Of a stretch of DNA of 64,000 nucleotides, positions 1-64,000 are shown one piece after another. How positions within the stretch are numbered: the stretch's first letter is position 1; every line of letters starts with the position of its first letter. This DNA is from Flammeovirga sp. SJP92 (lineage in GTDB: Bacteria > Bacteroidota > Bacteroidia > Cytophagales > Flammeovirgaceae): the NCBI RefSeq assembly GCF_001583495.1, contig NZ_LQAQ01000020.1, positions 62,001-126,000 on the forward strand, given 5' to 3'. Position numbers and translations under genes: made by a program. The notes beneath the pieces are model-generated. The model worked only from the letters and a program-made list of their open reading frames with translations, searched no databases and had not been told where the DNA came from.

Positions 1-564
1 GAGCAAATCGGGAATTTCTTTATTTCTATTATGCCTATTGAAAATGAAAAAGAGATTATGTCCTCTATTATCAAAACGAAGAAACTTCTTTCACGCTATT
101 TTCTCGGACTGGCAGTACAGATTCTTATTGTTTTTGTAGCTTACCTTGTCTCACTTTTTATCATCGGTGTGAGTAATGCCTTGGTAATTGCTTTCCTTTG
201 TGCCATTCTTAATTTAATCCCTTACGTTGGTCCTCTGATTGGATTGGGATTGATGGGACTGTTGGCAACCACAGAAAATTTAGGAATGGATTTTAAAACT
301 GAATTACTTCCATTACTCGGAAAGATTGGAGTAGCTTATGGTTTGACACAATTCATTGACAATAACTTTTCACAACCTATTATTTTCTCCAAAAGTGTGA
401 ATTCTCATCCCTTAGAAATCTTTATTGTAATCTTCGTATTTGGAACATTGATGGGAATTGTAGGAATGATTTTAGCTGTCCCCATCTACACTGTCATCAA
501 AGTTGTAATGAAAGAATTTTACCCAGAAAACCCCTTTGTGAAAGCTTTAACAGAAGATATTTAA
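1..564 (+). CDS. AI-2E family transporter, C-terminal part (5' end outside window)
   Basis: The frame is open from base 1, so the ATG at 31 is internal and the gene begins before the window. About 187 residues remain. They contain strongly hydrophobic segments, the NLIPYVGPLIG motif typical of the AI-2E/PerM (UPF0118) permease family, a conserved QFIDNNFSQPIIF stretch, and a final hydrophobic GTLMGIVGMILAVPIYT block. Family members are inner-membrane proteins of about 350 aa; some export autoinducer-2 or act as Na+/H+ antiporters, so the substrate is open. It converges on the chitinase gene, with a shared hairpin between them. Confidence 0.85.
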   Translation, partial: EQIGNFFISIMPIENEKEIMSSIIKTKKLLSRYFLGLAVQILIVFVAYLVSLFIIGVSNALVIAFLCAILNLIPYVGPLIGLGLMGLLATTENLGMDFKTELLPLLGKIGVAYGLTQFIDNNFSQPIIFSKSVNSHPLEIFIVIFVFGTLMGIVGMILAVPIYTVIKVVMKEFYPENPFVKALTEDI

Positions 565-618
565 GAGAAAGAAAAGGGAAAAGTAATCAGTTCTAAAGTG
601 CACTTTTCCCTCTTTCTT
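565..618. terminator. bidirectional terminator hairpin
   Basis: The A/G-rich arm 565-583 pairs imperfectly with the C/T-rich arm 602-618 (AAAAGGGAAAAGT against ACTTTTCCC and flanks). It lies between two convergent stop codons, so it can serve both the permease and the chitinase gene. Confidence 0.65.
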
Positions 619-637
619 AGAGCATATTTGAAAAATC

Positions 638-3283
638 TTATTTTATTAACTTCTTCCAAAATTTATGGCCTTCAGAAGACTCTAACAGTAGATAATATAT
701 TCCGTTTTCCATTGTAGAGAAATCAATTGCTAATTGTGATTGCTGATTTTCTCTTGATAGTAGTTTTTGGCCATTTCCATTAAACAAAACTACTTGATAA
801 GTAGTATTTTGCCTTAATTGGATATGAAGTTGACTCACCACTGGATTTGGATAAATTTTGATATCTTCCAATACACTTCTGCCTATTGTGATTTTTCTTG
901 CATTCGATGCATTACATTCGCCGATAGGCTTCCACCAATGATCCGCTGTACCTGGAGTTACATTGTACAAGTTATTGACCACTGATTCATACAGCATTCC
1001 TTGATAACTCACTACATCTCCACTCTGATAAATAGATGGGTACCCTGTATATTCTTCTACTCCATCACAATCTCCTACACTAGCTTTTTCTATTACTGTA
1101 ATGGTCACCGAAACAGAAGCTTGACCACCCTCATTATCCTTCACTGTTGTATTGATTGTATGATTTCCAAATGAAGATGGAGTGAAATCGAATGTAGATT
1201 GATTGAAAGTATTACCATCCACAGTTGATACAATGGAAGTTATTTGACCATCAGTATCATTGGCTATAATGGAAACACTTATTGGAGCCAATACTTGTTG
1301 CTCAATATTCGTATCCACAATAATACTTGCAGTTGGCAACTGGTTTTCTGTTATTTCTTCTTGGAAAAGAATTTGAATATTTTGCGTTGTAGATTGACCT
1401 TTTGAATCCGTTGCAATGGCAGAAAGGATATATTGTCCAAATGCTGTAGGTGTAAAAGTAAATTGTGGTTGCGTGCTGATTTCTTGGTCATCTACTAAAA
1501 TACGCCAAGTAATTAAACCTTTATCATCTGTGCCTTCCACTTGAATACTGACAGCAGAAAGTGAAGTATAAGTGGTGTTATTGGCAGGTGAAATGAAATT
1601 AACAGTCGGTGGATTATCTACTTCTCCACCACCTGAACATGTCCCCAATAATTGCCATGTCGAAGGATCTTGATCAGGTTGATTTCCTGTCGACCACCAC
1701 TTCTGGAAAGTGTAAAGTTGATTGTTATACACCACTCTAATACCATTGGTCTGATAAGTTTTGGTGGCACTCCACTCTTCCACACCAGTACAATCAAAAG
1801 TAAAACCAGGGCAAGTCGCTTTGATTTTCCATACTCCTGCATCTCCAGGAAGATCTGTTTCTTTTGTTTCCCAAGCCGCACTGTACACAATTCCTCCGTA
1901 CACTACTTCTTCTCCACCTGTATACACCTTAGGCTCCCATTCCGTACCACAATTCACTTTAGGATCAATCACATCCACTTCATAATTCAAGGTACTCTGC
2001 TCACCAAAACGGTCTTCAGCCACGATAGTGATTGTTACAATTCCATAAGCTATTGGGGTAAATGAGGCAGTTGTTCCAACAGTTGACAAAATATTTCCAT
2101 TCACTGAAATAGATACATCTGCTATTGCTTGATCTTCTTTATCTAAAACACTTGCTTCAATTGAAATAGCTGAAAATGTTTCCATACGAATTTCATCAGA
2201 TATTGGAGACAATAAGGAGATTCTTGGTCTCTTTGGTGTTGGTTCTGGCTCATTTCCTCCAAATGGACGTTGATTAGCACATCCACAAGCATTACAAGAA
2301 GATTGTCCATCCAAATCCGTTGTAATATTCAGGATGGTAGAGTGACGTTCATAATGACCAATTCGACTTAACACCTTCGCTTTTTCAGTACCTGATCCAC
2401 ATTCCAATCCTCCGTTAATGATATTGACTGTTACTCCGAAACCAGGTAATCTATTATTTTCCAAATCATAAGAAGTAGGTTCCCAATTACCCACCATTAC
2501 ATCATGAGCAGAAGGTTTTGGGTACTGAGGCGTCATCCAAAACCAAATGGCCGTTTGAAAAGCCAATGCCCCATCTTCAATGACTCTTTCAGGATTGGCC
2601 AACAATACATTTTTATTTCCATATAAAAACTGACTCACCTGACCGTAGTTATAATTCCATGAAAGCTGAATGGGTCCTCTACCGTGATACGACTTACCTG
2701 GTACAGCGGGATAATCGGGATGATTTTGCTCCACATAGCCAATCAAATCCGTTTCCGCATAACTTACTTCTTCTCTGAAATACAAACCCCAAGCGTATTT
2801 TCCTCCTGGAGCAGTGGCCCATCCGCCTGTTGTTTCCTGAGAGATATTGGCTAGAAACGCAGACAGTTCTCTACGACGCTGATCTTGCGTTCCTTCAGCC
2901 AAAAACAATGCATAGTCTACTTCCTGTAGAATAATACTTTTTTGTGAATTCCATGAATCATCAAAACCTGCATCCGTTCTGATCACTTTTGTTTCACCGG
3001 TAGTTTTATCTTCTCTTGTAACTTTGTAAAGATTGGTTCCTTCTCTTCTTTCCATATACACCTTGATGTTTTTCATTCTTTCTATCGCCTCTAAAAAACT
3101 GGCATAAGTATAAAAATCATTAGCTGGATTGAATACATATCCGCCATCAGGTGCAGATTCTGTACCGAACCGATAGGGAAACAGTTCGTTGTACTCTTGT
3201 TCGGTCAGTGGATTTTGTGCATTAGTTACTGAAGGTAGTAATAAAACTAACACACACATTGATAGTGTTGTTATGAACTTCAT
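638..3283 (-). CDS. secreted GH19 chitinase with chitin-binding modules and T9SS sorting domain
   Basis: The 881-aa protein hydrolyses chitin outside the cell. A signal peptide (1-22) is followed by a GH19 catalytic domain (about 110-320) with QETTGG (E150), GLYFREE (E171/E172) and GRGPIQLSWNYNYG; two acidic residues at these sites act as acid and base in the family. The rest is modular: Ig/PKD-like domains near 350-440, 555-645 and 650-735, and three short aromatic CBM5/12-like modules near 445-490, 497-550 and 740-793, each starting with Cys and rich in Trp/Tyr. A T9SS type A sorting domain (IKIYPNPV... ending in KKLIK) occupies about 810-881. GH19 enzymes can also be endolysin-like, but the chitin-binding modules favour chitin. 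Transcription appears monocistronic. Confidence 0.93.
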   Translation of the reverse strand: MKFITTLSMCVLVLLLPSVTNAQNPLTEQEYNELFPYRFGTESAPDGGYVFNPANDFYTYASFLEAIERMKNIKVYMERREGTNLYKVTREDKTTGETKVIRTDAGFDDSWNSQKSIILQEVDYALFLAEGTQDQRRRELSAFLANISQETTGGWATAPGGKYAWGLYFREEVSYAETDLIGYVEQNHPDYPAVPGKSYHGRGPIQLSWNYNYGQVSQFLYGNKNVLLANPERVIEDGALAFQTAIWFWMTPQYPKPSAHDVMVGNWEPTSYDLENNRLPGFGVTVNIINGGLECGSGTEKAKVLSRIGHYERHSTILNITTDLDGQSSCNACGCANQRPFGGNEPEPTPKRPRISLLSPISDEIRMETFSAISIEASVLDKEDQAIADVSISVNGNILSTVGTTASFTPIAYGIVTITIVAEDRFGEQSTLNYEVDVIDPKVNCGTEWEPKVYTGGEEVVYGGIVYSAAWETKETDLPGDAGVWKIKATCPGFTFDCTGVEEWSATKTYQTNGIRVVYNNQLYTFQKWWSTGNQPDQDPSTWQLLGTCSGGGEVDNPPTVNFISPANNTTYTSLSAVSIQVEGTDDKGLITWRILVDDQEISTQPQFTFTPTAFGQYILSAIATDSKGQSTTQNIQILFQEEITENQLPTASIIVDTNIEQQVLAPISVSIIANDTDGQITSIVSTVDGNTFNQSTFDFTPSSFGNHTINTTVKDNEGGQASVSVTITVIEKASVGDCDGVEEYTGYPSIYQSGDVVSYQGMLYESVVNNLYNVTPGTADHWWKPIGECNASNARKITIGRSVLEDIKIYPNPVVSQLHIQLRQNTTYQVVLFNGNGQKLLSRENQQSQLAIDFSTMENGIYYLLLESSEGHKFWKKLIK

Positions 3284-3585
3284 GTGTAGTAGAATAAGTT
3301 GGTTGAAATAGTAGCTTCATTTCAATCGAAGCTTAGCTTGTCACCAAAACTAGAAGGTAAAAAGTGAGTTAAAAAATCAGGAAGGGGTACAATTAAGAGG
3401 TCATTCCTAACGCTTAGTTTTGGTTTCATGGGTACAAAAAAGGGGATATTGAATCGATAAGAAAACTTTTTGAGGGTACACCTAAAAAATCTCAGGGCAA
3501 ATGAGTCGGATTAAATTTTATTTTTTGAGAGGATGTTCCGTGTATCATTTAAAGATACACGAAACATCTTTTTAGTATTTAGAAA
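3284..3585. terminator. intergenic gap with a 15-bp hairpin (3532-3568)
   Basis: This 302-bp gap lies between the start of the chitinase gene and the end of the next minus-strand gene. It holds a hairpin with arms 3532-3546 and 3554-3568 (14 of 15 pairs) and a 7-nt loop, 18 bp past the stop of the 3586-4224 gene. Its T-run is on the plus-strand side, so it is an atypical terminator for the minus-strand gene. The chitinase promoter should also be here, but no clear consensus was seen. Confidence 0.5.
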
Positions 3586-4224
3586 CTACTCATAGCCTCT
3601 TCCAACCAAAGCGATTTCTTTTCCTTCTTCCAAAGACTCAATAAAATCTTCTGCTGACAGCGGTTGACTAAACATTGGGAAGTCGTGCTTTACAGCATTT
3701 TCATGTTCATCCATACTTGTGGCTGCACAGCAATCTGTCAATGTGATCACATTATAGCCTTTTTCATAAGCTGTACGCATCGTTGATTCCACACAGCAAT
3801 TGGTTAAGAAGCCAGCTAATACCACATTTTGAATACCTTTACTTCTCAAGATAAAATCAAGGTTTGTACTGCAAAACGTGTCCAAGCCTTTTTTACCTTC
3901 AATAATGATGTCTTCAGGTTGAGGAGCAATAAAGTCGATCAATTGACTTCCCCATTCTTCTTTCAAAAACGCATTGTTGTCTACCACTCCCTTTAGGATA
4001 CCGTAAGGTGTTTTTGTTAGTTCTCTATAATCACTAGAGAATGAAATTGGAACATAAATGATTTCCGTTCCTTTTTCTCTTGCTGCCTTTATGACTGCTT
4101 CTGTTTTTGTAAGCATGTCAGTTTGATACATTACTTCTTTGACTGCATCATGAAATACGCCTCCTGGAGTTGCAAAGTCGTTTTGGAACTCAATCAGCAC
4201 TACGGCAGTTTGCTTATAATCCAT
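3586..4224 (-). CDS. isochorismatase-like cysteine hydrolase
   Basis: The 212-aa length is normal for the isochorismatase/nicotinamidase superfamily. The Rossmann-like core starts at AVVLIEFQNDF; the usual catalytic Asp is Glu12 here, which occurs in a subgroup of the family. A lysine follows in EGKKGLD (K111 or K112), and the catalytic cysteine lies in TNCCVEST (C144, next to C143). A cis-peptide region precedes it (VVLAGFLTN). No signal peptide is present, so it is cytoplasmic. Relatives hydrolyse C-N or vinyl-ether bonds in nicotinamide, ureido compounds, biuret or isochorismate; the sequence does not decide among these. It stands alone, flanked by hairpins. Confidence 0.85.
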   Translation of the reverse strand: MDYKQTAVVLIEFQNDFATPGGVFHDAVKEVMYQTDMLTKTEAVIKAAREKGTEIIYVPISFSSDYRELTKTPYGILKGVVDNNAFLKEEWGSQLIDFIAPQPEDIIIEGKKGLDTFCSTNLDFILRSKGIQNVVLAGFLTNCCVESTMRTAYEKGYNVITLTDCCAATSMDEHENAVKHDFPMFSQPLSAEDFIESLEEGKEIALVGRGYE

Positions 4225-4330
4225 TATTTAAGAATTAAATAGTTAGTAAAAATTGATTTAGCTATGATATTAAGGTAGTTGATAATGGAGGATTTCACAA
4301 GTTAAATCATTATGAACAATATAAAATGAT

Positions 4331-4372
4331 CAAAAACAAAAAGCCCCCTGCACTTCTACAAGTACAGGGGGC
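4331..4372 (-). terminator. rho-independent terminator of the giant LRR gene
   Basis: Arms 4343-4355 and 4360-4372 form a GC-rich stem (GCCCCCTG against CAGGGGGC, one mismatch) with a 4-nt loop. On the minus strand it is followed by a TTTTTGTTTTT tract (4331-4342). It lies 22 bp past the stop of the upstream gene. Confidence 0.9.
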
Positions 4373-4394
4373 AAGCACTATCTTAATTTATGAA

Positions 4395-7300
4395 TTATTT
4401 TACGATTAGGCGTTTCATGCCTACACCGCTTTCGCTATTCATTCTTAAAATATAAACTCCTGTTTTCAAGTTTGAAATATCTAATTGATGCTGTAAAACA
4501 CCTTGGATACTTTCCACTTTCAATACTTGACCTGAAGCTGAAATCAATGTCAATTCTACCTCTCCTTCAAGCACCGGCAATTGTAAAGTCACCTTGTTTT
4601 TCGCAGGATTCGGGAATAACTTCATAGACTCAGACAAATCATCCTCTAAAGATGTTGGAGGATCTGTAGTATTGTCTTCTGTCACGTTGAAAGTCACGCT
4701 CATTGAGTAAGCTTCATACATTGGGGTAGCTTCAGAAGATAATTCTACTTCATACGCTCCAATACTATTCAAACTTAACGTGTTGCGATCAATTTCGCCA
4801 TCACCAGAAATGATTTTTGCAGTTAATTGTACTCCTTCTTCAGTGATAAACTTCGGCATAGTGTACTCACCTGTTACTTTAAGAGTATCGAAGAAACTTG
4901 TCTCATAACCACTCATTAATAACTTGCTCACTTCAATTACAATTGTTGAATCGAATGATGCATAATCATTATTTCCAGTGTTATAGATTCTCACTTGTAC
5001 TTCACCTGATGCGTCAATTGATAATGTACTATCTGCAAAGTGAGCATTTGGTGTTACTGGTCTTACATTCAATGCAAATCCTTGATCAGTAATATAGTGC
5101 TCTGGAACTTTGTATTCCCCAACAGTTTTAATTACGCTGATAAACTCTTCTTTTTCTAAAGTTTGAATCGCTTTACTAAACACTCTGAAAGTGATACTTT
5201 GTGAGAAGGCTTCATACATAGATGTTGCTTCTGCTGAAAGTACAACTTCATATACTCCAACATTATGTACTGTCAAAGTATTTCCTTCGATTGCTACATT
5301 ATTTGAATTAATGCTAGGTGTTAATACCACATTCTCACTTGTTACAAAATCAGGTAAAGTATAAGTTCCTGGCTTCGTTACGCTTTCGAAGAAGTCTGTT
5401 TCATACGCTTCAAGTGATAACTTGCTTGCTTCAAAAGTAAATGTTGAATCAAATGCCAAGTACGTTCCATTTCCTGCATTAGAAACTTTTAATTGTACTT
5501 CTCCTGAAGCATTGATGTTTAGTGTTCCATCAGCTACTGTCGCATTTTCAGAAACGGCTTCAACAGTCAATAATACACCTTGATCAGAACTGTAGTTTTC
5601 TGGAATTGTGTATTGACCTACAGTAGAAATAGTACTGATCAGTGCTTCGTCTACCAATGTTTGCGCTGCTTTTTCTGAAACCGTGAAAGTGAATGTTTTT
5701 GAGAAAGCTTCATACATTGGCGTAGCTGGAGTTGAAAGCATTATCTCAAACGTACCTGTTGCGTTAATCATTAAGGAATCACCTACAATCTCAGCATTTC
5801 CAGATACAACACTTGCTGATAAATCAAGCTGATCATCTACAGTGAATTTAGGCATTGTGTAAACTCCTGTCGCTGTTACGCCATCAAAGAAATCTGTATT
5901 ATAAGTATCAATAGATAATTTGCTAACATTAAATGTCATTACAGTATCTACTGCATGGTACAATGGATCACCGGTATTGTAAACTCTTAATTTCACTTCT
6001 CCAGATGCATTAATATAAAGCGTTTTAGAAGCTACAGAAGAATTACTTGATACTGGTTCAATATAAAGCGTATAACCTTGATCTGATTTGAAGTTTGAAG
6101 GAATTGGATATTTACCTACCGTTGTGATATTACTTACAAAATCTTCCTTCAAAATAGTCTGTAATTTCTTATCAGGAATTACGAAAGTAAATGTTTTAGA
6201 GAAAGCTTTAACCATAGCTGTTTCTTCGGTGTAAAGTTCCACCACGTACTCTCCTACATCATTAATTTTTAGCATATTGCCATCAATTCTTCCGCTACCA
6301 GAAATAAATCTTGCTGTCAGGATTGCTCCCTTTTCTGCCTTGAACTCCGGCAAGAAATAATTTCCTGTCAGTTTAAGATTGTCAAAGAAGTCAGTTTCAT
6401 AAGATGCAATTTCTAACTTTTCTACCTCAAAAGTTACGGTAGTATCAAAAGCATAATAGTTATTGTCCCCTTCGTTAGTCACTCTTAAAGTTACCTCTCC
6501 TGAAGCATTGACTAATAGTGTATCTTCAGTGATAATAACATTTTGAGAAACGGCTTCTATGGTAGATAAAAGGCCTTGATCAGTACTGTAGTCTTCTGGA
6601 ATTAAATACTCACCAGCAGTATTGATATTACTGATGAACTCATCTTCCAAAATAGATTGATAAGGAGTTGTAATAGAGACAGTGATAACAGTATCTAAAT
6701 CATAGTAATAAAGCTGATCTCCTATATTTGTTAAATGTAAACGTAGATCACCTGGTGAATTTACCGTAATTTTATTATCAGCTGAAATTGTCGCATCTCC
6801 TGATTCAACTTCTATATCAAAAGCATATCCCTGATCTGTGAAGAATCTTGTTTCATCGGTTAAATCATAAGTACCTACCACTCTAAAGTTAGAAGTAAAT
6901 TGATCCAATGTCTGATCTTGCACCTTTGTAGTGTCAAATGACCAAAGGAATCCATAATTGTAATAATAAACAGTTTTCCAATTGATTTTTACTGCTTCTC
7001 CTTCTTCCATTCTAAAGTTCAGATGAGACTGAGGTTCTCTCCAAGTAATTTCCTCATCATAATACAACAAATTACCGCCACATTCATCATATACTTTTAC
7101 ATTAGTATATAAAGAAGTTAGCTCTTTTGAAGATAAGGTCACCACAAGATCCTGATCTGCTTCAAAATTATACCATACGTTGTTGTTAGTATCATTGACC
7201 AAAATACTATCTGTTATAACATAAGCTTGATCACAAGCATTCGACGCAAAGAATGGTAGATTACCCCAAGAGATAATATCATCAATCTCAGTGTTGGTAG

Positions 7301-10300
7301 GAATAGTTTTCAGATCAATAGTTCTTACAAATTTCTCACCTTCAGCATTCACTTCCCTCAAGCTGTCCGTTCTACCAATTGCAAAAGAAAAATTAATAGT
7401 ATCTAAATCGGCGTCAAATGTAATTTCATAATGATCTGCTTCTCCACCAATATAGTTCAATCGATATGATGTATTTCTATAATTATGATTATTCATATCT
7501 CCCACAGCATAAATTTCTGTGAGCCAACGAATATTATTTGGAATATTTTTTACAATTAATGTTTTCGTTACTTTTGATGTCAACGTCCATTCAAAAGAAT
7601 TATCATCACCATCATAATGATCAGCCCACTTAATCAATATAGTTTCACCTTTTGCTATATTATATTCAAGTGCCCCATCATAATCATAGGCATAATCAAT
7701 TACATTACCGCCACAAACATCATATAGGAAAACTTTATAAAGCTGTGAATTATCGTATACATCAAAAGTAAGCTCCATATCTTCGATAGCTGTAAATGTA
7801 TACCAATTATCACCCATTCCCTTCAAATAATCTCCATCTTCAGTTATTTCAAGGGCAGTATCGCAAGTATTTTCAGGTGAGGGAATTGTATTCCAAGCAA
7901 TAATTGGCTCTAATGATCTTGTATCATTGTTAGTATCTACATTTCTTGAAATAAATTGACCTCTGCCATCTACCTCAGAAAAAGCTTCAAGTCCATTAAG
8001 TTCAAAATTGAACTCATGCTCACCAAGCCTTTCAGATAAAATCAATTCATAAAAACCTGTCTCTTCATTTTTTAGTAATGGATATCCATCTCCTTCATAA
8101 TCATTAAAGGTTCCAACAGCATTAATTTTAGCTCCTTCAGGGGTATTTCTTGGTATTGATTTTACTATATAAGTATAAAGCTGTTCTGTAGAAATATTAA
8201 ACTTGAAAGCATAATCTCCAATTGAATTATAATCCTCTAACTTTATATAAACCTCCTGATCTCTTTCTAATTCAACTGTACCATATAATGACCAATTCGA
8301 AGATCTAGATGAAGATAAAATTAATTCTCCTCCACAATCATCATAAATTTTGAATCTTGTTCCTACTCTAGAGTCTGATAATCTAATTGTCATTTTCATC
8401 CTAGTATCTGCCTTAAATCTGTACCACATAGATGAAGTTTCTACTAAATACGTTGAATCCGCTATTGCTTCAATACTCTCTTCACACACGTTAGGTAAGG
8501 CAGGAACATGATTCCATGCTAGGATATCATCTATTGTCAATTGTCCAGTGATTGTTGATAAATCAATTGTTCTTTTAAATAATTCCCCGCTATTATCTAC
8601 TTCAGAAAACTCATTGTATTGTCTTAATGTGAAATAATATTCAAAGGCTCCTAAAGATTTAGGTAATACCAATTCATATTTCATTGTAGATTCATTCAAT
8701 TCTAAAGGATATGATCGATTACCTTTCGAGTTATTTGTTAATCCTCCAACAGTATATATTCTATTTCCTTCAGGTGTATCACTTGGAATATTCTCAACAA
8801 TTAAAGTGACTAATTCTCCTCTTTCATTAAATGAATTGGAATATAAAGAAAGATTTGGCCAATCAGAATTTCTAATTTCACATCTAAAATTAGCATTGAT
8901 ATTTTCATCATAATTATAAGTATATGATGATGAAGTAGCTCCATTAATTTCCACATTATTTCTATACCAAGTATATATATTACCCTCAGAAACATCTGAA
9001 TTACTTAACGTTGTTGTTCCTTTATCAGGATCTTGAATCATAACTAAATCATATGTTCTTTGTGGAGAATAATCAATTCCATTAATATCATTCAAAATGG
9101 TACTTTGGTGAATTAAATCCTCGAATGATAAGTTATTGTTATCAAAATAAAAGTTATACAAGTTTGGCAATTCTTCTATGACAGAAGGTAAATGCTCAAA
9201 TTGACAATGTTCAATATAAAGGTATCTTAAATTTGTACAATTACTTAATTCTGCTGGTAATTCAGAAATATCTGTATAACCTAAATCTAAAGTTGATAAT
9301 TGGGTCAAATTCCCAAAGGCAGAAGGAATAGTTAAAAGTGAATTTTTTTCTAATCTTAATTCAACTAAGTTTGACAAATTTCCTATTTCAGAGGGAATTG
9401 AAGAAATTAAATTATTAGATAAATCTAATACTTCTAGTGATGTAATTTCATTGACTATACTTGGATAAAAGGTAAATCTATTACCATCTAGATGTAGATT
9501 TGATAATTTGGTTAAACTACTTATTCCGCTTGGAATTTTTTGAATTTGGTTATTACTCAAATCTATAAATTGAAGTTCTGATAACTTCAAAAGTTCCTCA
9601 GGAAATTTAGTTAATTCACATCCAGAAAATACAATTGTTTCGAGTGTTGTAAGATCATTAACAACTCCTAATGAAGAAGTGATACCAGAATTATCATAAA
9701 AGTATAGTTCCTTTAAATTTGATAAATTACTTAAAGATGCTGGTAAACCTTTAACATTACAGCTACTAAAGTATATTTTATTTAAATCACTCAAATATTT
9801 AAATTCTGTAGCTAGATCTCCATTGATTTTATTGTTCGAAAATTGAATCTTAGTAACAGTGTAATAGTCATTACCTAGAATGTCCACTCTACTTTCAGTA
9901 GTTACACCGGACCAAGTACCTACTGATTTGCTTTTTGATAGCCAATTCGACCTATTCGCCCAATTTTTTCCATTATTCTTTTTGTAAAAAGCTTCTAATG
10001 CCATGAATTGTTGGAATGGCACATTATTAATATATATATAAACAGGTATCTCAATTGAGCGTCTAGCATACTCTTCTGTCTCAGAAACACTCACTTGTAA
10101 AAGAATACTATCACTAAAAACTAAGTTTTCATTTAAACTTAAAGTATCTTCATACACATTAGCATTTTGTCCACCACTTAAGAAAGTATAAGTTAATTCA
10201 GCTGTTGAATTTGTCGCTCCTTCAATTTCAATTTTATCGCCTGGATCACCTAAAAAGGCAATAGGGAAACCTTCCAAGGACGGTCTTTTTTTACCAGTTG

Positions 10301-10979
10301 GATCTACTAATGTTGTAACAGTAAATGTTTTTTGATGAATAAGTTCACCATTATCATCATATATACTACCCATAACCTCCTGACTTCCTGCTAATGACAA
10401 TGCTTCAACTGAGTCACCATCAATAGTAATTACTCTATTATCATTGCCTACAATAGAGAATTGGATAGTGTTACGTGTTTCGAATCTATTTTTAATTTTT
10501 AATTTTTCACCATACCATATTGAAAAATCATTGATATCAACCTCATTAGCCTTATAATCTCTACCTTGATCATCGATTCCAGCTAAATTCCAATCAAAAA
10601 CTCCACCTATTCCGCTATATAACTCCCAGCGAATATATATTGTTTCTCCTTGGTATCTAGATACATCCAAATTTAAATAAGTCTGTAAAGTACCATTCGC
10701 ATCATCATTTTGTGCGATATAAGATGTACCACATTGTCTATATACATATACCCTTGTATCACGGTTAGTATAACCTAAAGTGGAAAGAATAAGCCGATCC
10801 ATATCCTTAGGAACATTGAATGTAAACCAATTAGGTGTACCTGTGGCTGAATTATCTCCAAGATATGATTTTATTGCGGTCTCACAAGTTTGATTTTGTG
10901 CATGAAGCAGATTAAGTACACCAGCGAATAAAAAGAGATAGGCGAACCAGCCTATTTTTAATAGTTTGTTTCTTTTCAT
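4395..10979 (-). CDS. giant secreted leucine-rich-repeat, multidomain T9SS protein
   Basis: I chose the ATG at 10979 (28 codons inside the longest frame) because MKRNKLLKIGWFAYLFLF...HAQ is a clean signal peptide; this leaves about 2,194 aa. After it comes a CUB/pre-peptidase-like beta domain (about 25-140), an Ig-like region, then roughly 10-12 leucine-rich repeats (about 325-620, with LxxLxxLxLxxNxL patterns). Next are three units of about 210 aa, each pairing a CBM20/48-like fold (NIP..TPEG..IYTVG, ending in W) with a CUB-like domain that starts at Cys. A half unit and four tandem 166-aa double repeats follow (about 1350-2100), and a T9SS sorting domain (MKLFPNPAKNKVTLQL to KRLIVK). No catalytic domain was recognised. 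A surface adhesin or glycan/protein-binding role is inferred. Confidence 0.85.
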   Translation of the reverse strand: MKRNKLLKIGWFAYLFLFAGVLNLLHAQNQTCETAIKSYLGDNSATGTPNWFTFNVPKDMDRLILSTLGYTNRDTRVYVYRQCGTSYIAQNDDANGTLQTYLNLDVSRYQGETIYIRWELYSGIGGVFDWNLAGIDDQGRDYKANEVDINDFSIWYGEKLKIKNRFETRNTIQFSIVGNDNRVITIDGDSVEALSLAGSQEVMGSIYDDNGELIHQKTFTVTTLVDPTGKKRPSLEGFPIAFLGDPGDKIEIEGATNSTAELTYTFLSGGQNANVYEDTLSLNENLVFSDSILLQVSVSETEEYARRSIEIPVYIYINNVPFQQFMALEAFYKKNNGKNWANRSNWLSKSKSVGTWSGVTTESRVDILGNDYYTVTKIQFSNNKINGDLATEFKYLSDLNKIYFSSCNVKGLPASLSNLSNLKELYFYDNSGITSSLGVVNDLTTLETIVFSGCELTKFPEELLKLSELQFIDLSNNQIQKIPSGISSLTKLSNLHLDGNRFTFYPSIVNEITSLEVLDLSNNLISSIPSEIGNLSNLVELRLEKNSLLTIPSAFGNLTQLSTLDLGYTDISELPAELSNCTNLRYLYIEHCQFEHLPSVIEELPNLYNFYFDNNNLSFEDLIHQSTILNDINGIDYSPQRTYDLVMIQDPDKGTTTLSNSDVSEGNIYTWYRNNVEINGATSSSYTYNYDENINANFRCEIRNSDWPNLSLYSNSFNERGELVTLIVENIPSDTPEGNRIYTVGGLTNNSKGNRSYPLELNESTMKYELVLPKSLGAFEYYFTLRQYNEFSEVDNSGELFKRTIDLSTITGQLTIDDILAWNHVPALPNVCEESIEAIADSTYLVETSSMWYRFKADTRMKMTIRLSDSRVGTRFKIYDDCGGELILSSSRSSNWSLYGTVELERDQEVYIKLEDYNSIGDYAFKFNISTEQLYTYIVKSIPRNTPEGAKINAVGTFNDYEGDGYPLLKNEETGFYELILSERLGEHEFNFELNGLEAFSEVDGRGQFISRNVDTNNDTRSLEPIIAWNTIPSPENTCDTALEITEDGDYLKGMGDNWYTFTAIEDMELTFDVYDNSQLYKVFLYDVCGGNVIDYAYDYDGALEYNIAKGETILIKWADHYDGDDNSFEWTLTSKVTKTLIVKNIPNNIRWLTEIYAVGDMNNHNYRNTSYRLNYIGGEADHYEITFDADLDTINFSFAIGRTDSLREVNAEGEKFVRTIDLKTIPTNTEIDDIISWGNLPFFASNACDQAYVITDSILVNDTNNNVWYNFEADQDLVVTLSSKELTSLYTNVKVYDECGGNLLYYDEEITWREPQSHLNFRMEEGEAVKINWKTVYYYNYGFLWSFDTTKVQDQTLDQFTSNFRVVGTYDLTDETRFFTDQGYAFDIEVESGDATISADNKITVNSPGDLRLHLTNIGDQLYYYDLDTVITVSITTPYQSILEDEFISNINTAGEYLIPEDYSTDQGLLSTIEAVSQNVIITEDTLLVNASGEVTLRVTNEGDNNYYAFDTTVTFEVEKLEIASYETDFFDNLKLTGNYFLPEFKAEKGAILTARFISGSGRIDGNMLKINDVGEYVVELYTEETAMVKAFSKTFTFVIPDKKLQTILKEDFVSNITTVGKYPIPSNFKSDQGYTLYIEPVSSNSSVASKTLYINASGEVKLRVYNTGDPLYHAVDTVMTFNVSKLSIDTYNTDFFDGVTATGVYTMPKFTVDDQLDLSASVVSGNAEIVGDSLMINATGTFEIMLSTPATPMYEAFSKTFTFTVSEKAAQTLVDEALISTISTVGQYTIPENYSSDQGVLLTVEAVSENATVADGTLNINASGEVQLKVSNAGNGTYLAFDSTFTFEASKLSLEAYETDFFESVTKPGTYTLPDFVTSENVVLTPSINSNNVAIEGNTLTVHNVGVYEVVLSAEATSMYEAFSQSITFRVFSKAIQTLEKEEFISVIKTVGEYKVPEHYITDQGFALNVRPVTPNAHFADSTLSIDASGEVQVRIYNTGNNDYASFDSTIVIEVSKLLMSGYETSFFDTLKVTGEYTMPKFITEEGVQLTAKIISGDGEIDRNTLSLNSIGAYEVELSSEATPMYEAYSMSVTFNVTEDNTTDPPTSLEDDLSESMKLFPNPAKNKVTLQLPVLEGEVELTLISASGQVLKVESIQGVLQHQLDISNLKTGVYILRMNSESGVGMKRLIVK
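4680..6670 (-). repeat. four tandem ~498-bp coding repeats in the giant gene
   Basis: The protein motif (L/I/A)Q(T/S)(I)L..E.(F/L)(I/V)S recurs with its DNA start near 6664, 6165, 5668 and 5169, a period of 497-499 bp. Each unit encodes an A half (TxGxYxIPxxxxxDQG, INASGEVxLRVxNxG) and a B half (YxTDFFD, G.YxxPxF, SGxxEI), ending in a beta strand before the next unit. A single divergent A half precedes them (about 6670-6925). The DNA is diverged, so the copies are old rather than recent slippage products. Confidence 0.85.
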
Positions 10980-11337
10980 TTTTGAAAAAGAGTTTGAAAA
11001 ATAATTTTGTTTTTTAGTAATACACTTTACATAAGGCATGCAGAAAGCCCAAAATACCATCACTTCAGAGGCATCATTACTCCTATTTCACCCATAAGCA
11101 CTGAATATTTTCTAGAATAAACAGGAAGTGATAATTACATCAAGTCCTATCAAGACTTCCTCTTGATTAGTCGTCTATTTATTCATCAATTACTTTTAGT
11201 TCGAGTAAAATACTTCTGTTTGTTTGTTTTTGTCCCAGTAGCTAACCTTATAGAATAAGTGTTTTGACATGATCTTGATGTACCAAAACATAATGGTACA
11301 TTCAATTAAGAAGTAGAGATGGTTACATCAGCACATT

Positions 11338-11381
11338 CTTAAAAGTTTGTTTAATTTCATTTTTTGAAAAAGTTAGAATAT
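11338..11381 (-). repeat. degenerate duplicate of the giant gene's start region (copy 2)
   Basis: Read on the minus strand, this segment matches the leader and first codons of the giant gene (10960-11003): a run ending TTTTTCAAAAAATG and then a frame MKLNKLLR, against MKRNKLLK in the real gene. The frame stops after ten codons (start 11360). It looks like a relic of a duplicated 5' end. Confidence 0.6.
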
Positions 11382-11773
11382 TAATTTTTGCTTTTAGAGC
11401 TACACCATTGTATGGCTTTTGGTGTAAAAGGGTGTACTACTACAAATTCAATCGGGAGTCTTTATTCCAATAGTGGTGAGATTGAGCTCAATACTATTGA
11501 TTTTCCTTATTTCAATTGCTTAGTAAAGTTACGGTTGTCAGTTACAGTCCTTTAGGGCATGATAAAGTCTAGAAATATTTCTACAGCAGGCATTCATCTA
11601 CAATTGAAAACGAATTGTTTTCTCATTACAGATTAAAATAAGTCAATTGATACCTGATTATTAAATAATACACCTGTATGAAACATCCTTAAAACCTAGA
11701 GAACTTGAACTCTCGATTACTTATGATGCAGTACCTATAACATTAAAAGAGAAAGTCAGTAAAGTCTGTTCTC

Positions 11774-11818
11774 AATAGTCTGTTTAATTTCATTTTTTGA
11801 AAAGAGTTAGAATATAAT
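11774..11818 (-). repeat. degenerate duplicate of the giant gene's start region (copy 3)
   Basis: This third copy is almost identical to copy 2 over about 38 bp (TTTAATTTCATTTTTTGAAA core). On the minus strand it reads MKLNRLLR from an ATG at 11793 and then runs into a stop after 16 codons. The three ATGs are spaced 381 and 433 bp apart. Confidence 0.6.
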
Positions 11819-12190
11819 CTATATAATTTAGAAATAGTGTTAGAATTTATTTTAAAGATTTTGCTTAAGCGTTACAAATATAAAGTAATTCTAAACACAA
11901 TCCTTAAAATTTCATTATGTTTTATAATATTAACAATAATATTTTTAACATATAGATCCATATGAATAAAAGACAAAAACTTAAAGCATAAAATTGTAAT
12001 ACATTTTAAAGAAATAATCCTATTTTGAAATTTGACTTTTAAGAGAAGCCCTACAAAAAAACTTTTTCACTGACATAAAATATGTTCATTATCACTTCAA
12101 CTTTTTAAACTACTACTTCAAGTCTACGCCATTACTGTCACTTCAAGGTATAATTATCAGCTTGAGGTCTATCTTTCACACAAAAACAAA

Positions 12191-13045
12191 ATGAATATTT
12201 TAATTACAGGCAGTAGCAGTGGATTTGGAAAACTAACCACTGAAACATTGCTCCGAGAAGGATATACTGTTTTTGCTACAATGATCGGCGTTACAACCTT
12301 TTCAAAGCAAGCGATTGAAGAATTGGTTCTTTTAGCTCAAGAAACTAAAGGTACGTTACATATTATTGAGCTGGACGTCACAGCGGAAGCTTCTATAAAT
12401 AATGCAATCAATCAAATTTACAAGAAAGTAGATCATATTGATGTATTGATCAACAATGCGGGTATTGGAGGAACCGGTTGGACAGAAGCTTTTCCAGAAT
12501 CACAGTTTACAAAAATTTTTGATGTCAATGTTTTTGGTGTTCAAAGAATGATGCGTGCTGTTTTACCCCAAATGAGAAAAAGAAAAGAGGGTTTGATCAT
12601 CAACCTTTCGAGTATTCAAGGGCGAGTGGTTTTTCCGTATTCAGGCATTTATACTGCCACCAAGTTTGCCGTGGAAGGCCTTACTGAAAGTTATCATTAT
12701 GAACTTTCTCCATTAGGTATTGATGTTGTGATGGTACAACCTGGAGGATTTAAAACCAATTTCGAATCAGTACAATCTGGACCTCATGATCAAAAACGAT
12801 TAGAAAGTTATGGAGAAATGATCAATGCTCCTGATCAAATATGGGGGGAGCCAAATGAAGAAAAGGATTTCCTTCCCCATCCTCAGCCTGTTCCTGATGC
12901 AATTGTACAATTAATAGAAATGACTAAAGGAACACGTCCACTCAGAACAACAGTTGATCCTTTGCTCAATGCTTTAGGAACTTCGGCTATCAATGAGGCC
13001 GCATTAAAAGCACAACAGGATTTAGCGACACATTTAGACTGGTAA
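12191..13045 (+). CDS. classical short-chain dehydrogenase/reductase
   Basis: The 284-aa cytoplasmic NAD(P)-dependent oxidoreductase has the SDR landmarks in order: dinucleotide-binding TGSSSGFG (6-13), NNAG (88-91), a catalytic Ser in NLSSIQG (about 140), and the Y154-x3-K158 pair in YTATK. PGG after the active site is typical of the family. The C-terminal 80 residues are variable and set substrate choice, so the substrate is unknown. The gene stands alone. It is divergent from the giant LRR gene and converges on the 13222 gene. Three CACTTCAA-like repeats upstream suggest specific regulation. Confidence 0.85.
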   Translation: MNILITGSSSGFGKLTTETLLREGYTVFATMIGVTTFSKQAIEELVLLAQETKGTLHIIELDVTAEASINNAINQIYKKVDHIDVLINNAGIGGTGWTEAFPESQFTKIFDVNVFGVQRMMRAVLPQMRKRKEGLIINLSSIQGRVVFPYSGIYTATKFAVEGLTESYHYELSPLGIDVVMVQPGGFKTNFESVQSGPHDQKRLESYGEMINAPDQIWGEPNEEKDFLPHPQPVPDAIVQLIEMTKGTRPLRTTVDPLLNALGTSAINEAALKAQQDLATHLDW

Positions 13046-13067
13046 AGCCCTATTTAAAATATAAATT

Positions 13068-13155
13068 CGTGAATAACTTCAATCTAAAACATTAATTTGA
13101 CCAACATAAATTGAAGTTATTCACAAATTTAGAGTTATTCACAGACTTATTCACA
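13068..13155. repeat. DnaA-box-like cluster within an inverted repeat
   Basis: Three direct copies of TTATTCACA (13117-13125, 13135-13143, 13147-13155) differ from the DnaA box TTATCCACA by one base. A fourth, TTATTCACG, lies inverted at 13068-13076. The inverted copy and the first direct one belong to a perfect 15-bp inverted repeat (13069-13083 and 13110-13124, loop 26 nt). It lies between convergent genes, so it could instead be a weak bidirectional terminator. Confidence 0.55.
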
Positions 13156-13221
13156 ATTCAACACTTGCTTGTGAACATTTTTAAACAATTGTTTTTATAA
13201 CACTTTAAAAGGCCTTTTTAT

Positions 13222-14523
13222 TCAAGAGTTATCAACATTGTTAAATAAAAAAGGATAAACTTTTGGTTCCCAGCTTTTAATTTCCTGTTTTAATTCTCTC
13301 TTTATTTCTGGATTATCCTCATATTTCAACAATGCCCTTCTGTAAGTTTCTTTCAGATAATCTCGGATCCAAGCCGTTGTTGTCCCTCCATCACTCAATA
13401 CTTCGATGGCTGTTTCTTCATCAAGCTTTTTTCCATTCCTCTCTATATTACAGTTCCACACATCAGACAACATCACCACATATCTTATAAACTCAAAGGT
13501 GGGTACAGTTTTAAATTCCACAATATGATAACCATCTTCACGGTCTTTTCTAACATTGACTCTCGATTTTAGATTCTGTAAAAAAGGCAATTGGAAACTA
13601 GACACCTTAAGTCTGATCGTTGGAATATTATCTTTCATAAAGGCTGCATCAGGTGTATATCGATAAGGAAAGTCAGGAACAATCACTCCCACAAAAGACT
13701 GTATTGCGTGTTGGAATTCTTCTTTTAGTTGCTTTATTTTTTGTTGATTCTGCTTGCTTTCTGTATTGAAAAATTCTTTCCTTTTAGTGATTGATTTGAT
13801 ACCTTCTACTTCAATAATTGAAATATTTTCGTATCCAACATTAAATGGAAGATCATTATTCTGATTTACACGAATACTCATTAAGTACAATTTTCCATAT
13901 AAGTTTTCCCTTACCTTCATTGGCAAAACTTTTTCCCTTCTTTCTTCCTCAAAGAATTGATATTCAATTTCTATAAATTCCAAACGGCCAATACAAAGCA
14001 TCACATCATCAAACCACTCTAACCAGTTGTTTTGATTGATCCGTTGATTGCCTTTTTCAAAATCAATGTTCTCTAAATACAATTGAGGATCTTTCAATAA
14101 CCTTGACTTCTCTTTAGTCTGACTTATAATGGCTTTGAGATTAAATAACTCTTGAACAGTGGATAAATATGCCTGATCTGTTTTAAGCTTGTAACCAATT
14201 CTCACTCCTTTTTCCTCTCCTCTCACAAATTGTCTATAGTTATCTATTTCCTGCCGTAACAAATGTTCCTCTAACTCCTCATGCGTAATTATGACCTCTT
14301 CGACTAACAATGAATACTCACTGTTTAATTTTTCATTATAACGGATAAATGTTTTGTAAAAAGCATCTTTGAGCTTCTTCTCTTCCTTCTTAGAAGAACA
14401 GACTGAGAGTTCTTCTTTCAGAGTATGATTGAATGCAAAAAAATAGACAATATCATTCTTATTCTTCAAAAGCAGTTCTACATACTCAATAAAAGAGAAT
14501 AGATTTTGGTTTGAGTTTTTCAT
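13222..14523 (-). CDS. hypothetical protein, possibly WYL-domain-like
   Basis: I do not recognise the 433-aa protein with certainty. It has no signal peptide or membrane segment and is rich in charged residues. The N-terminal 200 residues are helical. In the second half, LYGKLYLMSIRVNQ near 205-220 followed by IIEVEGIKSI, and later VNVRKDREDGYHIVEF with a helix FEFIRYVVMLSDVWNCNIE near 350, recall the order of a WYL ligand-sensing domain and its C-terminal extension. No N-terminal winged helix is obvious, so the regulatory reading is weak. It sits alone, with a 630-bp gap upstream. Confidence 0.5.
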   Translation of the reverse strand: MKNSNQNLFSFIEYVELLLKNKNDIVYFFAFNHTLKEELSVCSSKKEEKKLKDAFYKTFIRYNEKLNSEYSLLVEEVIITHEELEEHLLRQEIDNYRQFVRGEEKGVRIGYKLKTDQAYLSTVQELFNLKAIISQTKEKSRLLKDPQLYLENIDFEKGNQRINQNNWLEWFDDVMLCIGRLEFIEIEYQFFEEERREKVLPMKVRENLYGKLYLMSIRVNQNNDLPFNVGYENISIIEVEGIKSITKRKEFFNTESKQNQQKIKQLKEEFQHAIQSFVGVIVPDFPYRYTPDAAFMKDNIPTIRLKVSSFQLPFLQNLKSRVNVRKDREDGYHIVEFKTVPTFEFIRYVVMLSDVWNCNIERNGKKLDEETAIEVLSDGGTTTAWIRDYLKETYRRALLKYEDNPEIKRELKQEIKSWEPKVYPFLFNNVDNS

Positions 14524-15153
14524 AGAGAAAGGTTAATTAAAACAGTTGAAAATCAACATCGATTTATTATTCGACAATTATAAAATTACGCTTCAGCAAG
14601 TTTTTCAATTCTTAATTCTAAGCTTCGTTTTTTTCTTATCACAAGAAAGTGTGACTAAAGTGATAAATGCGATTTATTTAATCGTAATAATTTACGAGTT
14701 TTTTTCTAAAAAATGAGTTTAAAAGCACTCCTGCGGGAATTTATTCAAAATGTTATCTACTCCTATATTAATCGCAATAATTCATTCTAACTTTGTAACA
14801 TTATACAAAACGTGTCATTTCGATTTGAATATGATGTGTGGTGATTTACTTTGTACACAAACCTAATTCACTTGATTCTATTATTGTGTTATTATTATGC
14901 GACTTCTTTCTTTTCATTTGGATTGGAATAGGATAGCGTATGCAGAAGCAATACATAGAATGAGGTCACTTTAGTCAGATTACATAAAAAATAATACACC
15001 CAAACTATCCTTTTGCTGTAAAGCGAAATACTCTATTCTGTAGTTTCCAAACTACAATGGTTAATGTTCGGTAAATCATCTCTTTACCTGTATCGAACAA
15101 AGAAGGGTTAAGTTTTTACTTAACCCTTCCGTCAGGTGATTGATCAAAAACGG
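14524..15153. other. 630-bp intergenic region
   Basis: No supported gene was found. It contains the promoter side of the 13222-14523 gene, a direct repeat (TTTAATCGTAATAATTTA near 14675 and ATTAATCGCAATAATTCA near 14766), a compact 8-bp inverted repeat TGTAGTTT-CC-AAACTACA (15039-15056), and the terminator hairpin of the CHAT gene (listed separately). Confidence 0.6.
15102..15129 (-). terminator. terminator of the TPR-CHAT gene
   Basis: A perfect 11-bp stem (GAAGGGTTAAG, 15102-15112, with CTTAACCCTTC, 15119-15129) has a 6-nt loop and lies 24 bp past the stop codon. On the minus strand it is followed by a short TTTGTT tract. Confidence 0.75.
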
Positions 15154-18100
15154 TTATTGCACATGCACAAAAGCCGCCCAATAATAAGGGTGTTCATACT
15201 CTTGTTGCAAGTCTTCCTTTGCTTTGGCCACAGCCAAACTGATATCAGAAAATTCAATATAATATTTATAGAAAAGCGTCATGAACTTTTGTGTTGCAGC
15301 ATCATCCACTGTCCATAAACTGATGATTTGATTGTCAATTCCTGCTAATTTAAAAGCTCTTTGGAAGCCATAAACACCTTCACTTCTGGTACTCTGACCA
15401 ATTCCTGACTGACATGCTGAAATAATGGCCAGACTGGTTTTTCGAAGATCATAATTTGACAACTCACTAGCCATTAAAATGCCATCACTTTTCTTTTCAT
15501 AATTCTTTCCTGTTTCCCAAAAATAATTGGCCCCTGAGAACACAATTCCGGCTCTATTCATTGGGTCTGGATCTGAAAATATTTTTGCTGCTCCTTTGTA
15601 AGAACCTTCCTTGATATTTTCCTTTTTAACATAAGGAGAAAAATAAGCATGTGTGGCAATATGGAGTATGTCAGTCGGCGTTTTACAATATTCTAAAAAT
15701 TGATCTTCAGTGGCATTATTTCCTGTATAAAGATCCACCTCTACTTTTGATGAAGTCAACTCCTCATTGATCATATCCACCTCTCTTAGTGTTCCTTTCA
15801 AATAATTAAAACCTCCGCCAATGGCGATCATTTCTTCCGCTGACTGTGCTTTATTGTTATTATTTTTCTTGTCTTTCACCTTCAATCCTCTGTCTGAGTC
15901 TTCGGATGTTGCCTCCTGCAATGCACTATAATTCATCCCTCCAAAAATTGTTGCTTTTCTGGGTGAAAGTTTAGATTTACGGGCCAGCAATGAAGTTTTT
16001 CCTACACGCTTCAATCTGAATTCTTTTCCTAAGCGTTTTGCATTAGATTCAGTTGAAGTGGACAATGCTTCTAGAGAAATACCATGAAGAATACCCGACG
16101 GTGAATAATAAATCGTTTTTACATCTGACAAATACGGTCTTAAAGGATCAATGATTTTTGCTAAAATCTGAGGTCCATTTTGATTGTATATAAAGTCAAT
16201 CACGCCTTGCTCATTCAAACGAGTTTCTGGTTCTAATAGAGGCTTCAATTCTCCTTCTTTACACAATGGCAAAATCACGGGAGTCGACATCTCTTTTCGG
16301 AGTAAAAGGGCCGCATAATTGTCAGGAGCATAAAAGACATATTCTACTGCCAATTCATTAGGCCTCAAAGCTGTTTTCACTTGTTCCCACTCTACATTAT
16401 TTTTTTCCATCTCTGAAAAAACTTCTTTTCTTGTTTTAATAGCAAGCTCTTTATGCAGGCCGTAGCTGATGTCTTTCAAACTATCTATATCAATTCCTTC
16501 TTCATGAAATAGAATCTGTTTTCTGACTTTCATCCACTTTTCAAAAAGGGTTTTGTAATCCTTATTCTTACTATCAACTGCATACTTTCTAATCGCAATA
16601 ACAGAGGAAAGATCAATTTCTTTTGAGAGTAAAGTGAAATTATAAGCCAATTCCTTTGTAGCATCTTCATCCATATTCTGAGCAAGCAGATAAATAATAT
16701 CACCACACTCTTCAGAGAGTTGTATCACCTGTTTTCTATCAAATTTTGAAGGATTCAGCATTATATTCCGAATCAAATATTCAAAATAATCATACTCCTG
16801 AAAAACGTTTTCTAAATCTATATCTTCTTTTCTGTCGATGTCAATCAGGAGACCCACATACTTCATGTAATAGTAAAACTTATACAATCTGATATTCAAC
16901 AATGAAGTCACATCACTTCCACTTAAGTCAGGCAAGTTGTCAATTTCCTTCTTTGAATATTGATACGCTTTTTTGATATATTGCTCGGCCTGTTCAAGAT
17001 CTTCATTATGCTTACAGATTTCTGAGAGTGTAAAATAGCTACCTGAGTTTACGTCCTTATTCTGATCATTAGAAATTTTAATCAACTCCATAGAAGCATC
17101 GTAAGCTTCATTGTATTTTTCCATTGCAAAAAGACAAGAGACCTTAGTATTCATAATACCAAGGTAATACGGATCACTTTGAGCTGTCTTCTTCAAATAC
17201 TCTTCTGACATTTCCAGTGCTTTATCATAATTTTTCAATTGTAAATAAGAAAGAATCACAGTTGTTTCACTATTCAATAGTCCCAACTTCTCTTGCTTCA
17301 ATTGTACCTCAAGCGTTTTCTCATAATCCTCCTGAAGCATATAAAGACTACTTAAATTCAATAAGAAACCTTGATATAGATAATGGTCTGTATTATTGGT
17401 TTCCTCCAATCTGTCAACGGCCCCTTTCACTAACTTAGAGGCTAAATAATACTGATTGGTAGTGTACATTTTGGAAACCAAGACAAAAATAGCTGGATAG
17501 TCCATGGTTTCTTTTGACAGCTCTTCTTGAATAATTCTAGAAAAGTTAAGTGACTGTTGCCTGGCGTTTTTCCAAAACGATTTCACGTCATTGTAAAAAC
17601 TGTCATATTTCTCTTTGTCTTCTGTAGAAGCCTCCGTATAAAGTTTTTCAAGCCGAGATAAATAAGGTTGAATATAGAAAAACTTATCTGCTACTTTTTG
17701 TAAAGAATTGACCATCGGATCGACCTGAACTTGAATAAGCTGATAGGTCTGTAAAATTTTAAAAAGCTCTTCCAATTCATGAAAACTTTCTTTTTTATCC
17801 ATTTTAAAATTGAAGATAAATCCTTGAATTTCTTCCAAGAACCTATTTCTCATTTGGGTAACTGCTTCATTTTCATTGGGAGCAAAAAAGCCCGAAACTT
17901 CTTCCGCATCAACAATTTTTAAATAGAAAGGCTTTCCCTCCATTTCTGAAATCACTTTTTCTGCCCACTTCTTCTTCCAATCCTTCCCTTGCTCTTGAAT
18001 GTAATTGATTCTCAAATTGTTTACTCGTTCTCTTTCAGCCTGCATGTCAGGAAGTGCCACTCGTAACGCTTTGGAATTGTTGATTTTTTGAGAATGGACC

Positions 18101-18162
18101 TGATGATGATGGCTAAAAAATAGAATTAAGGTACACAATAATAGTTTTAAAATGATTCTCAT
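15154..18162 (-). CDS. secreted TPR-CHAT domain protein (caspase-like fold)
   Basis: The 1,002-aa protein starts with a signal peptide (about 1-24, ending HHHQVHSQ), so it is exported. Residues about 100-560 are helical and TPR-like (paired helices such as YYLASKLVKGAVDRLEE and LSEICKHNEDLEQAEQYIKKAY). The last 330 residues are a CHAT domain with the expected protease dyad: His838 in LHIATHAYFSPY and Cys917 in AIISACQSGIG, then the family signature SLWTVDDAATQKFM. CHAT proteins are caspase/separase relatives; many TPR-CHAT proteins are proteolytic effectors in signalling or defence, yet those are usually cytoplasmic. The target is unknown. It ends at its own terminator. Confidence 0.85.
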   Translation of the reverse strand: MRIILKLLLCTLILFFSHHHQVHSQKINNSKALRVALPDMQAERERVNNLRINYIQEQGKDWKKKWAEKVISEMEGKPFYLKIVDAEEVSGFFAPNENEAVTQMRNRFLEEIQGFIFNFKMDKKESFHELEELFKILQTYQLIQVQVDPMVNSLQKVADKFFYIQPYLSRLEKLYTEASTEDKEKYDSFYNDVKSFWKNARQQSLNFSRIIQEELSKETMDYPAIFVLVSKMYTTNQYYLASKLVKGAVDRLEETNNTDHYLYQGFLLNLSSLYMLQEDYEKTLEVQLKQEKLGLLNSETTVILSYLQLKNYDKALEMSEEYLKKTAQSDPYYLGIMNTKVSCLFAMEKYNEAYDASMELIKISNDQNKDVNSGSYFTLSEICKHNEDLEQAEQYIKKAYQYSKKEIDNLPDLSGSDVTSLLNIRLYKFYYYMKYVGLLIDIDRKEDIDLENVFQEYDYFEYLIRNIMLNPSKFDRKQVIQLSEECGDIIYLLAQNMDEDATKELAYNFTLLSKEIDLSSVIAIRKYAVDSKNKDYKTLFEKWMKVRKQILFHEEGIDIDSLKDISYGLHKELAIKTRKEVFSEMEKNNVEWEQVKTALRPNELAVEYVFYAPDNYAALLLRKEMSTPVILPLCKEGELKPLLEPETRLNEQGVIDFIYNQNGPQILAKIIDPLRPYLSDVKTIYYSPSGILHGISLEALSTSTESNAKRLGKEFRLKRVGKTSLLARKSKLSPRKATIFGGMNYSALQEATSEDSDRGLKVKDKKNNNNKAQSAEEMIAIGGGFNYLKGTLREVDMINEELTSSKVEVDLYTGNNATEDQFLEYCKTPTDILHIATHAYFSPYVKKENIKEGSYKGAAKIFSDPDPMNRAGIVFSGANYFWETGKNYEKKSDGILMASELSNYDLRKTSLAIISACQSGIGQSTRSEGVYGFQRAFKLAGIDNQIISLWTVDDAATQKFMTLFYKYYIEFSDISLAVAKAKEDLQQEYEHPYYWAAFVHVQ

Positions 18163-18242
18163 CGATTCAATTAGTATAAGTCTGTTGATTTATTTTCGGA
18201 AGCATCTAAAATTAATAAAAAGAGATGGAAAAAGAACAAAAA

Positions 18243-18273
18243 AGCAACCGTAATACAAATGACTACGATTGCT
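18243..18273 (-). terminator. terminator of the 18322-20379 gene
   Basis: Arms AGCAACCGTA (18243-18252) and TACGATTGCT (18264-18273) pair with one G-U. On the minus strand the stem is followed by a T-tract (18237-18242), 49 bp past the stop. Confidence 0.7.
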
Positions 18274-18321
18274 CTATTTATCAGCATGTTTATTGATTAT
18301 TTTCCTATTACACGGAATCGT

Positions 18322-20379
18322 TTATTTCTTCAACAATTTCTTCATGACAATGCGGTTTTCTGTTTCCAAATAAAGGAAATACAACCCTGCAGGTAGGGTT
18401 TTAAGATCTATAGTAGATGAATTTTCTAACAAACCACCTTGTAGTTCCTGCATTTTTGAATTGAAGATTTTGTAATTCAAAACATCTCTATGGCCCTCAA
18501 TATGCAACTGATGTGATACTGGATTAGGGTAAACATTAATGTTTAATTCTTGTTCTAAATTAGCTGATAAAACCTCATCTGTTTTTTCGGCAACAACATA
18601 AAATTCAGCAGCAGCTGTAAATGGAATATCAGGATTATTCTGTGCTTCTGATAAGGCTACTATTCTTAAATACCTTCCAGTATGTGGTTGATCAAAAGTG
18701 ATCTTCTGAAGCATTTTATAATTTTCCACCAAAGAACTTCCCCAATCCAATGTACCTGTTGCTACTGCTTCACCCCAATCTGAAGAAGAGTTACTCAAGT
18801 ATATTTCATATTCACCAATGGCCCCATTTGGTCCATACGCATCTTGACGGTTGTAATAATGCAATTCTTCAATGACATATTCTGATTTCATATCAATTTG
18901 AATTTCATGAGGAATTGCCGCTTTTTGATCTCTCCATTCGGTATGCCAGAAAGTGGTCATATCATCGTCAATCGCATTTTCAGCCACTCCTTTTGTATCT
19001 TCACTGTCCACATATATCACTTCCCAGTCCGTTTTAAAAGGGTAATTATAGGTCCATTCTTGAAGATAAATTGTACCGAACTTTCGTGTATCTTCTTTTA
19101 CTGTATTGATCCCTGTGTTATTGGCCCAGTTCAATTCGTTTTCAACAACAAGATTGACATCTCTATCCAAAACAGACATTTCAAAACCAATTTTTGAAAG
19201 TTCTAAGTTTGAGGCATCATCTAAAATCACAGTCCATGGAATTTTCGCTTCTAATAGGTAGCCATCAGTGGTCTTAGAAGTGGCGTATTCAAATCCATCA
19301 AAATTGATATCCTTCTTACTGCTATACTGTTTGAAAGCAGGGTCTCCATAAAATAAGCGTAACATTACATCTCCTTCATCATACGCTCCGTTTTCAAGAT
19401 GCTCATTGTCTTGATTAAAATAAAGTTCAATTGCATCTCCATTTTCTTTGGAAGAAGAAGCGTCTACCTCCTGTACATTGTCATCTATCACATTAGCCAA
19501 AATGTAAAGGTTTTCCATATCATATGCCATTTTGAAAGTATATGACAGATCTGTCGCTGTAACAGCTTGTTCATTCACCTCATAATTTCCTTTTTCAGCA
19601 CTTACATAATCCCAAAGTGTTTCTGCTGCACCATCTATCACAATTTTTTCATCCAATTGCTTGATATCATATTGACGGGCTGAAGCAAATTCTTTAAAAG
19701 AGTCATCTTCACATTCCAATTCCATTGCAGGTGTCGCATTCGCCATAGCCACTGTGCCTTTACCTTCCTGGAAAAGTGCTATTCTGTCAATAGGGTGAAA
19801 CTTTGATCTTCCTGAGACTTTGATTTCATACACTCCAGGAACATCAAAACGGGCGTAAACATTCATTCCATTCACCCCAGCATGTTCACCAAAACAGTTC
19901 CAAGACCATTTATTCAAATCTTGAATCCACATCTTCATAAAATGATGGTCACTATTGACTTTCTTGTTAGTGCTCGCTTTGATACCGTAAAATTCAGCCG
20001 CTTCCACCATCAGCCAGCTGTCGTTTTCTTCATCAAATTTTACCGCATTTTTACCGTTTCTTGATCTCCATTTCACACGGTAAGTACCCGGATTTGTAAT
20101 CTGAATTTTGTAAGTAATAATACTTTCCTCTACCACACTTCCATAACTGTTTTTTCCTTGATATTCAATATGCCCTTCGCCTAGAGCATCTTCATCAAAT
20201 GAGTTGGCAACGAGCCAATAGTCGTTGAGTGTAGTGTTTTCTGCTTCAAAAACTACGTAGCCGTCTTTTTCTACAAAGACATTTTTTGAACAGGTTTCAT
20301 GAGCATAGCTGGTTTTGTAAATCAGAAAAAATAAAGAGACAATTAAAAAGAGATTAGCGTTTTGTAAATATTTCATCAT
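18322..20379 (-). CDS. secreted multi-CBM protein with T9SS sorting domain
   Basis: The 685-aa protein has a signal peptide (1-26). An N-terminal beta domain (about 35-210) has the pattern of a CBM6-like carbohydrate-binding module (VFEAENTTLNDYW, then GTYRVKWRSR). Residues about 235-440 resemble a CBM9/DOMON-like module (IDGAAETLWDYV, YILANVIDDNVQE, FEMSVLDRD). Next is a discoidin-like F5/8 type C domain (about 455-600; ENAIDDDMTTFWHTEW, YEIYLSNSSSDWG, GRYLRIVALSE), and a T9SS type A sorting domain (INVYPNPVSHQLHIEG to MKKLLKK). No catalytic domain is evident. A role in binding polysaccharide at the cell surface is inferred. It is followed by its own terminator and lies apart from any SusCD pair. 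Confidence 0.85.
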   Translation of the reverse strand: MMKYLQNANLFLIVSLFFLIYKTSYAHETCSKNVFVEKDGYVVFEAENTTLNDYWLVANSFDEDALGEGHIEYQGKNSYGSVVEESIITYKIQITNPGTYRVKWRSRNGKNAVKFDEENDSWLMVEAAEFYGIKASTNKKVNSDHHFMKMWIQDLNKWSWNCFGEHAGVNGMNVYARFDVPGVYEIKVSGRSKFHPIDRIALFQEGKGTVAMANATPAMELECEDDSFKEFASARQYDIKQLDEKIVIDGAAETLWDYVSAEKGNYEVNEQAVTATDLSYTFKMAYDMENLYILANVIDDNVQEVDASSSKENGDAIELYFNQDNEHLENGAYDEGDVMLRLFYGDPAFKQYSSKKDINFDGFEYATSKTTDGYLLEAKIPWTVILDDASNLELSKIGFEMSVLDRDVNLVVENELNWANNTGINTVKEDTRKFGTIYLQEWTYNYPFKTDWEVIYVDSEDTKGVAENAIDDDMTTFWHTEWRDQKAAIPHEIQIDMKSEYVIEELHYYNRQDAYGPNGAIGEYEIYLSNSSSDWGEAVATGTLDWGSSLVENYKMLQKITFDQPHTGRYLRIVALSEAQNNPDIPFTAAAEFYVVAEKTDEVLSANLEQELNINVYPNPVSHQLHIEGHRDVLNYKIFNSKMQELQGGLLENSSTIDLKTLPAGLYFLYLETENRIVMKKLLKK

Positions 20380-20749
20380 GTGTTATTTGTTTTTATGCAC
20401 AGAGAAGTGCACTAAAGCTATTAACGGTTCAAGCTGTAGCCTAAAGTGTATAAATGGTAAGTTTCATTTCAGTTTTATAGAATGTATTACAATTTTATAG
20501 TTAATTACGTTTCATTTCATTCTTTTAAAGAATTCACTTCAAGTCAAACGGTTGTCATCATAGCTTAATGAATAATAGTTATTGCTGCACTTGTAAAAAA
20601 ATGCTTGTTCAATCAAAACTACTATGTATTAACTACTTGAAAGGTCAATAATTTAGCATATAAAAAGGGGGGAATAATTTTCTATTTTTCAAATCAGTGA
20701 TTTCACCAAAATGAATAAAATTACTCCCCCCAAATAAATATGATTTACT
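20380..20749 (-). terminator. intergenic gap with strong terminator of the MFS gene (20667-20731)
   Basis: In this 370-bp gap the arms GGGGGGAATAATTTT (20667-20681) and AAAATTACTCCCCCC (20717-20731) pair over 14 of 15 bases around a 35-nt loop. On the minus strand the stem is followed by TTTTTATA. The rest of the gap is the promoter side of the CBM protein; no gene is seen. Confidence 0.8.
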
Positions 20750-21994
20750 TTAATCTACTGAAAGTTGCTTTTCTTTTTTAACGGATTTTTTATAAACCTG
20801 AAGTAATAATAGGGTGACAATTAAACCTATCGACATCCCCACCCAAGTCATATCAAAACCTACAAAATCAACAGATTGCATTCCTAAATTATGCCCAACT
20901 AAATGAGCTATAGAGAAGGATATCGAGTATAAAGCAATATAATCTCCTTGATTTTTTCCAATAGAACGTTGCATAGCTTCGGTATTAGACAAAGGAAAAA
21001 GTAACATTTCTCCAATTGTCAGAATCATCATTCCAATAATCAAAAAGGTTACATTCATACTAAAAATCAATAGAATATAACTTACAATAACACAAACTAC
21101 TGCAATCATCATTACGTTCATTTTAGAGACTTTCTTCTGTTTTTCAATCCAGTGCATCAGCGGCATTTCCAAAATGAAAATCACAAAACCATTGCTTGAG
21201 ATTATTAACCCAATAGTCGCTTCACTCAGTTCATGTACTTCTTTATAGAAAAGGGGAACTGTACTGAAATATTGGATAAAAACGAGTCCAAATAACGTCA
21301 AGGAAAGAACAAATAAAAGATAAGATTTGTCTTTGTAAGGTGATTTCAAAGCAGGTGACTTTTCCTCAGCAGTTTCTTCTTTAGCGACTTTAACCGCCGT
21401 TTTTTTCAATGTTAAGACAAAGAATAACATCGCTAGAATACAACTTAAACCATCAACCCAAAAAAGGGAAGCATAACCAAATGAGGCAATAAGCATTCCC
21501 CCTGTTGCGGGCCCAAATGCAAACCCTAAATTAATGGCCAACCTTACTAAGGTGATTGATTTTGTTCTGTTTTCTTCTGTACAGTAATTGTTAACTGCTA
21601 CAAAAAGAGGCGGTCTTAAAAGGTCTGCTAGCAAAATCACGAAGAAAAAGCCTAATGCCATTTGCACAAAAGTATCCAACTCTTTGAGTACAATCAGGCC
21701 GATTCCGGAAGACAATAAACTAAACACAATCACAGGGTAAAACCCAATTCGATCAGTCAGTTTTCCTCCCAGCCACGTTCCGACGACGGACCCCACACCG
21801 AAAGCGGTCATAATCCATCCGATTTCATTCAGAGAAAATCCTTTGCCATCGGACAAGTAAATAGACAGAAATGGGATCACCATCGCCCCAATTCTATTGA
21901 TCAGTGATACTATGGAAAGTATCCACACCTCTTTTGGTATACCTCTATAGATATCCAAAAAGGAACTTCTAGTTTGAGCTTTCTTTTTTAGCAT
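20750..21994 (-). CDS. MFS transporter, 12-TM drug/metabolite exporter type
   Basis: The 414-aa inner-membrane protein has about twelve hydrophobic segments. The MFS signature between TM2 and TM3 is present (GVGSVVGTWLGGKLTDRIGFYPVI), and a charged central loop (about 200-220, KTAVKVAKEETAEEKS) separates two six-helix halves. The pattern suggests a DHA1-type proton-driven exporter; the substrate is unknown. It has its own terminator. It lies next to the histidine kinase gene in the same direction, 139 bp downstream of it, so co-transcription is possible. Confidence 0.85.
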   Translation of the reverse strand: MLKKKAQTRSSFLDIYRGIPKEVWILSIVSLINRIGAMVIPFLSIYLSDGKGFSLNEIGWIMTAFGVGSVVGTWLGGKLTDRIGFYPVIVFSLLSSGIGLIVLKELDTFVQMALGFFFVILLADLLRPPLFVAVNNYCTEENRTKSITLVRLAINLGFAFGPATGGMLIASFGYASLFWVDGLSCILAMLFFVLTLKKTAVKVAKEETAEEKSPALKSPYKDKSYLLFVLSLTLFGLVFIQYFSTVPLFYKEVHELSEATIGLIISSNGFVIFILEMPLMHWIEKQKKVSKMNVMMIAVVCVIVSYILLIFSMNVTFLIIGMMILTIGEMLLFPLSNTEAMQRSIGKNQGDYIALYSISFSIAHLVGHNLGMQSVDFVGFDMTWVGMSIGLIVTLLLLQVYKKSVKKEKQLSVD

Positions 21995-22132
21995 GTAACA
22001 GAATTGATGGAAGTGTTAGTTTTAATTTACAGCAACAAAAGTATTTTATTCGTTAGTATTTCTGAAAGTAAAAGGGAAGTATTTTCAATCAACATTAAAC
22101 AAAACCTTAAAAAGTGGAATAAAAGTGATTTT

Positions 22133-23953
22133 TTAATCCAAAATAGGTACTTCTAAAGTAATGTGTGTACCCATTCCTACTCCGCTTTTTAAATCCCATT
22201 TTGCACCTAGTAATTCTGCCCTTTCTTTCATATTGGCTAGTCCATAGGAGTTCGAATTATTATCTGAGGAAAGCATTGATTGGGTAGAATAATCAAAACC
22301 TTCTCCATCATCTGTGATTTCCATGGTGATAAATTCAGCATCCGATTCTAGAAGCACTGTCACGTTTTCAGCATGAGCGTGTTTCATCACATTATTGAGG
22401 CTTTCTTGAAGTATACGAAACATGCCCATCTCAATATCAATGGATGTTTTTTCCAGTTCGAAATTATCAATAAACTGTATATTCAAGTTGGTACTCTGCT
22501 GAATGGAAAGGACCAAATCTTCGATGGCTGACTTCAATCCGAAATCCTCTAAAACGCTTGGCAACAATTCTCCACAAATACGGCGTGACTCTCCTATAAT
22601 GTTTCTAATCATGCTGTCTACATCACTGTTTTCTTCAAAGATTTTAGGGTGTTCTTCTTCCAGCATTTCAATTTTCATTCTCAAAGAAGTCAACATCTGA
22701 CCTATACCATCATGGATTTCTACCGCTACTCTTTTCCTTTCTTTTTCCTGACCTGCCACCATGGATTGCAATTTCACCTTTTTCAATTCCTTTTGATTCT
22801 CTAGCTTTTCTTTCATCAAAAGGTGCAATTCCTGTTCTGTCTTTTTACGTTTAGTGATGTCAATTCCAATCACTAAAAATTGGTACAATTGTCCTTTGCT
22901 ATCGATCATCGGCATCAAAGTCACTTCCAACCAAAAGTCCGTTCCGTCAGAAGCTTGATCGAAAATTTCACCTTGCCATACTTCATTCCTTCTGATGGGG
23001 TCTTTGATATGATCGTAAATGATATTTTCATTATGCGTTTTTTCGTTGTAAAAAAGAGGTCTTCCCAGCAATCCGCTCATTTCATATTTTGTGACATTAC
23101 AATACTTATCATTGGCGTAAATGATGTTTCCGTCTGTGTCAATTTTCACAAAGTAAGTCGCTTTTTCTAAGGTAAAATTAATGTCTCTTAGACTCTGATG
23201 AGACTTCTCCAACACATTGTTTGCTACTTTTATCTCTCTTGCCAATGCACGCGCATTTTTCTCAGAATCAGTCAGTTCTTCAAATGACAAACGTATTCTT
23301 TTTGCTAATGGTCTAAAGATAAAATAAGCTTCTAAAAGTAATAATATGATGACTGATGCGAGAAGGTACAGTTCTATTTTTTTGAGGAAAATAACGTTCT
23401 TTCGAGAGATTCTATCGTAGTCAAAAACAATCATTTCCATTCCTAAAAAGTACGCTTTTTCACTAATTAGAAGCTGATCTATCTGCTCTTCTAAGGCTTT
23501 TCGATCCAAAGGTTTTCGGTTGGCAGGTGCCGTAATATTGACGATTTCCCAAGCAGCATCAATCATTTCTTGATATGGATTTTCAATAATATTGAAGAGT
23601 TCAATCATATCCACATTGTGGTTTTCCGGTATATTTAGAAACTCATTGCCGTGTTGAAGGCTCTCATGTGTCTTCTGCAATTGCATTAAAATATTTTGAA
23701 AATCCTTGCGGTGTGTCTTGTTGCTTCTCTCACTTTCCAATAGCAATGCCAAGCGGGTTAAGGACTGAGAATTGGAGCGTAATCTTGTGGCAAAATTAAT
23801 CAGGTGGGTGTCATGTAATTGATTTCCCAAATAGCTTTGAATCAGGAGTTGGCTGACGATAGAAATAATGGCTATGACCGATAATGCAATCGCATACATC
23901 AGGTTGTAATAGCGGATAGTTTGCTTGGTTTGAGTATCATTATTTCTATGCAT
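22133..23953 (-). CDS. membrane sensor histidine kinase (PAS, NarL-type HisKA_3)
   Basis: The 606-aa protein has TM1 at about 18-40, a periplasmic four-helix-type domain (about 45-190; INFATRLRSNSQSLTRLALL recalls the NarX/PilJ motif), and TM2 at about 195-213. A PAS domain follows (265-370; GNIIYANDKYCNVTKYE to VIGIDITKRK), then HisKA_3 with the phospho-acceptor His414 in AVEIHDGIGQ, and HATPase_c (MEITDDGEGFDY, GLANMKERAELLG). NarX-type kinases pair with LuxR-type response regulators. No such partner is adjacent, but one lies at 37837-38496 on the other side of the urea module. The gene is divergent from ureD, with only about 120 bp between the starts. Confidence 0.9.
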   Translation of the reverse strand: MHRNNDTQTKQTIRYYNLMYAIALSVIAIISIVSQLLIQSYLGNQLHDTHLINFATRLRSNSQSLTRLALLLESERSNKTHRKDFQNILMQLQKTHESLQHGNEFLNIPENHNVDMIELFNIIENPYQEMIDAAWEIVNITAPANRKPLDRKALEEQIDQLLISEKAYFLGMEMIVFDYDRISRKNVIFLKKIELYLLASVIILLLLEAYFIFRPLAKRIRLSFEELTDSEKNARALAREIKVANNVLEKSHQSLRDINFTLEKATYFVKIDTDGNIIYANDKYCNVTKYEMSGLLGRPLFYNEKTHNENIIYDHIKDPIRRNEVWQGEIFDQASDGTDFWLEVTLMPMIDSKGQLYQFLVIGIDITKRKKTEQELHLLMKEKLENQKELKKVKLQSMVAGQEKERKRVAVEIHDGIGQMLTSLRMKIEMLEEEHPKIFEENSDVDSMIRNIIGESRRICGELLPSVLEDFGLKSAIEDLVLSIQQSTNLNIQFIDNFELEKTSIDIEMGMFRILQESLNNVMKHAHAENVTVLLESDAEFITMEITDDGEGFDYSTQSMLSSDNNSNSYGLANMKERAELLGAKWDLKSGVGMGTHITLEVPILD

Positions 23954-24074
23954 AATTAATCCTTATTTTTTCAAAATTTACAAGTGCTATTTACAAAAAA
24001 AATTACTATTTTGTAGTGTAATTCAATCATTAAATTTGAATATAAATCTCAATTCATTTCAAATACTACAAACC
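23954..24074. promoter_or_regulatory. divergent promoter region between histidine kinase and ureD
   Basis: This 121-bp AT-rich spacer must hold both start sites. TACTATTTTG (24006-24015) upstream of ureD loosely fits the Bacteroidetes -7 element TAnnTTTG. The assignment is tentative; no operator was identified. Confidence 0.35.
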
Positions 24075-24929
24075 ATGACAACAAACTTAAAATTAGGCTC
24101 TTATATAGAAATAAAAAATATACAAAACACTTCTAAAGTAACGAGCCACTTCAATCAAAATCCTTTAAAAATACTATTACCCAAAACACATAACAAAGCG
24201 GTACATCTAGTAACGACCAACTACGGTGGTGGAATGGTGCAAGGAGATAATATTCAATTTACAATCAACGCTAACAAAGACACCAAAGCGTTGCTTACTT
24301 CTCAGGCCAATGCTAGAGTTTATAAATCAGAAGATGGGCGTTTTTGTAAGATGATTCAGAAAACCAATGTGCATGAAAATGCGGAATTTTATCAACTGAA
24401 TGATCCATTGGTATTGCATTCTAATGGAAAATTAAAGCAATTTACTGAATTTGAATTGGGTAAAAACAGTGTTTTGTTCTTTATGGATTGGGTGCAGGCA
24501 GGAAGAGTGAGTACAGGCGAAGTTTTCCAATTCCATCATTTTTATTCTGAAATCAACATTAAAAAAGAAGGAAAAAGAGTGGTTGCAGATAAGTTTATGA
24601 TTTCTCCCGATACACAAAAATGTACTTCTCCAGCCGTCTTTTTTAAGCATACTAATTTTATTAACATCTTCTTGGTTGGGAATGAGAAAAATGAGAAAGT
24701 GCAATTGATGGAGGAAAAACTAAGTACAGTCACACATCAAACGGTTCAAGCTAATATCACACAGGAACCAGAAGTGTTGGTTTCTTTTGACCGTATTAAT
24801 AGCGAGGTAGTTTTAGTTCGATTATCAAGTATAAATCATGACAAATTATATGATTTTATACATGAATTCTCCAAAATATTTAAAAATAATTCTTTATTGA
24901 ATTTCAACCCTTATGACAGGAAATTATAA
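24075..24929 (+). CDS. ureD: urease accessory protein UreD (UreH)
   Basis: UreD binds apo-urease and, with UreF and UreG, forms the complex that delivers nickel and CO2 to the active site. The ATG at 24075 was chosen over a TTG 39 bp upstream because the protein then starts MTTNLKLGSYIEI (284 aa, normal length). Family features include TTNYGGGMVQGDNIQF, LLTSQANARVYKS, an LNDPLVLHSNGK stretch and FMDWVQAGRVSTGEVFQF. It is the only urease gene on the plus strand; it faces ureG with a large double hairpin between them. Confidence 0.9.
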   Translation: MTTNLKLGSYIEIKNIQNTSKVTSHFNQNPLKILLPKTHNKAVHLVTTNYGGGMVQGDNIQFTINANKDTKALLTSQANARVYKSEDGRFCKMIQKTNVHENAEFYQLNDPLVLHSNGKLKQFTEFELGKNSVLFFMDWVQAGRVSTGEVFQFHHFYSEINIKKEGKRVVADKFMISPDTQKCTSPAVFFKHTNFINIFLVGNEKNEKVQLMEEKLSTVTHQTVQANITQEPEVLVSFDRINSEVVLVRLSSINHDKLYDFIHEFSKIFKNNSLLNFNPYDRKL

Positions 24930-24969
24930 TTCAATTTAAGGGTAAATTCAACACATCATAATACTGATT

Positions 24970-25105
24970 CAAGCCTTAAGCCATAGGCGTGGCTTGGACC
25001 TACATTTGTAAAAAATCTGAAGCCTTTTAGATGTCAATGTGTACCTAAAAGTCTTCAGATTTTTTCATATTACCAACACAAGTCACGCCTATGGCTTAAG
25101 ACTTG
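24970..25105. terminator. nested double inverted repeat between ureD and ureG
   Basis: The outer arms 24970-24994 and 25081-25105 pair over 23 of 25 positions (core CTTAAGCCATAGGCGTG). The inner arms 25010-25030 and 25045-25065 pair over 20 of 21 around a 14-nt loop, with A6 and T6 at the ends, so both strands end in a T-run. The inner stem is a good bidirectional terminator. The outer stem is longer than termination needs and could be a mobile or processed element. Confidence 0.85.
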
Positions 25106-25119
25106 CACTAGTTTAGCTT

Positions 25120-25857
25120 TTAGTGCGTATGTGCTTCCTCCAAAGCATGTGCTTTTGCATGGAAAATATGGTCAATTACTTTATCCACATTATAACCATG
25201 GTAGGCTTTTGCGAAAATAAATGGTCCGTTTTGACGCATTTTCGTTGCATCTCTTTCCATTACTTTCAAATCAGCGTTTACTAGCTCTGCGATATCAATT
25301 TTGTTGATGACTAACAAATCCGCTTGCGTGATACCAGGACCACCTTTTCTAGGAATTTTATCACCACCCGATACATCAATCACATAAATCGAGAAGTCTA
25401 CTAATTCTTTACTGAAGTGTGCCGCTAAGTTATCTCCACCACTTTCTACAAAAAGGATTTCTGTATCTGGAAATTTCTCCATCAAATCCTCCAATGCGTT
25501 CATATTAATCGAAATATCTTCGCGGATAGCCGCGTGAGGGCAACCACCTGTTTCCACACCTACAATTTTATCTGCTGGCAATGCTTCATTTCTTGTTAGG
25601 AATTCTGCATCTTCTTTGGTGAAAATATCATTGGTTACTACCGCAATGTTCGTTTTCTCTTTTAATCTACGGCACAACTGTAATAAAAGGGCTGTTTTAC
25701 CCGTTCCAACAGGTCCGCCAATACCTACCGTAAATGCTCTTTTTTTATAATTTCGGTCTTCTTTACTCAACTCTCTGTTAGAGAAAAAGCCAGGACCGTC
25801 GTAATGTTCTTGATGGAATAAGTGAGGTAATGAACAACCAGGAGTGAATGAAATCAT
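25120..25857 (-). CDS. ureG: urease accessory GTPase UreG
   Basis: UreG is the SIMIBI-class GTPase that drives nickel insertion into urease. The 245-aa protein has the P-loop GGPVGTGKT (about 47-55), the nickel-binding CPH in [15 protein letters not shown], and NKID for guanine recognition. It is about 40 residues longer than the usual 200-210 aa at the N-terminus. Both ends carry histidines ([11 protein letters not shown] near residue 12, [16 protein letters not shown] at the C-terminus). No UreE nickel chaperone gene is found here, and these histidines could partly replace its nickel-binding role (inference). It lies 4 bp downstream of ureF and ends the urea operon. Confidence 0.95.
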
Positions 25858-25861
25858 AATC

Positions 25862-26521
25862 TTAATTTTGAAAAAGTTTTGTGTATAAATATTTGTGTGA
25901 GAGCTGTGCCATTTCTACAATGTAAGTGCATTTATAGGCTTGCTCTACTGAAGGTATTTGGTCAATAGTAAACGTTTCTTCGAGTTCCTTCAATAGATCG
26001 CTCTGCATTTTGTGTCCTTGCGATGGACCGAGTGTTCCCAAACGAATGATGGCACTCAATTGATCCCTTACAATCATAAACAAGTAGAGGATACATACAT
26101 TTTCTAATGAGTACCCCAATAGCTTGCAAGTGTAGCCGAAGATGATCAAAAAATCGGGATCGGTGTTTTCTACTGGCCAAAGGGCTACATCTTCACCATG
26201 CAGTTGCATGATGGCTCTTTTCCAGTTTTTCCCCAATACAACCCCTGCCTTTTTAATGGCCGGATTCAATAGCATCACATCATAGCTTTCGCATAAATGC
26301 GGTAAATCTTCTGCTTCTGCCTCAAAGGCTTCCTTTACAAAAGCCATATCAAACTTGATGATTTGATGAAGGTAATCTTTCAGGTATTGGTTTAACCCTT
26401 TTACATCCGAAATGATCCCCGACTTTACGGCATATTCTAATCCATTGGAATAGGCATAACCGCCAATCGGGAAAGCGGAATCGGCTATATGTAATATTTG
26501 ATATAATTCAGTATTCAACAT
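25862..26521 (-). CDS. ureF: urease accessory protein UreF
   Basis: UreF is an all-helical protein that binds UreD and gates UreG GTPase activity during urease maturation. The 219-aa length is normal. The N-terminal [21 protein letters not shown] motif is diagnostic, followed by [20 protein letters not shown] and a late [14 protein letters not shown] segment. It sits between ureC (11-bp gap) and ureG (4-bp gap), so translation is probably coupled. Confidence 0.95.
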
Positions 26522-26532
26522 ACAACGCTTTC

Positions 26533-28248
26533 TTAGAATAGGTTGTACAGTTGTGCCAAAGGAACTTTTGCGACCGGTTCACATGATAAATGTACACCGT
26601 CGGCAGTTACTTTATAGCTTTCTGGATCTACGGTGATTTCCGGAAGCGTGCTATTCAGTTTCATATCCTTTTTACCTATGTTTCTGCAGTTTTTAATGCC
26701 TACAATCTCTTTTGAAATACCGTATTCTTTTACGTTTTCAATAGAACTTTGAGAAACAAAAACAGCCGAAGTATGTGGAGCGGCTTTTCCTTTAAAACCA
26801 AACATCGGTCTTGAGTAAGATGGACCAGGAGTTGGGATAGAGGCATTCGGATCACCCATTTGAGCTTGTGCCACTACACCACCTTTGATGATGATCTCTG
26901 GTTTTGCACCAAAGAATTGCGGTTTCCATAATACGATGTCCGCCATTTTCCCTACTTCAATCGAACCTGTCACATGTGAAAAACCGTGAGCGATGGCTGG
27001 ATTGATGGTATATTTTGCCACATAGCGCTTTACTCTGTGGTTGTCATTTCCTGATTGATCTTCTTCCAAGAAGCCTCTTTGCTCCTTCATTTTTGCCGCC
27101 GTTTGCCACGTTCTTGTAATCACTTCCCCCACACGTCCCATAGCTTGAGAATCAGAAGCGATAATGGATAGTGCCCCCATATCATGCAAGATGTCTTCTG
27201 CTGCAATAGTTTCCTGACGGATTCTTGATTCTGCGAAAGCAACGTCTTCAGGAATGTTTTTATCTAAATGATGACACACCATCAACATATCCAAGTGCTC
27301 ATCAATCGTATTGACCGTAAAGGGTCTTGTAGGATTGGTTGATGATGGAATTACGTTCGGGTCACCACACAACATGATAATATCTGGCGCGTGACCTCCA
27401 CCTGCACCTTCGGTATGGTACGTGTGAATCGTTCTGTTTTTCAAAGCGGCTTTTGAAGCTTCCACAAAACCACTTTCATTCAATGTGTCAGTATGAATAC
27501 AGATTTGAACATCCATTTTATCTGCTACACTCAAACAGTTGTCAATCGCCGCTGGAGTGGAGCCCCAATCTTCATGTAATTTCAAACCGCAGGCACCCGC
27601 TTCTATTTGCTCTTCTAATGCTTCGGGGTGCGATGTGTTTCCTTTTCCTAAGAAACCAAAGTTCATCGGGTAATCATCTGTGGCTTGCAACATCATGCGG
27701 ATGGCAAATTTTCCCGGAGTACATGTAGTAGCATTGGAATTGGTTGTTGGTCCTGTTCCACCACCTAAGAAAGTCGTAACACCCGAAGCCAATGCTTCAT
27801 CGATTTGTTGTGGACAGATATAATGAATGTGCGAGTCAATTCCTCCTGCGGTGATAATTGCCCCTTCTCCTGCTACTACATCGGTGCTCGCTCCTACAAT
27901 CATATCAGGGTGAACACCAGGCATAATATGCGGATTTCCTGCTTTACCGATGGCATGTATTTTACCATCTTTTATACCAATATCTGCTTTGATAATACCT
28001 GTATAATCGACAATCAGTGCATTGGTAATCACCATATCCAATACATCTTTTCGGCGTAAGCCTGAAGCTTGTCCCATGCCGTCTCTTAATACTTTCCCCC
28101 CTCCAAACTTGCATTCTTCACCATAAACGGTGTAATCTTTTTCTACTTCAATACAAAGGTTTGTATCGCCTAAATATAATTTATCGCCAGTAGTGATGCC
28201 GTACATATCGGCATACGCCTGTCTGCTAATTTCTTTTGCCATAATCAT
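26533..28248 (-). CDS. ureC: urease alpha subunit UreC (catalytic)
   Basis: UreC hydrolyses urea to ammonia and carbamate at a dinuclear nickel site. The 571-aa protein has all landmarks: [16 protein letters not shown] at the start, nickel-binding HIHYICPQQ, the carbamylated lysine in GLKLHEDWG (K223), [25 protein letters not shown], the flap MVCHHLD (C325) and [12 protein letters not shown]. Numbering falls by two if the second Met (28242, [10 protein letters not shown]) is the true start. Other urease subunits and accessory genes flank it on the same strand. Confidence 0.98.
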
Positions 28249-28285
28249 TTTTGTTAATTGATCGAATTGAAAGCTGTTGGAAAAC

Positions 28286-29026
28286 CTAAACCGTTTTGGC
28301 TAGTCTTTCTTTTATTTCCTCTTCCGTCACCTGATCTACAGGACCGTTTACGATGTTGTTTCCTCCGTAAATGATCTTTTGACCAGCAATCTCTACCAAC
28401 TCCACTTTTTTATTTTCTCCTGGTTCAAAACGGATCGCTGTTCCTGCAGGAATATTAAGTCGGTAACCCAGTGAAGCTATTCGATCAAAGGACAATTGAA
28501 TATTAGCGTCAATAAAGTTGTAATGAGAACCTACCTGTACGGGGCGATCACCCATATTAGTTACATCTAGCGTGATAGTTTTTCTGTTCTCGTTGAGAAT
28601 AATGACTCCTTCTCCTAATTCCTTTTTACCCGGTAAAGGATTGGATACATTATCCATCTCAATTTTTGTTTTCGATTTTGTCAGACCAGAACCGTATAAT
28701 GCCCAATCATTGTCAAGGTTTTCATCGCAGATAGGTGAATGCACTGTAACGAGTTTGGTGCCATCCATAAAAGTACCTTCAATTTGTACTTCATGGAGCA
28801 TTTTTTCCACACCGGGCATTACATCATCAATGCCTAGGATTTTCTTTCCTCTATCCATTAATTCTGCCACGGAAGCACCTTCACGGATAAACTCCAACAG
28901 TTGAGTGGAGATGAGAGCGACTGATTCGGGGTAGTTGAGTAATACACCTCTAGCGTAGCGTTTTTGTGCCACCACACCAGCATTGTGCAACATCAATTTG
29001 TCTATTTCTTTCGGACTTAGATGCAT
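28286..29026 (-). CDS. ureAB: fused urease gamma-beta subunit (UreA-UreB)
   Basis: Residues 1-100 match the urease gamma subunit ([56 protein letters not shown]). Residues about 130-225 match the beta subunit ([48 protein letters not shown]). The two are joined by a linker of about 30 residues, making 246 aa. Such fusions are known, for example in Helicobacter UreA and some Bacteroidetes. The product should assemble with UreC as an (alpha, fused-subunit) trimer. ureC starts 37 bp downstream. A palindromic repeat lies just upstream. Confidence 0.96.
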
Positions 29027-29039
29027 GTTAGTTGTTTTT

Positions 29040-29197
29040 AGTACTAAGACAAAATTATTTAATACTAATTCTATTTATTGTTTTGCGATTACTTCCTTCA
29101 AAAAACTTTAAATAGAATCACTATTTGTTCGTTTTTTAGCGTTGTACTCACAAAAAATAAATTAGAATTAATTATGATCTATTTTTGGCTTAGTACT
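29040..29197. repeat. palindromic intergenic element, copy 1
   Basis: It is bounded by the 9-bp inverted ends AGTACTAAG (29040-29048) and CTTAGTACT (29189-29197), with further internal pairing (TAATTCTATTTATT near 29065 against AATAAATTAGAATTA near 29157). A core near 29063-29100 including TTTGCGATTACTTCCTTCAA is shared with the element at 47149-47247. This copy carries about 60 bp more between the core and the right end. It sits 14 bp upstream of ureAB. Confidence 0.75.
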
Positions 29198-29215
29198 TAG
29201 CTTAATGAAAATTAT

Positions 29216-29971
29216 CTAAACTGATAAGTGCTTACGAATTCTATCGGCGTCAATAGTACTTGCTTCCATTTGTTCGATGACCTTACCTCTATCCATAATA
29301 TAGAAGTAATCAGAAATTCGTAATGCGAAATCTAGTTTTTGCTCTACTAAAACTACAGAAATTCCTTTTTCCAATGCAAGTTTTTTCAGAATATCTCCTA
29401 TATCTTGGGTGATTGAAGGCTGAATTCCTTCTGTGGGTTCATCCAAAAGCAGCATACTTGGTCTTCCGCACAATGCTCTTGCTATGGCTAACTGCTGTTG
29501 TTGTCCACCACTTAGGTTTCCTCCCGGTCGGTTTCTAAAATCTTTTAATATGGGGAATAGCTCATAGATTTCATCCTCTGGAATTTTCGCTTTTCTATTT
29601 GTACATGCATCCAAACCAATCAAAAGGTTTTCATAAACGGTTAATTTCGGAATGATTTCTCTTCCTTGAGGCACATAGCCAATTCCTGCTTTTGCTCTTT
29701 TATGTGAAGGAAGTTTTGAGATGACTTTTCCTTCAAATTCAATAGCCCCACTTTGTACATTAAGCAATCCCATTATGGTTTTTAAGGTAGTCGTTTTCCC
29801 TACTCCATTTCTCCCCATGATGGTAGTTACTTTTCCTTTTTTAGCTTCTAATTCTGTTCCCCAAAGCACTTGGCTTTCTCCATAAGAGGTTTCAAGGGCA
29901 CTGACTTTTAAATGTGTTTCAAGTTTATTCCAAGAGGAAGTGATATTATTTTCTGTGGCTACGAGTTCCAT
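29216..29971 (-). CDS. urtE: urea ABC transporter ATP-binding protein UrtE
   Basis: This is one of the two ATPases of the Urt-type high-affinity urea transporter. The 251-aa protein has Walker A GRNGVGKT (about 53-60), Q-loop GYVPQGREI, signature LSGGQQQQLAIARAL, Walker B LLLDEPTEG and an H-loop region SVVLVEQ, a pattern shared with LivF-type proteins. It carries about 20 extra N-terminal residues (MELVATENNITSSWNKLE) before the ABC domain. It is separated from urtD by 384 bp of repeat-like DNA, unlike the tight spacing elsewhere in the operon. ureAB follows on the same strand. Confidence 0.92.
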   Translation of the reverse strand: MELVATENNITSSWNKLETHLKVSALETSYGESQVLWGTELEAKKGKVTTIMGRNGVGKTTTLKTIMGLLNVQSGAIEFEGKVISKLPSHKRAKAGIGYVPQGREIIPKLTVYENLLIGLDACTNRKAKIPEDEIYELFPILKDFRNRPGGNLSGGQQQQLAIARALCGRPSMLLLDEPTEGIQPSITQDIGDILKKLALEKGISVVLVEQKLDFALRISDYFYIMDRGKVIEQMEASTIDADRIRKHLSV

Positions 29972-30355
29972 TTTATTTCGAGATTAAGTGAGTCTTTTGA
30001 TATAGAAATCGGGAGATTTCTGTTGATCTGCAAGGCACGAATGACGCTATCGCTTAACATTCGCGCCAGTGGTAGTACTACTTTCTAAATTAAGGTAGAA
30101 TTCCCACCGGCCTTGAAGGGAAAAGCGTTAAGAATTACATGAAGAGAGCCGTAAAGAATGATTTTGCTGTTTGAGCGCAGCGAGTTTAAAATCATTTAGG
30201 CGAAAGAAATGTAATTTAGCTTTTGACTTCAAAGCCTTGAATTTTTTGCTTCGTTTTTGTTTCAAGACAAAAATGAAGAAGAAGGAAGCTTGAAAGTAGA
30301 GTCTTCAATGATTTCCTAACGGTCTGTCAAGCGTTGACAAAACGTATTAAACATA
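29972..30355. repeat. hairpin-rich intergenic element between urtE and urtD
   Basis: No gene is supported. Three inverted repeats are stacked: AATTACAT (30133-30140) with ATGTAATT (30209-30216), AATGATTTT (30157-30165) with AAAATCATT (30188-30196), and a CTTC-TTTTTGT hairpin near 30252-30281. Inside the second is CTGTTTGAGCGCAGCGAGTT. Its translation LFERSEF is, from memory, a frequent spurious ORF fragment from a repeat dispersed in Bacteroidetes genomes. This suggests an inserted element inside the transporter operon. Confidence 0.6.
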
Positions 30356-31114
30356 CTATGCTGAACGTTGGGCCTGAGCCGAATCAGGTGCTCCCAAATA
30401 GCAATCAATAACCTGTTGATCATTTTTGACTTCCTGAAAAGTCCCTTGCGTCAAGATCGATCCTCGTACCAAAACGCTTACTTGATCAATGGCGATTTGC
30501 TCTACGAACTTCATATCATGCTCAATGACAATGACACTATGAGAATTGCTCAATTCACACAAAAGATTACCTGTTTTTTCTGCTTCGGAATCTGACATTC
30601 CAGCGGCAGGTTCATCAATCAACATCAATTCTGGATCTTGCAGTAAGACAATTGCTATTTCCAGCCACTGCTTTTTACCATGCGATAAAGAACCTGCTAT
30701 TTTATCTAAATCATCCTGCAAACCTACCTTTAAGGCGATTTCATGGATTTTATCTAAGTGTTCTTTTTTTGTTTTGTAAAAGAAAGTGGAGATGATATCC
30801 TTTTTGACTTTCAAACCTAAAAGCATATTATCAAAAACCGACAAGCCCGTAAAGACTGTTGGTTTCTGAAACTTTCTCCCCACTCCCATTTCAGTAATTT
30901 TCACTTCACTCATACCGATCAATTCTTCTCCCTTGAATAGGATTGACCCTTCATCCGGTTTTGTCTTTCCACAAATTATATCCATAAAAGTAGATTTCCC
31001 TGCCCCATTGGGACCAATAACTACTCTCAATTCGTTTTCTTTTAAATCAAACTGATCCAATTTCAAAGCCTGTACTCCTCCAAAAGCCACGCTTAAGTTT
31101 TTTACTGATAACAT
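30356..31114 (-). CDS. urtD: urea ABC transporter ATP-binding protein UrtD
   Basis: The second ATPase of the urea importer (252 aa) has Walker A GPNGAGKST (about 34-42), the UrtD/LivG-like GVGRKFQKPTVF segment, signature LSHGKKQWLEIA and Walker B LMLIDEPAAGM. LSHGxxQWLEI in place of LSGG is characteristic of UrtD. It lies 21 bp after urtC. A 384-bp repeat-like spacer follows before urtE, so the two ATPases may be made in different amounts. Confidence 0.94.
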   Translation of the reverse strand: MLSVKNLSVAFGGVQALKLDQFDLKENELRVVIGPNGAGKSTFMDIICGKTKPDEGSILFKGEELIGMSEVKITEMGVGRKFQKPTVFTGLSVFDNMLLGLKVKKDIISTFFYKTKKEHLDKIHEIALKVGLQDDLDKIAGSLSHGKKQWLEIAIVLLQDPELMLIDEPAAGMSDSEAEKTGNLLCELSNSHSVIVIEHDMKFVEQIAIDQVSVLVRGSILTQGTFQEVKNDQQVIDCYLGAPDSAQAQRSA

Positions 31115-31135
31115 AATTCTCTTCGTTTAGGTAAT

Positions 31136-32251
31136 TTAGGCTGAAACATTAATAACTTCATTCTCCACATCTTCTGCTTCTTTGTTGTTTTTATCAGAGG
31201 CAAAAAATGTCTTTATATAGGCTTGAATTTGTTGAAATAAACCGATCATTCCTTTGTCTAAATACAATACTGTAATCACGAACAAGCCTCCTAAAACATA
31301 CAACCATCCCCCTGGTAAAATAGAGGTGAAAATACTGTACAATAAATTGACTACGATAGCTCCTAACACGGCTCCTTTCAAGTTTCCTCGTCCACCCAAG
31401 GCTACCCAAACGATCATTTCGATGGAAGCCTGTACATCCATTCTTCCCGGTGTGATAATTCCGGTTTGAGGTAAATAAAGCATACCGCCAATTGCTGCTA
31501 TCACTGACCCAATCATAAAAATGGTAATCTTGTAGGCTGATACACCATAACCTGTAAAACGCATTCTTGATTCGCTGTCTCTGATGGCGACCAAACCCTT
31601 TCCAAACTTAGATTTTGTAAGGAAAGAAGAGTAGATATAAATCAAGCATAACACGATAAAACTGAGGAAGTATAAACCTAGTTTTGTAGATGTTTCTCTA
31701 AGGTCAAACCCTAATAAATATTTGAAGTCTGTCAAACCGTTAGTACCCCCAAGCATTGTTTCATTTCTTGAGAATAAAAGGAACATCGCTAAGGCTAATG
31801 CTTGTGTAATGATGGCAAAATATACCCCTTGAATACGGCTTCTGAAGACGAAGAATCCGAAGATTAAGGAAAACAATGCCGGCACTAATAATGAAAGTAT
31901 AAAGGCTAATGGAAAAGAAGAGAATGGAGCCCAGAATGTGGGTAATTCAGTGACCTGATTCCATTCCATAAATGCCGGCAATTGATGTCCTTCGGGTAAA
32001 TTGGAAAGGGTCATGTACATACCGATTCCGTAAGCTCCCAAGCAAAAGAAGAAGGCTTGCGTCATACTTAGCACCCCCGTATATCCCCAGATCAAGTCGA
32101 TTCCAATGGCGGCTATGGCAAAGCAAAAATAGCGACCCCACAAGGTCATGGTATTCGTTTCAACAAATCCTAAGAGATTGCCCAAGGGCATAAGTATTAG
32201 AAACAAGCCTATGAAGACTAAATGATATTTTTTCTGAATTAATGTTTTCAT
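31136..32251 (-). CDS. urtC: urea ABC transporter permease UrtC
   Basis: This LivM-type membrane subunit of the urea importer has 371 aa and about 9-10 hydrophobic segments. I chose the ATG at 32251 (MKTLIQKKYHLVFIGL) over an in-frame GTG seven codons upstream. Family features are GRYFCFAIAAIGIDLIWGYTG near the start, GNLKGAVLGAIVVNLLY, and the EAA-like cytoplasmic loop GKGLVAIRDSESRMRFTGY. It lies between urtB and urtD in the canonical order. Confidence 0.93.
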   Translation of the reverse strand: MKTLIQKKYHLVFIGLFLILMPLGNLLGFVETNTMTLWGRYFCFAIAAIGIDLIWGYTGVLSMTQAFFFCLGAYGIGMYMTLSNLPEGHQLPAFMEWNQVTELPTFWAPFSSFPLAFILSLLVPALFSLIFGFFVFRSRIQGVYFAIITQALALAMFLLFSRNETMLGGTNGLTDFKYLLGFDLRETSTKLGLYFLSFIVLCLIYIYSSFLTKSKFGKGLVAIRDSESRMRFTGYGVSAYKITIFMIGSVIAAIGGMLYLPQTGIITPGRMDVQASIEMIVWVALGGRGNLKGAVLGAIVVNLLYSIFTSILPGGWLYVLGGLFVITVLYLDKGMIGLFQQIQAYIKTFFASDKNNKEAEDVENEVINVSA

Positions 32252-32377
32252 GATTTCAATTTCTTTGAACACGTTTTCGGATGAAGAATTTGATAATTAA
32301 GAATGTAGAATGAAGAAGTGATTCATGGTATAAAGAGAAGACTTATGAGTTTCTTCCCTCTTAACTCTTAACTCAAT

Positions 32378-33988
32378 TTATTCTTCAGACAATCTTCCTT
32401 TGTCAGGAAAGAGTCCTTTAGGTTTGAACTGTAAGAAGAAGATGATGATGGCGAGCATTATTACTTTGCCATACACTGCTTCATAAAAGGATTCAAAGAT
32501 TTTGGACAATACGCCCACACCCATTGCTGAAGCAATAATTCCTACGAGTTTTCCTACTCCACCTACTACCACAATCAAGAAAGAATCTACGATATAAGTC
32601 TTTCCCATATTTGGCACTACATTACCGATCAAAGTCATGGCACAACCCGCAATTCCTGCTAAACCAGAACCTAAGAAGAAGGTCATGGCATCAATTCTTT
32701 TCGTGGAAATTCCTAGACAAGCACTCATATTTCTGTTTTGAGTTACAGCTCTGATCTTCACTCCTAGTCTTGACTTAAAGAAAACAATGTAAGTCAGCAC
32801 TCCCATAAACACCGTCAAACCGATGATAAACAATCTATTGAAAGGTAAAATCAAACCATCCATTACTTCTATACCTCCTGATAGTAATTCCGGTGATTTT
32901 ACGGCAGTGATATCTCCGAAAATACTTCTACAAATCTGGATCATAATCAAACTCAATCCCCACGTTCCTAAAAGGCTTTCCAACGGTTTGTTATAAAGGT
33001 GACGGATAATTAATCTTTCGATTAAAAGTCCAATCAAACCTGCCGTGATAAATGATAATGGCAATGAAACCCAGAAATAACCTTCAAACCATGAAGCAGG
33101 CAAATAGGAAATAAAGCACTGCTGAATAACGTATGTTGTATATGCACCAATCATTAAGAACTCACCGTGACTCATATTGATCACACCTGCCAATCCATAA
33201 ATGATTCCTAGTCCTAAGGCTACCAACAATAAAATACTGCCCAAAGAAATACCACTGAAAAGGTTTTGGGCTGTATTGATAAATCTTTCGCGGGCTTGTA
33301 TAGTGCTGATCAGTTCACTTGCTAAAATATAAGACTGATCTTGTGGTGCATTTTCTTTTTTCTTTAAATATTGTTCCAAAGGATCTAACATTTGATCCGA
33401 TGCTCCTTCACCCAATTGGGCTAAAGCATTCATCTCTAATTGCTCATTTCCACTTAAAAGCCAAATGGTATAAATGGCTTCATTTCCTGCTGCTTTGACT
33501 TTTTCATCACTTTCTGTTTTTAATTGTTCCGTCAAAAACGCAACATCCTCTAAAGTACCTGACTGCTTAAAGCGTTGATAAGCATTAAGCTTGCTTTGAG
33601 CAACAGGAGTGTACAATTGGGTATATTTTGATAAAGGACGAAACTTTAAAATATATTTTCTTGAGAGTTTTAATGGTGTTATTCCTGCCACATCACTCTC
33701 TGCTTCTTTAAATTCAGGATATACCTCATAGTATGATTTTATACCTGGAAACAGAGTGTATGCTTTCGTTCCTTTTACATAAAGTCTTTTTTCTAATACG
33801 GCACCAATGAGTGCGTAGGTATGGGGTGTTTTAGTTTCTACTAAGAAGTTAACGGCGCTGTCTAACTCCGTTTTATTATTGGATAATATCGTTTGTACAC
33901 TGTTTTCTACCGTTTTCTCAAAAGAATAGGCAGTAAAGGAGAGGGTTCCCAAAATCAAGGTTAGGAACAGGAGTTTTGATTTTAACAT
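32378..33988 (-). CDS. urtB: urea ABC transporter permease UrtB
   Basis: This LivH-type membrane subunit has 536 aa. A signal peptide (1-22) and a soluble helical region of about 220 residues precede the membrane domain, which begins near residue 243 (SGISLGSILLLVALGLGIIYGLAGVINMSHGEF, split by the conserved NMSHGEF). The long N-terminal extension is normal for UrtB and separates it from LivH. The cytoplasmic loop GVKIRAVTQNRNMSACLGI and the end GLFPDKGR are conserved. Two hairpins lie upstream, between it and urtA. Confidence 0.93.
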   Translation of the reverse strand: MLKSKLLFLTLILGTLSFTAYSFEKTVENSVQTILSNNKTELDSAVNFLVETKTPHTYALIGAVLEKRLYVKGTKAYTLFPGIKSYYEVYPEFKEAESDVAGITPLKLSRKYILKFRPLSKYTQLYTPVAQSKLNAYQRFKQSGTLEDVAFLTEQLKTESDEKVKAAGNEAIYTIWLLSGNEQLEMNALAQLGEGASDQMLDPLEQYLKKKENAPQDQSYILASELISTIQARERFINTAQNLFSGISLGSILLLVALGLGIIYGLAGVINMSHGEFLMIGAYTTYVIQQCFISYLPASWFEGYFWVSLPLSFITAGLIGLLIERLIIRHLYNKPLESLLGTWGLSLIMIQICRSIFGDITAVKSPELLSGGIEVMDGLILPFNRLFIIGLTVFMGVLTYIVFFKSRLGVKIRAVTQNRNMSACLGISTKRIDAMTFFLGSGLAGIAGCAMTLIGNVVPNMGKTYIVDSFLIVVVGGVGKLVGIIASAMGVGVLSKIFESFYEAVYGKVIMLAIIIFFLQFKPKGLFPDKGRLSEE

Positions 33989-34058
33989 CAGAAAAAAATT
34001 AAGTGATAGAAATGTGAGATGTGAGTGAAGTACTAATTACAATTCTTGATGTGAGAGG

Positions 34059-34163
34059 AGGTCATAGGCTTTACGATCACCTATGACCTAGAACTATTGA
34101 CCACAGTTCTACTCACTTAAGTAGGAAACCATAAATAGTTGCTATAAATGCTTCCCTACTTAA
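34059..34163 (-). terminator. two hairpins between urtA and urtB
   Basis: Hairpin 1 has arms AGGTCATAGG (34059-34068) and CCTATGACCT (34080-34089). Hairpin 2 has arms TTAAGTAGG (34117-34125) and CCTACTTAA (34155-34163). Neither is followed by a strong T-run on the minus strand. They may attenuate transcription or protect the upstream mRNA, which fits the usual excess of binding protein over permease (inference). Confidence 0.5.
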
Positions 34164-34176
34164 TTCTTCAATCTAA

Positions 34177-35430
34177 CTACATAGCAAACTTGCTAAATGG
34201 TTCTGGCACCACGAGATCGTCTGTTCTTGAAATAATATCAAACTGACCATCTGCACGAATTTCTCCAATAAGTACCGGCTTCGACAAGTGATGGTTATCA
34301 GGGTGCATTTCTACATATCCGCCTGGTGCTTCAATCGAAAGACCTGAAAGTGCTTTGATCACTTGCTCTACATCTGTTGTTCCCGCTTTTTCAACTGCTT
34401 TTTTCCATAAGTATATACCTGCATACGACCAGTGAATCGGATCGTCCGTTACACGAGATTCACCGCCATGCAATCCATTTTCTTTACAATATTTTTTGAA
34501 GCTTTCCACAAACTTGAAGTTCTCCGGTGTTTTTACCGATTGGTAATAGTTCCATGCCGCCAAGTGACCTACTAAAAACTCTGTATCCATTGCTCTTAAT
34601 TCATCTTCTGCTACTGACATCGCCATGATCGGGCAAGTAGAAGCTGATAAACCTTGGTTGGCAAATTCTTTATAAAAAGGAACATTACTGTCACCGTTGA
34701 TCGTACTCAATACACATGCATCACCAGAAGAAGCAAAACGCTTGATTTTTGATACAATAGTTTGGTAATCTTGGTGGTGGAAAGGTGTGTATTCTTCAAT
34801 AATATTTTCTTCAGGAACACCCGAATCCAATAAGAAGTTCTTTAAGATTTTGTTGGCTGTTCTTGGGAATACATAATCCGTACCCAATAAATAGAACTTT
34901 TTATAGTTACCACCCTCTTCGCTCATCAAATATTCAGCTGATGGAATCAACTGTTGGTTTGGTGTTGCTCCTGTATAAATGATGTTTGGTGATTGCTCTT
35001 GCCCTTCGTATTGTACAGGATAGAAAAGTAGTCCTTTGTACTCTTCGTATACTGGCAATACTGATTTTCTTGATACTGAAGTCCAGCAACCAAAAGTTAC
35101 GTCTACTTTATCTTTCACTAAAAGTTCTTTTGCCTTTTCGGCGAATAGATCCCAGTCCGAAGCCGGGTCTACAATCACAGGCTCTAATTGTTTTCCTAAT
35201 ACACCACCTGAAGCATTGATTTCGTCAATTGCCATCATTAATACATCTTTTAATGATACTTCGGAAATGGCCATTGTACCACTCAATGAGTGCAATACGC
35301 CTACTTTAATTGTTTCTTGTTTTTCTGCTACAGTTTCTGAATTGGAAGATGCTTTTTTATTGGCACTACAGCTAAAAAATAGGCCGATTATAAAGATTAG
35401 AAGACAATGTCTGTTGATGATACGTTTCAT
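34177..35430 (-). CDS. urtA: urea ABC transporter substrate-binding lipoprotein UrtA
   Basis: UrtA captures urea for UrtBCDE. The 417-aa protein has a lipobox ending in Cys21 (GLFFSC), so it is membrane-anchored. It begins with the family hallmark IKVGVLHSLSGTMAISEVSLKD split over residues 41-62, then INASGGVLGKQLEPVIVDPASD, TFGCWTSVSRKSVLPV and LFYPVQYEGQEQSPNI, all typical of UrtA rather than amino-acid-binding LivJ. It is followed by urtB and preceded by an outer-membrane porin gene 58 bp upstream. Confidence 0.95.
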   Translation of the reverse strand: MKRIINRHCLLIFIIGLFFSCSANKKASSNSETVAEKQETIKVGVLHSLSGTMAISEVSLKDVLMMAIDEINASGGVLGKQLEPVIVDPASDWDLFAEKAKELLVKDKVDVTFGCWTSVSRKSVLPVYEEYKGLLFYPVQYEGQEQSPNIIYTGATPNQQLIPSAEYLMSEEGGNYKKFYLLGTDYVFPRTANKILKNFLLDSGVPEENIIEEYTPFHHQDYQTIVSKIKRFASSGDACVLSTINGDSNVPFYKEFANQGLSASTCPIMAMSVAEDELRAMDTEFLVGHLAAWNYYQSVKTPENFKFVESFKKYCKENGLHGGESRVTDDPIHWSYAGIYLWKKAVEKAGTTDVEQVIKALSGLSIEAPGGYVEMHPDNHHLSKPVLIGEIRADGQFDIISRTDDLVVPEPFSKFAM

Positions 35431-35488
35431 AGTTAAATTATTGTTTGTTCTAAAATTGTATAGATGAGATGTTTATTCGATTTTAGAT

Positions 35489-36820
35489 TTAGAATACAAA
35501 GATTTGAGCTTGAAGCCATACTTGACCGTAAGCTTTAGACTCATTTGTTGTGGCTACAGTTTTAGTTGTCGTAGTATAAGATAGTCTTAGATTGGTGTTA
35601 TAGCCATTGAACCAATAGTTTACACCACCACCAAATACAGTAGTAGAATTATACTTATTGAAGTCTGAAATACTCTCATTTGCTCCAATCTGATTGCTTT
35701 CGGCGTTCATGCCCTGACGCTCGTAGCGCAACCATGGTTGTAATTTAAGATCTTTAAAGTAATATCCCAACTCCATGAATTGTGTATTTTGTGTAGGGAT
35801 CATTGTAGCAAAAGAATATTCATTATCTGGGTTATTACCACCTGAAATATAAGAATAAGCACTATTCAAAGTGATTGAACCTAAATCTCCTACAGGCATA
35901 TCTAAGAATACATCCACACCTGCAGCCAAATAATCTCCTTGTGTGTCAACACCACCACCAATTGATAATGTTTTACCTTTTCCTAAGTTGGTACCAGAGT
36001 AATAGAAGCTTTTGTCTTCGTCAAATACATTATAAACCAAACGGCCTACAGTACGGATAGGTGAAGAGCTTGTTCCTTCAAAGTTGGTTCTGCCTGAGAA
36101 GAAACCTAAACGATATTCTAATTTGTTGTTCGCAAAGAAACCTCTAAAGTTCACACCCAAATCCCTACCGAAATTACCTTGTAATGGGCTATCCGGAAAC
36201 AAGTTGTAAGGATATTGATAATATGTAAAATCATTAGCCATTAAACCTGCTGCACCTTGAAGACCATTTCTGTTGTGTGATACTAACTGAAGACCACCAA
36301 TTACAGAAAAGTAATCATTGAAAACATGCTCATACTGACAATCCAAGATAATCGGCGTTACAGCGACTCTTTTTCCACCATCAGCAGTTGTTGCTCCGTT
36401 AATTGGTGCTGGAATTTCAGTTTCCATAAAGAAATTACCTTTTTTTGTCAATTGTGCTCCCACCAGAATTCTTGCTCTGTAGACTGTAAAGTCTGTTGAC
36501 CAATTGCTTGGATTTTCTCCTCCAGGATTTCCTCCAAATGCATAGCCATCTTGTTGGCTACCTGCAAACATGTGAATGATTGCTCCTACTGAAAAAGAGG
36601 GTTTAAATTCTTCTTCCTTTTGTTTTTCATCATTGTCATCTGCATTACTTGCAAAGATGCTCTTGGTCTCATTTTTCTCCGCATTGATTTCTTTTAGTAA
36701 TGATATATCATCATTAATACGTAAGCTTGTCGATTGTTTCGATTGTGCTGATGCACTGTAGTTTACAAAAAAGAAAGTTAAGAGAGAGAAAGTAAAAGTT
36801 AAGTAGTTGGTTTGTTTCAT
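35489..36820 (-). CDS. outer-membrane porin, OprP/OprO-like, probable urea entry channel
   Basis: The 443-aa protein has a signal peptide (1-25), a polar coil of about 45 residues, and a beta-barrel region rich in alternating strands, glycine and aromatic residues. It ends in FVF, with a C-terminal Phe as expected for barrel assembly. The layout resembles phosphate-selective porin O/P family proteins. It is the first gene of the urt-ure operon, 58 bp from urtA, so a role in taking urea across the outer membrane is inferred from context. It shares its promoter region with the nickel-permease-like gene. Confidence 0.75.
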   Translation of the reverse strand: MKQTNYLTFTFSLLTFFFVNYSASAQSKQSTSLRINDDISLLKEINAEKNETKSIFASNADDNDEKQKEEEFKPSFSVGAIIHMFAGSQQDGYAFGGNPGGENPSNWSTDFTVYRARILVGAQLTKKGNFFMETEIPAPINGATTADGGKRVAVTPIILDCQYEHVFNDYFSVIGGLQLVSHNRNGLQGAAGLMANDFTYYQYPYNLFPDSPLQGNFGRDLGVNFRGFFANNKLEYRLGFFSGRTNFEGTSSSPIRTVGRLVYNVFDEDKSFYYSGTNLGKGKTLSIGGGVDTQGDYLAAGVDVFLDMPVGDLGSITLNSAYSYISGGNNPDNEYSFATMIPTQNTQFMELGYYFKDLKLQPWLRYERQGMNAESNQIGANESISDFNKYNSTTVFGGGVNYWFNGYNTNLRLSYTTTTKTVATTNESKAYGQVWLQAQIFVF

Positions 36821-37102
36821 AATAAAATTGTTATTCTTGATTACTTACGTAACAAACGTACGTAACAATACCTATCATTCCAATACTATTTTAAAAAATT
36901 ACGTAATCACAACGCAAAAACATTAAAAACACTGCCATATCGCAGTTTTCAACAAAATCAACTATATATTTCAATATTTACAACAAAAACAATATATTAT
37001 TACACATATTATGAAATAAAGAATAATTTATCTTACTTAGCATTTAAATAAAATAAAAAAATACAACATGAAATTACGTAAGTAACAAAACAACAATTAA
37101 GT
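36821..37102. promoter_or_regulatory. shared promoter region with repeated TTACGTAA palindromes
   Basis: This 282-bp divergent region holds exact TTACGTAA at 36845-36852, 36899-36906 and 37074-37081, plus GTACGTAA at 36858-36865. The first and last copies lie within about 30 bp of the two start codons and share an extended, opposite-facing form (ACTTACGTAA and TTACGTAAGT). This arrangement suits an operator for one regulator controlling both the porin-urt-ure operon and the nickel permease. The regulator is unknown. Confidence 0.65.
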
Positions 37103-37741
37103 ATGCTAACAGAAAGCTTTCCTCTATTACTCTCCGCTCTTAGTATAGGAGTTATTCATACACTATCAGGCCCAGATCATTATATGCCTTTTGTTGCCTT
37201 AGCAAAAACTAAAAACTGGAGTACTACAAAAACATTAAACATAGTAGCTATCTGTGGTGTAGGTCATGTGATCGGTTCTATTGTATTAGGCCTATTGGGC
37301 GTAGCATTAGGTTGGAGTGTTTCTAATCTAGAAATTATAGAAGGACAAAGAGGCTCTATCGCTTCATGGTTTCTATTGATTGCAGGTTTACTGTATGCTG
37401 TTTATGGGATTTATACGGCCGTTAAAAACAAACCGCACTCTCATGTGGACACCAAAAAGTCACTTTCCTTTTGGGTCATCTTTATCATTTTTGCTTTTGG
37501 TCCCTGTGAACCACTGATTCCACTATTAATGTACCCTGCGGCACAGCTCAACCTCTATTTACTAGGGGCTGTAACTTTCGTTTTTGCCATTGCAACCATC
37601 GGTACAATGCTTACCAGTGTTTATACTTTAACGAAAGGTATATCGCTTGTACATTGGCATAAACTGGAAAGGTACAGTCACCTCATTGGAGGTGTTACTA
37701 TCATGATATGTGGCATAGGAATGGTGTTTTTAGGGTTATAA
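37103..37741 (+). CDS. nickel permease-like membrane protein (UreH/NiCoT-related)
   Basis: The 212-aa protein has about six hydrophobic segments. TM1 carries VIHTLSGPDHYMPF, matching the His-x(4-5)-Asp-His metal-binding signature of nickel/cobalt transporters and of the UreH-type membrane protein found with ureases. A second conserved motif is FAFGPCEPLIPLLMYPA. Supplying nickel to urease is inferred from this motif and from the divergent promoter shared with the urea operon. It is followed 95 bp later by a response regulator gene in the same direction. Confidence 0.82.
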   Translation: MLTESFPLLLSALSIGVIHTLSGPDHYMPFVALAKTKNWSTTKTLNIVAICGVGHVIGSIVLGLLGVALGWSVSNLEIIEGQRGSIASWFLLIAGLLYAVYGIYTAVKNKPHSHVDTKKSLSFWVIFIIFAFGPCEPLIPLLMYPAAQLNLYLLGAVTFVFAIATIGTMLTSVYTLTKGISLVHWHKLERYSHLIGGVTIMICGIGMVFLGL

Positions 37742-37836
37742 GTCTTGCCGTTTTTATGGCATACTTCATTTTTTTAACTTTGAGTAATTGAATATTTTTT
37801 TATTACCTTACATTCTAAACTGATCTAAACCGACCT

Positions 37837-38496
37837 ATGTTAAAGCACAGAATATTATTAGTGGATGACCATGAAATTTTCAGAAATGGTGTAAAACAAC
37901 TCGTAAATAAGGAGGAAGACCTTGAAGTTGTAGCTGAAGCTAGTAATGGAGAGGAAGCCATTCCATTGGTTGCCAGTCATCATATTGATGTGGTTATCAT
38001 GGATATTTCAATGCCTAAAAAGTCGGGACTGGAAGCCGCCGAACTTCTCTTGACAGAATCAAAGGAAACACGAATTCTATTTCTTTCTCTTTATGATCGA
38101 GAAGATTATATAGTGAAAGCAGTGAAAGTTGGTGCGTGTGGCTATATTCTTAAGGATGAATCCAATAAAACGTTTTTGAAAGCGATTAGAAAAGTAGCCG
38201 CCGGCAAGTATTATTTTTCAGGAGATACAAGTGATATCATCGTAAAAGGCATCCGTGAAGATAAATTCGGCAACTCTTCTTCTTCCATCAAAACACAAAA
38301 TACCATCAGCTTATCCAAAAGAGAATCTCAGATTTTGAATCACTTAATGGAAGGGCTTGACAATAAAGAAATCTCAGAAATGCACTCCGTCAGTATTCGA
38401 ACCATTGAAACTCACCGATTGAATATCTTGAGAAAATTAAGCGTTAAAACCATTGAACAGGCCATCGAAAAAGCAAAGAAACTTGGGGTTGTTTAG
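37837..38496 (+). CDS. NarL/FixJ-type response regulator
   Basis: The 219-aa protein has a receiver domain (1-120) with the acidic pair D10/D11, phospho-acceptor D56 in VVIMDISMPKKSG, and K108-type lysine in YILKDES. A LuxR-type helix-turn-helix follows (about 155-215; LSKRESQILNHLMEGLDNKE, then SIRTIETHRLNILRKL). It should bind DNA as a dimer when phosphorylated. No kinase gene is adjacent; the orphan NarX-like kinase at 22133-23953 belongs to the matching class and lies at the other end of the urea module. Confidence 0.92.
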   Translation: MLKHRILLVDDHEIFRNGVKQLVNKEEDLEVVAEASNGEEAIPLVASHHIDVVIMDISMPKKSGLEAAELLLTESKETRILFLSLYDREDYIVKAVKVGACGYILKDESNKTFLKAIRKVAAGKYYFSGDTSDIIVKGIREDKFGNSSSSIKTQNTISLSKRESQILNHLMEGLDNKEISEMHSVSIRTIETHRLNILRKLSVKTIEQAIEKAKKLGVV

Positions 38497-38520
38497 GTCG
38501 TGGCATAAATTATATATAAA

Positions 38521-38572
38521 TACAATACCCATCCAATCTTATATCAAATACTAAGATTGGATGGGTATTGTA
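38521..38572. terminator. bidirectional terminator with a perfect 21-bp stem
   Basis: Arms 38521-38541 and 38552-38572 are perfect reverse complements (core CCCATCCAATC) around a 10-nt loop, followed by TTTTAT on the plus side. It lies between the convergent stop codons of the response regulator and the lipoprotein gene. Confidence 0.9.
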
Positions 38573-38585
38573 TTTTATCAAACTT

Positions 38586-39668
38586 CTATTCCACTGGCAA
38601 AGAAATTCCAAATTGAAGAACATACGGCTTCCCTGTCAAATCCACTTTCATTTTAGATTCTAATGAATTAAAATTTAACACTGGAAGTATATCAGCAGCG
38701 ATACTATTTCCTTCTTTATCCTTAAAAGTATAATCAATTTTATCACTAATTACCGGACAGTATGAAGAAGGGTTATAAAAATTGAAGATAATATCATTTC
38801 TATCGAGTATTATTTCTCCTATTTCATACTTTAGTTCTACAGTATAATTATGTTCATCTTCAACATAGAAATGTATATTTTGAGTTACTCTATGATTGTC
38901 TGTAATAATAGTATTTACTTCAGCTTTGACATAATTATTAATTGAGTACTGGAAAATATTAAGTTCCTCATTGTAAACTAAATCATTATACATGAAATCA
39001 GTCCTTGTTGAATTACTCTCTAAAGACACTCTAACTTCTTCTACTAAAGAATCATCCAAATCAAATAAAGGCTCTGCATTCTTATTATAATACATAAAAA
39101 TAGAGCCTGCTATATGATTATAAGGTTCTATTAATTCATCATTAATCACATTTATTACATTGTTTTTTGTAAAAGTAATAATCTGTGAGAATTGATACAG
39201 ATCCTTTAAAAGGTATTCAACATCATCATCATCTTGTCTTCCATCTCCATTAATATCTTTATACCTTTTCCAATAGGTATCATAAGAGACATAGATTCTG
39301 TTATGATCAATCACTTCTAAATAATTACTCGCACAGAGAACAGTTCCAATATTACTAGTATCATACATAAATTGTAAACCATCTTCACTGATTGATAATT
39401 TATATCCTCCAACTTTGTAAGTTCCAGGATAGAAGACTACCAAAGAAGTATCACTTGTTACTTTGTGATAAATAGTATCGTTTACCAAAACGTAAATACT
39501 ATCATAAACTACAGTTCTTATAGTGTCATGATGAATAGTTGTTACCGTATCATAGGAAACATGATGAATAGTATCTGCTACAATAGTTTCGTTGTCTGTT
39601 GGTAATAAGTCTTTTTCACACGATACAAATAACAGTACACTCAGCACCATTAATAAAAAGTATTTCAT
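38586..39668 (-). CDS. hypothetical lipoprotein with Asp-Thr repeats and an EF-hand-like loop
   Basis: I do not recognise a family. The 360-aa protein has a lipobox ending in Cys17 (LLFVSC). Residues 30-75 form a repetitive stretch in which D-(T/S)-(I/V) with nearby His and Tyr recurs about every 7-8 residues (for example YDTVTTIHHDTIRTVVYDS), as in spacer regions of Bacteroidetes lipoproteins. Near residue 140, DINGDGRQDDDDVEYLL matches a calcium-binding EF-hand/dockerin-like loop. The rest looks beta-rich. A surface or periplasmic lipoprotein is the safest statement. It stands alone. Confidence 0.7.
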   Translation of the reverse strand: MKYFLLMVLSVLLFVSCEKDLLPTDNETIVADTIHHVSYDTVTTIHHDTIRTVVYDSIYVLVNDTIYHKVTSDTSLVVFYPGTYKVGGYKLSISEDGLQFMYDTSNIGTVLCASNYLEVIDHNRIYVSYDTYWKRYKDINGDGRQDDDDVEYLLKDLYQFSQIITFTKNNVINVINDELIEPYNHIAGSIFMYYNKNAEPLFDLDDSLVEEVRVSLESNSTRTDFMYNDLVYNEELNIFQYSINNYVKAEVNTIITDNHRVTQNIHFYVEDEHNYTVELKYEIGEIILDRNDIIFNFYNPSSYCPVISDKIDYTFKDKEGNSIAADILPVLNFNSLESKMKVDLTGKPYVLQFGISLPVE

Positions 39669-40028
39669 ATTAGATTAGTTAAAAGTTTCTATCAATCGTG
39701 AAAAAACTGTAAATATCCTTAAATCGCAACAATAACAGGTATTTTGACAACAAAGCACCTGATAACTGTCACAAATAGATTAAAAACCGACTAATCTAAT
39801 TCTCTAACAAATATGTGAGCCAACTTTAAAGAAGTAAAAGACACACACTGAACGTTAATAAAATAATATAATGGAGTTATGCGGATGAGTAGTTCAAAAT
39901 CGATTGAATCAAAGCTCGCTTTCTATCACAAAGCATCCTCCTCTAAATAATGAATCTTTTCAATTACCAACTAACCGAGTTTCTTTATAAAGTCCTACTT
40001 CTAGTTTTGCTTGAAGGAGTACACTTAA
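39669..40028. other. 360-bp intergenic region with an 11-bp inverted repeat
   Basis: No gene is seen. A perfect inverted repeat, ATTAGATTAGT (39669-39679) and ACTAATCTAAT (39790-39800), brackets about 110 bp directly upstream of the lipoprotein gene and may be paired operator sites. No clear terminator for the 40029-43376 gene was found. Confidence 0.5.
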
Positions 40029-43000
40029 TTATAGTTTGAACCCGATCACCGTAATATCATCTCTTTGATCTTCCTCTCCCTGATGTCTCTGTAGAAGGTA
40101 TTCTAGTTGTTCCTTTTGTTTAGACATCTCTAATTTTGAGGTACCAGACAGTATATCTTCAAATAGTTTTTTACCAATTTTCTTTCTGAATTTATTGTTT
40201 TGATCAATATAGCCATCCGTTGAAAGATAGATTTTATCTCCTTCTTGAAGCTGAATGGAATGTGATGTAAATTTCTTCTCTTTTTTCTTCTTACTTCTAC
40301 CTCCTATAGAAATATTGTCACCTTTTAATGAGATCAATTGATCTTCCTTTGTTTTATAGAAATAAACTGTGCTTTTTGCTCCAGTAAATGTCACTTCTGT
40401 TTCACCTTTTCCATCAGCAACAACCTTTAAAAGGGCTAGGTCCATTCCGTCATCAATATCAGAATTCTCCTGTTGGAGGTAATCAATGATAGAAGCATTC
40501 AGTTTTGTAAGAATCTCTACTGTGTCATATTCTTTATGTTCTTTGATGATTTTATTAAGAATTGAAATTCCCAACATCGACATAAAACCACCTGGAACAC
40601 CATGGCCAGTACAATCTACCGAAGCTACAAAAGTAGTGTTGTCTTCAGGAATTGTCATCCAGTAGAAATCACCTGATACAATATCTTTAGGCTTGAAAAT
40701 AATGAAGTGTTCAGCAAAGGCCCTTTGGAGCTTTTTAGCACTAGGGAGTAATGCAAACTGCATCGTTTTGGCATATCGGATACTGTCTGTCATCCTTTTA
40801 TTTTTTCGCTTCATATCAGAATTAATAGACCTTACTTGCTCTATCAGCTCTGATACTTCAACGTTTTTAGCATTCAGTTCATCATTTCGCTCAGAAATCA
40901 GATCATTGGTTTCTGAAAGGTAATCTCTTTGTTGCTGAAGTTCCTCTGCTTGTTGTTGAAGTTCTTCAGACTGTTGCTGCAACTCCTCCGACTTCTCATA
41001 AATCTCTCTTGTTCTTTCCGTCACCTTCATTTCAAGTTTTACCTCTCTCAATTTGAATCGACGTACTCTCCAACGGTAAACAACAAACAGCACTAAAAAG
41101 AATGCTAATGTAAACAACACCTGAACTTCTAATCTTTCATAGAAAGTAGCCCGCTTATTAAACTCCAGTTTCACAGGGTTTTCTAACCAGGCATTATCTT
41201 GGTTTCCGGCAGAAATCAGAAAAGTATACTCTTTTGGAGGAAGGTTGGTATAGATAGCTCTCTTGCCTCCTTCAGCTTCAATCCAGTCTTTATCAAAACC
41301 CTCCAATTTATATTTATAATGAATGCCTTCGGGATGTAGTAAGCTAACCCCTTCATAAGCAATTTCCAGTCTTGTATTTCCTTCTGGAATTTCTAAATGA
41401 TCACCTCGATGGTCAATTGTTCTTCCATTGACAGTTACTTTATTGATAATGACTGTTGGAGGAATTTTATCTGTCTTGATATTGTTGCAATCTACAATAC
41501 TGACGCCGTCATACGTATGAAACCAAATATGGCCGTTGTCTCTGACCAGGCTTTTACCATTGGCCATCACACTTTTGGACTTCATTCCGTCTTTGGTACT
41601 GTATAATTTCAGTTGTGCTTTATCAAGCTTTCCTGCATACACCTGATCCAATTCATCAATATCCAAAGTATAAACACCCACATTACAACCTACCCACAGA
41701 AGGTTGTTCTCTTGATCTTCAATAATATTAAATGCCGATGTAACTTCTCCTTCAATCTTTCTATGATAACTAAAAACTTTATCTTCTTCAAACCTGAAAA
41801 TACCATTATTAGTACCAAACCAAATCACACCTTTATGGTCTTCTGTTACTTTAAAAACAAGCTCAGAATTGAGACCATGCTCTTTCATAAAATTATGGAA
41901 CTTACCCTCTTCATAAATTGTGATACCTGATTTTGTACTGATCCACAGTCTTCTTCGGCTGTCTTCAAAAATAGAAAGTATAAAGTTGTTGGCTAAACCA
42001 TCTTTCGTTGTAAAAGTTTTAAAATGTCCATCCTGCTTCAGAAGGCTTAAACCATCGATGGTGCCGACCCAAATATTTCCAAAACTATCTTCAAATGTAA
42101 AGCGGGCATAAATATTACCAAGCCCGTCCAATTTGGTGTAATGCGTTGCTTTTTGATGACGGTCAACTTTGGTTAAACCTTTCTTTGAGGCAATCCATAT
42201 GTTTTTCTTGCTATCGACGAGTATATCTTTCAGATTTCTTGTTTTCAATTTTGGATTATACCAGTGAGGGCTGAAAGTTTTGGTTTTGTCTTTGTAAACC
42301 GTGATTCCATTATTGGTAGCCAATAAAATCTCATCTTTTGACTCTCCTTGGGCAATGGAATATACAAATTTACCTGTTACACCTTGCTGTACTCCGTAAC
42401 TGACAAATTGTCCCATGTTCAAACGGTAAGCACCGTGCTGGTACGTTCCTATCCAATAGTTGCCTTCATGGTCTTCAACAATACTACAGACAACATGTTT
42501 GTTGATTTCTTTATTTCTTGAAAATGAACTAATAGAACGGTTAAAATACCTTGCAACTCCTTTTTCTGTACCTATCCATATTGCTCCTTTTGAATCTTCA
42601 TAAAGTGCTGTGACATGCTTTGAAGGAAGTTTATTCATTGCTTCAAAAACACTCAATTCAAACTCCTTATTCAGTCTTTTTAAAAAATTGTCTCCCCCAA
42701 TCCACAAATTTTCTTTTTGGTCGACCACCAAAGCATTAATATTTTTGATCTTCTTGTTGACGTAATCAAACTTCTTATCATCAATTGCATATTTAAAAAG
42801 ACCTTTTGCCTCTGTGCCAACCCATAGTTTCCCTGCCTTGTCCAGTAGTAAATCTGAAATGGAGGCATTTTTTAAAATAGGTGGAATGCCAGCAGTGATA
42901 AACTTCTGTTGTTTTATATCAAAATAGCAAAGTCCTTCCGGAGTACCGATCCATAAGTTTCCATTGCGGTCTTCTACTATTTTTTTGATTTCATTGTGAA

Positions 43001-43376
43001 TTAATCCCTCTTTTTCAGTGAAGACTTTCCATTGATGATTACTGTATTTTACCAAGCCTGCCTGTGTGCCAAACCACCTTGCACTTTTGGTTTCCAGCAT
43101 TACTGTAAAGGCATGAGTGGTCAACCCCTCAGTATTTCCCTGATTGATAATATACATTGATTCTCCATTATATCTAACGAGACCATTATATGTACTAAGC
43201 CATAAATATTTGTCTCTAGTTTGATAAATGTTCAAAACCCCATTGGTGGGTAAACCGTCTTCAGTAGTCAATGCTCCAAAGCTGTATTGAGACAGTTCTC
43301 TTTCATTATTCTCGTTAGCAAAAAGTAGATTACTAATAAGTAGGAAAATGATTGTAAGTACAGATCTACAAGTCAT
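40029..43376 (-). CDS. beta-propeller sensor with cytoplasmic SpoIIE-type PP2C phosphatase
   Basis: The 1,115-aa protein has a signal sequence (1-21) and then about 600 periplasmic residues of two-component-regulator propeller repeats (recurring IWIGT..GL and F..EDGLANNFILSIFEDSR-like blocks). A Y_Y_Y domain follows (about 645-722; YKYKLEGFDKDWIEAEG), one membrane segment (about 752-772), a Q/E-rich coiled coil (about 785-860; EELQQQSEELQQQAEEL), and a SpoIIE phosphatase (865-1115; DIVSGDFYW, SVDCTGHGVPGGFMSMLG, TDGYIDQ). The first part matches hybrid polysaccharide sensors of Bacteroidetes, but the output is a Ser/Thr phosphatase instead of a kinase. Partner-switch signalling is inferred; no anti-sigma or STAS partner is in the window. 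It may sense glycans for the nearby GH30/GH9 genes. Confidence 0.9.
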   Translation of the reverse strand: MTCRSVLTIIFLLISNLLFANENNERELSQYSFGALTTEDGLPTNGVLNIYQTRDKYLWLSTYNGLVRYNGESMYIINQGNTEGLTTHAFTVMLETKSARWFGTQAGLVKYSNHQWKVFTEKEGLIHNEIKKIVEDRNGNLWIGTPEGLCYFDIKQQKFITAGIPPILKNASISDLLLDKAGKLWVGTEAKGLFKYAIDDKKFDYVNKKIKNINALVVDQKENLWIGGDNFLKRLNKEFELSVFEAMNKLPSKHVTALYEDSKGAIWIGTEKGVARYFNRSISSFSRNKEINKHVVCSIVEDHEGNYWIGTYQHGAYRLNMGQFVSYGVQQGVTGKFVYSIAQGESKDEILLATNNGITVYKDKTKTFSPHWYNPKLKTRNLKDILVDSKKNIWIASKKGLTKVDRHQKATHYTKLDGLGNIYARFTFEDSFGNIWVGTIDGLSLLKQDGHFKTFTTKDGLANNFILSIFEDSRRRLWISTKSGITIYEEGKFHNFMKEHGLNSELVFKVTEDHKGVIWFGTNNGIFRFEEDKVFSYHRKIEGEVTSAFNIIEDQENNLLWVGCNVGVYTLDIDELDQVYAGKLDKAQLKLYSTKDGMKSKSVMANGKSLVRDNGHIWFHTYDGVSIVDCNNIKTDKIPPTVIINKVTVNGRTIDHRGDHLEIPEGNTRLEIAYEGVSLLHPEGIHYKYKLEGFDKDWIEAEGGKRAIYTNLPPKEYTFLISAGNQDNAWLENPVKLEFNKRATFYERLEVQVLFTLAFFLVLFVVYRWRVRRFKLREVKLEMKVTERTREIYEKSEELQQQSEELQQQAEELQQQRDYLSETNDLISERNDELNAKNVEVSELIEQVRSINSDMKRKNKRMTDSIRYAKTMQFALLPSAKKLQRAFAEHFIIFKPKDIVSGDFYWMTIPEDNTTFVASVDCTGHGVPGGFMSMLGISILNKIIKEHKEYDTVEILTKLNASIIDYLQQENSDIDDGMDLALLKVVADGKGETEVTFTGAKSTVYFYKTKEDQLISLKGDNISIGGRSKKKKEKKFTSHSIQLQEGDKIYLSTDGYIDQNNKFRKKIGKKLFEDILSGTSKLEMSKQKEQLEYLLQRHQGEEDQRDDITVIGFKL

Positions 43377-43871
43377 CGTTATTTATTAAATCAAGAAAAG
43401 TAACAAGTATCTATGGTGCTAAAAAAGTAATTTGCTTTAAACACCATCACCAAGCGTTACTAACCATTTATTTTAAAAGAATTGGAAGTTGTCGGTAATT
43501 AGCAAAAGAATTGAAATAAGGGAAAATACATAAATAAACATTAACAAATCACCCCTCTATCAACGGGTTTCTATTAACAAATGAATTCAGAATAGTATTT
43601 TATCATTGAATAAAAAACACATAATAAAGAAACTTTCATACGCTGTGTTACAGTAGAATAAAAGGCGAAAAAAGCTTTTTACCACTCCAACCCATTGATT
43701 TATTATTTTTAAATGAAGCTTAACAAAAACATTTTCAATAAGAGTCATAAAACTCCCTAAAAAATGGGGATAAATTATTTATACTTCTCAGTGATCGAAT
43801 AATTTCCCTATTCTACTGTTAGGATAAAATATATTTAGTGTATTATTCACATAAATCAATATTCTATCAAC
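43377..43871. other. 495-bp AT-rich divergent intergenic region
   Basis: No gene, strong repeat or hairpin is seen. It separates the divergent starts of the propeller-phosphatase and the GH30 gene and must hold both promoters. The best -7-like candidate for GH30 is TATATTTAGTG near 43831, which only partly fits TAnnTTTG. Confidence 0.45.
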
Positions 43872-45266
43872 ATGGCAAACAAACTAGCAGTATTTATAAG
43901 TGTTTTCCTATTTCCTTTTTGGAGCTTCAGTCAAGATTTTAAAGACGTAAAAATGTATTATGTCAACTTTGACAAAGGAGAGGCTAATCCTTTAAAATCT
44001 CTTCCTTTTGAATCTTCAGACGGAAAAGTGAAATGGGGGCATGAAATTGTACTTTACCCTAACATTGAGCATCAAACTTTAGAAGGAATTGGTGGGGCAT
44101 TTAATGAAATTGGAGGAGAGGCATTGTTGAGTCTTCCAGCGGAAAAACAGGATGAATTAATGCAAAATTTATTCTCCTCTGATAAAGCAGGTTTTACTTT
44201 TTGTAGAACTGCCATTGGTGCAAGTGATTTTGGGATTGATGCTTACAGCTATTCTGAAAAAGCAGACGATTATAAAATGAAATATTTCTCCATCGAAAGA
44301 GATCAAAAATATGTGATTCCTTATATTCAAAAAGCTTTCAAAATCAATCCTGAATTAACGCTTTTTGGCTCTCCGTGGAGTCCTCCAGCATGGATGAAAG
44401 TGAACAACTCGATGGTGGGGCTTACTGAAAAAAATAATTATCTGAAAGAAGATAAAAAAATCTATAAGGCTTATGCCAATTATTTTGTGAAGTACATCAA
44501 AGCATATCAGCAAAATGGGATCAGAATTGATAGAATTTGTGTGCAAAATGAAAATGATGCCAATACAAAATACCCTAGCTGTACCATGCCTCCTGCTCAA
44601 ATGATGGATCTAGCAATCAATTACATTATCCCGACTTTCAAAAAAGAAAATATTACGGCTGATGTGTATGCAGGTACTTTGAGAACTGCCATTAAAACGG
44701 ATATTATAGAATTACTTCAACTTGATGGTGTAGATCAATTGGCGGGTGTGGGTATTCAGTATACTTCTCCATTTTTCATTACAGATGCTGTAAGAATGCA
44801 TCCCGACTTAAAGATGTTTCATACTGAAGGTCACTGTTATAATGGTAAAAACAATGTGGAACAGGCTTCGCATAGACTAGAAGAGGTGGCACAGTACATC
44901 AACAGCGGGTTGACCAACTTTTGTTATTGGAATATGATTTTGAATGAGACTACTGAAAGTGGTTGGGAATGGACGCAAAATTCCCTAGTGAATATTGACA
45001 GAGAAAAGAAAACAATTCAATACAACCCTGATTATAATGCAATGTACATCATCAGCCGTTTTATAAAGCCTGGCGATGTTCGTATTGCTTCCAACTGCTC
45101 TAAACCTATGATTACTGTAAAGGATAAGGATGGGAATGTGAAAATATTAATTCATAATACAGATAATAATGACTCTGTTTATCAGATTCATTTGAATGGG
45201 GAGAAAAAGAAAGTAGTATTGCCTAAAAATAGTATTACTGCAATGGTGATAAAAACGCAGGCTTAG
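43872..45266 (+). CDS. secreted GH30 glycosidase (glucosylceramidase/beta-glucanase type)
   Basis: The 464-aa protein has a signal peptide (1-20). A TIM barrel with side beta-domain spans the rest. Landmarks are the substrate loop GGAFNEIGGEAL (about 74-85), GSPWSPPAWMK (166-176), the acid/base Glu227 in VQNENDA, and the nucleophile Glu319 in FHTEGHCY. The C-terminal 70 residues form the beta-sandwich (ending NSITAMVIKT). Subfamily is uncertain: GH30_1/3 members cleave beta-glucosylceramide or beta-1,6-glucan. There is no T9SS domain, so it is probably periplasmic. It converges on a GH9 gene. Confidence 0.9.
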   Translation: MANKLAVFISVFLFPFWSFSQDFKDVKMYYVNFDKGEANPLKSLPFESSDGKVKWGHEIVLYPNIEHQTLEGIGGAFNEIGGEALLSLPAEKQDELMQNLFSSDKAGFTFCRTAIGASDFGIDAYSYSEKADDYKMKYFSIERDQKYVIPYIQKAFKINPELTLFGSPWSPPAWMKVNNSMVGLTEKNNYLKEDKKIYKAYANYFVKYIKAYQQNGIRIDRICVQNENDANTKYPSCTMPPAQMMDLAINYIIPTFKKENITADVYAGTLRTAIKTDIIELLQLDGVDQLAGVGIQYTSPFFITDAVRMHPDLKMFHTEGHCYNGKNNVEQASHRLEEVAQYINSGLTNFCYWNMILNETTESGWEWTQNSLVNIDREKKTIQYNPDYNAMYIISRFIKPGDVRIASNCSKPMITVKDKDGNVKILIHNTDNNDSVYQIHLNGEKKKVVLPKNSITAMVIKTQA

Positions 45267-45305
45267 GATAGTGCTTTAACATAGAAGATAAAGTAATACA
45301 AAATG

Positions 45306-45347
45306 AGTGATGAAGAAGAATTGAGTCAATAATCCTTCTTCATCACT
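45306..45347. terminator. bidirectional terminator between GH30 and GH9 genes
   Basis: Arms AGTGATGAAGAAG (45306-45318) and CTTCTTCATCACT (45335-45347) are perfect complements, followed by a T-rich tract on the plus side. It sits between convergent stops. Confidence 0.85.
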
Positions 45348-45356
45348 TATTCTTTT

Positions 45357-47117
45357 TTATCTTATGACCACCGGCTCATAATTATGAGAAAAATGATTAT
45401 TCAGCCCTGCCATTAAATAGACAAATGAAGCATTCCAATTGATGGCAATTTCATTTGTGGTGTAACTGCACCAAACATCGCTGTACTTTGTAGCTGGCAA
45501 TTCACCATCATAGTCACAGCCATCATCATTGTTATTTTGTGGACCTCCCACCAATAAACCTGGATAAGGTGCCTTTACAGTATCTGCTTCTGAAATTCTA
45601 TGGTGAGGATGCATAACCTGTCGTGTTCCTGCACCTGTAAGGTAAGAGATATCCAATGGATTTCGACCTAATAAATAATCAAAAACCCCTATAGCGGCAT
45701 CAATATAACCCGCGTTATAATTCAATTTGTAAGCATTCAACAATAGCATGCCTTGATTGGCCGCTACGCTGTTTGATCCCCATACAAAATCACTGGTCAA
45801 CTGTCCCATACTCACTTTCATAGATGAAGTTTTGTATTGTTCATAAAGTTGATTAGCCTTTTGAATGATGATTTTTTCTACTTTAGGAAAATCTTTATGT
45901 GAAACCGCTGATTCTGTTTTCTCATTGTAGGCCAGTGAGTACAGAGGAAGAAAAGCTACATTATCCCAACCCTGCACCTGATCATAATTGACCTTATCCC
46001 AATCTACCTTTTCATAATAGGTGTCATCACGCGTCAGAATATACAATTCTGTCGAAGCCCAGTTCCATTCATCATCAAGATTTTGATCACCGTATGCACC
46101 TGTAGTAATTTTTGGCTGATAGGTTTTATTGATTTGATCTTGATCATACAATACCGATGGATTTTGCTTAGCCCAATGATACGCTTTTATCGCAGCAGAC
46201 TGATATTGTTTTGCTAAGGATTCATCATACTTTCTGTATACCCTTGAGGCATAAGCCATCACAGCCGCAAAATTGAGCGTGGCTGCTGTCGATTTTTGCA
46301 CCACATACCTGGGTTTATTCTGCCCTTTGTGAGGCATTACTGCTCCATCAAAGTTTGCATGCGTCAATTTATGATAAACGCCCCCATCTTCCATGTCTTG
46401 CATAGTGATCAGCCAATCCAAATTCCATTTTACATTATCAAGATAAAGAGGCAAAGCTTTTTGCCCATGAGGAATCTTGAACGATATTTCCCCCAGCATT
46501 TCACCAAACTGTTCAAATGCCAATAAGAGGGTGTAAGTCGTTATACCTGAATTAACTACATATTTGTTATAATCTCCTGCATCATACCAACCTCTTGGGC
46601 TAGAAAGAGTTGTTTTAGGATCTTGACCTTCTTTCAAAGCAGAAGGATGGATCAAAACTTCTGTATCTGGGTGACCTCCTGGCCTTGCATACACTCCTGC
46701 ATACTTTTCTTCTATAGGTGATGAGCATCGTATTAGATAATACGCTTCTACACTACTTTCTAATGCCTTTTTACCAGCATCTTTACTTATTTTAAATGAT
46801 TCAGAGTAGCCTAGATCTTTCACCCAAATCGTATAAGTTCCTTCTTTTTTGATAGACGATAAATCAATGGTTCCATAACTTTCATTGGAATACTCCCATA
46901 CTCCAATGTTTTCTACATCTCCCGCCAGAACATTCTTCTCTTCTCCTTCATCATACACCAGAAACTGCGAAGGGGCATCTGTTTTTATAGTAATAATTTT
47001 TTTAGCGGTTGGAAAATATCCTTCCTGATTGATTCGAAACTTATTGGTGTTCTCATTTTCACTTCCACAAGAAATCAACCCAAAAACAAAAAATAGAGTA
47101 ATAATATTTAATTTCAT
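45357..47117 (-). CDS. GH9 glycosidase lipoprotein (endoglucanase/cellodextrinase type)
   Basis: The 586-aa protein has a lipobox ending in Cys17 (GLISCGS). An N-terminal Ig-like CelD domain (about 25-110; FRINQEGYFPTAKK) precedes the (alpha/alpha)6 GH9 domain. Catalytic features are GWYDAGDYNKYV (D179 and D182), PHHRISEAD near 520, and the acid Glu556 in NEIAINWNAS. This arrangement is common in cellulases and cellodextrinases; the glycan could also be mixed-linkage beta-glucan. With GH30 next door, a beta-glucan use is plausible. A palindromic intergenic element lies 32 bp upstream. Confidence 0.92.
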   Translation of the reverse strand: MKLNIITLFFVFGLISCGSENENTNKFRINQEGYFPTAKKIITIKTDAPSQFLVYDEGEEKNVLAGDVENIGVWEYSNESYGTIDLSSIKKEGTYTIWVKDLGYSESFKISKDAGKKALESSVEAYYLIRCSSPIEEKYAGVYARPGGHPDTEVLIHPSALKEGQDPKTTLSSPRGWYDAGDYNKYVVNSGITTYTLLLAFEQFGEMLGEISFKIPHGQKALPLYLDNVKWNLDWLITMQDMEDGGVYHKLTHANFDGAVMPHKGQNKPRYVVQKSTAATLNFAAVMAYASRVYRKYDESLAKQYQSAAIKAYHWAKQNPSVLYDQDQINKTYQPKITTGAYGDQNLDDEWNWASTELYILTRDDTYYEKVDWDKVNYDQVQGWDNVAFLPLYSLAYNEKTESAVSHKDFPKVEKIIIQKANQLYEQYKTSSMKVSMGQLTSDFVWGSNSVAANQGMLLLNAYKLNYNAGYIDAAIGVFDYLLGRNPLDISYLTGAGTRQVMHPHHRISEADTVKAPYPGLLVGGPQNNNDDGCDYDGELPATKYSDVWCSYTTNEIAINWNASFVYLMAGLNNHFSHNYEPVVIR

Positions 47118-47148
47118 TGTTGCTAGAATAGTGTTGGATATTGTTATT

Positions 47149-47247
47149 AAGTACTAAGATAAAAGTATGTAATACTAATTCTCTTTATTGCTTTGCGATT
47201 ACTTCCTTCAAGAATTAATTATCATCTATAGTATTAGCTTAGCACTT
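47149..47247. repeat. palindromic intergenic element, copy 2
   Basis: It is bounded by AAGTACTAAG (47149-47158) and CTTAGCACTT (47238-47247), inverted with one mismatch. The core near 47172-47211 (TAATACTAATTCT, then GCGATTACTTCCTTCAA) matches the element at 29040-29197 with only a few changes. This copy is about 99 bp. It also sits just upstream of a minus-strand gene start. No coding capacity is seen; the rest of the 271-bp gap (47118-47388) shows nothing further. Confidence 0.75.
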
Positions 47248-47388
47248 ACAAGTAAGTAAATATAATTATTCTAATAAAAAAATGACTTCTAATCAAGTAT
47301 AAGAAATACAGCTTGTTACGATAGAAAAAGCATAAGATGATGTAAAAATGTAGTAAAAAAAGAAGCCTTCAATTTCAGAGTTTTGACA

Positions 47389-48483
47389 TTAAAAGGCCTC
47401 TCCTAATGTGATATAAATGCCGTTGTTTTTATCCACGAGGCTCCAGGCAAAATCAATACGAACGTTTGCAGGGTCTTTTCGATTGATATTAAAACGAAGT
47501 CCAGTGCCTAATGCGGCTTTGAGAAATTGAAAATCAGAAATCTCATCATAAACCGTACCTGTACCCAAAAAAGCAGTTATACCCAAACGACCAATTATCC
47601 TTTGCCTCATTTCCGCTTGAACTTGTATGGAATGCTGATCTCTATACCTTCCCAATAAGTAACCTCTTAAAATTTGCTTTCCTCCCAACAACGCCAATTC
47701 ATTGTAGGGCACATTGCCGAATGTGTTTTTTGCTACTAACTGCAAAGCTAAAACACTTTTACTGTCTTTTCTAAAGTCAATATATCGTCTTCCGTCAACC
47801 TCTATTGTTCCAAAAGCGCCTCCATTGGAATTCAGATAGCCTACTGCTACAATATCTAAATAATAGTTTTGAGTAGGCGTTAGAATACTATTCCGCTTAT
47901 CCAACATCCAAATGGGACCAATACCTGGGTAATATCCACCATTATTTCCATTAAGAGCGGGAGCCGGAATATTTTCATTGTTTCTATTCTGATATGTAAC
48001 ATCGAAAATATGCATATAACGGACTCTCAACCCTACAAACTTGGATTTTTGATACTGTCTCAACACCCTTTCTTTCAACTCAAAAGAGTAATAGTTCACG
48101 TTTAAAAATTCATCTGAAGAAGACTGATTACCCAAGCCATATAGAATTTCAGGTGTATTCTTGTATTCAATAATCCCTTTCAAATAAAACCTTTCTTGAT
48201 TGGTCAGAAGAGTATGTTCGGTAGACAGAAAAATATGGCCTTTGAAAGAGGTACCATAATAAAAATTGAAATTAGAAGGGCGCGTAAGGAAGTCTTTCTT
48301 ATCAAATTTAAACTGATACAAACAGTATACTCCAAGTACAAAATCAGTACGCGGACTGTAAGTAAATGAGGGAGAAGGGAGAATATTGTTTTTATATACT
48401 TTGACAGAATCACCTTGTGCTCTTCCTTTTTCATTCAAAAACAGCACGAGTAAAAAGATAATGTATAGATAATTTCTCCACAT
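47389..48483 (-). CDS. outer-membrane beta-barrel protein, BamA/TamA (Omp85) barrel-like, no POTRA
   Basis: The 364-aa protein has a signal peptide (1-22) and a predicted barrel of alternating strands ending in GEAF. The C-terminal half carries an Omp85-like block (ALLGGKQILRGYLLGRYRD, where the RGY motif is the family hallmark, then GITAFLGTGTVYD and the GTGLRFNI strand). There are no POTRA domains, which places it with short surface-antigen-like or patatin-associated barrels and not with the essential BamA. It follows the alginate-export-like gene (87-bp gap), probably in one transcript. Confidence 0.75.
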   Translation of the reverse strand: MWRNYLYIIFLLVLFLNEKGRAQGDSVKVYKNNILPSPSFTYSPRTDFVLGVYCLYQFKFDKKDFLTRPSNFNFYYGTSFKGHIFLSTEHTLLTNQERFYLKGIIEYKNTPEILYGLGNQSSSDEFLNVNYYSFELKERVLRQYQKSKFVGLRVRYMHIFDVTYQNRNNENIPAPALNGNNGGYYPGIGPIWMLDKRNSILTPTQNYYLDIVAVGYLNSNGGAFGTIEVDGRRYIDFRKDSKSVLALQLVAKNTFGNVPYNELALLGGKQILRGYLLGRYRDQHSIQVQAEMRQRIIGRLGITAFLGTGTVYDEISDFQFLKAALGTGLRFNINRKDPANVRIDFAWSLVDKNNGIYITLGEAF

Positions 48484-48570
48484 TGAATACTTTAGAAAAA
48501 TAGTTTGGGCTGGGGTATCAAGGCTTCAAATACACCTTGATTATCATCAAGTTAGCAAAGGCATTCTAAT

Positions 48571-50037
48571 TTAGAAAGTAAACTGTGTAGTTATCATAAA
48601 GAAATGTTGATTATGTGCTTTTCCCGTTTGTGTATCCCAGAAGTACTGCCCTGGTGCCCACAGGTTATAAGTGGCACATATTTCCCAGTGTCGGTTGATA
48701 GAAATGATGGTTGATATCTGGAATGAATCTCCTAAGTCTCTTGAATTAGATTCTCCACTTCTTAGAATACCATTGGAAGTATTGTAAACGGCATCATTTA
48801 AGCTTGAACGCATAAAGTTCCAATACGTCAGACGGGTTTTTACCATTTTGAAAGCCGTAAAATCAACATTGGCTGAAAAGGAGGTTAAGTTCTTTCTATC
48901 CATAGCTCCATGTTCACCAAAAAACTGTGCTACTTGAGGAAATAAAGGATTGAAAGTATTCAGTGTGCCATCTCCTTTATTTTGATCTCCTGACGAATAA
49001 TCAAACCCTAACCATACATGAGGTTGTAAAGCTACTTTTGGAAAACTGACACCAAACTCTGTAGTAATAGAATAGGCACTGATATTTTTATCACCAAATG
49101 TACCAAACTGATACATGGCTTCTACTTCATAATTAAAAACTCGTTGAATCGGCCCTGAAAGTAAGAAACCAACGGTATAACGGTTTTCATCGGCTATGCC
49201 TTCTTCATACACTGCATTTTGACGGTGCAATCCATAGATATAGGGCTCAAAATAAGTTTTACTGAAGGAAGACCAGCTCGGCACACCAAAGCCTGCATGA
49301 GAGTTGTAAGCGACATCATGGCTTTCATACCTCAAACCCCAAAATGTTGTATTCTCATCCCTAGTCGTATACCCATCCGGAACAGGAATCACAGGTTTTG
49401 ATACAAAGCCGATAAACTTATTGTTTTCATTACCGAGGTAAAAGCCTGCTCCATCAAAAGTACGTCGTGTAATCAACCAATTTCCCGGTGATAACAGTCG
49501 TTCATGTCCTGCTTGCAACTCTCTTCTACCTGCCCAAACGCCTAATTCTGTTCTTTTATAAAGATTGAATTTATACTCTGCAAAAAGATTTAGAAATGCT
49601 CCTTTAGTAACAGGTGTTCCTGCCCCAAGTCTTTCCGAATTGTCTTTTGTGGTGTTAGAATAGATTCCTTCTGCGAAAATCCTGAAATTATCTCCAAAGT
49701 GGATATCAGCATGAGATCGTAACCGTAATGTAAATAAACCGGAGTTTTGTGGTAAGAACTCCTCATTCACTGTGGGCATATAACGCACACGCACCTGACC
49801 TCCAAAAGAAGCCCAAATTTTCTTATCTCTGGACAATGGCACATTCTTAATCTTATCCGACCAATCTTGTGCCCTTGCATCACGGTCTGACCACTCTTCT
49901 AACTTCCATACTTCTTTGTACCTTCTATCAGCATAAGAGGGAACTGGAAAAACAGTCTCAAGTTCCTGCCCTATTGCAGCTACTTCTATCAACAGAAGCA
50001 TCAACAACCAACTTGAATACTTCAGTAATCTCGACAT
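48571..50037 (-). CDS. alginate-export-family outer-membrane barrel protein
   Basis: The 488-aa protein has a signal peptide (1-23) and a large barrel with the Alginate_exp-type signature: GQVRVRYMPTVNEEF, LRLRSHADIHFGDNFRIF, LGVWAGRRELQAGHERLLSP, and a late LGFDYSSGDQNKGDGTLNTFNPLFP split at its centre. The protein ends in FTF. Family members are outer-membrane channels, only some of which move alginate; no alginate synthesis genes are here. It starts 3 bp after the NAD kinase stop, so the two genes are translationally linked. Confidence 0.82.
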   Translation of the reverse strand: MSRLLKYSSWLLMLLLIEVAAIGQELETVFPVPSYADRRYKEVWKLEEWSDRDARAQDWSDKIKNVPLSRDKKIWASFGGQVRVRYMPTVNEEFLPQNSGLFTLRLRSHADIHFGDNFRIFAEGIYSNTTKDNSERLGAGTPVTKGAFLNLFAEYKFNLYKRTELGVWAGRRELQAGHERLLSPGNWLITRRTFDGAGFYLGNENNKFIGFVSKPVIPVPDGYTTRDENTTFWGLRYESHDVAYNSHAGFGVPSWSSFSKTYFEPYIYGLHRQNAVYEEGIADENRYTVGFLLSGPIQRVFNYEVEAMYQFGTFGDKNISAYSITTEFGVSFPKVALQPHVWLGFDYSSGDQNKGDGTLNTFNPLFPQVAQFFGEHGAMDRKNLTSFSANVDFTAFKMVKTRLTYWNFMRSSLNDAVYNTSNGILRSGESNSRDLGDSFQISTIISINRHWEICATYNLWAPGQYFWDTQTGKAHNQHFFMITTQFTF

Positions 50038-50040
50038 ACT

Positions 50041-50811
50041 CTAAACGTTAAACTGTTCAATCAAAATACGCTCTTCCAAAGATTGATCTTGATCAAATAA
50101 TAAATGTCTCATATCGTTTTTGTCCTGCCATACTTTGGCATGTACAGCATTCTTCACTTCCTTAGAATCCGCTGCCGCACCAATTGGTCTTTTTACAGGA
50201 TCTAAATTTGTAATCTCAATGCTTACATCATCTGGGAGCAATGCTCCTTTCCATCTTCTTGGTCTAAAAGGACTGACAGGGGTCAAAGCCAATAGATTAG
50301 AATTTAATGGAATAATAGGTCCATGCGCTGAAAAGTTATAAGCCGTACTCCCTGCCGGTGTAGAGACTAAAACACCATCAGCATGCAAAGCTTCCAGCAT
50401 TGTTTTCCCATTGACTGCTATTTTCAAATTGGCACTTTGACCCGAATAACGTATCACAGAAACTTCATTGTAGGCTTTGTAATGATAATGTTCTCCTTGA
50501 TCGTCTTCAATATCAACAGAAATCGGACATAAGTGAATGTCTTTAGAGTGGTTAATACGCTCTAAAAGATCTACGTCCTCTTTGTATTCATTCAGAAGGA
50601 AACCCAAAGTACCTCTATTCATCCCAAAAATAGGGATGTCTAAATGCGGATAAGTATGCAGTACTTGCAACAAAAAACCATCTCCCCCTAATGCTACAAT
50701 TACATCAGCATCTTCAGGTGCGTGGTTTTCATATTTTGAAAGTAATAGTTGATAAGCCTCTTCTGATTTAGGGCTACCTGATTTTAAAAATGCCAATTTC
50801 TGATATTTCAT
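50041..50811 (-). CDS. nadK: NAD kinase
   Basis: It phosphorylates NAD+ to NADP+ in the cytoplasm. The 256-aa protein has the catalytic VALGGDGFLLQ (D44), GMNRGTLGFL, the NE-type motif AYNEVSVIR, and DGVLVSTPAGSTAYNFSAHGP split at VSTPAGSTAYN, all standard for NAD kinase. It is slightly shorter than the usual 280-300 aa, with a reduced N-terminus. It is followed 3 bp later by the outer-membrane barrel gene, which is an unusual partner, and preceded by a small gene 51 bp upstream. Confidence 0.92.
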   Translation of the reverse strand: MKYQKLAFLKSGSPKSEEAYQLLLSKYENHAPEDADVIVALGGDGFLLQVLHTYPHLDIPIFGMNRGTLGFLLNEYKEDVDLLERINHSKDIHLCPISVDIEDDQGEHYHYKAYNEVSVIRYSGQSANLKIAVNGKTMLEALHADGVLVSTPAGSTAYNFSAHGPIIPLNSNLLALTPVSPFRPRRWKGALLPDDVSIEITNLDPVKRPIGAAADSKEVKNAVHAKVWQDKNDMRHLLFDQDQSLEERILIEQFNV

Positions 50812-50862
50812 AATAGGTCAGTTAATGTTCTTATCGAATAAAGTTGAAGACAGGAAAGTTAC

Positions 50863-51069
50863 TTAGTCGTAAATGATCTCATATTTCACATCTGCAAAAT
50901 GCTGTTCACCCAAACTTGTTTTCACTACTACCAAAGGGTATTGGTGCCAGTCCTCTACATAAACTTCTTCTATTATTCTTGTTTCATCTCCAAGAAATGC
51001 TTCTCCAATGATAAAGTCTTTTTTCTTGCCATCAGTATCTATGATAGATACGCCTTTAAATGTTTTCAT
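50863..51069 (-). CDS. small hypothetical protein, 68 aa
   Basis: The acidic soluble protein (MKTFKGVSIIDTDGKKKDF, then HQYPLVVVKTSLGEQHF) has no recognised motif, signal peptide or membrane segment, and looks like a compact beta fold. The coding frame fits the minus-strand row and lies 51 bp upstream of NAD kinase, so it is probably real and co-transcribed. No function is proposed. Confidence 0.6.
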   Translation of the reverse strand: MKTFKGVSIIDTDGKKKDFIIGEAFLGDETRIIEEVYVEDWHQYPLVVVKTSLGEQHFADVKYEIIYD

Positions 51070-51106
51070 CGGTCTGTTTTATCTATGAATGAATAAGATA
51101 TATGAA

Positions 51107-51134
51107 GTGCACCATAAAGAATATTATGGTGCAC
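51107..51134 (-). terminator. hairpin ending the 51-63 kb gene cluster
   Basis: A perfect 11-bp stem, GTGCACCATAA (51107-51117) and TTATGGTGCAC (51124-51134), has a 6-nt loop. It lies 18 bp past the MFS stop. It lacks a T-run, so termination is likely but not certain. It marks the probable end of the long cluster. Confidence 0.6.
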
Positions 51135-51152
51135 ACTATGAACTATGAAAGT

Positions 51153-52799
51153 TTAAGCAGTCACTTCGTCTGTTACTTCTTCTTCTTGGTTTCCTAATTT
51201 CATTCCCGGTAAGAAAAAACTTAAGAGTAATGAAATGACAGTGAAAATACTGACAATCCAGAAGGTATGTCTAAATGCGTTTTCTGCGGAGTTATTCACA
51301 ATTTGCTGATACGCTTCTTTCGTTTTCTCTGATAATTGTTCGTTTACCCACACCTTTTCTTGTTCAGGCGTGATTTCCATAAACGTATCTTCCAATTCGA
51401 TAATGATATCCTCTTTATCCTCTTTTGTTATTTGTAGTTCTTCTATTTTTTCATAATTGTCTACCATATTCGAATACACGGCTCCAAAAAGGATAGAACC
51501 TGCAAAAGCAATGGCAAAACCCTGCCCTACAATCTCCTTCATTGTTTCAGACAGCCCTGAAGCTTCCCCATCTTGCTCTGAGGGAACTTTGATCATGGTT
51601 AAAGTAGCAATTTGAGCCATCACCAATCCGCAACCTGTACCAAATACCAATGAACCTGTCATGGTTGTAAATGGTGTCATATCTACAGAAATTTGCTGTG
51701 TAATCAGATAAGTTCCTACTAGTACAATTACAAAACCAACGATGGTAATTAGTTTTGGAGAAATTTTGCTTCCTAAGTTAGCGGTAAAGAATGCCGCTGC
51801 CGCAACGCTGATAGAGATCGGTAATGTAGTCAAAGCGGTATCAAAGGAATCTAATCCTGCTGCAGACTGTACAAAGACTGATACTGTAAATAATACGGCC
51901 GCGATCAAGAAGTAAAGTAATGCTTGGATTGTCATCCCAATCGTAAATGGAATGTTTTTCAAAATAGAAGCACTCAATAATGGTGTTTCTCCTTTAGCTG
52001 TCAATGACGCTCCTCTCTTGAAGAAAATAACCAATAATACCACAGCAATCAAATACATCACAGGAACAATCGACAATCCTCCTAATGGGATCACTGAAGC
52101 TCCAATTTCAAATGGTCTTTTCTCCATTAACCATCCATATTGTGATGCCATAGTTGTGGCAATCAAAAATGTTCCGAAGGCAATTACAGACAAGAACACT
52201 GAAGGAATATCAATTTTGATAGATGGATCTTTTTCTGTTTCTGGCAATGTAAACGCTGCAATAATCGTCAATACACCAAATGCCGGAGATAACCCTAATG
52301 CAATTCTCCATGAAACAATTGAGGCTAAATAACCAACGACTACAGGTGCTACAGCCGATACAATCGATAATACCGCTCCATAAATACCAAAGGCCATTGC
52401 ACGTTGTGATCCTTCATAAAAATACATGATAATGGCAATGGAAGTCGGTATAATCAATACCATTCCGAAAGGCCAAATCAACGCCCAAGCTATACTGAAA
52501 ATCGTAGAGTTTGGTGCTAATACTACAATCGTCAGACCAACTGTATAAATTATAGATCCCACTAAAAAGACCTTTTTCTTTCCTATTTTATCTCCTAATC
52601 TTCCGGCGGTCACCATCAATGTTCCTGCTATCAAAGAAGCAGAAACAATCACCATCTGCAATCCCGAAACGGACCAATTCAATTCCTGCACAATCGGTCC
52701 TATCAATACGTTAATACTAAAAGATGTAATGTACATCATCACCATCGAGAGGATGATTACGATTAACGGTTTCCAATTCATTTTTTCTTGCGTACTCAT
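51153..52799 (-). CDS. MFS transporter, 14-TM DHA2 type
   Basis: The 548-aa inner-membrane protein has about 14 hydrophobic segments. The motif between TM2 and TM3 is GRLGDKIGKKKVFLVG, and motif C-like VGYLASIVSWRIALG follows. A hydrophilic insert of about 55 residues (450-505, rich in E/K) precedes the last segment. DHA2 proteins are usually proton-driven exporters of drugs or metabolites, but some take up small organic acids. It is the last gene of the cluster, starting 13 bp after the metallohydrolase gene, so it probably moves the pathway's substrate or product. Confidence 0.88.
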   Translation of the reverse strand: MSTQEKMNWKPLIVIILSMVMMYITSFSINVLIGPIVQELNWSVSGLQMVIVSASLIAGTLMVTAGRLGDKIGKKKVFLVGSIIYTVGLTIVVLAPNSTIFSIAWALIWPFGMVLIIPTSIAIIMYFYEGSQRAMAFGIYGAVLSIVSAVAPVVVGYLASIVSWRIALGLSPAFGVLTIIAAFTLPETEKDPSIKIDIPSVFLSVIAFGTFLIATTMASQYGWLMEKRPFEIGASVIPLGGLSIVPVMYLIAVVLLVIFFKRGASLTAKGETPLLSASILKNIPFTIGMTIQALLYFLIAAVLFTVSVFVQSAAGLDSFDTALTTLPISISVAAAAFFTANLGSKISPKLITIVGFVIVLVGTYLITQQISVDMTPFTTMTGSLVFGTGCGLVMAQIATLTMIKVPSEQDGEASGLSETMKEIVGQGFAIAFAGSILFGAVYSNMVDNYEKIEELQITKEDKEDIIIELEDTFMEITPEQEKVWVNEQLSEKTKEAYQQIVNNSAENAFRHTFWIVSIFTVISLLLSFFLPGMKLGNQEEEVTDEVTA

Positions 52800-52812
52800 T
52801 TGTTTAGTCTAT

Positions 52813-54930
52813 TTATGGTCTCACAATTTCTTTTTCTCTATTGATGTAATATTCTTTTGTCTGATCAATCCACGTTCTCAGATAAGGACGGAAAGCATCC
52901 AACATTTCTTCTGTTCTGTCTGGACTTTCCCAAGCCTCATTGTCATGTCTTTCATACTTCATTTCCTTTACCTGTTCCAATCTTTTCAAAAGCATATCGA
53001 TGATTTGAGGTGCCTTTTCTTCGGACCAAGTAGGCTGTCCATCTACTTCTATATAAATGGGTGAAGTATGTGCCTGTATTCGTTTGGTAAAATCACTTTG
53101 AAAAACAATGTCATGCGATTTTTCTCCATGTACTTTCACCGCTATCCAACAGCTTTTATCCGCCGGCAATTCCAATTCGATAAACACTTCTTTCTGTCCT
53201 TTTTCTAATTTGATTTCTTTCACCACATCACCATTGACAATGATGCTGGCATATTGCAGCAAATCCCAACTCGGCACGATATAACCTTTTGCTTTGATGG
53301 ATAACGTTTCACCTTTCTTTACTTGAAGCGTGGAACCTATATCTTGACCATTGACATTGAAGTCGATCATCGGCCCATTAGAAACAAATGATTTTCCATC
53401 TTTCAATGCCTTGTTCCATGCGTCTGGTGTGAATTCTCCATCTACTTTCACAAAGGTTCTCACCGCTCCTGGCAACGACATATAAGGCCAATCAGAACCT
53501 GCCGCTGCACTTAATTTGAAACCCAAATTCAAAAAGGCGTACCAGTCATTTAAGTTCAGAGAGTGATATTGGAAGATCTCTACAAAGTCCACTTCGTTTT
53601 CTGGAGCCAGCATTGCTAAAGCAATATTCTGTTGGAATTGAGCAAAATCCATATGAGCCACTCCAAAAACGCCACCTTGTTTATGTACTTCTTTTGATAC
53701 TTTATCATAATGGAAATACTCATTCGGATAGCGAACAAACTCATCATGTCCCATCGCTAAAACATGTCCTAGAAAATCGGTTCTTGGATCTTCCTGTCCT
53801 GATGCGATAAAATAATCTTTCTCTTTGTACTGTCCCTCTTTGCCCCATGCATATTGATCAAAGTGGGTGGTGACTGAGTTTCCTAAAGCATACAACCAAT
53901 GCATGTGTAAATCAGCCGCTCTTGCATGTGCTATCTGATTCGGATTCGCTGTAGCATTTCTTCTTGAGAAGTGATTGTGGACATCTCCTGAATACCAGCC
54001 TTTTTTAGGCATATCTAATACATGTTCTATTTGTATTTCTATAGGATTATTTTTTCCTGCTTTGATTTCTATTTCCTTTTGGAGAATAGGATACTCCGGT
54101 CCTTTCATTACAATCAAAGTGTACTTTCCTGCCGGAATGTTGGCTTGATAAAAACCATCAATGTACATCGTATAATGATTATCACTTGGCCAATACACTT
54201 GATCCAATTCTTCTCTGATCTCAACAGATCTTACTTTTGTTTCAAAGAACTGTAGCTCAATAGCACTTTCTGTTGGAAGTGGCATTCTGCCTGTAACATC
54301 ATACAACCCAATCTGTGCCGCTACTCTTTCTTTCGATTTCTTTTCAAATAGGCTTAACTGTAAATTTCCATTAGCATTTCTTTTGGCTGTTTCTCCTATT
54401 AATTCAAATTTGATATCACGAATAAAAAGGAGCTTATTCGACATATCCAACCCTGCCGAAAGAGCAAAATCTGTTTTACTATAACCCCTGTTGGCAAAAC
54501 GGGCTCTTTCTAATACAAACTCATATTTCTGAAACCCTTTAGTACCTTCTGCAATTTCTACTCTATGTACTGATTCCACCACACCGTTTCTATCATAAGC
54601 ATAGAAAAACTCTGTCAGATTACTAGCATCCAACTCCACTGTCACCTTTACTTTCTGATCAATATCAAAAGCAAACTGATCATCTACACTAAACCCCAAA
54701 GCAATGCCATAAAGGATTTTTTCTCCGCCAACTTCTTTTACTCCTGCTCTTGAAGGATCATTATCTACCCTCAATCCCATGGTTTGAAAAACACCTGTAG
54801 CAATGGTTCTATCAATCTGATATGTATGCCAATCCAGCTCAAAAGTTCCTGAAGCATTATCAGGCTGATGGGCGGTTAGCATCAATGGTAAAGTAAAAAG
54901 CAAGCAAAAACTTAGTAGTAATTTTTTCAT
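52813..54930 (-). CDS. secreted CehA/McbA-type PHP metallohydrolase
   Basis: The ATG at 54930 was chosen over a TTG six codons upstream because MKKLLLSFCLLFTLPLMLTA is a signal peptide and the purine-rich AGAAGAGA precedes it; length is 705 aa. The N-terminal 290 residues are beta-rich. The PHP-like domain follows with metal ligands in SGDVHNHF (about 315-322), GVAHMDF near 425 and AAGSDWP near 478. This order matches the CehA/McbA family, whose members include carbaryl hydrolase and other esterase or phosphoester hydrolases. The substrate is unknown. It is exported, so it may process the substrate before uptake. It is coupled to the MFS gene (13-bp gap). Confidence 0.85.
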   Translation of the reverse strand: MKKLLLSFCLLFTLPLMLTAHQPDNASGTFELDWHTYQIDRTIATGVFQTMGLRVDNDPSRAGVKEVGGEKILYGIALGFSVDDQFAFDIDQKVKVTVELDASNLTEFFYAYDRNGVVESVHRVEIAEGTKGFQKYEFVLERARFANRGYSKTDFALSAGLDMSNKLLFIRDIKFELIGETAKRNANGNLQLSLFEKKSKERVAAQIGLYDVTGRMPLPTESAIELQFFETKVRSVEIREELDQVYWPSDNHYTMYIDGFYQANIPAGKYTLIVMKGPEYPILQKEIEIKAGKNNPIEIQIEHVLDMPKKGWYSGDVHNHFSRRNATANPNQIAHARAADLHMHWLYALGNSVTTHFDQYAWGKEGQYKEKDYFIASGQEDPRTDFLGHVLAMGHDEFVRYPNEYFHYDKVSKEVHKQGGVFGVAHMDFAQFQQNIALAMLAPENEVDFVEIFQYHSLNLNDWYAFLNLGFKLSAAAGSDWPYMSLPGAVRTFVKVDGEFTPDAWNKALKDGKSFVSNGPMIDFNVNGQDIGSTLQVKKGETLSIKAKGYIVPSWDLLQYASIIVNGDVVKEIKLEKGQKEVFIELELPADKSCWIAVKVHGEKSHDIVFQSDFTKRIQAHTSPIYIEVDGQPTWSEEKAPQIIDMLLKRLEQVKEMKYERHDNEAWESPDRTEEMLDAFRPYLRTWIDQTKEYYINREKEIVRP

Positions 54931-54973
54931 TCTCTTCTTAGTAATCAATATAGAGTTTTGATTGAAGGTGGTT

Positions 54974-55001
54974 CGTGAGCCACAATACCTTGTGGCTCAC
55001 G
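54974..55001 (-). terminator. perfect 12-bp hairpin between decarboxylase and metallohydrolase genes
   Basis: Arms CGTGAGCCACAA (54974-54985) and TTGTGGCTCACG (54990-55001) pair perfectly around the 4-nt loop TACC. With no T-run it may reduce read-through rather than stop it, or stabilise the upstream mRNA. Confidence 0.6.
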
Positions 55002-55033
55002 GATCACAACATGGTCTTTTTAAAACTATGTAA

Positions 55034-56419
55034 TTAAATATCTTTCAAACGCTCAGGAACAACGTGTCTTGAGAATACTTCCTCTTGTGTTTCTGGCCTT
55101 TTCACCCACTCCACACTATCACCTTTTACCATCACCATTCCCGGTCTAGGAAGTGCATTAAAGTTACAAGTGTAAGGCTCAATGTAAGAACCTGTATTTA
55201 AGAACGCCAATGTATCTCCTTTCGCCAATTGAGGCATTTTGTATTGCTCAGCAAGACAATCATAATTACAAGTGATACCCACTACGTCAACAGGAGTGTC
55301 ATATTTCTTGTCCGCTTTATTACAAGCCACCAAATCAAATGGAGGAACAACATTCAAACCACCAATACTCAAGAACGTTTCCGAAGTATCTGTTTCAGCC
55401 CATTGGTAATCCATTCCGTTGGCTGTTTCGTGCTTCATGTTATGTACCTTGAACAAGTGAATACCACTTTCGTTGTACATTGCACGGCCTGGCTCGATTT
55501 CAAGAATTACACCATCTGAAGAAAGACCGATACCCTTCATACCATTTCTGAATGTTTCTGTAATTACTTTCGCGAAATCTTCTAAATGAGGCGTTTCATA
55601 ATCTGTCACCGCCACACGGCTTTCTTTGTCCATTTCGGCAGGGAAACCACCACCAACAGAAACAATAGAAGGCGACCAGTTATTACCTACACCATCATGA
55701 ATTTCTTTGATCATATCTACAACCGACTGTACTAATGACTGCCAGAAAATAGGTTTCTTAGAGTGACGGCCTGCATGTGTGTGAACACCTACTAATTTTA
55801 CATTAGGACAATCCGCAAACTGTGGTAACATTTCTCTCACTTCAGAAGTAGGAATACCATATTTTACAGTTTGTGTCATTTCACGGATCAAACGGGCAGG
55901 GAAGAAATCAGAAGGCTCATCAAGGTCTTTCATATAAGGCTTGATACGCAACATCACATGTGCTTCCTTTCCTAATTCCTTCGCGATTCTTTCACAAACT
56001 CCTAATTCATCCTTATTGTCCAATACAATATGAATTCCTAAATCAATGGCTTTACGGATAATATCATCCGACTTGATAGAACCATTTACAGCAATATCTT
56101 CATAAGGCACACCGCCTCTGATCGCTGTTTCTAATTCACCTGCTCCAAAAGTATCACAACCACAACCTGCCTTTGTCAATACTCTTCTCACCGCTACGGT
56201 AGGATTGGCCTTTACAGCGGCCATTACTCGGATACGTCCTTCAGGGTAAAACTGCTGGAATGTATTTTGGAATGCCAGGTAGTTTTGTACTAAAATATTT
56301 TCTGATACTACAAACAGTGGAGTACCAAACTTCTCTGCGATTTCAACAGTATTTACGTCTTCGATGTATAAATCACCATCTTTAACGCTTAACAACGGAT
56401 TCATTTTGATATCACTCAT
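55034..56419 (-). CDS. fold-type III PLP decarboxylase (LysA/diaminopimelate decarboxylase-like)
   Basis: The 461-aa cytoplasmic enzyme belongs to the alanine-racemase/DAP-decarboxylase fold. It has the PLP lysine K70 in MAAVKANPTV, HTHAGRH (213-219), the phosphate-binding SVGGGFP (254-260) and EPGRAMYN (309-316). In the usual substrate-binding motif CESxD the protein reads C384-N-Y-D387. NTGSYIEPYTCNFNALPRPG (about 408-427) replaces the typical DAGAY...FN. These changes argue that its substrate is not diaminopimelate. Possible reactions are decarboxylation of a basic or guanidino amino acid, or a carboxylated polyamine. It shares the strand with SDR and amidinohydrolase genes. Confidence 0.82.
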   Translation of the reverse strand: MSDIKMNPLLSVKDGDLYIEDVNTVEIAEKFGTPLFVVSENILVQNYLAFQNTFQQFYPEGRIRVMAAVKANPTVAVRRVLTKAGCGCDTFGAGELETAIRGGVPYEDIAVNGSIKSDDIIRKAIDLGIHIVLDNKDELGVCERIAKELGKEAHVMLRIKPYMKDLDEPSDFFPARLIREMTQTVKYGIPTSEVREMLPQFADCPNVKLVGVHTHAGRHSKKPIFWQSLVQSVVDMIKEIHDGVGNNWSPSIVSVGGGFPAEMDKESRVAVTDYETPHLEDFAKVITETFRNGMKGIGLSSDGVILEIEPGRAMYNESGIHLFKVHNMKHETANGMDYQWAETDTSETFLSIGGLNVVPPFDLVACNKADKKYDTPVDVVGITCNYDCLAEQYKMPQLAKGDTLAFLNTGSYIEPYTCNFNALPRPGMVMVKGDSVEWVKRPETQEEVFSRHVVPERLKDI

Positions 56420-56452
56420 GTTCTTTATTTTTTATAGTTTTTCAATGTCTTA

Positions 56453-57196
56453 TTAAAGGAATACTACAAGGGCCAAGCGGGCGGTATGATTATCATCTTT
56501 GAAGATTCCTCTGTAGAATCCACTCAACTGTAACTTGTCTGATAATGCATATTGAGCAATAAACTCTTGTATATATCTGTCATTTCGTTCCATTCCAAGG
56601 TTACTTGCGGTATAAATGGGAGTGACTTGTAAAAACATTTTTTCACTCAAAATAATTGGTGCAATCACCTGAAATGAGATACCATGCTGAGGATCTTGGA
56701 AAAGGCCAGGTCTTTCAATCACTGGACTTGAAGTGTACTGATAAGAGAGAATCGGAAACGCCTGAATCCAATCTGCAATCATCAACCCCACTGTAACACC
56801 GGGCTGTACCAACCAAGCTCCCGTTCCTAAGCCATGGTCATAATTTCCTGTTGGAGCAAAAATGTCTACTGATGGTCCGAATGCTCCAAGGAACTTATCG
56901 TAGTTTTTATAGGGCAAGTAAAAGTACCTTGCTCTAAAGTCTCCAATACCTGTTTTGTCTGTACCTGTATTGTATAACAATGGAAGCTCTGCTAAAATTA
57001 AATGTGCTTCACTTGGTGCAAACATAAACTCCGCTCTATACCCATAAGTATCAGGTCCATTTTTCGAATAGTTATATTCTAAATGATTGTACAGTTGAGT
57101 ATAAAAGTTGGTTGGTTTAGAGGCATCTATTTCTTCTTGTGCGAAAATGAAAGTTGTTGAAAAAAGAAGTGATAAACAGATGAATATTTGTTTCAT
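56453..57196 (-). CDS. outer-membrane barrel protein, phenol MetA-pathway transporter-like
   Basis: I start at the ATG at 57196 because MKQIFICLSLLFSTTFIFAQ is a signal peptide; the longer frame would overlap the previous gene. The 247-aa protein is a predicted beta-barrel ending in LALVVFL. A central GPSVDIFAPTGNYDHGLG block (about 120-138) is typical of Phenol_MetA_deg-like outer-membrane proteins found in aromatic and other catabolic clusters. It probably admits the cluster's substrate through the outer membrane. It is 11 bp downstream of the small membrane protein gene. Confidence 0.72.
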   Translation of the reverse strand: MKQIFICLSLLFSTTFIFAQEEIDASKPTNFYTQLYNHLEYNYSKNGPDTYGYRAEFMFAPSEAHLILAELPLLYNTGTDKTGIGDFRARYFYLPYKNYDKFLGAFGPSVDIFAPTGNYDHGLGTGAWLVQPGVTVGLMIADWIQAFPILSYQYTSSPVIERPGLFQDPQHGISFQVIAPIILSEKMFLQVTPIYTASNLGMERNDRYIQEFIAQYALSDKLQLSGFYRGIFKDDNHTARLALVVFL

Positions 57197-57206
57197 TGTA
57201 AAAAAA

Positions 57207-57851
57207 TTAAAATCCAGCTTTAATACTGATTCTTGTAAGTATATAATTGGCAATTGGCACTAAGGCGATCATACCTATAAGCCATGCAGTGAAAGAAATG
57301 TAAGACAAACCTACACAGATAAAAGCGACTACTGGATCTGCTAAAATTTCATTAGACAAGACCTTCACTCTTTCGTTGGTTAATTCATCTTTCAACATTC
57401 CATTATGTTTTGCGTGATGCAGTTTCCAAAAAGAAAACATTCCTAAAAGGCCCCACACCATACTGAAAATGGCTCTTGAATGCGGTTGATCTGAAGTGAA
57501 TTCTATATTCATCTCGAAGTAAGGATACAAACACAACAAGAAGAAAAATCCAAAAGTGATCAGTATCTGATTAAAATCGATATTCTTCATAGAGTGATGT
57601 ACTTCCACAAACTTAAACCAGTGAATAACCAGAATGACAAACCCTGCCACATAAGGCAGAAAAGGTTTATCCCAAATCAATTGTGAATCTATTACCTTAT
57701 CTCCCTCTACAATTTCTGTTTCTACATCAAAGACCACCAAACCTAAAATGGGAGTGGTCATACTGATGGCAAACAATAGCATTCCTAAATGCTTTAGATA
57801 GTCCAGAAAGTAGGAGTAATCTCTTAATCTCTTTGTTTGTCTTGATCTCAT
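57207..57851 (-). CDS. small integral membrane protein, TMEM175-like
   Basis: The 214-aa protein has about five to six hydrophobic segments and a basic N-terminus (MRSRQTKRLRDY). The stretch IHWFKFVEVHHSMKNIDFNQ then ILITFGFFFLLCLYPYF recalls the W..HH..F..I and N..LL..V.PF pattern of TMEM175/DUF1211 potassium channels, but the first-helix FSDG motif is absent, so the match is weak. It starts 1 bp after the deaminase stop and is clearly part of the cluster. Function unknown. Confidence 0.6.
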   Translation of the reverse strand: MRSRQTKRLRDYSYFLDYLKHLGMLLFAISMTTPILGLVVFDVETEIVEGDKVIDSQLIWDKPFLPYVAGFVILVIHWFKFVEVHHSMKNIDFNQILITFGFFFLLCLYPYFEMNIEFTSDQPHSRAIFSMVWGLLGMFSFWKLHHAKHNGMLKDELTNERVKVLSNEILADPVVAFICVGLSYISFTAWLIGMIALVPIANYILTRISIKAGF

Positions 57852-57852
57852 A

Positions 57853-58461
57853 TTAGTACCTATCTAACCACTCATCCACACAATGATCAATGGAATTTAA
57901 CCACACCTGACGAGCTATTTCTTTGAGTTTCGGAGAACAATCCGCCTCTTCCACCACTAGCCTTGATCCTAAGATTTGAAAGCCTTCAGGCAACCTTTCG
58001 TAGTTCGTTTGAGCACCCGCTTCTATACTGTGAGCATCTCTGTATACATAATAGGTTTTGCCTACTTGGCTGAAACAGATTCTGGCCAAACACATCGGAC
58101 AAGGTTCTTGAGAGGTGAATAAGGTATAGTCTCTCATTCTTGGTGTTTTATCGTCACAAAGTCTATCTTCCAACTCATTTAATAGCACCATTTCAGCGTG
58201 TAAATCCAATCGGTGATAAGGTGAGTTTGCTTTCGACATATTCTCTGCAATTACTTCATCATGATGTAAAAGACAACCACCTACGGCCACACTCCCTGCT
58301 CTTCCTGCTCTGATTCCTTGTCGGATGGAAATGATAGAAGGTCCATCGTGTTTATATCCTTCAGGATTCGCTTCATAATCGGCTAATTGTTGCTCTAACT
58401 CCTCATAATTGTAAGAAGGAGTATCAAATTTTAGTATCGGTTTTTCATTTGTATTACACAT
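57853..58461 (-). CDS. zinc-dependent cytidine/guanine-type deaminase
   Basis: The 202-aa cytoplasmic protein has the deaminase zinc signature: H88-A-E90 in LDLHAEMVLL and P120-C121-P-M-C124 in SQEPCPMCLARI. This places it with guanine, cytosine, tRNA-adenosine and dCMP deaminases. A 50-residue N-terminal helix rich in E/Y and a Cys/Trp-containing tail are additional. VGGCLLHHDEVIAENMS follows the usual core strand pattern. The substrate is not obvious; an amino-heterocycle or amidine-like group fits a cluster that also has an amidinohydrolase. It is 17 bp downstream of an SDR gene. Confidence 0.85.
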   Translation of the reverse strand: MCNTNEKPILKFDTPSYNYEELEQQLADYEANPEGYKHDGPSIISIRQGIRAGRAGSVAVGGCLLHHDEVIAENMSKANSPYHRLDLHAEMVLLNELEDRLCDDKTPRMRDYTLFTSQEPCPMCLARICFSQVGKTYYVYRDAHSIEAGAQTNYERLPEGFQILGSRLVVEEADCSPKLKEIARQVWLNSIDHCVDEWLDRY

Positions 58462-58478
58462 AATAGTAATATTTTAAT

Positions 58479-59228
58479 TTACCAACCTATTCTTTTCCTA
58501 TCGGTGAAAAAACCTGCAGTGGGTCCCTCTTTGTCAAGTGTTGCTAACCAAACGGATGTATCAGCACCTTCTCTCAAGGTTTTTGGTCTAGCTTCATCAC
58601 CGTAATCGGGAAGATCTTCTGTATTCATTGCACTGTCTACCCAACCCGGACAACAACTGTTGACTTTTATTCCAAAAGATTCTAATTCCTTAGCATACAA
58701 AACAGTCATTGCGTTTACACCCACTTTAGAGCTTTGGTAAGCGGCACAGATATCTTCTCTCAATGGTGAATTCATATCTGAAAGTTGGGCTAATTGGGCT
58801 ACTTGAGTAGAAAGGTTGACAATTCTCCCTGCTTCACTTTTCTTTAGTAATGGCACTAATTTCTGAGTTAATAAAAAAGGTCCAATGTAATTTACTTCCA
58901 TTACTTTTCTGAAAAGTGTTTCTGATAAATCAGAAGGGTGTTTTCCCATATCTACCAGCATTGCCGCATTATTGATCAAAGCATCTAAGTGACCAAAATT
59001 TTCAGTAATGAAATCAACTAAAAGCTGAAAGGTAGATGAATCAGATAAATCAAATTCCAATGAATAAGCGTCCATTCCTAGCTCCTTAAGTTCATCTGCT
59101 TTCTCTACCACATTGGGTTGTACATCTGCCAAAATCACACTGTAATTCTGCTCTCCCAATAATTTTGCGGTTTCAAAACCAATGCCTTGAGCGGCGCCCG
59201 TAATTAATGCAACTTTTTTCATCTTCAT
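58479..59228 (-). CDS. SDR oxidoreductase (carbonyl reductase-like)
   Basis: The 249-aa NAD(P)-dependent enzyme has TGAAQGIG (about 10-17), NNAAM near 87 (NNAG variant), a catalytic Ser in NLSTQVAQ (about 138), and Y-x3-K in YQSSK (about 164-168). The insert AQLSDMNSPLREDICAA before the active-site Tyr, and CCPGWVDSAMN after it, match the carbonyl-reductase-1-like subgroup. It has lost the usual G in NNAG. It is the fifth gene of the cluster; its role is an oxidation or reduction of an unknown alcohol or ketone. Confidence 0.88.
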   Translation of the reverse strand: MKMKKVALITGAAQGIGFETAKLLGEQNYSVILADVQPNVVEKADELKELGMDAYSLEFDLSDSSTFQLLVDFITENFGHLDALINNAAMLVDMGKHPSDLSETLFRKVMEVNYIGPFLLTQKLVPLLKKSEAGRIVNLSTQVAQLAQLSDMNSPLREDICAAYQSSKVGVNAMTVLYAKELESFGIKVNSCCPGWVDSAMNTEDLPDYGDEARPKTLREGADTSVWLATLDKEGPTAGFFTDRKRIGW

Positions 59229-59363
59229 TACTTTATTTGAGGGAAGAAGGAAGAGGGTAAATAGTCTATATTATGACCCAAGATCCATCATAAAAACTAC
59301 GCTATAAACCATAACACGGACCATTCCTCCTCACTCTTAATTCTCACCTCTTACCTTAATTTC

Positions 59364-60164
59364 TTACAAGCCAGGAGCCATGCCACCGTGTACCGGAAGT
59401 ACAACACCTGTAATGTAACTTGCTGCAGGAGAAGCTAAGTAAACAATCGCTTCTGCAATTTCACTTGGCTCAGCCGGTCTACCTAATGGAATACCAGCGT
59501 TCTCTTTAGCTGCCGCTTCTTCCACTGTACAACCTTCCGCTTCTGCAATCGCTTTGTACGCTTCTTGCAACATATCCGTATTGATTGCACCTGGAGCAAC
59601 AACATTAGCACGAATACCTTTCGATGCTTGCTCAATCGCCAATACTTTAGTTGCTCCAACCAATGCGTGCTTAGTAGCAACATAAGGGTAAGGCATACCC
59701 ATACCTGCTGCAATACCCGCTGTAGAAGCCACATTAACGATAGCTCCACCTCCTGATTTTTCCATAGCAGGAATAGCACCTTTACATACTGCCAATGCAC
59801 CTTTTACGTTTACAGCGTAGTTTGCGTCCCAGTCTTTATCAGTGTTTTCATCCAATAAAGCAGAACCAAATCCTACACCTGCATTGTTTACCACGATATC
59901 CAATGTACCGTAAGCATCTAATACTTGTTGAATAGCAGCATCTACTTGAGCTGAATCTGATACGTCAACCAAAACACCCATTGCTTCACCTCCATTTGCT
60001 TTGATAGCAGCAACATTAGCTTCCATACCTTCTTTAGAACTATTACGTCCTGTCAGTACTACTTTAGCTCCTAGTTCAGCCAATTTATCCGCAATGGCTT
60101 TACCTAAACCTTTTGTTTTTGTTGCTCCTGTAACTAGTGCTACTTTGTTTTCTAGAAGATTCAT
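59364..60164 (-). CDS. SDR oxidoreductase (beta-ketoacyl-reductase/glucose-dehydrogenase type)
   Basis: The 266-aa enzyme has TGATKTKGLGKA (about 14-25, a two-residue-longer glycine loop than usual), NNAG near 93-96, Ser in NVASTAGIAAG (about 147), and Y-x3-K in YVATK (about 160-164). The C-terminus GRPAEPSEIAEAIVYLASPAA and GVVLPVHGGMAPGL are typical of the FabG-like group. It follows the Ldh-family gene with a hairpin between. It probably oxidises an alcohol group of the cluster's substrate. Confidence 0.9.
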   Translation of the reverse strand: MNLLENKVALVTGATKTKGLGKAIADKLAELGAKVVLTGRNSSKEGMEANVAAIKANGGEAMGVLVDVSDSAQVDAAIQQVLDAYGTLDIVVNNAGVGFGSALLDENTDKDWDANYAVNVKGALAVCKGAIPAMEKSGGGAIVNVASTAGIAAGMGMPYPYVATKHALVGATKVLAIEQASKGIRANVVAPGAINTDMLQEAYKAIAEAEGCTVEEAAAKENAGIPLGRPAEPSEIAEAIVYLASPAASYITGVVLPVHGGMAPGL

Positions 60165-60200
60165 TTTCTATATTTTTATCCGAAGAAACAGTCTGATAGT

Positions 60201-60223
60201 GGGGCGTTACGATGCAACGCCCC
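60201..60223 (-). terminator. hairpin between Ldh-family and SDR genes
   Basis: The perfect 8-bp GC-rich stem GGGGCGTT (60201-60208) and AACGCCCC (60216-60223) has a 7-nt loop. It has no T-run. It is one of several intercistronic hairpins in this cluster and could set relative expression. Confidence 0.5.
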
Positions 60224-60263
60224 TATAACAATACAAGAATAGTTTCAACGGTTATTATCTAAA

Positions 60264-61409
60264 TTATTTATTGTTTTGAGCTTCCCACTCAGCTCTTAAG
60301 CTCTCTTCAGAAAGACCGTATCTTCCTGCTTGAGTTTGGAAGAATGGCTCCCAGTGCGAATCTAATACTTCAACGATTTCCTCGTTTTTAATAATTGACT
60401 CATAGCCTCTTGCACCTGGCATACCTGGCTTTCTTTGGCCAGGACGAGCTGGTGAATCTTCGATAGCTTGAGCAAAACGATCTGATTTCGCCAATACGTC
60501 ACCCAATGGACCAAATACTGAAGGATCGATACAGATAAAGTAAGAACCACCTACTGAAGTACCGTCTGCTTTTTTGTCCACAATATCACCTAGTGATGGA
60601 ACCTCTGGAGTGATGATACCACCTGGGTTGATAATACCTGAAAGTAATTCGTTGAATAAGTTCAACATGTAAACTCTAGGGTTAGATAATTGTTGGAAAG
60701 CCGATTGGTTGTACACACGACCGTATCCTTCGATTGGCTGAGCATAAGGAGCCAAGTCATTTGATAATTCACCTGTTTCAGGGTCAATTACATAATCACC
60801 TTTCAGCTTCGTACCTTGAAGAACCGCTTGTGCAGTATCTGCATCATACCACTCACAAAGTTTTGTTGACATCCATACTGGAGGCTTCTCACCTGCTGGG
60901 CCAATACCATCAAATGGAGGTACTGAAATGGTGTTTGACATACCACCTAGAGGCGAACACATCGGTACAGAGTTGTTAGAAGTTAAAGCCACACAACCTG
61001 CTTTTGATGCCATCCAAGTGTAAGCTCCAAATGAACCTGCATCATTATGATTGTGACCGAATACGATAGCAATACCATGCTTTTTCGCTTTCTCAATGGC
61101 CATATTCGCCATTTTTGTCAATGTCCAGTATCCAGAAGAACGCTTACCATCAATTGATGCCCAAGTATCGCCTTCGCCTACTACTTCTGGCTCTGCATTG
61201 ATATCCAATAAACCTGATTGGTGCATGATATCAATTGCTTCGTACACACCTAAACCTTGGTTTAATTTTCCTTGGCGGATACCTAACATTAATGCGTCTG
61301 CAACTGCATCACCATGTTCTTCTGATGCACCTGCTGTCATCCAAGTTCTTTTTAAAGCATAGCGTAAGAAGTCTGCATTTGTCGATTTTGTTTTTCCTTG
61401 TGCTCCCAT
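60264..61409 (-). CDS. malate/L-lactate/ureidoglycolate dehydrogenase family protein
   Basis: The 381-aa protein belongs to the Ldh2 family of NAD(P)-dependent enzymes that oxidise 2-hydroxy acids or reduce cyclic imines (malate, ureidoglycolate, 2,3-diketogulonate, delta-1-pyrroline-2-carboxylate). Family landmarks are ADALMLGIRQGKLNQGLGVY (about 38-57), the catalytic His region GHNHNDAGSFGAYTWMA, LTSNNSVPM, and late GGSYFICIDPSVFG. The motif is HNHND, not the usual SNHFG, which suggests a changed substrate. It is flanked by SDR genes on both sides, so two successive oxidations of one carbon skeleton are possible. Confidence 0.88.
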   Translation of the reverse strand: MGAQGKTKSTNADFLRYALKRTWMTAGASEEHGDAVADALMLGIRQGKLNQGLGVYEAIDIMHQSGLLDINAEPEVVGEGDTWASIDGKRSSGYWTLTKMANMAIEKAKKHGIAIVFGHNHNDAGSFGAYTWMASKAGCVALTSNNSVPMCSPLGGMSNTISVPPFDGIGPAGEKPPVWMSTKLCEWYDADTAQAVLQGTKLKGDYVIDPETGELSNDLAPYAQPIEGYGRVYNQSAFQQLSNPRVYMLNLFNELLSGIINPGGIITPEVPSLGDIVDKKADGTSVGGSYFICIDPSVFGPLGDVLAKSDRFAQAIEDSPARPGQRKPGMPGARGYESIIKNEEIVEVLDSHWEPFFQTQAGRYGLSEESLRAEWEAQNNK

Positions 61410-61485
61410 CGTAGTGTTTTGTTTTTGATATTTTGATGTGGGTACAACCGTAGTTGCACCCTTTATATATGTATTTTAAGATCGC

Positions 61486-62256
61486 TTATTCAGCGGCTAA
61501 TGTGTTGTAAGCGTCAATGCTCATACCTGCAGTAAATCCACCGTCAACACCTATTACCTGACCATTGACAAAGTCACAGTCTTTAGCGGCTAAAAAGTGG
61601 ATTAGTGAAGCTACTTCTTCCGGTTCAGCAATTCTTCCTAATGGTACAGCTTTGTGTTCCATTCTTAACTGAGGCTGTCCTTCTGGAGTGTTAGCCATAG
61701 GCGTATTTACAGAAGTAGGTGCAATTACATTGGCTCTGATACCTCTGCTCCCCAACTCTACTGCTGCTGTTTTTGTGATACCTACAACTGCCCATTTAGA
61801 AGCTACGTAAGGGGCTAGATAAGCCACACCTTGTACCGCAGCCGCTGAAGCTACATTGACAATTCTACCGCCGTCATTCATCTGAGGCACTCCGAATTTG
61901 ATACCATGCACCACACCTTTTGTGTTGATCGCAAAGTTTTTATCGAAGTTTTCAATGTCCGTTTCCATCATTGTGTCATAACCGAAGTTGGCTCCGGCAT
62001 TGTTGACAAGAATATCAATCTTACCGTATACTTCTACTGTTTTATTGACCATTGCCTCAACAGATTCAGCACTTGAAACATCACATTGAACGAAAGTAGC
62101 TCCGATTTTTTCAGCGATTTCAGTACCGTCTTTACGACCTGAAATTACTACCTTGGCACCTGCTTCAATAAAGCGTTCAGCCGTTTTCAAGCCAATACCA
62201 GAAGTACCGCCAGTCACAATCGCAACTTGGCCTTCTAATGAAAAGAAATTTGCCAT
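61486..62256 (-). CDS. SDR oxidoreductase
   Basis: The 256-aa NAD(P)-dependent enzyme has TGGTSGIG (about 15-22), NNAG near 87-90, a Ser in NVASAAAVQG (about 134), and Y-x3-K in YVASK (about 149-153). NVIAPTSVNTPMANT and GQVIGVDGGFTAGMS are standard for classical SDRs. It is the second gene of the cluster, 41 bp after the ureohydrolase gene. A small imperfect hairpin (about 61439-61462) lies downstream of its stop. Confidence 0.9.
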   Translation of the reverse strand: MANFFSLEGQVAIVTGGTSGIGLKTAERFIEAGAKVVISGRKDGTEIAEKIGATFVQCDVSSAESVEAMVNKTVEVYGKIDILVNNAGANFGYDTMMETDIENFDKNFAINTKGVVHGIKFGVPQMNDGGRIVNVASAAAVQGVAYLAPYVASKWAVVGITKTAAVELGSRGIRANVIAPTSVNTPMANTPEGQPQLRMEHKAVPLGRIAEPEEVASLIHFLAAKDCDFVNGQVIGVDGGFTAGMSIDAYNTLAAE

Positions 62257-62297
62257 GATATATTTATGGATTAATAATTTAGATCAAACAGAAAAGA

Positions 62298-63461
62298 TTA
62301 TAGCGTTACGTTACCAAACGCTTGTGGCCAGTTCGTAGGGTGGTTTTTACCTCCGTTTCTACGCTTCACATCTGCCGCTAACCAGCAAAGGATTTTCCAG
62401 CTTAAGCCTGCGGCAATGTAGCCGAATGTTTTGGCAGGGTCATTTTGTGGAGCATACTCTACTACGTCTGCACCCACCAAGTTTACTTTACCTGACATAC
62501 GTACTAATTTCAATACATCATGCACCCAGTTGGCATCTAAACCAAATGGCTCTACAGCTGATGAAGCTGAGTTGTAAACTGGATCAAGACAGTCTAAGTC
62601 TAATGAGATATACGTTGGTCCATCACCTACTACTTCAATGATTTTATCAGCCATTTCTCTTGGCGACATCACTCTTGCTTCATCAGCAAAGTAAACGTTC
62701 GTACCGAAATTTTTCGCATGACCACCCACAAGACCAGTCATTCTACCACGAATACCAATCTGAATCATTCTTTCAGGATCTACATTACCTTTTGCAAAGT
62801 TTTGTGTAAACATGTTTCCTGAGTGGTAAGGATAAGGGAAATCTGCCTCTGTTACCAAATCATAGTGAGCATCAAAGTGAATAACAGAAAGAGGTCCGTA
62901 AGTTTCACCTAACGTCAATAAAGGAGCTACTGTAACAGTATGATCACCACCCCACATAAATGGTACGATATGATTATCACAAACAATTTTTCTGTAATGT
63001 TCGATGGCATGTTCCATTTCACCAGCCAAATCAAATTGACCGTATGTATCAATTGTACCGTAATCGATGATATTGGCAAAATCGAAAGGAATGTCAAACT
63101 CACCATTGATCCAAGGTTCAGTCGTACCCATAAAGTTTTTAGAAAGCTCTCTTAATGCTTTAGGACCGTACTTATGAGAAGAGTTCATTGGTGCCGACTT
63201 TTCAAAAGGCATACCAATCACAGCAATGTCAGCGTCTTCTAGATCTCTGGAGAATGGAGCCATAAAAGCACCCAAATAATCTTTATTGATATTACTCAAG
63301 AATTCAATTCCTTGACCGCCACCCATTGTTTTCACTCTATCTAAATGGGCTTTCACATCAGGATGCACCCCATCTCTACTTGTAGAGTTTTTCCAAAGGT
63401 CTTGGTACTTTTCTAATCTTTCTTGAGGAATCGGTGGATACTTTTTGATTTCCTTTTTCAT
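62298..63461 (-). CDS. ureohydrolase (arginase/agmatinase family)
   Basis: It probably hydrolyses a guanidino or formamidine-type group with a dinuclear metal site. All six metal ligands of the family are present: H174 in WGGDHTV, D197, H199 and D201 in FDAHYDL, D288 and D290 in SLDLDCLDP. H213 in HSGNMF matches the conserved active-site His. At 387 aa it is 70-90 residues longer than typical agmatinase, with an N-terminal extension (1-75) before IAVIGMPF. The length resembles that recalled for the nickel-dependent guanidine hydrolase of cyanobacteria; guanidinobutyrase and proclavaminate amidinohydrolase are other options. It is the first gene of the cluster, and urea would feed the urease encoded in the same window. 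Confidence 0.88.
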   Translation of the reverse strand: MKKEIKKYPPIPQERLEKYQDLWKNSTSRDGVHPDVKAHLDRVKTMGGGQGIEFLSNINKDYLGAFMAPFSRDLEDADIAVIGMPFEKSAPMNSSHKYGPKALRELSKNFMGTTEPWINGEFDIPFDFANIIDYGTIDTYGQFDLAGEMEHAIEHYRKIVCDNHIVPFMWGGDHTVTVAPLLTLGETYGPLSVIHFDAHYDLVTEADFPYPYHSGNMFTQNFAKGNVDPERMIQIGIRGRMTGLVGGHAKNFGTNVYFADEARVMSPREMADKIIEVVGDGPTYISLDLDCLDPVYNSASSAVEPFGLDANWVHDVLKLVRMSGKVNLVGADVVEYAPQNDPAKTFGYIAAGLSWKILCWLAADVKRRNGGKNHPTNWPQAFGNVTL

Positions 63462-63913
63462 AGTAATCTTAAATTTATCTTAGTAATAATTTTATTATAA
63501 AGTAGTGTAGGTTTTGTAGCTAAACCTTAAAACTATTCAATCGTTCGAATAATAATTCAGTAGTTAAAAAACAGAAGCCGTTCTGGCATCTGCACCTAAC
63601 TTAACGGTACTATGGAGAATAAAGTTTCGGAATTAGGTGTAACAATTTTGTGAATAACATTGAAGTGAATAGTTATTGGGTTTCTTTAATCATCATTTAA
63701 GAGAAGTATTCATTCTCTTTTGGTTATACAATACTAAAAACTAAAATCCAGTATCTCAAAATAAAAAAAACATTTCGAACAATAAACAATCAAACTACTG
63801 AATAACAGAACATTGCAATTAGTTATACATAAAAAAAAGTGTATAATTTTCGTGATATATCACTAAAAGAAACATGATTCATTGATTTTTATTTACAATT
63901 ATTCTTCACTGTA
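63462..63913. promoter_or_regulatory. 452-bp region upstream of the ureohydrolase cluster
   Basis: No gene is seen. A perfect 11-bp inverted repeat, ATTCAGTAGTT (63555-63565) and AACTACTGAAT (63793-63803), brackets about 230 bp, and TTCGAA occurs beside each arm (63544-63549 and 63774-63779). The minus strand near 63490 reads CTTTATAATA, a possible -10 element. I looked for a sigma-54 -24/-12 promoter and found no convincing one. Confidence 0.55.
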
Positions 63914-64000
63914 CTAAACATACTTCTTGATTTTATTTTCCTTTCGAATAGATAATTTCTTCATTTTAGATCTTAATGTTGCCTCATTAATTCCCAAAAC
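63914..64000 (-). CDS. C-terminal end of a Fis-type HTH regulator (5' part outside window)
   Basis: The last 28 codons on the minus strand, ending at the TAG at 63914-63916, read VLGINEATLRSKMKKLSIRKE and then NKIKKYV. The LGINxxTLRxKxKKLxI pattern is the recognition helix of Fis-type helix-turn-helix domains, which end NtrC-type sigma-54 activators and some other regulators. It sits upstream of the ureohydrolase cluster in the same direction and may control it. The main domains cannot be seen from here. Confidence 0.7.
   Translation of the reverse strand, partial: VLGINEATLRSKMKKLSIRKENKIKKYV

What the first reader, a model, noticed from the sequence alone, without database searches (positions are those of the whole stretch)
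51153..63461. Uncharacterised 11-gene pathway cluster: ureohydrolase, three SDRs, Ldh-family enzyme, deaminase, PLP decarboxylase, PHP hydrolase and transporters
Eleven minus-strand genes mostly spaced 1-140 bp apart combine enzyme classes I do not recall together: an amidinohydrolase with full metal ligands, four NAD(P)-dependent oxidoreductases, a CDA-type deaminase, a fold-III PLP decarboxylase with a changed substrate motif, a secreted CehA/McbA hydrolase, an outer-membrane barrel and a DHA2 carrier. This fits complete use (or production) of a hydroxylated guanidino or amidine compound, releasing urea. The compound is unknown; the pathway reading is inference.
Basis: partly seen in the sequence, partly recalled or inferred. 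Interest (0 to 1): 0.8.

Follow-up and report, generated by a model that had tools for sequence, protein, structure and literature searches.

The report
Marine guanidino-compound operon, substrate unknown
A block of about twelve genes under its own control switch, shared by distantly related marine bacteria, probably breaks down a guanidine-bearing amino compound and releases urea, but which compound is still unknown.

Summary
In detail: eleven same-strand genes at 51153-63461 with the enzyme classes named. The unit is larger. A NAD kinase gene (50041-50811) follows the carrier, a Fis-type regulator gene lies just upstream (mostly beyond the window), and a palindromic operator sits at 63848-63867. 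In 8 genomes searched, all 7 exact operator matches lie upstream of this cluster.

The decarboxylase gene is in 9 of 9 Flammeovirga genomes and 0 of 9 other Flammeovirgaceae; the block is also in two Flavobacteriaceae-sample genomes and one other Cytophagales genome, with identities that suggest lateral exchange.

Two comparisons sharpen the chemistry. A Halioglobus plasmid pairs a 49%-identical decarboxylase, fused to an SDR, with a deiminase-like protein and a carbamoylase-family protein, an alternative way to dismantle a guanidino group. Lutimonas carries a GABA-degradation-like gene set beside the block. Both favour catabolism of an arginine-like guanidino compound through decarboxylation and urea release. 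The 'Ldh' enzyme lacks the family's usual His in 9 of 9 copies read, so ordinary hydroxyacid oxidation is doubtful.

Substrate, reaction order and direction (use or production) are not shown. Verdict: a real, uncharacterised pathway operon; the mechanism is mostly inferred.

The parts
62298..63461 (-). A: ureohydrolase-superfamily enzyme (387 aa), first gene
   Evidence: PF00491 183 bits; below every NCBIfam cut-off for a named enzyme; GGDH, DAHYD and DLDCLD motifs visible
61486..62256 (-). B: SDR oxidoreductase
   Evidence: conserved next to A in all 13 loci read
60264..61409 (-). C: Ldh_2-family protein without the usual His (HGxxR reads QGLGV)
   Evidence: PF02615 145 bits; alignment; 8 of 8 further copies the same
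59364..60164 (-). D: SDR oxidoreductase; a relative is fused to the decarboxylase in Halioglobus
58479..59228 (-). E: SDR oxidoreductase, present in 9 of 12 loci
57853..58461 (-). F: cytidine-deaminase-fold hydrolase, present in 11 of 12 loci
   Evidence: PF00383 35.9 bits over 25; HAE and PCPMC motifs
57207..57851 (-). G: TMEM175-like membrane protein
   Evidence: PF06736 29.4 bits over 25
56453..57196 (-). H: putative outer-membrane barrel; listed ORF starts at 57253 (TTG), likely start at internal Met (inferred)
   Evidence: homology starts at residue 11-19 in most relatives; no family match
55034..56419 (-). I: fold-III PLP decarboxylase with altered substrate motifs
   Evidence: PF02784 101.9 bits
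52813..54948 (-). J: CehA/McbA-type hydrolase with a signal-peptide-like start; only in the Flammeovirga loci
   Evidence: NF038032 200.7 bits over 80
51153..52799 (-). K: MFS carrier nearest to the EmrB/DHA2 group
50041..50811 (-).
   Evidence: NF003406 337.7 bits over 211; next to K; coordinates fit for the others; 341 bp gap here
48571..50037 (-). M: Alginate_exp-type outer-membrane channel, 3 bp after L; probable Flammeovirga addition
   Evidence: PF13372 202 bits; follows L in the window and 5 of 5 other Flammeovirga stretches that reach it
63848..63867 (.). Operator palindrome GTGATATATCAC with flanks
63914..64000 (-). 3' end of the regulator gene (683 aa, Sigma54_activat + Fis-type HTH); the rest lies beyond the window (L004 3915-5966)

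Best explanation
One regulated, laterally exchanged operon for NADP-linked breakdown of an arginine-like guanidino amino compound from the marine environment. A Fis-family regulator binds the palindrome upstream of the first gene and switches on about twelve genes (operator position shown, binding inferred). SDRs B, D and E, and perhaps C, change oxygen or imine functions on the substrate. PLP enzyme I removes the amino-acid carboxyl group, CDA-type enzyme F hydrolyses an amino or amidine group where it is present, and ureohydrolase A cuts the guanidino group to urea plus a primary amine. In Lutimonas the amine would pass through an aminotransferase and aldehyde dehydrogenases towards succinate. 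NAD kinase L would supply NADP. G, H and K, and M in Flammeovirga, handle transport; J adds an outside hydrolytic step in Flammeovirga. Shown: genes, families, conserved order, operator. Inferred: every reaction, their order, and the direction.
For: Conserved order in 12 loci from two classes of Bacteroidota. 7 of 7 exact operator sites in 8 genomes lie upstream of this cluster. Halioglobus: decarboxylase-SDR fusion beside a DDAH/ADI-family and a carbamoylase-family protein. Lutimonas and G692: M20, aldehyde dehydrogenase, GABA-transaminase-like, SSADH and class III aminotransferase genes beside the block. A Microvirga plasmid has a 31% decarboxylase relative 2.7 kb from an agmatinase-like gene.
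Against: No enzyme passes a specific family cut-off, so no substrate is named. Carrier K is nearest to efflux carriers. The M20 enzyme was not found in 3 Flammeovirga genomes and Alg240, and the aminotransferase has only about 30% relatives there, so the end of the route is not seen in Flammeovirga. F and E are missing in one otherwise complete Flammeovirga locus, L085, so they cannot be essential to every version. The operator was not found in the L029 stretch with the GABA-type genes. Urease alpha is in only 1 of 8 genomes.
Confidence: 0.42

Rival explanations
1. Biosynthesis and export: the operon makes a small amine or guanidine-derived metabolite and exports it through K and the outer-membrane barrel, with NAD kinase supplying NADPH for reductive SDR steps.
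For: K is nearest to EmrB/DHA2 efflux carriers; a NAD kinase inside the operon; present in 9 of 9 Flammeovirga genomes; no importer gene in the core.
Against: TonB receptor, M20 and GABA-type genes beside the block in Lutimonas and G692, and M20, TonB receptor and deiminase-like genes beside the Halioglobus relative. A urea-releasing step is more usual in breakdown, although proclavaminate amidinohydrolase is biosynthetic.
Confidence: 0.25
2. Ordinary arginine-agmatine-putrescine route: I is an arginine decarboxylase, A an agmatinase, and the SDRs, C and F are passengers or a separate pathway.
For: Agmatinase models give the best scores for A (179.9 and 121.6 bits); I belongs to the Orn/DAP/Arg decarboxylase fold; Microvirga pairs relatives of both.
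Against: Both agmatinase scores are below their cut-offs (302 and 174.3); I scores 24.6 bits against SpeA and 219.2 against LysA, both below cut-off; B, C and D are conserved as strongly as A and I; a D-like SDR is fused to the decarboxylase in Halioglobus.
Confidence: 0.15
3. Amidine rather than guanidine chemistry: A hydrolyses a formimino-type or cyclic amidine compound and releases formamide or ammonia, with F acting on a ring amidine.
For: Formimidoylglutamase and metformin hydrolase share A's superfamily and match it weakly; CDA-fold enzymes act on cyclic amidines (family knowledge); Halioglobus has three related proteins nearby, one matching DMFA2_C.
Against: A scores higher against agmatinase (121.6) than HutG (84) models; the Halioglobus proteins are of guanidino- and ureido-hydrolysing families.
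Confidence: 0.12

Closest known systems
Arginine decarboxylase / agmatinase / putrescine / GABA route
   Same: Fold-III PLP decarboxylase plus ureohydrolase; GABA-type enzymes adjacent in Lutimonas and G692
   Different: A and I pass no agmatinase or SpeA cut-off; SDRs, a His-less Ldh_2 protein, a CDA-type enzyme, a NAD kinase and a dedicated regulator are added
Diaminopimelate decarboxylase (LysA)
   Same: Best-scoring named model of I (219.2 bits) and closest solved relative (1twi)
   Different: Below the 297.9 cut-off; GSQ reads GRH(SKK) in 5 of 5 aligned sequences; CESSD reads CNYD in 4 and CNAE in Halioglobus
Proclavaminate amidinohydrolase / guanidinobutyrase / guanidinopropionase
   Same: Among the best solved matches of A (122.9, 107.8 and 112.1 bits)
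   Different: No specific relation; agmatinase 4dz4 scores higher (130.6 bits)
Halioglobus pacificus pRR3-57 locus (CP019045.1, unannotated)
   Same: Relatives of I, B and D, with MFS, TonB receptor, CoA ligase and cation-efflux genes resembling those of Lutimonas or Alg240
   Different: No relative of A, C, F, G, H, J, K or L at E up to 1e-4 in the stretch; DDAH/ADI-family and M20 proteins instead

Membership tests
Ureohydrolase superfamily (A) | Arginase-family profile and metal-ligand motifs | tested here: met
   PF00491 183.2 bits over 22; GGDH, DAHYD, DLDCLD aligned to solved members; ligand roles recalled
Agmatinase (A) | Passes a curated agmatinase cut-off | tested here: not met
   179.9 against 302 and 121.6 against 174.3
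Ureohydrolase superfamily (A) | Releases urea from a guanidino substrate | not testable with these tools
   needs an assay
Ldh_2 hydroxyacid dehydrogenases (C) | Family profile | tested here: met
   PF02615 145 bits over 38.8
Ldh_2 hydroxyacid dehydrogenases (C) | HGxxR motif (His recalled as catalytic, Arg as carboxylate-binding) | tested here: not met
   QGLGV against 1v9n and 3i0p; same in 8 of 8 other copies
Diaminopimelate decarboxylase (I) | LysA equivalog cut-off | tested here: not met
   219.2 against 297.9
Fold-III PLP decarboxylases (I) | Both decarboxylase domains | tested here: met
   PF02784 101.9 bits and PF00278 28.9 bits, both over cut-off
Cytidine-deaminase-like hydrolases (F) | Zinc motifs HAE and PCxxC with family profile | tested here: met
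   PF00383 35.9 over 25; motifs invariant in 5 of 5
NAD kinase (L) | Curated equivalog | tested here: met
   NF003406 337.7 over 211
Sigma-54 enhancer-binding proteins (regulator) | GAFTGA loop | tested here: not met
   absent in 8 of 8 Flammeovirga regulators read (5, 3; L087 cut off, not judged); present in 4 of 4 others
Single operon | Co-transcription | not testable with these tools
   Order, gaps and one operator argue for it; the 341 bp gap before L leaves L less sure

The most novel reading that the evidence does not exclude
A previously undescribed marine catabolic pathway for a guanidine-bearing natural product, built on a conserved decarboxylase-SDR core with two interchangeable nitrogen-removal modules: ureohydrolase (urea out) in Bacteroidota, deiminase plus carbamoylase in a gammaproteobacterium. 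It uses an Ldh_2-fold protein that lost its usual His and took on other chemistry, and a CDA-type deaminase not seen outside this cluster in the searches made.
Probability: 0.33. Interest if true: 0.7.

Novelty: new variant of a known kind. Interest (0 to 1): 0.5.

Why it matters
Guanidino nitrogen is a poorly mapped part of marine organic nitrogen (general knowledge). A self-contained, transferable operon with its own regulator and one operator locus per genome gives a direct handle: induction or growth tests on a compound panel could name the substrate. It would also define activities for a His-less Ldh_2 protein, an unplaced deaminase and an altered fold-III decarboxylase.

Tried and rejected
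Substrate by nearest enzyme: A and I pass no specific NCBIfam cut-off, C and F none either, so names such as agmatinase or DAP decarboxylase were not adopted.

Substrate by wider neighbours: class sample (A at E up to 1e-60: 1 of 295, the own genome); phylum sample (I at 1e-120: 1 of 395; F at 1e-25: 1 of 395); Lutimonas family sample (I: 2 of 299). Plasmids: A 443 records, all under 60% identity; I 256 records, the best at 48.7%; F none; C 87 records, listed hits 23-27%; E, D and the Lutimonas aminotransferase gave broad, generic lists, two of them capped at 5000 records. Of the three decarboxylase neighbourhoods opened, Halioglobus and, weakly, Microvirga were informative; Antarctobacter was not. 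Three deiminase neighbourhoods showed no relative of this core by their annotation.

Riboswitch upstream of A: no credible Rfam match at E up to 5 in 701 bases. A terminator-like hairpin there folds as well in 2, 19, 12, 5 and 45 of 200 shuffles for the window, F. aprica, F. pacifica, EKP202 and OC4; the consensus scan did not list it and found terminators at chance level (9 against 10.6). Left unexplained.

Operator scan controls: at three mismatches the window gives 2 matches against 4.07 expected, so only the close matches mean anything; the single L026 match has 3 mismatches and lies inside a gene.

Structures of A and F: the AlphaFold models failed (mean pLDDT 34.7 and 39.0), so no fold search was run.

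Mycosporine-like amino acids, gigartinine, saxitoxin-type alkaloids and octopine were considered from memory and set aside: no core enzyme points to them. Literature: (search listings with the starts of abstracts only; no paper was opened) showed no description of this cluster in the open-licence library held.
Full report
What is there. The window is G000:C20:62001-126000. G000 shares its genus with eight genomes, and the closest named ureohydrolases are in Flammeovirga at 97-100% identity, so I take the window to be Flammeovirga. All eleven genes are at the stated places on the minus strand. In transcription order: A ureohydrolase, B SDR, C Ldh_2 family, D SDR, E SDR, F CDA-type deaminase, G TMEM175-like, H putative outer-membrane barrel (no family match), I fold-III PLP decarboxylase, J CehA/McbA-type hydrolase, K MFS carrier. 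Gaps are 1-135 bp; G and H overlap by 47 bp only if H starts at the upstream TTG.

The unit is larger. L (50041-50811) is a NAD kinase passing a curated equivalog (337.7 bits over 211). Each of 7 genomes has L and a second, weak match taken as its housekeeping NAD kinase. L was read next to K in the window, F. pacifica, Lutimonas, G692, Alg240 and four further Flammeovirga stretches; in F. aprica, EKP202 and OC4 only its coordinates were seen, and they fit. The gap before L is about 10 bp in Lutimonas, G692 and Alg240 but 341 bp in the window. In Flammeovirga an Alginate_exp-type channel gene, M, follows L in 6 of 6 stretches that reach it.

Distribution. The decarboxylase is in 9 of 18 Flammeovirgaceae genomes, all 9 of the window's genus and 0 of 9 others; in 1 of 395 of the phylum sample, the own genome; and in 2 of 299 of the Lutimonas family sample, Lutimonas itself and G692. 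A scan of genome contigs with A gave 7 loci: four Flammeovirga, Lutimonas saemankumensis, Cytophagales Alg240-R148, and a MAG contig that ends inside C. A, B, C, D, G, H, I and K are in 12 of 12; F in 11; E in 9; J in 9, exactly the Flammeovirga ones. L085 (G657) lacks both E and F. E, F, G and H change order between lineages.

Lateral exchange. A, B, C, D, F and I of the window are 80-91% identical to those of Lutimonas, Alg240 and the MAG, while E, G, H, K and L are 51-73%. Housekeeping NAD kinases are 44% (Lutimonas) and 51% (Alg240) identical to the window's, and 41% between those two. Yet A of Lutimonas and Alg240 is 96% identical, and A of two Flammeovirga genomes, G655 and G657, is only 71% identical to the window's A although their C, D and I are 92-96% identical. 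A has therefore probably been exchanged separately. One housekeeping gene is a thin baseline, and strong constraint may add to the high values.

Control. A regulator with a Sigma54_activat-type domain and a Fis-type HTH lies directly upstream of A (window, Lutimonas; others by homology). A palindrome, GTGAWATWTCACGAAA, lies upstream of A. In 8 genomes with one mismatch allowed, all 7 exact sites, in 6 genomes, are upstream of A; in the other two (G656, G299) the cluster site has one mismatch. I checked the fetched loci directly: each of these sites lies between the regulator and A. Eight one-mismatch sites elsewhere carry neither gene and do not exceed the 23 control sites of the reversed pattern. 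G655, G657, G660 and G692 had not been used to write the pattern, although G692 is nearly the same as Lutimonas here. The regulator lacks the GAFTGA loop in 8 of 8 Flammeovirga copies read and keeps it in 4 of 4 others, while the C-terminal HTH is nearly invariant. Outside Flammeovirga a -24/-12-like promoter stands at -362 to -369; Lutimonas and G692 score 12.5 of 14.5 (reached in 3 of 300 shuffles of the G692 sequence), the MAG 11.5 and Alg240 11 (11 or more in 36 of 300). A Flammeovirga sequence (OC4) also reaches 11 at another position, so the weaker two rest on position. Sigma-54 is present in 12 of 12 genomes. Flammeovirga seems to have kept the operator and re-wired the activation step.

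Chemistry. A is outside every curated equivalog; its best solved matches are agmatinase, proclavaminate amidinohydrolase, guanidinopropionase and guanidinobutyrase. I is a fold-III decarboxylase in which GSQ reads GRHSKK in 5 of 5 aligned sequences and CESSD reads CNYD in 4 of 5, CNAE in Halioglobus. In C the family's HGxxR motif reads QGLGV; I recall the His as catalytic and the Arg as carboxylate-binding, so ordinary hydroxyacid oxidation is doubtful. F keeps the zinc motifs.

Two comparisons point to guanidino catabolism. First, the Halioglobus pacificus plasmid (unannotated; ORFs) encodes a 49%-identical decarboxylase fused to a D-like SDR, a second SDR, an M20 protein over the hydantoinase/carbamoylase cut-off, and a DDAH/arginine-deiminase-family protein (Pfam over cut-off, every NCBIfam enzyme model below), with MFS, TonB receptor, CoA ligase and cation-efflux genes. 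No relative of A, C, F, G, H, J, K or L was found there at E up to 1e-4. Deiminase plus carbamoylase is a known alternative to a ureohydrolase for removing a guanidino carbon (family knowledge); that it replaces A here is inference. Second, Lutimonas and G692 carry beside the block an M20 protein 52-53% identical to that of Halioglobus, an aldehyde dehydrogenase (no specific cut-off passed), a GABA-transaminase-like protein (364.5 against a cut-off of 506.65), an SSADH (681.5 over 646.35), a class III aminotransferase (652.8 over 618), a CoA ligase and a TonB receptor (families scanned on the Lutimonas copies, the receptor on G692). The M20 gene was not found in three Flammeovirga genomes or Alg240, and the aminotransferase has only about 30% relatives there, so these are extensions, not the core.

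Reading. The most likely account is catabolism of an arginine-like guanidino amino compound, with decarboxylation by I and urea release by A; the SDRs, C and F prepare the substrate or process intermediates. Production and export is the main rival, because K resembles efflux carriers. Order and substrate are not shown, and 'hydroxylated' remains a guess.

Novelty. The families are known; this combination, its regulator-operator unit and its spread were not found in the literature listings searched (nothing opened). I rate it a new variant of a known kind with moderate interest.

Noticed in passing
window 24036-35430: Complete-looking urease block (UreD, UreG-type, UreF, UreC, fused UreA-UreB) followed by what reads as a urea-type ABC transporter (UrtA-E by my reading; binding protein, permease and ATPase domains), about 34 kb from the urea-releasing A. 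Urease alpha was found in 1 of 8 genomes tested, this one; four other Flammeovirga genomes were not tested.
   Followed up: partly
L004 3915-5966 and Flammeovirga orthologs: Regulator lost the GAFTGA loop of sigma-54 activators while its DNA-binding end and operator stayed conserved: apparent re-wiring of one regulatory unit.
   Followed up: yes
L084 2618-3778, L085 15807-16967: In two Flammeovirga genomes A is only 71% identical to the window's A while the neighbouring C, D and I are 92-96%: A seems to have been replaced by a divergent allele.
   Followed up: partly
window 63560-63615: Terminator-like hairpin between operator and A, present in varying form in five Flammeovirga leaders; weak statistics.
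   Followed up: partly
L008 9667-9978, L007 5569-5904, L010 9643-9963: Small protein between regulator and A outside Flammeovirga; a sub-threshold ABM match for the Lutimonas copy (18 bits against 23.1). Role unknown.
   Followed up: no
L048 2231-10897 against L029/L008: TonB receptor, CoA ligase, M20 and GABA-type genes are 96-100% identical between Lutimonas and G692, several neighbours 78-93%: perhaps recent exchange of that segment.
   Followed up: no
L026 4344-6200, 6268-7884, 22709-24325: Three related proteins, the first matching DMFA2_C (dimethylformamidase-like, 230 bits), surround the Halioglobus decarboxylase; role unknown.
   Followed up: no
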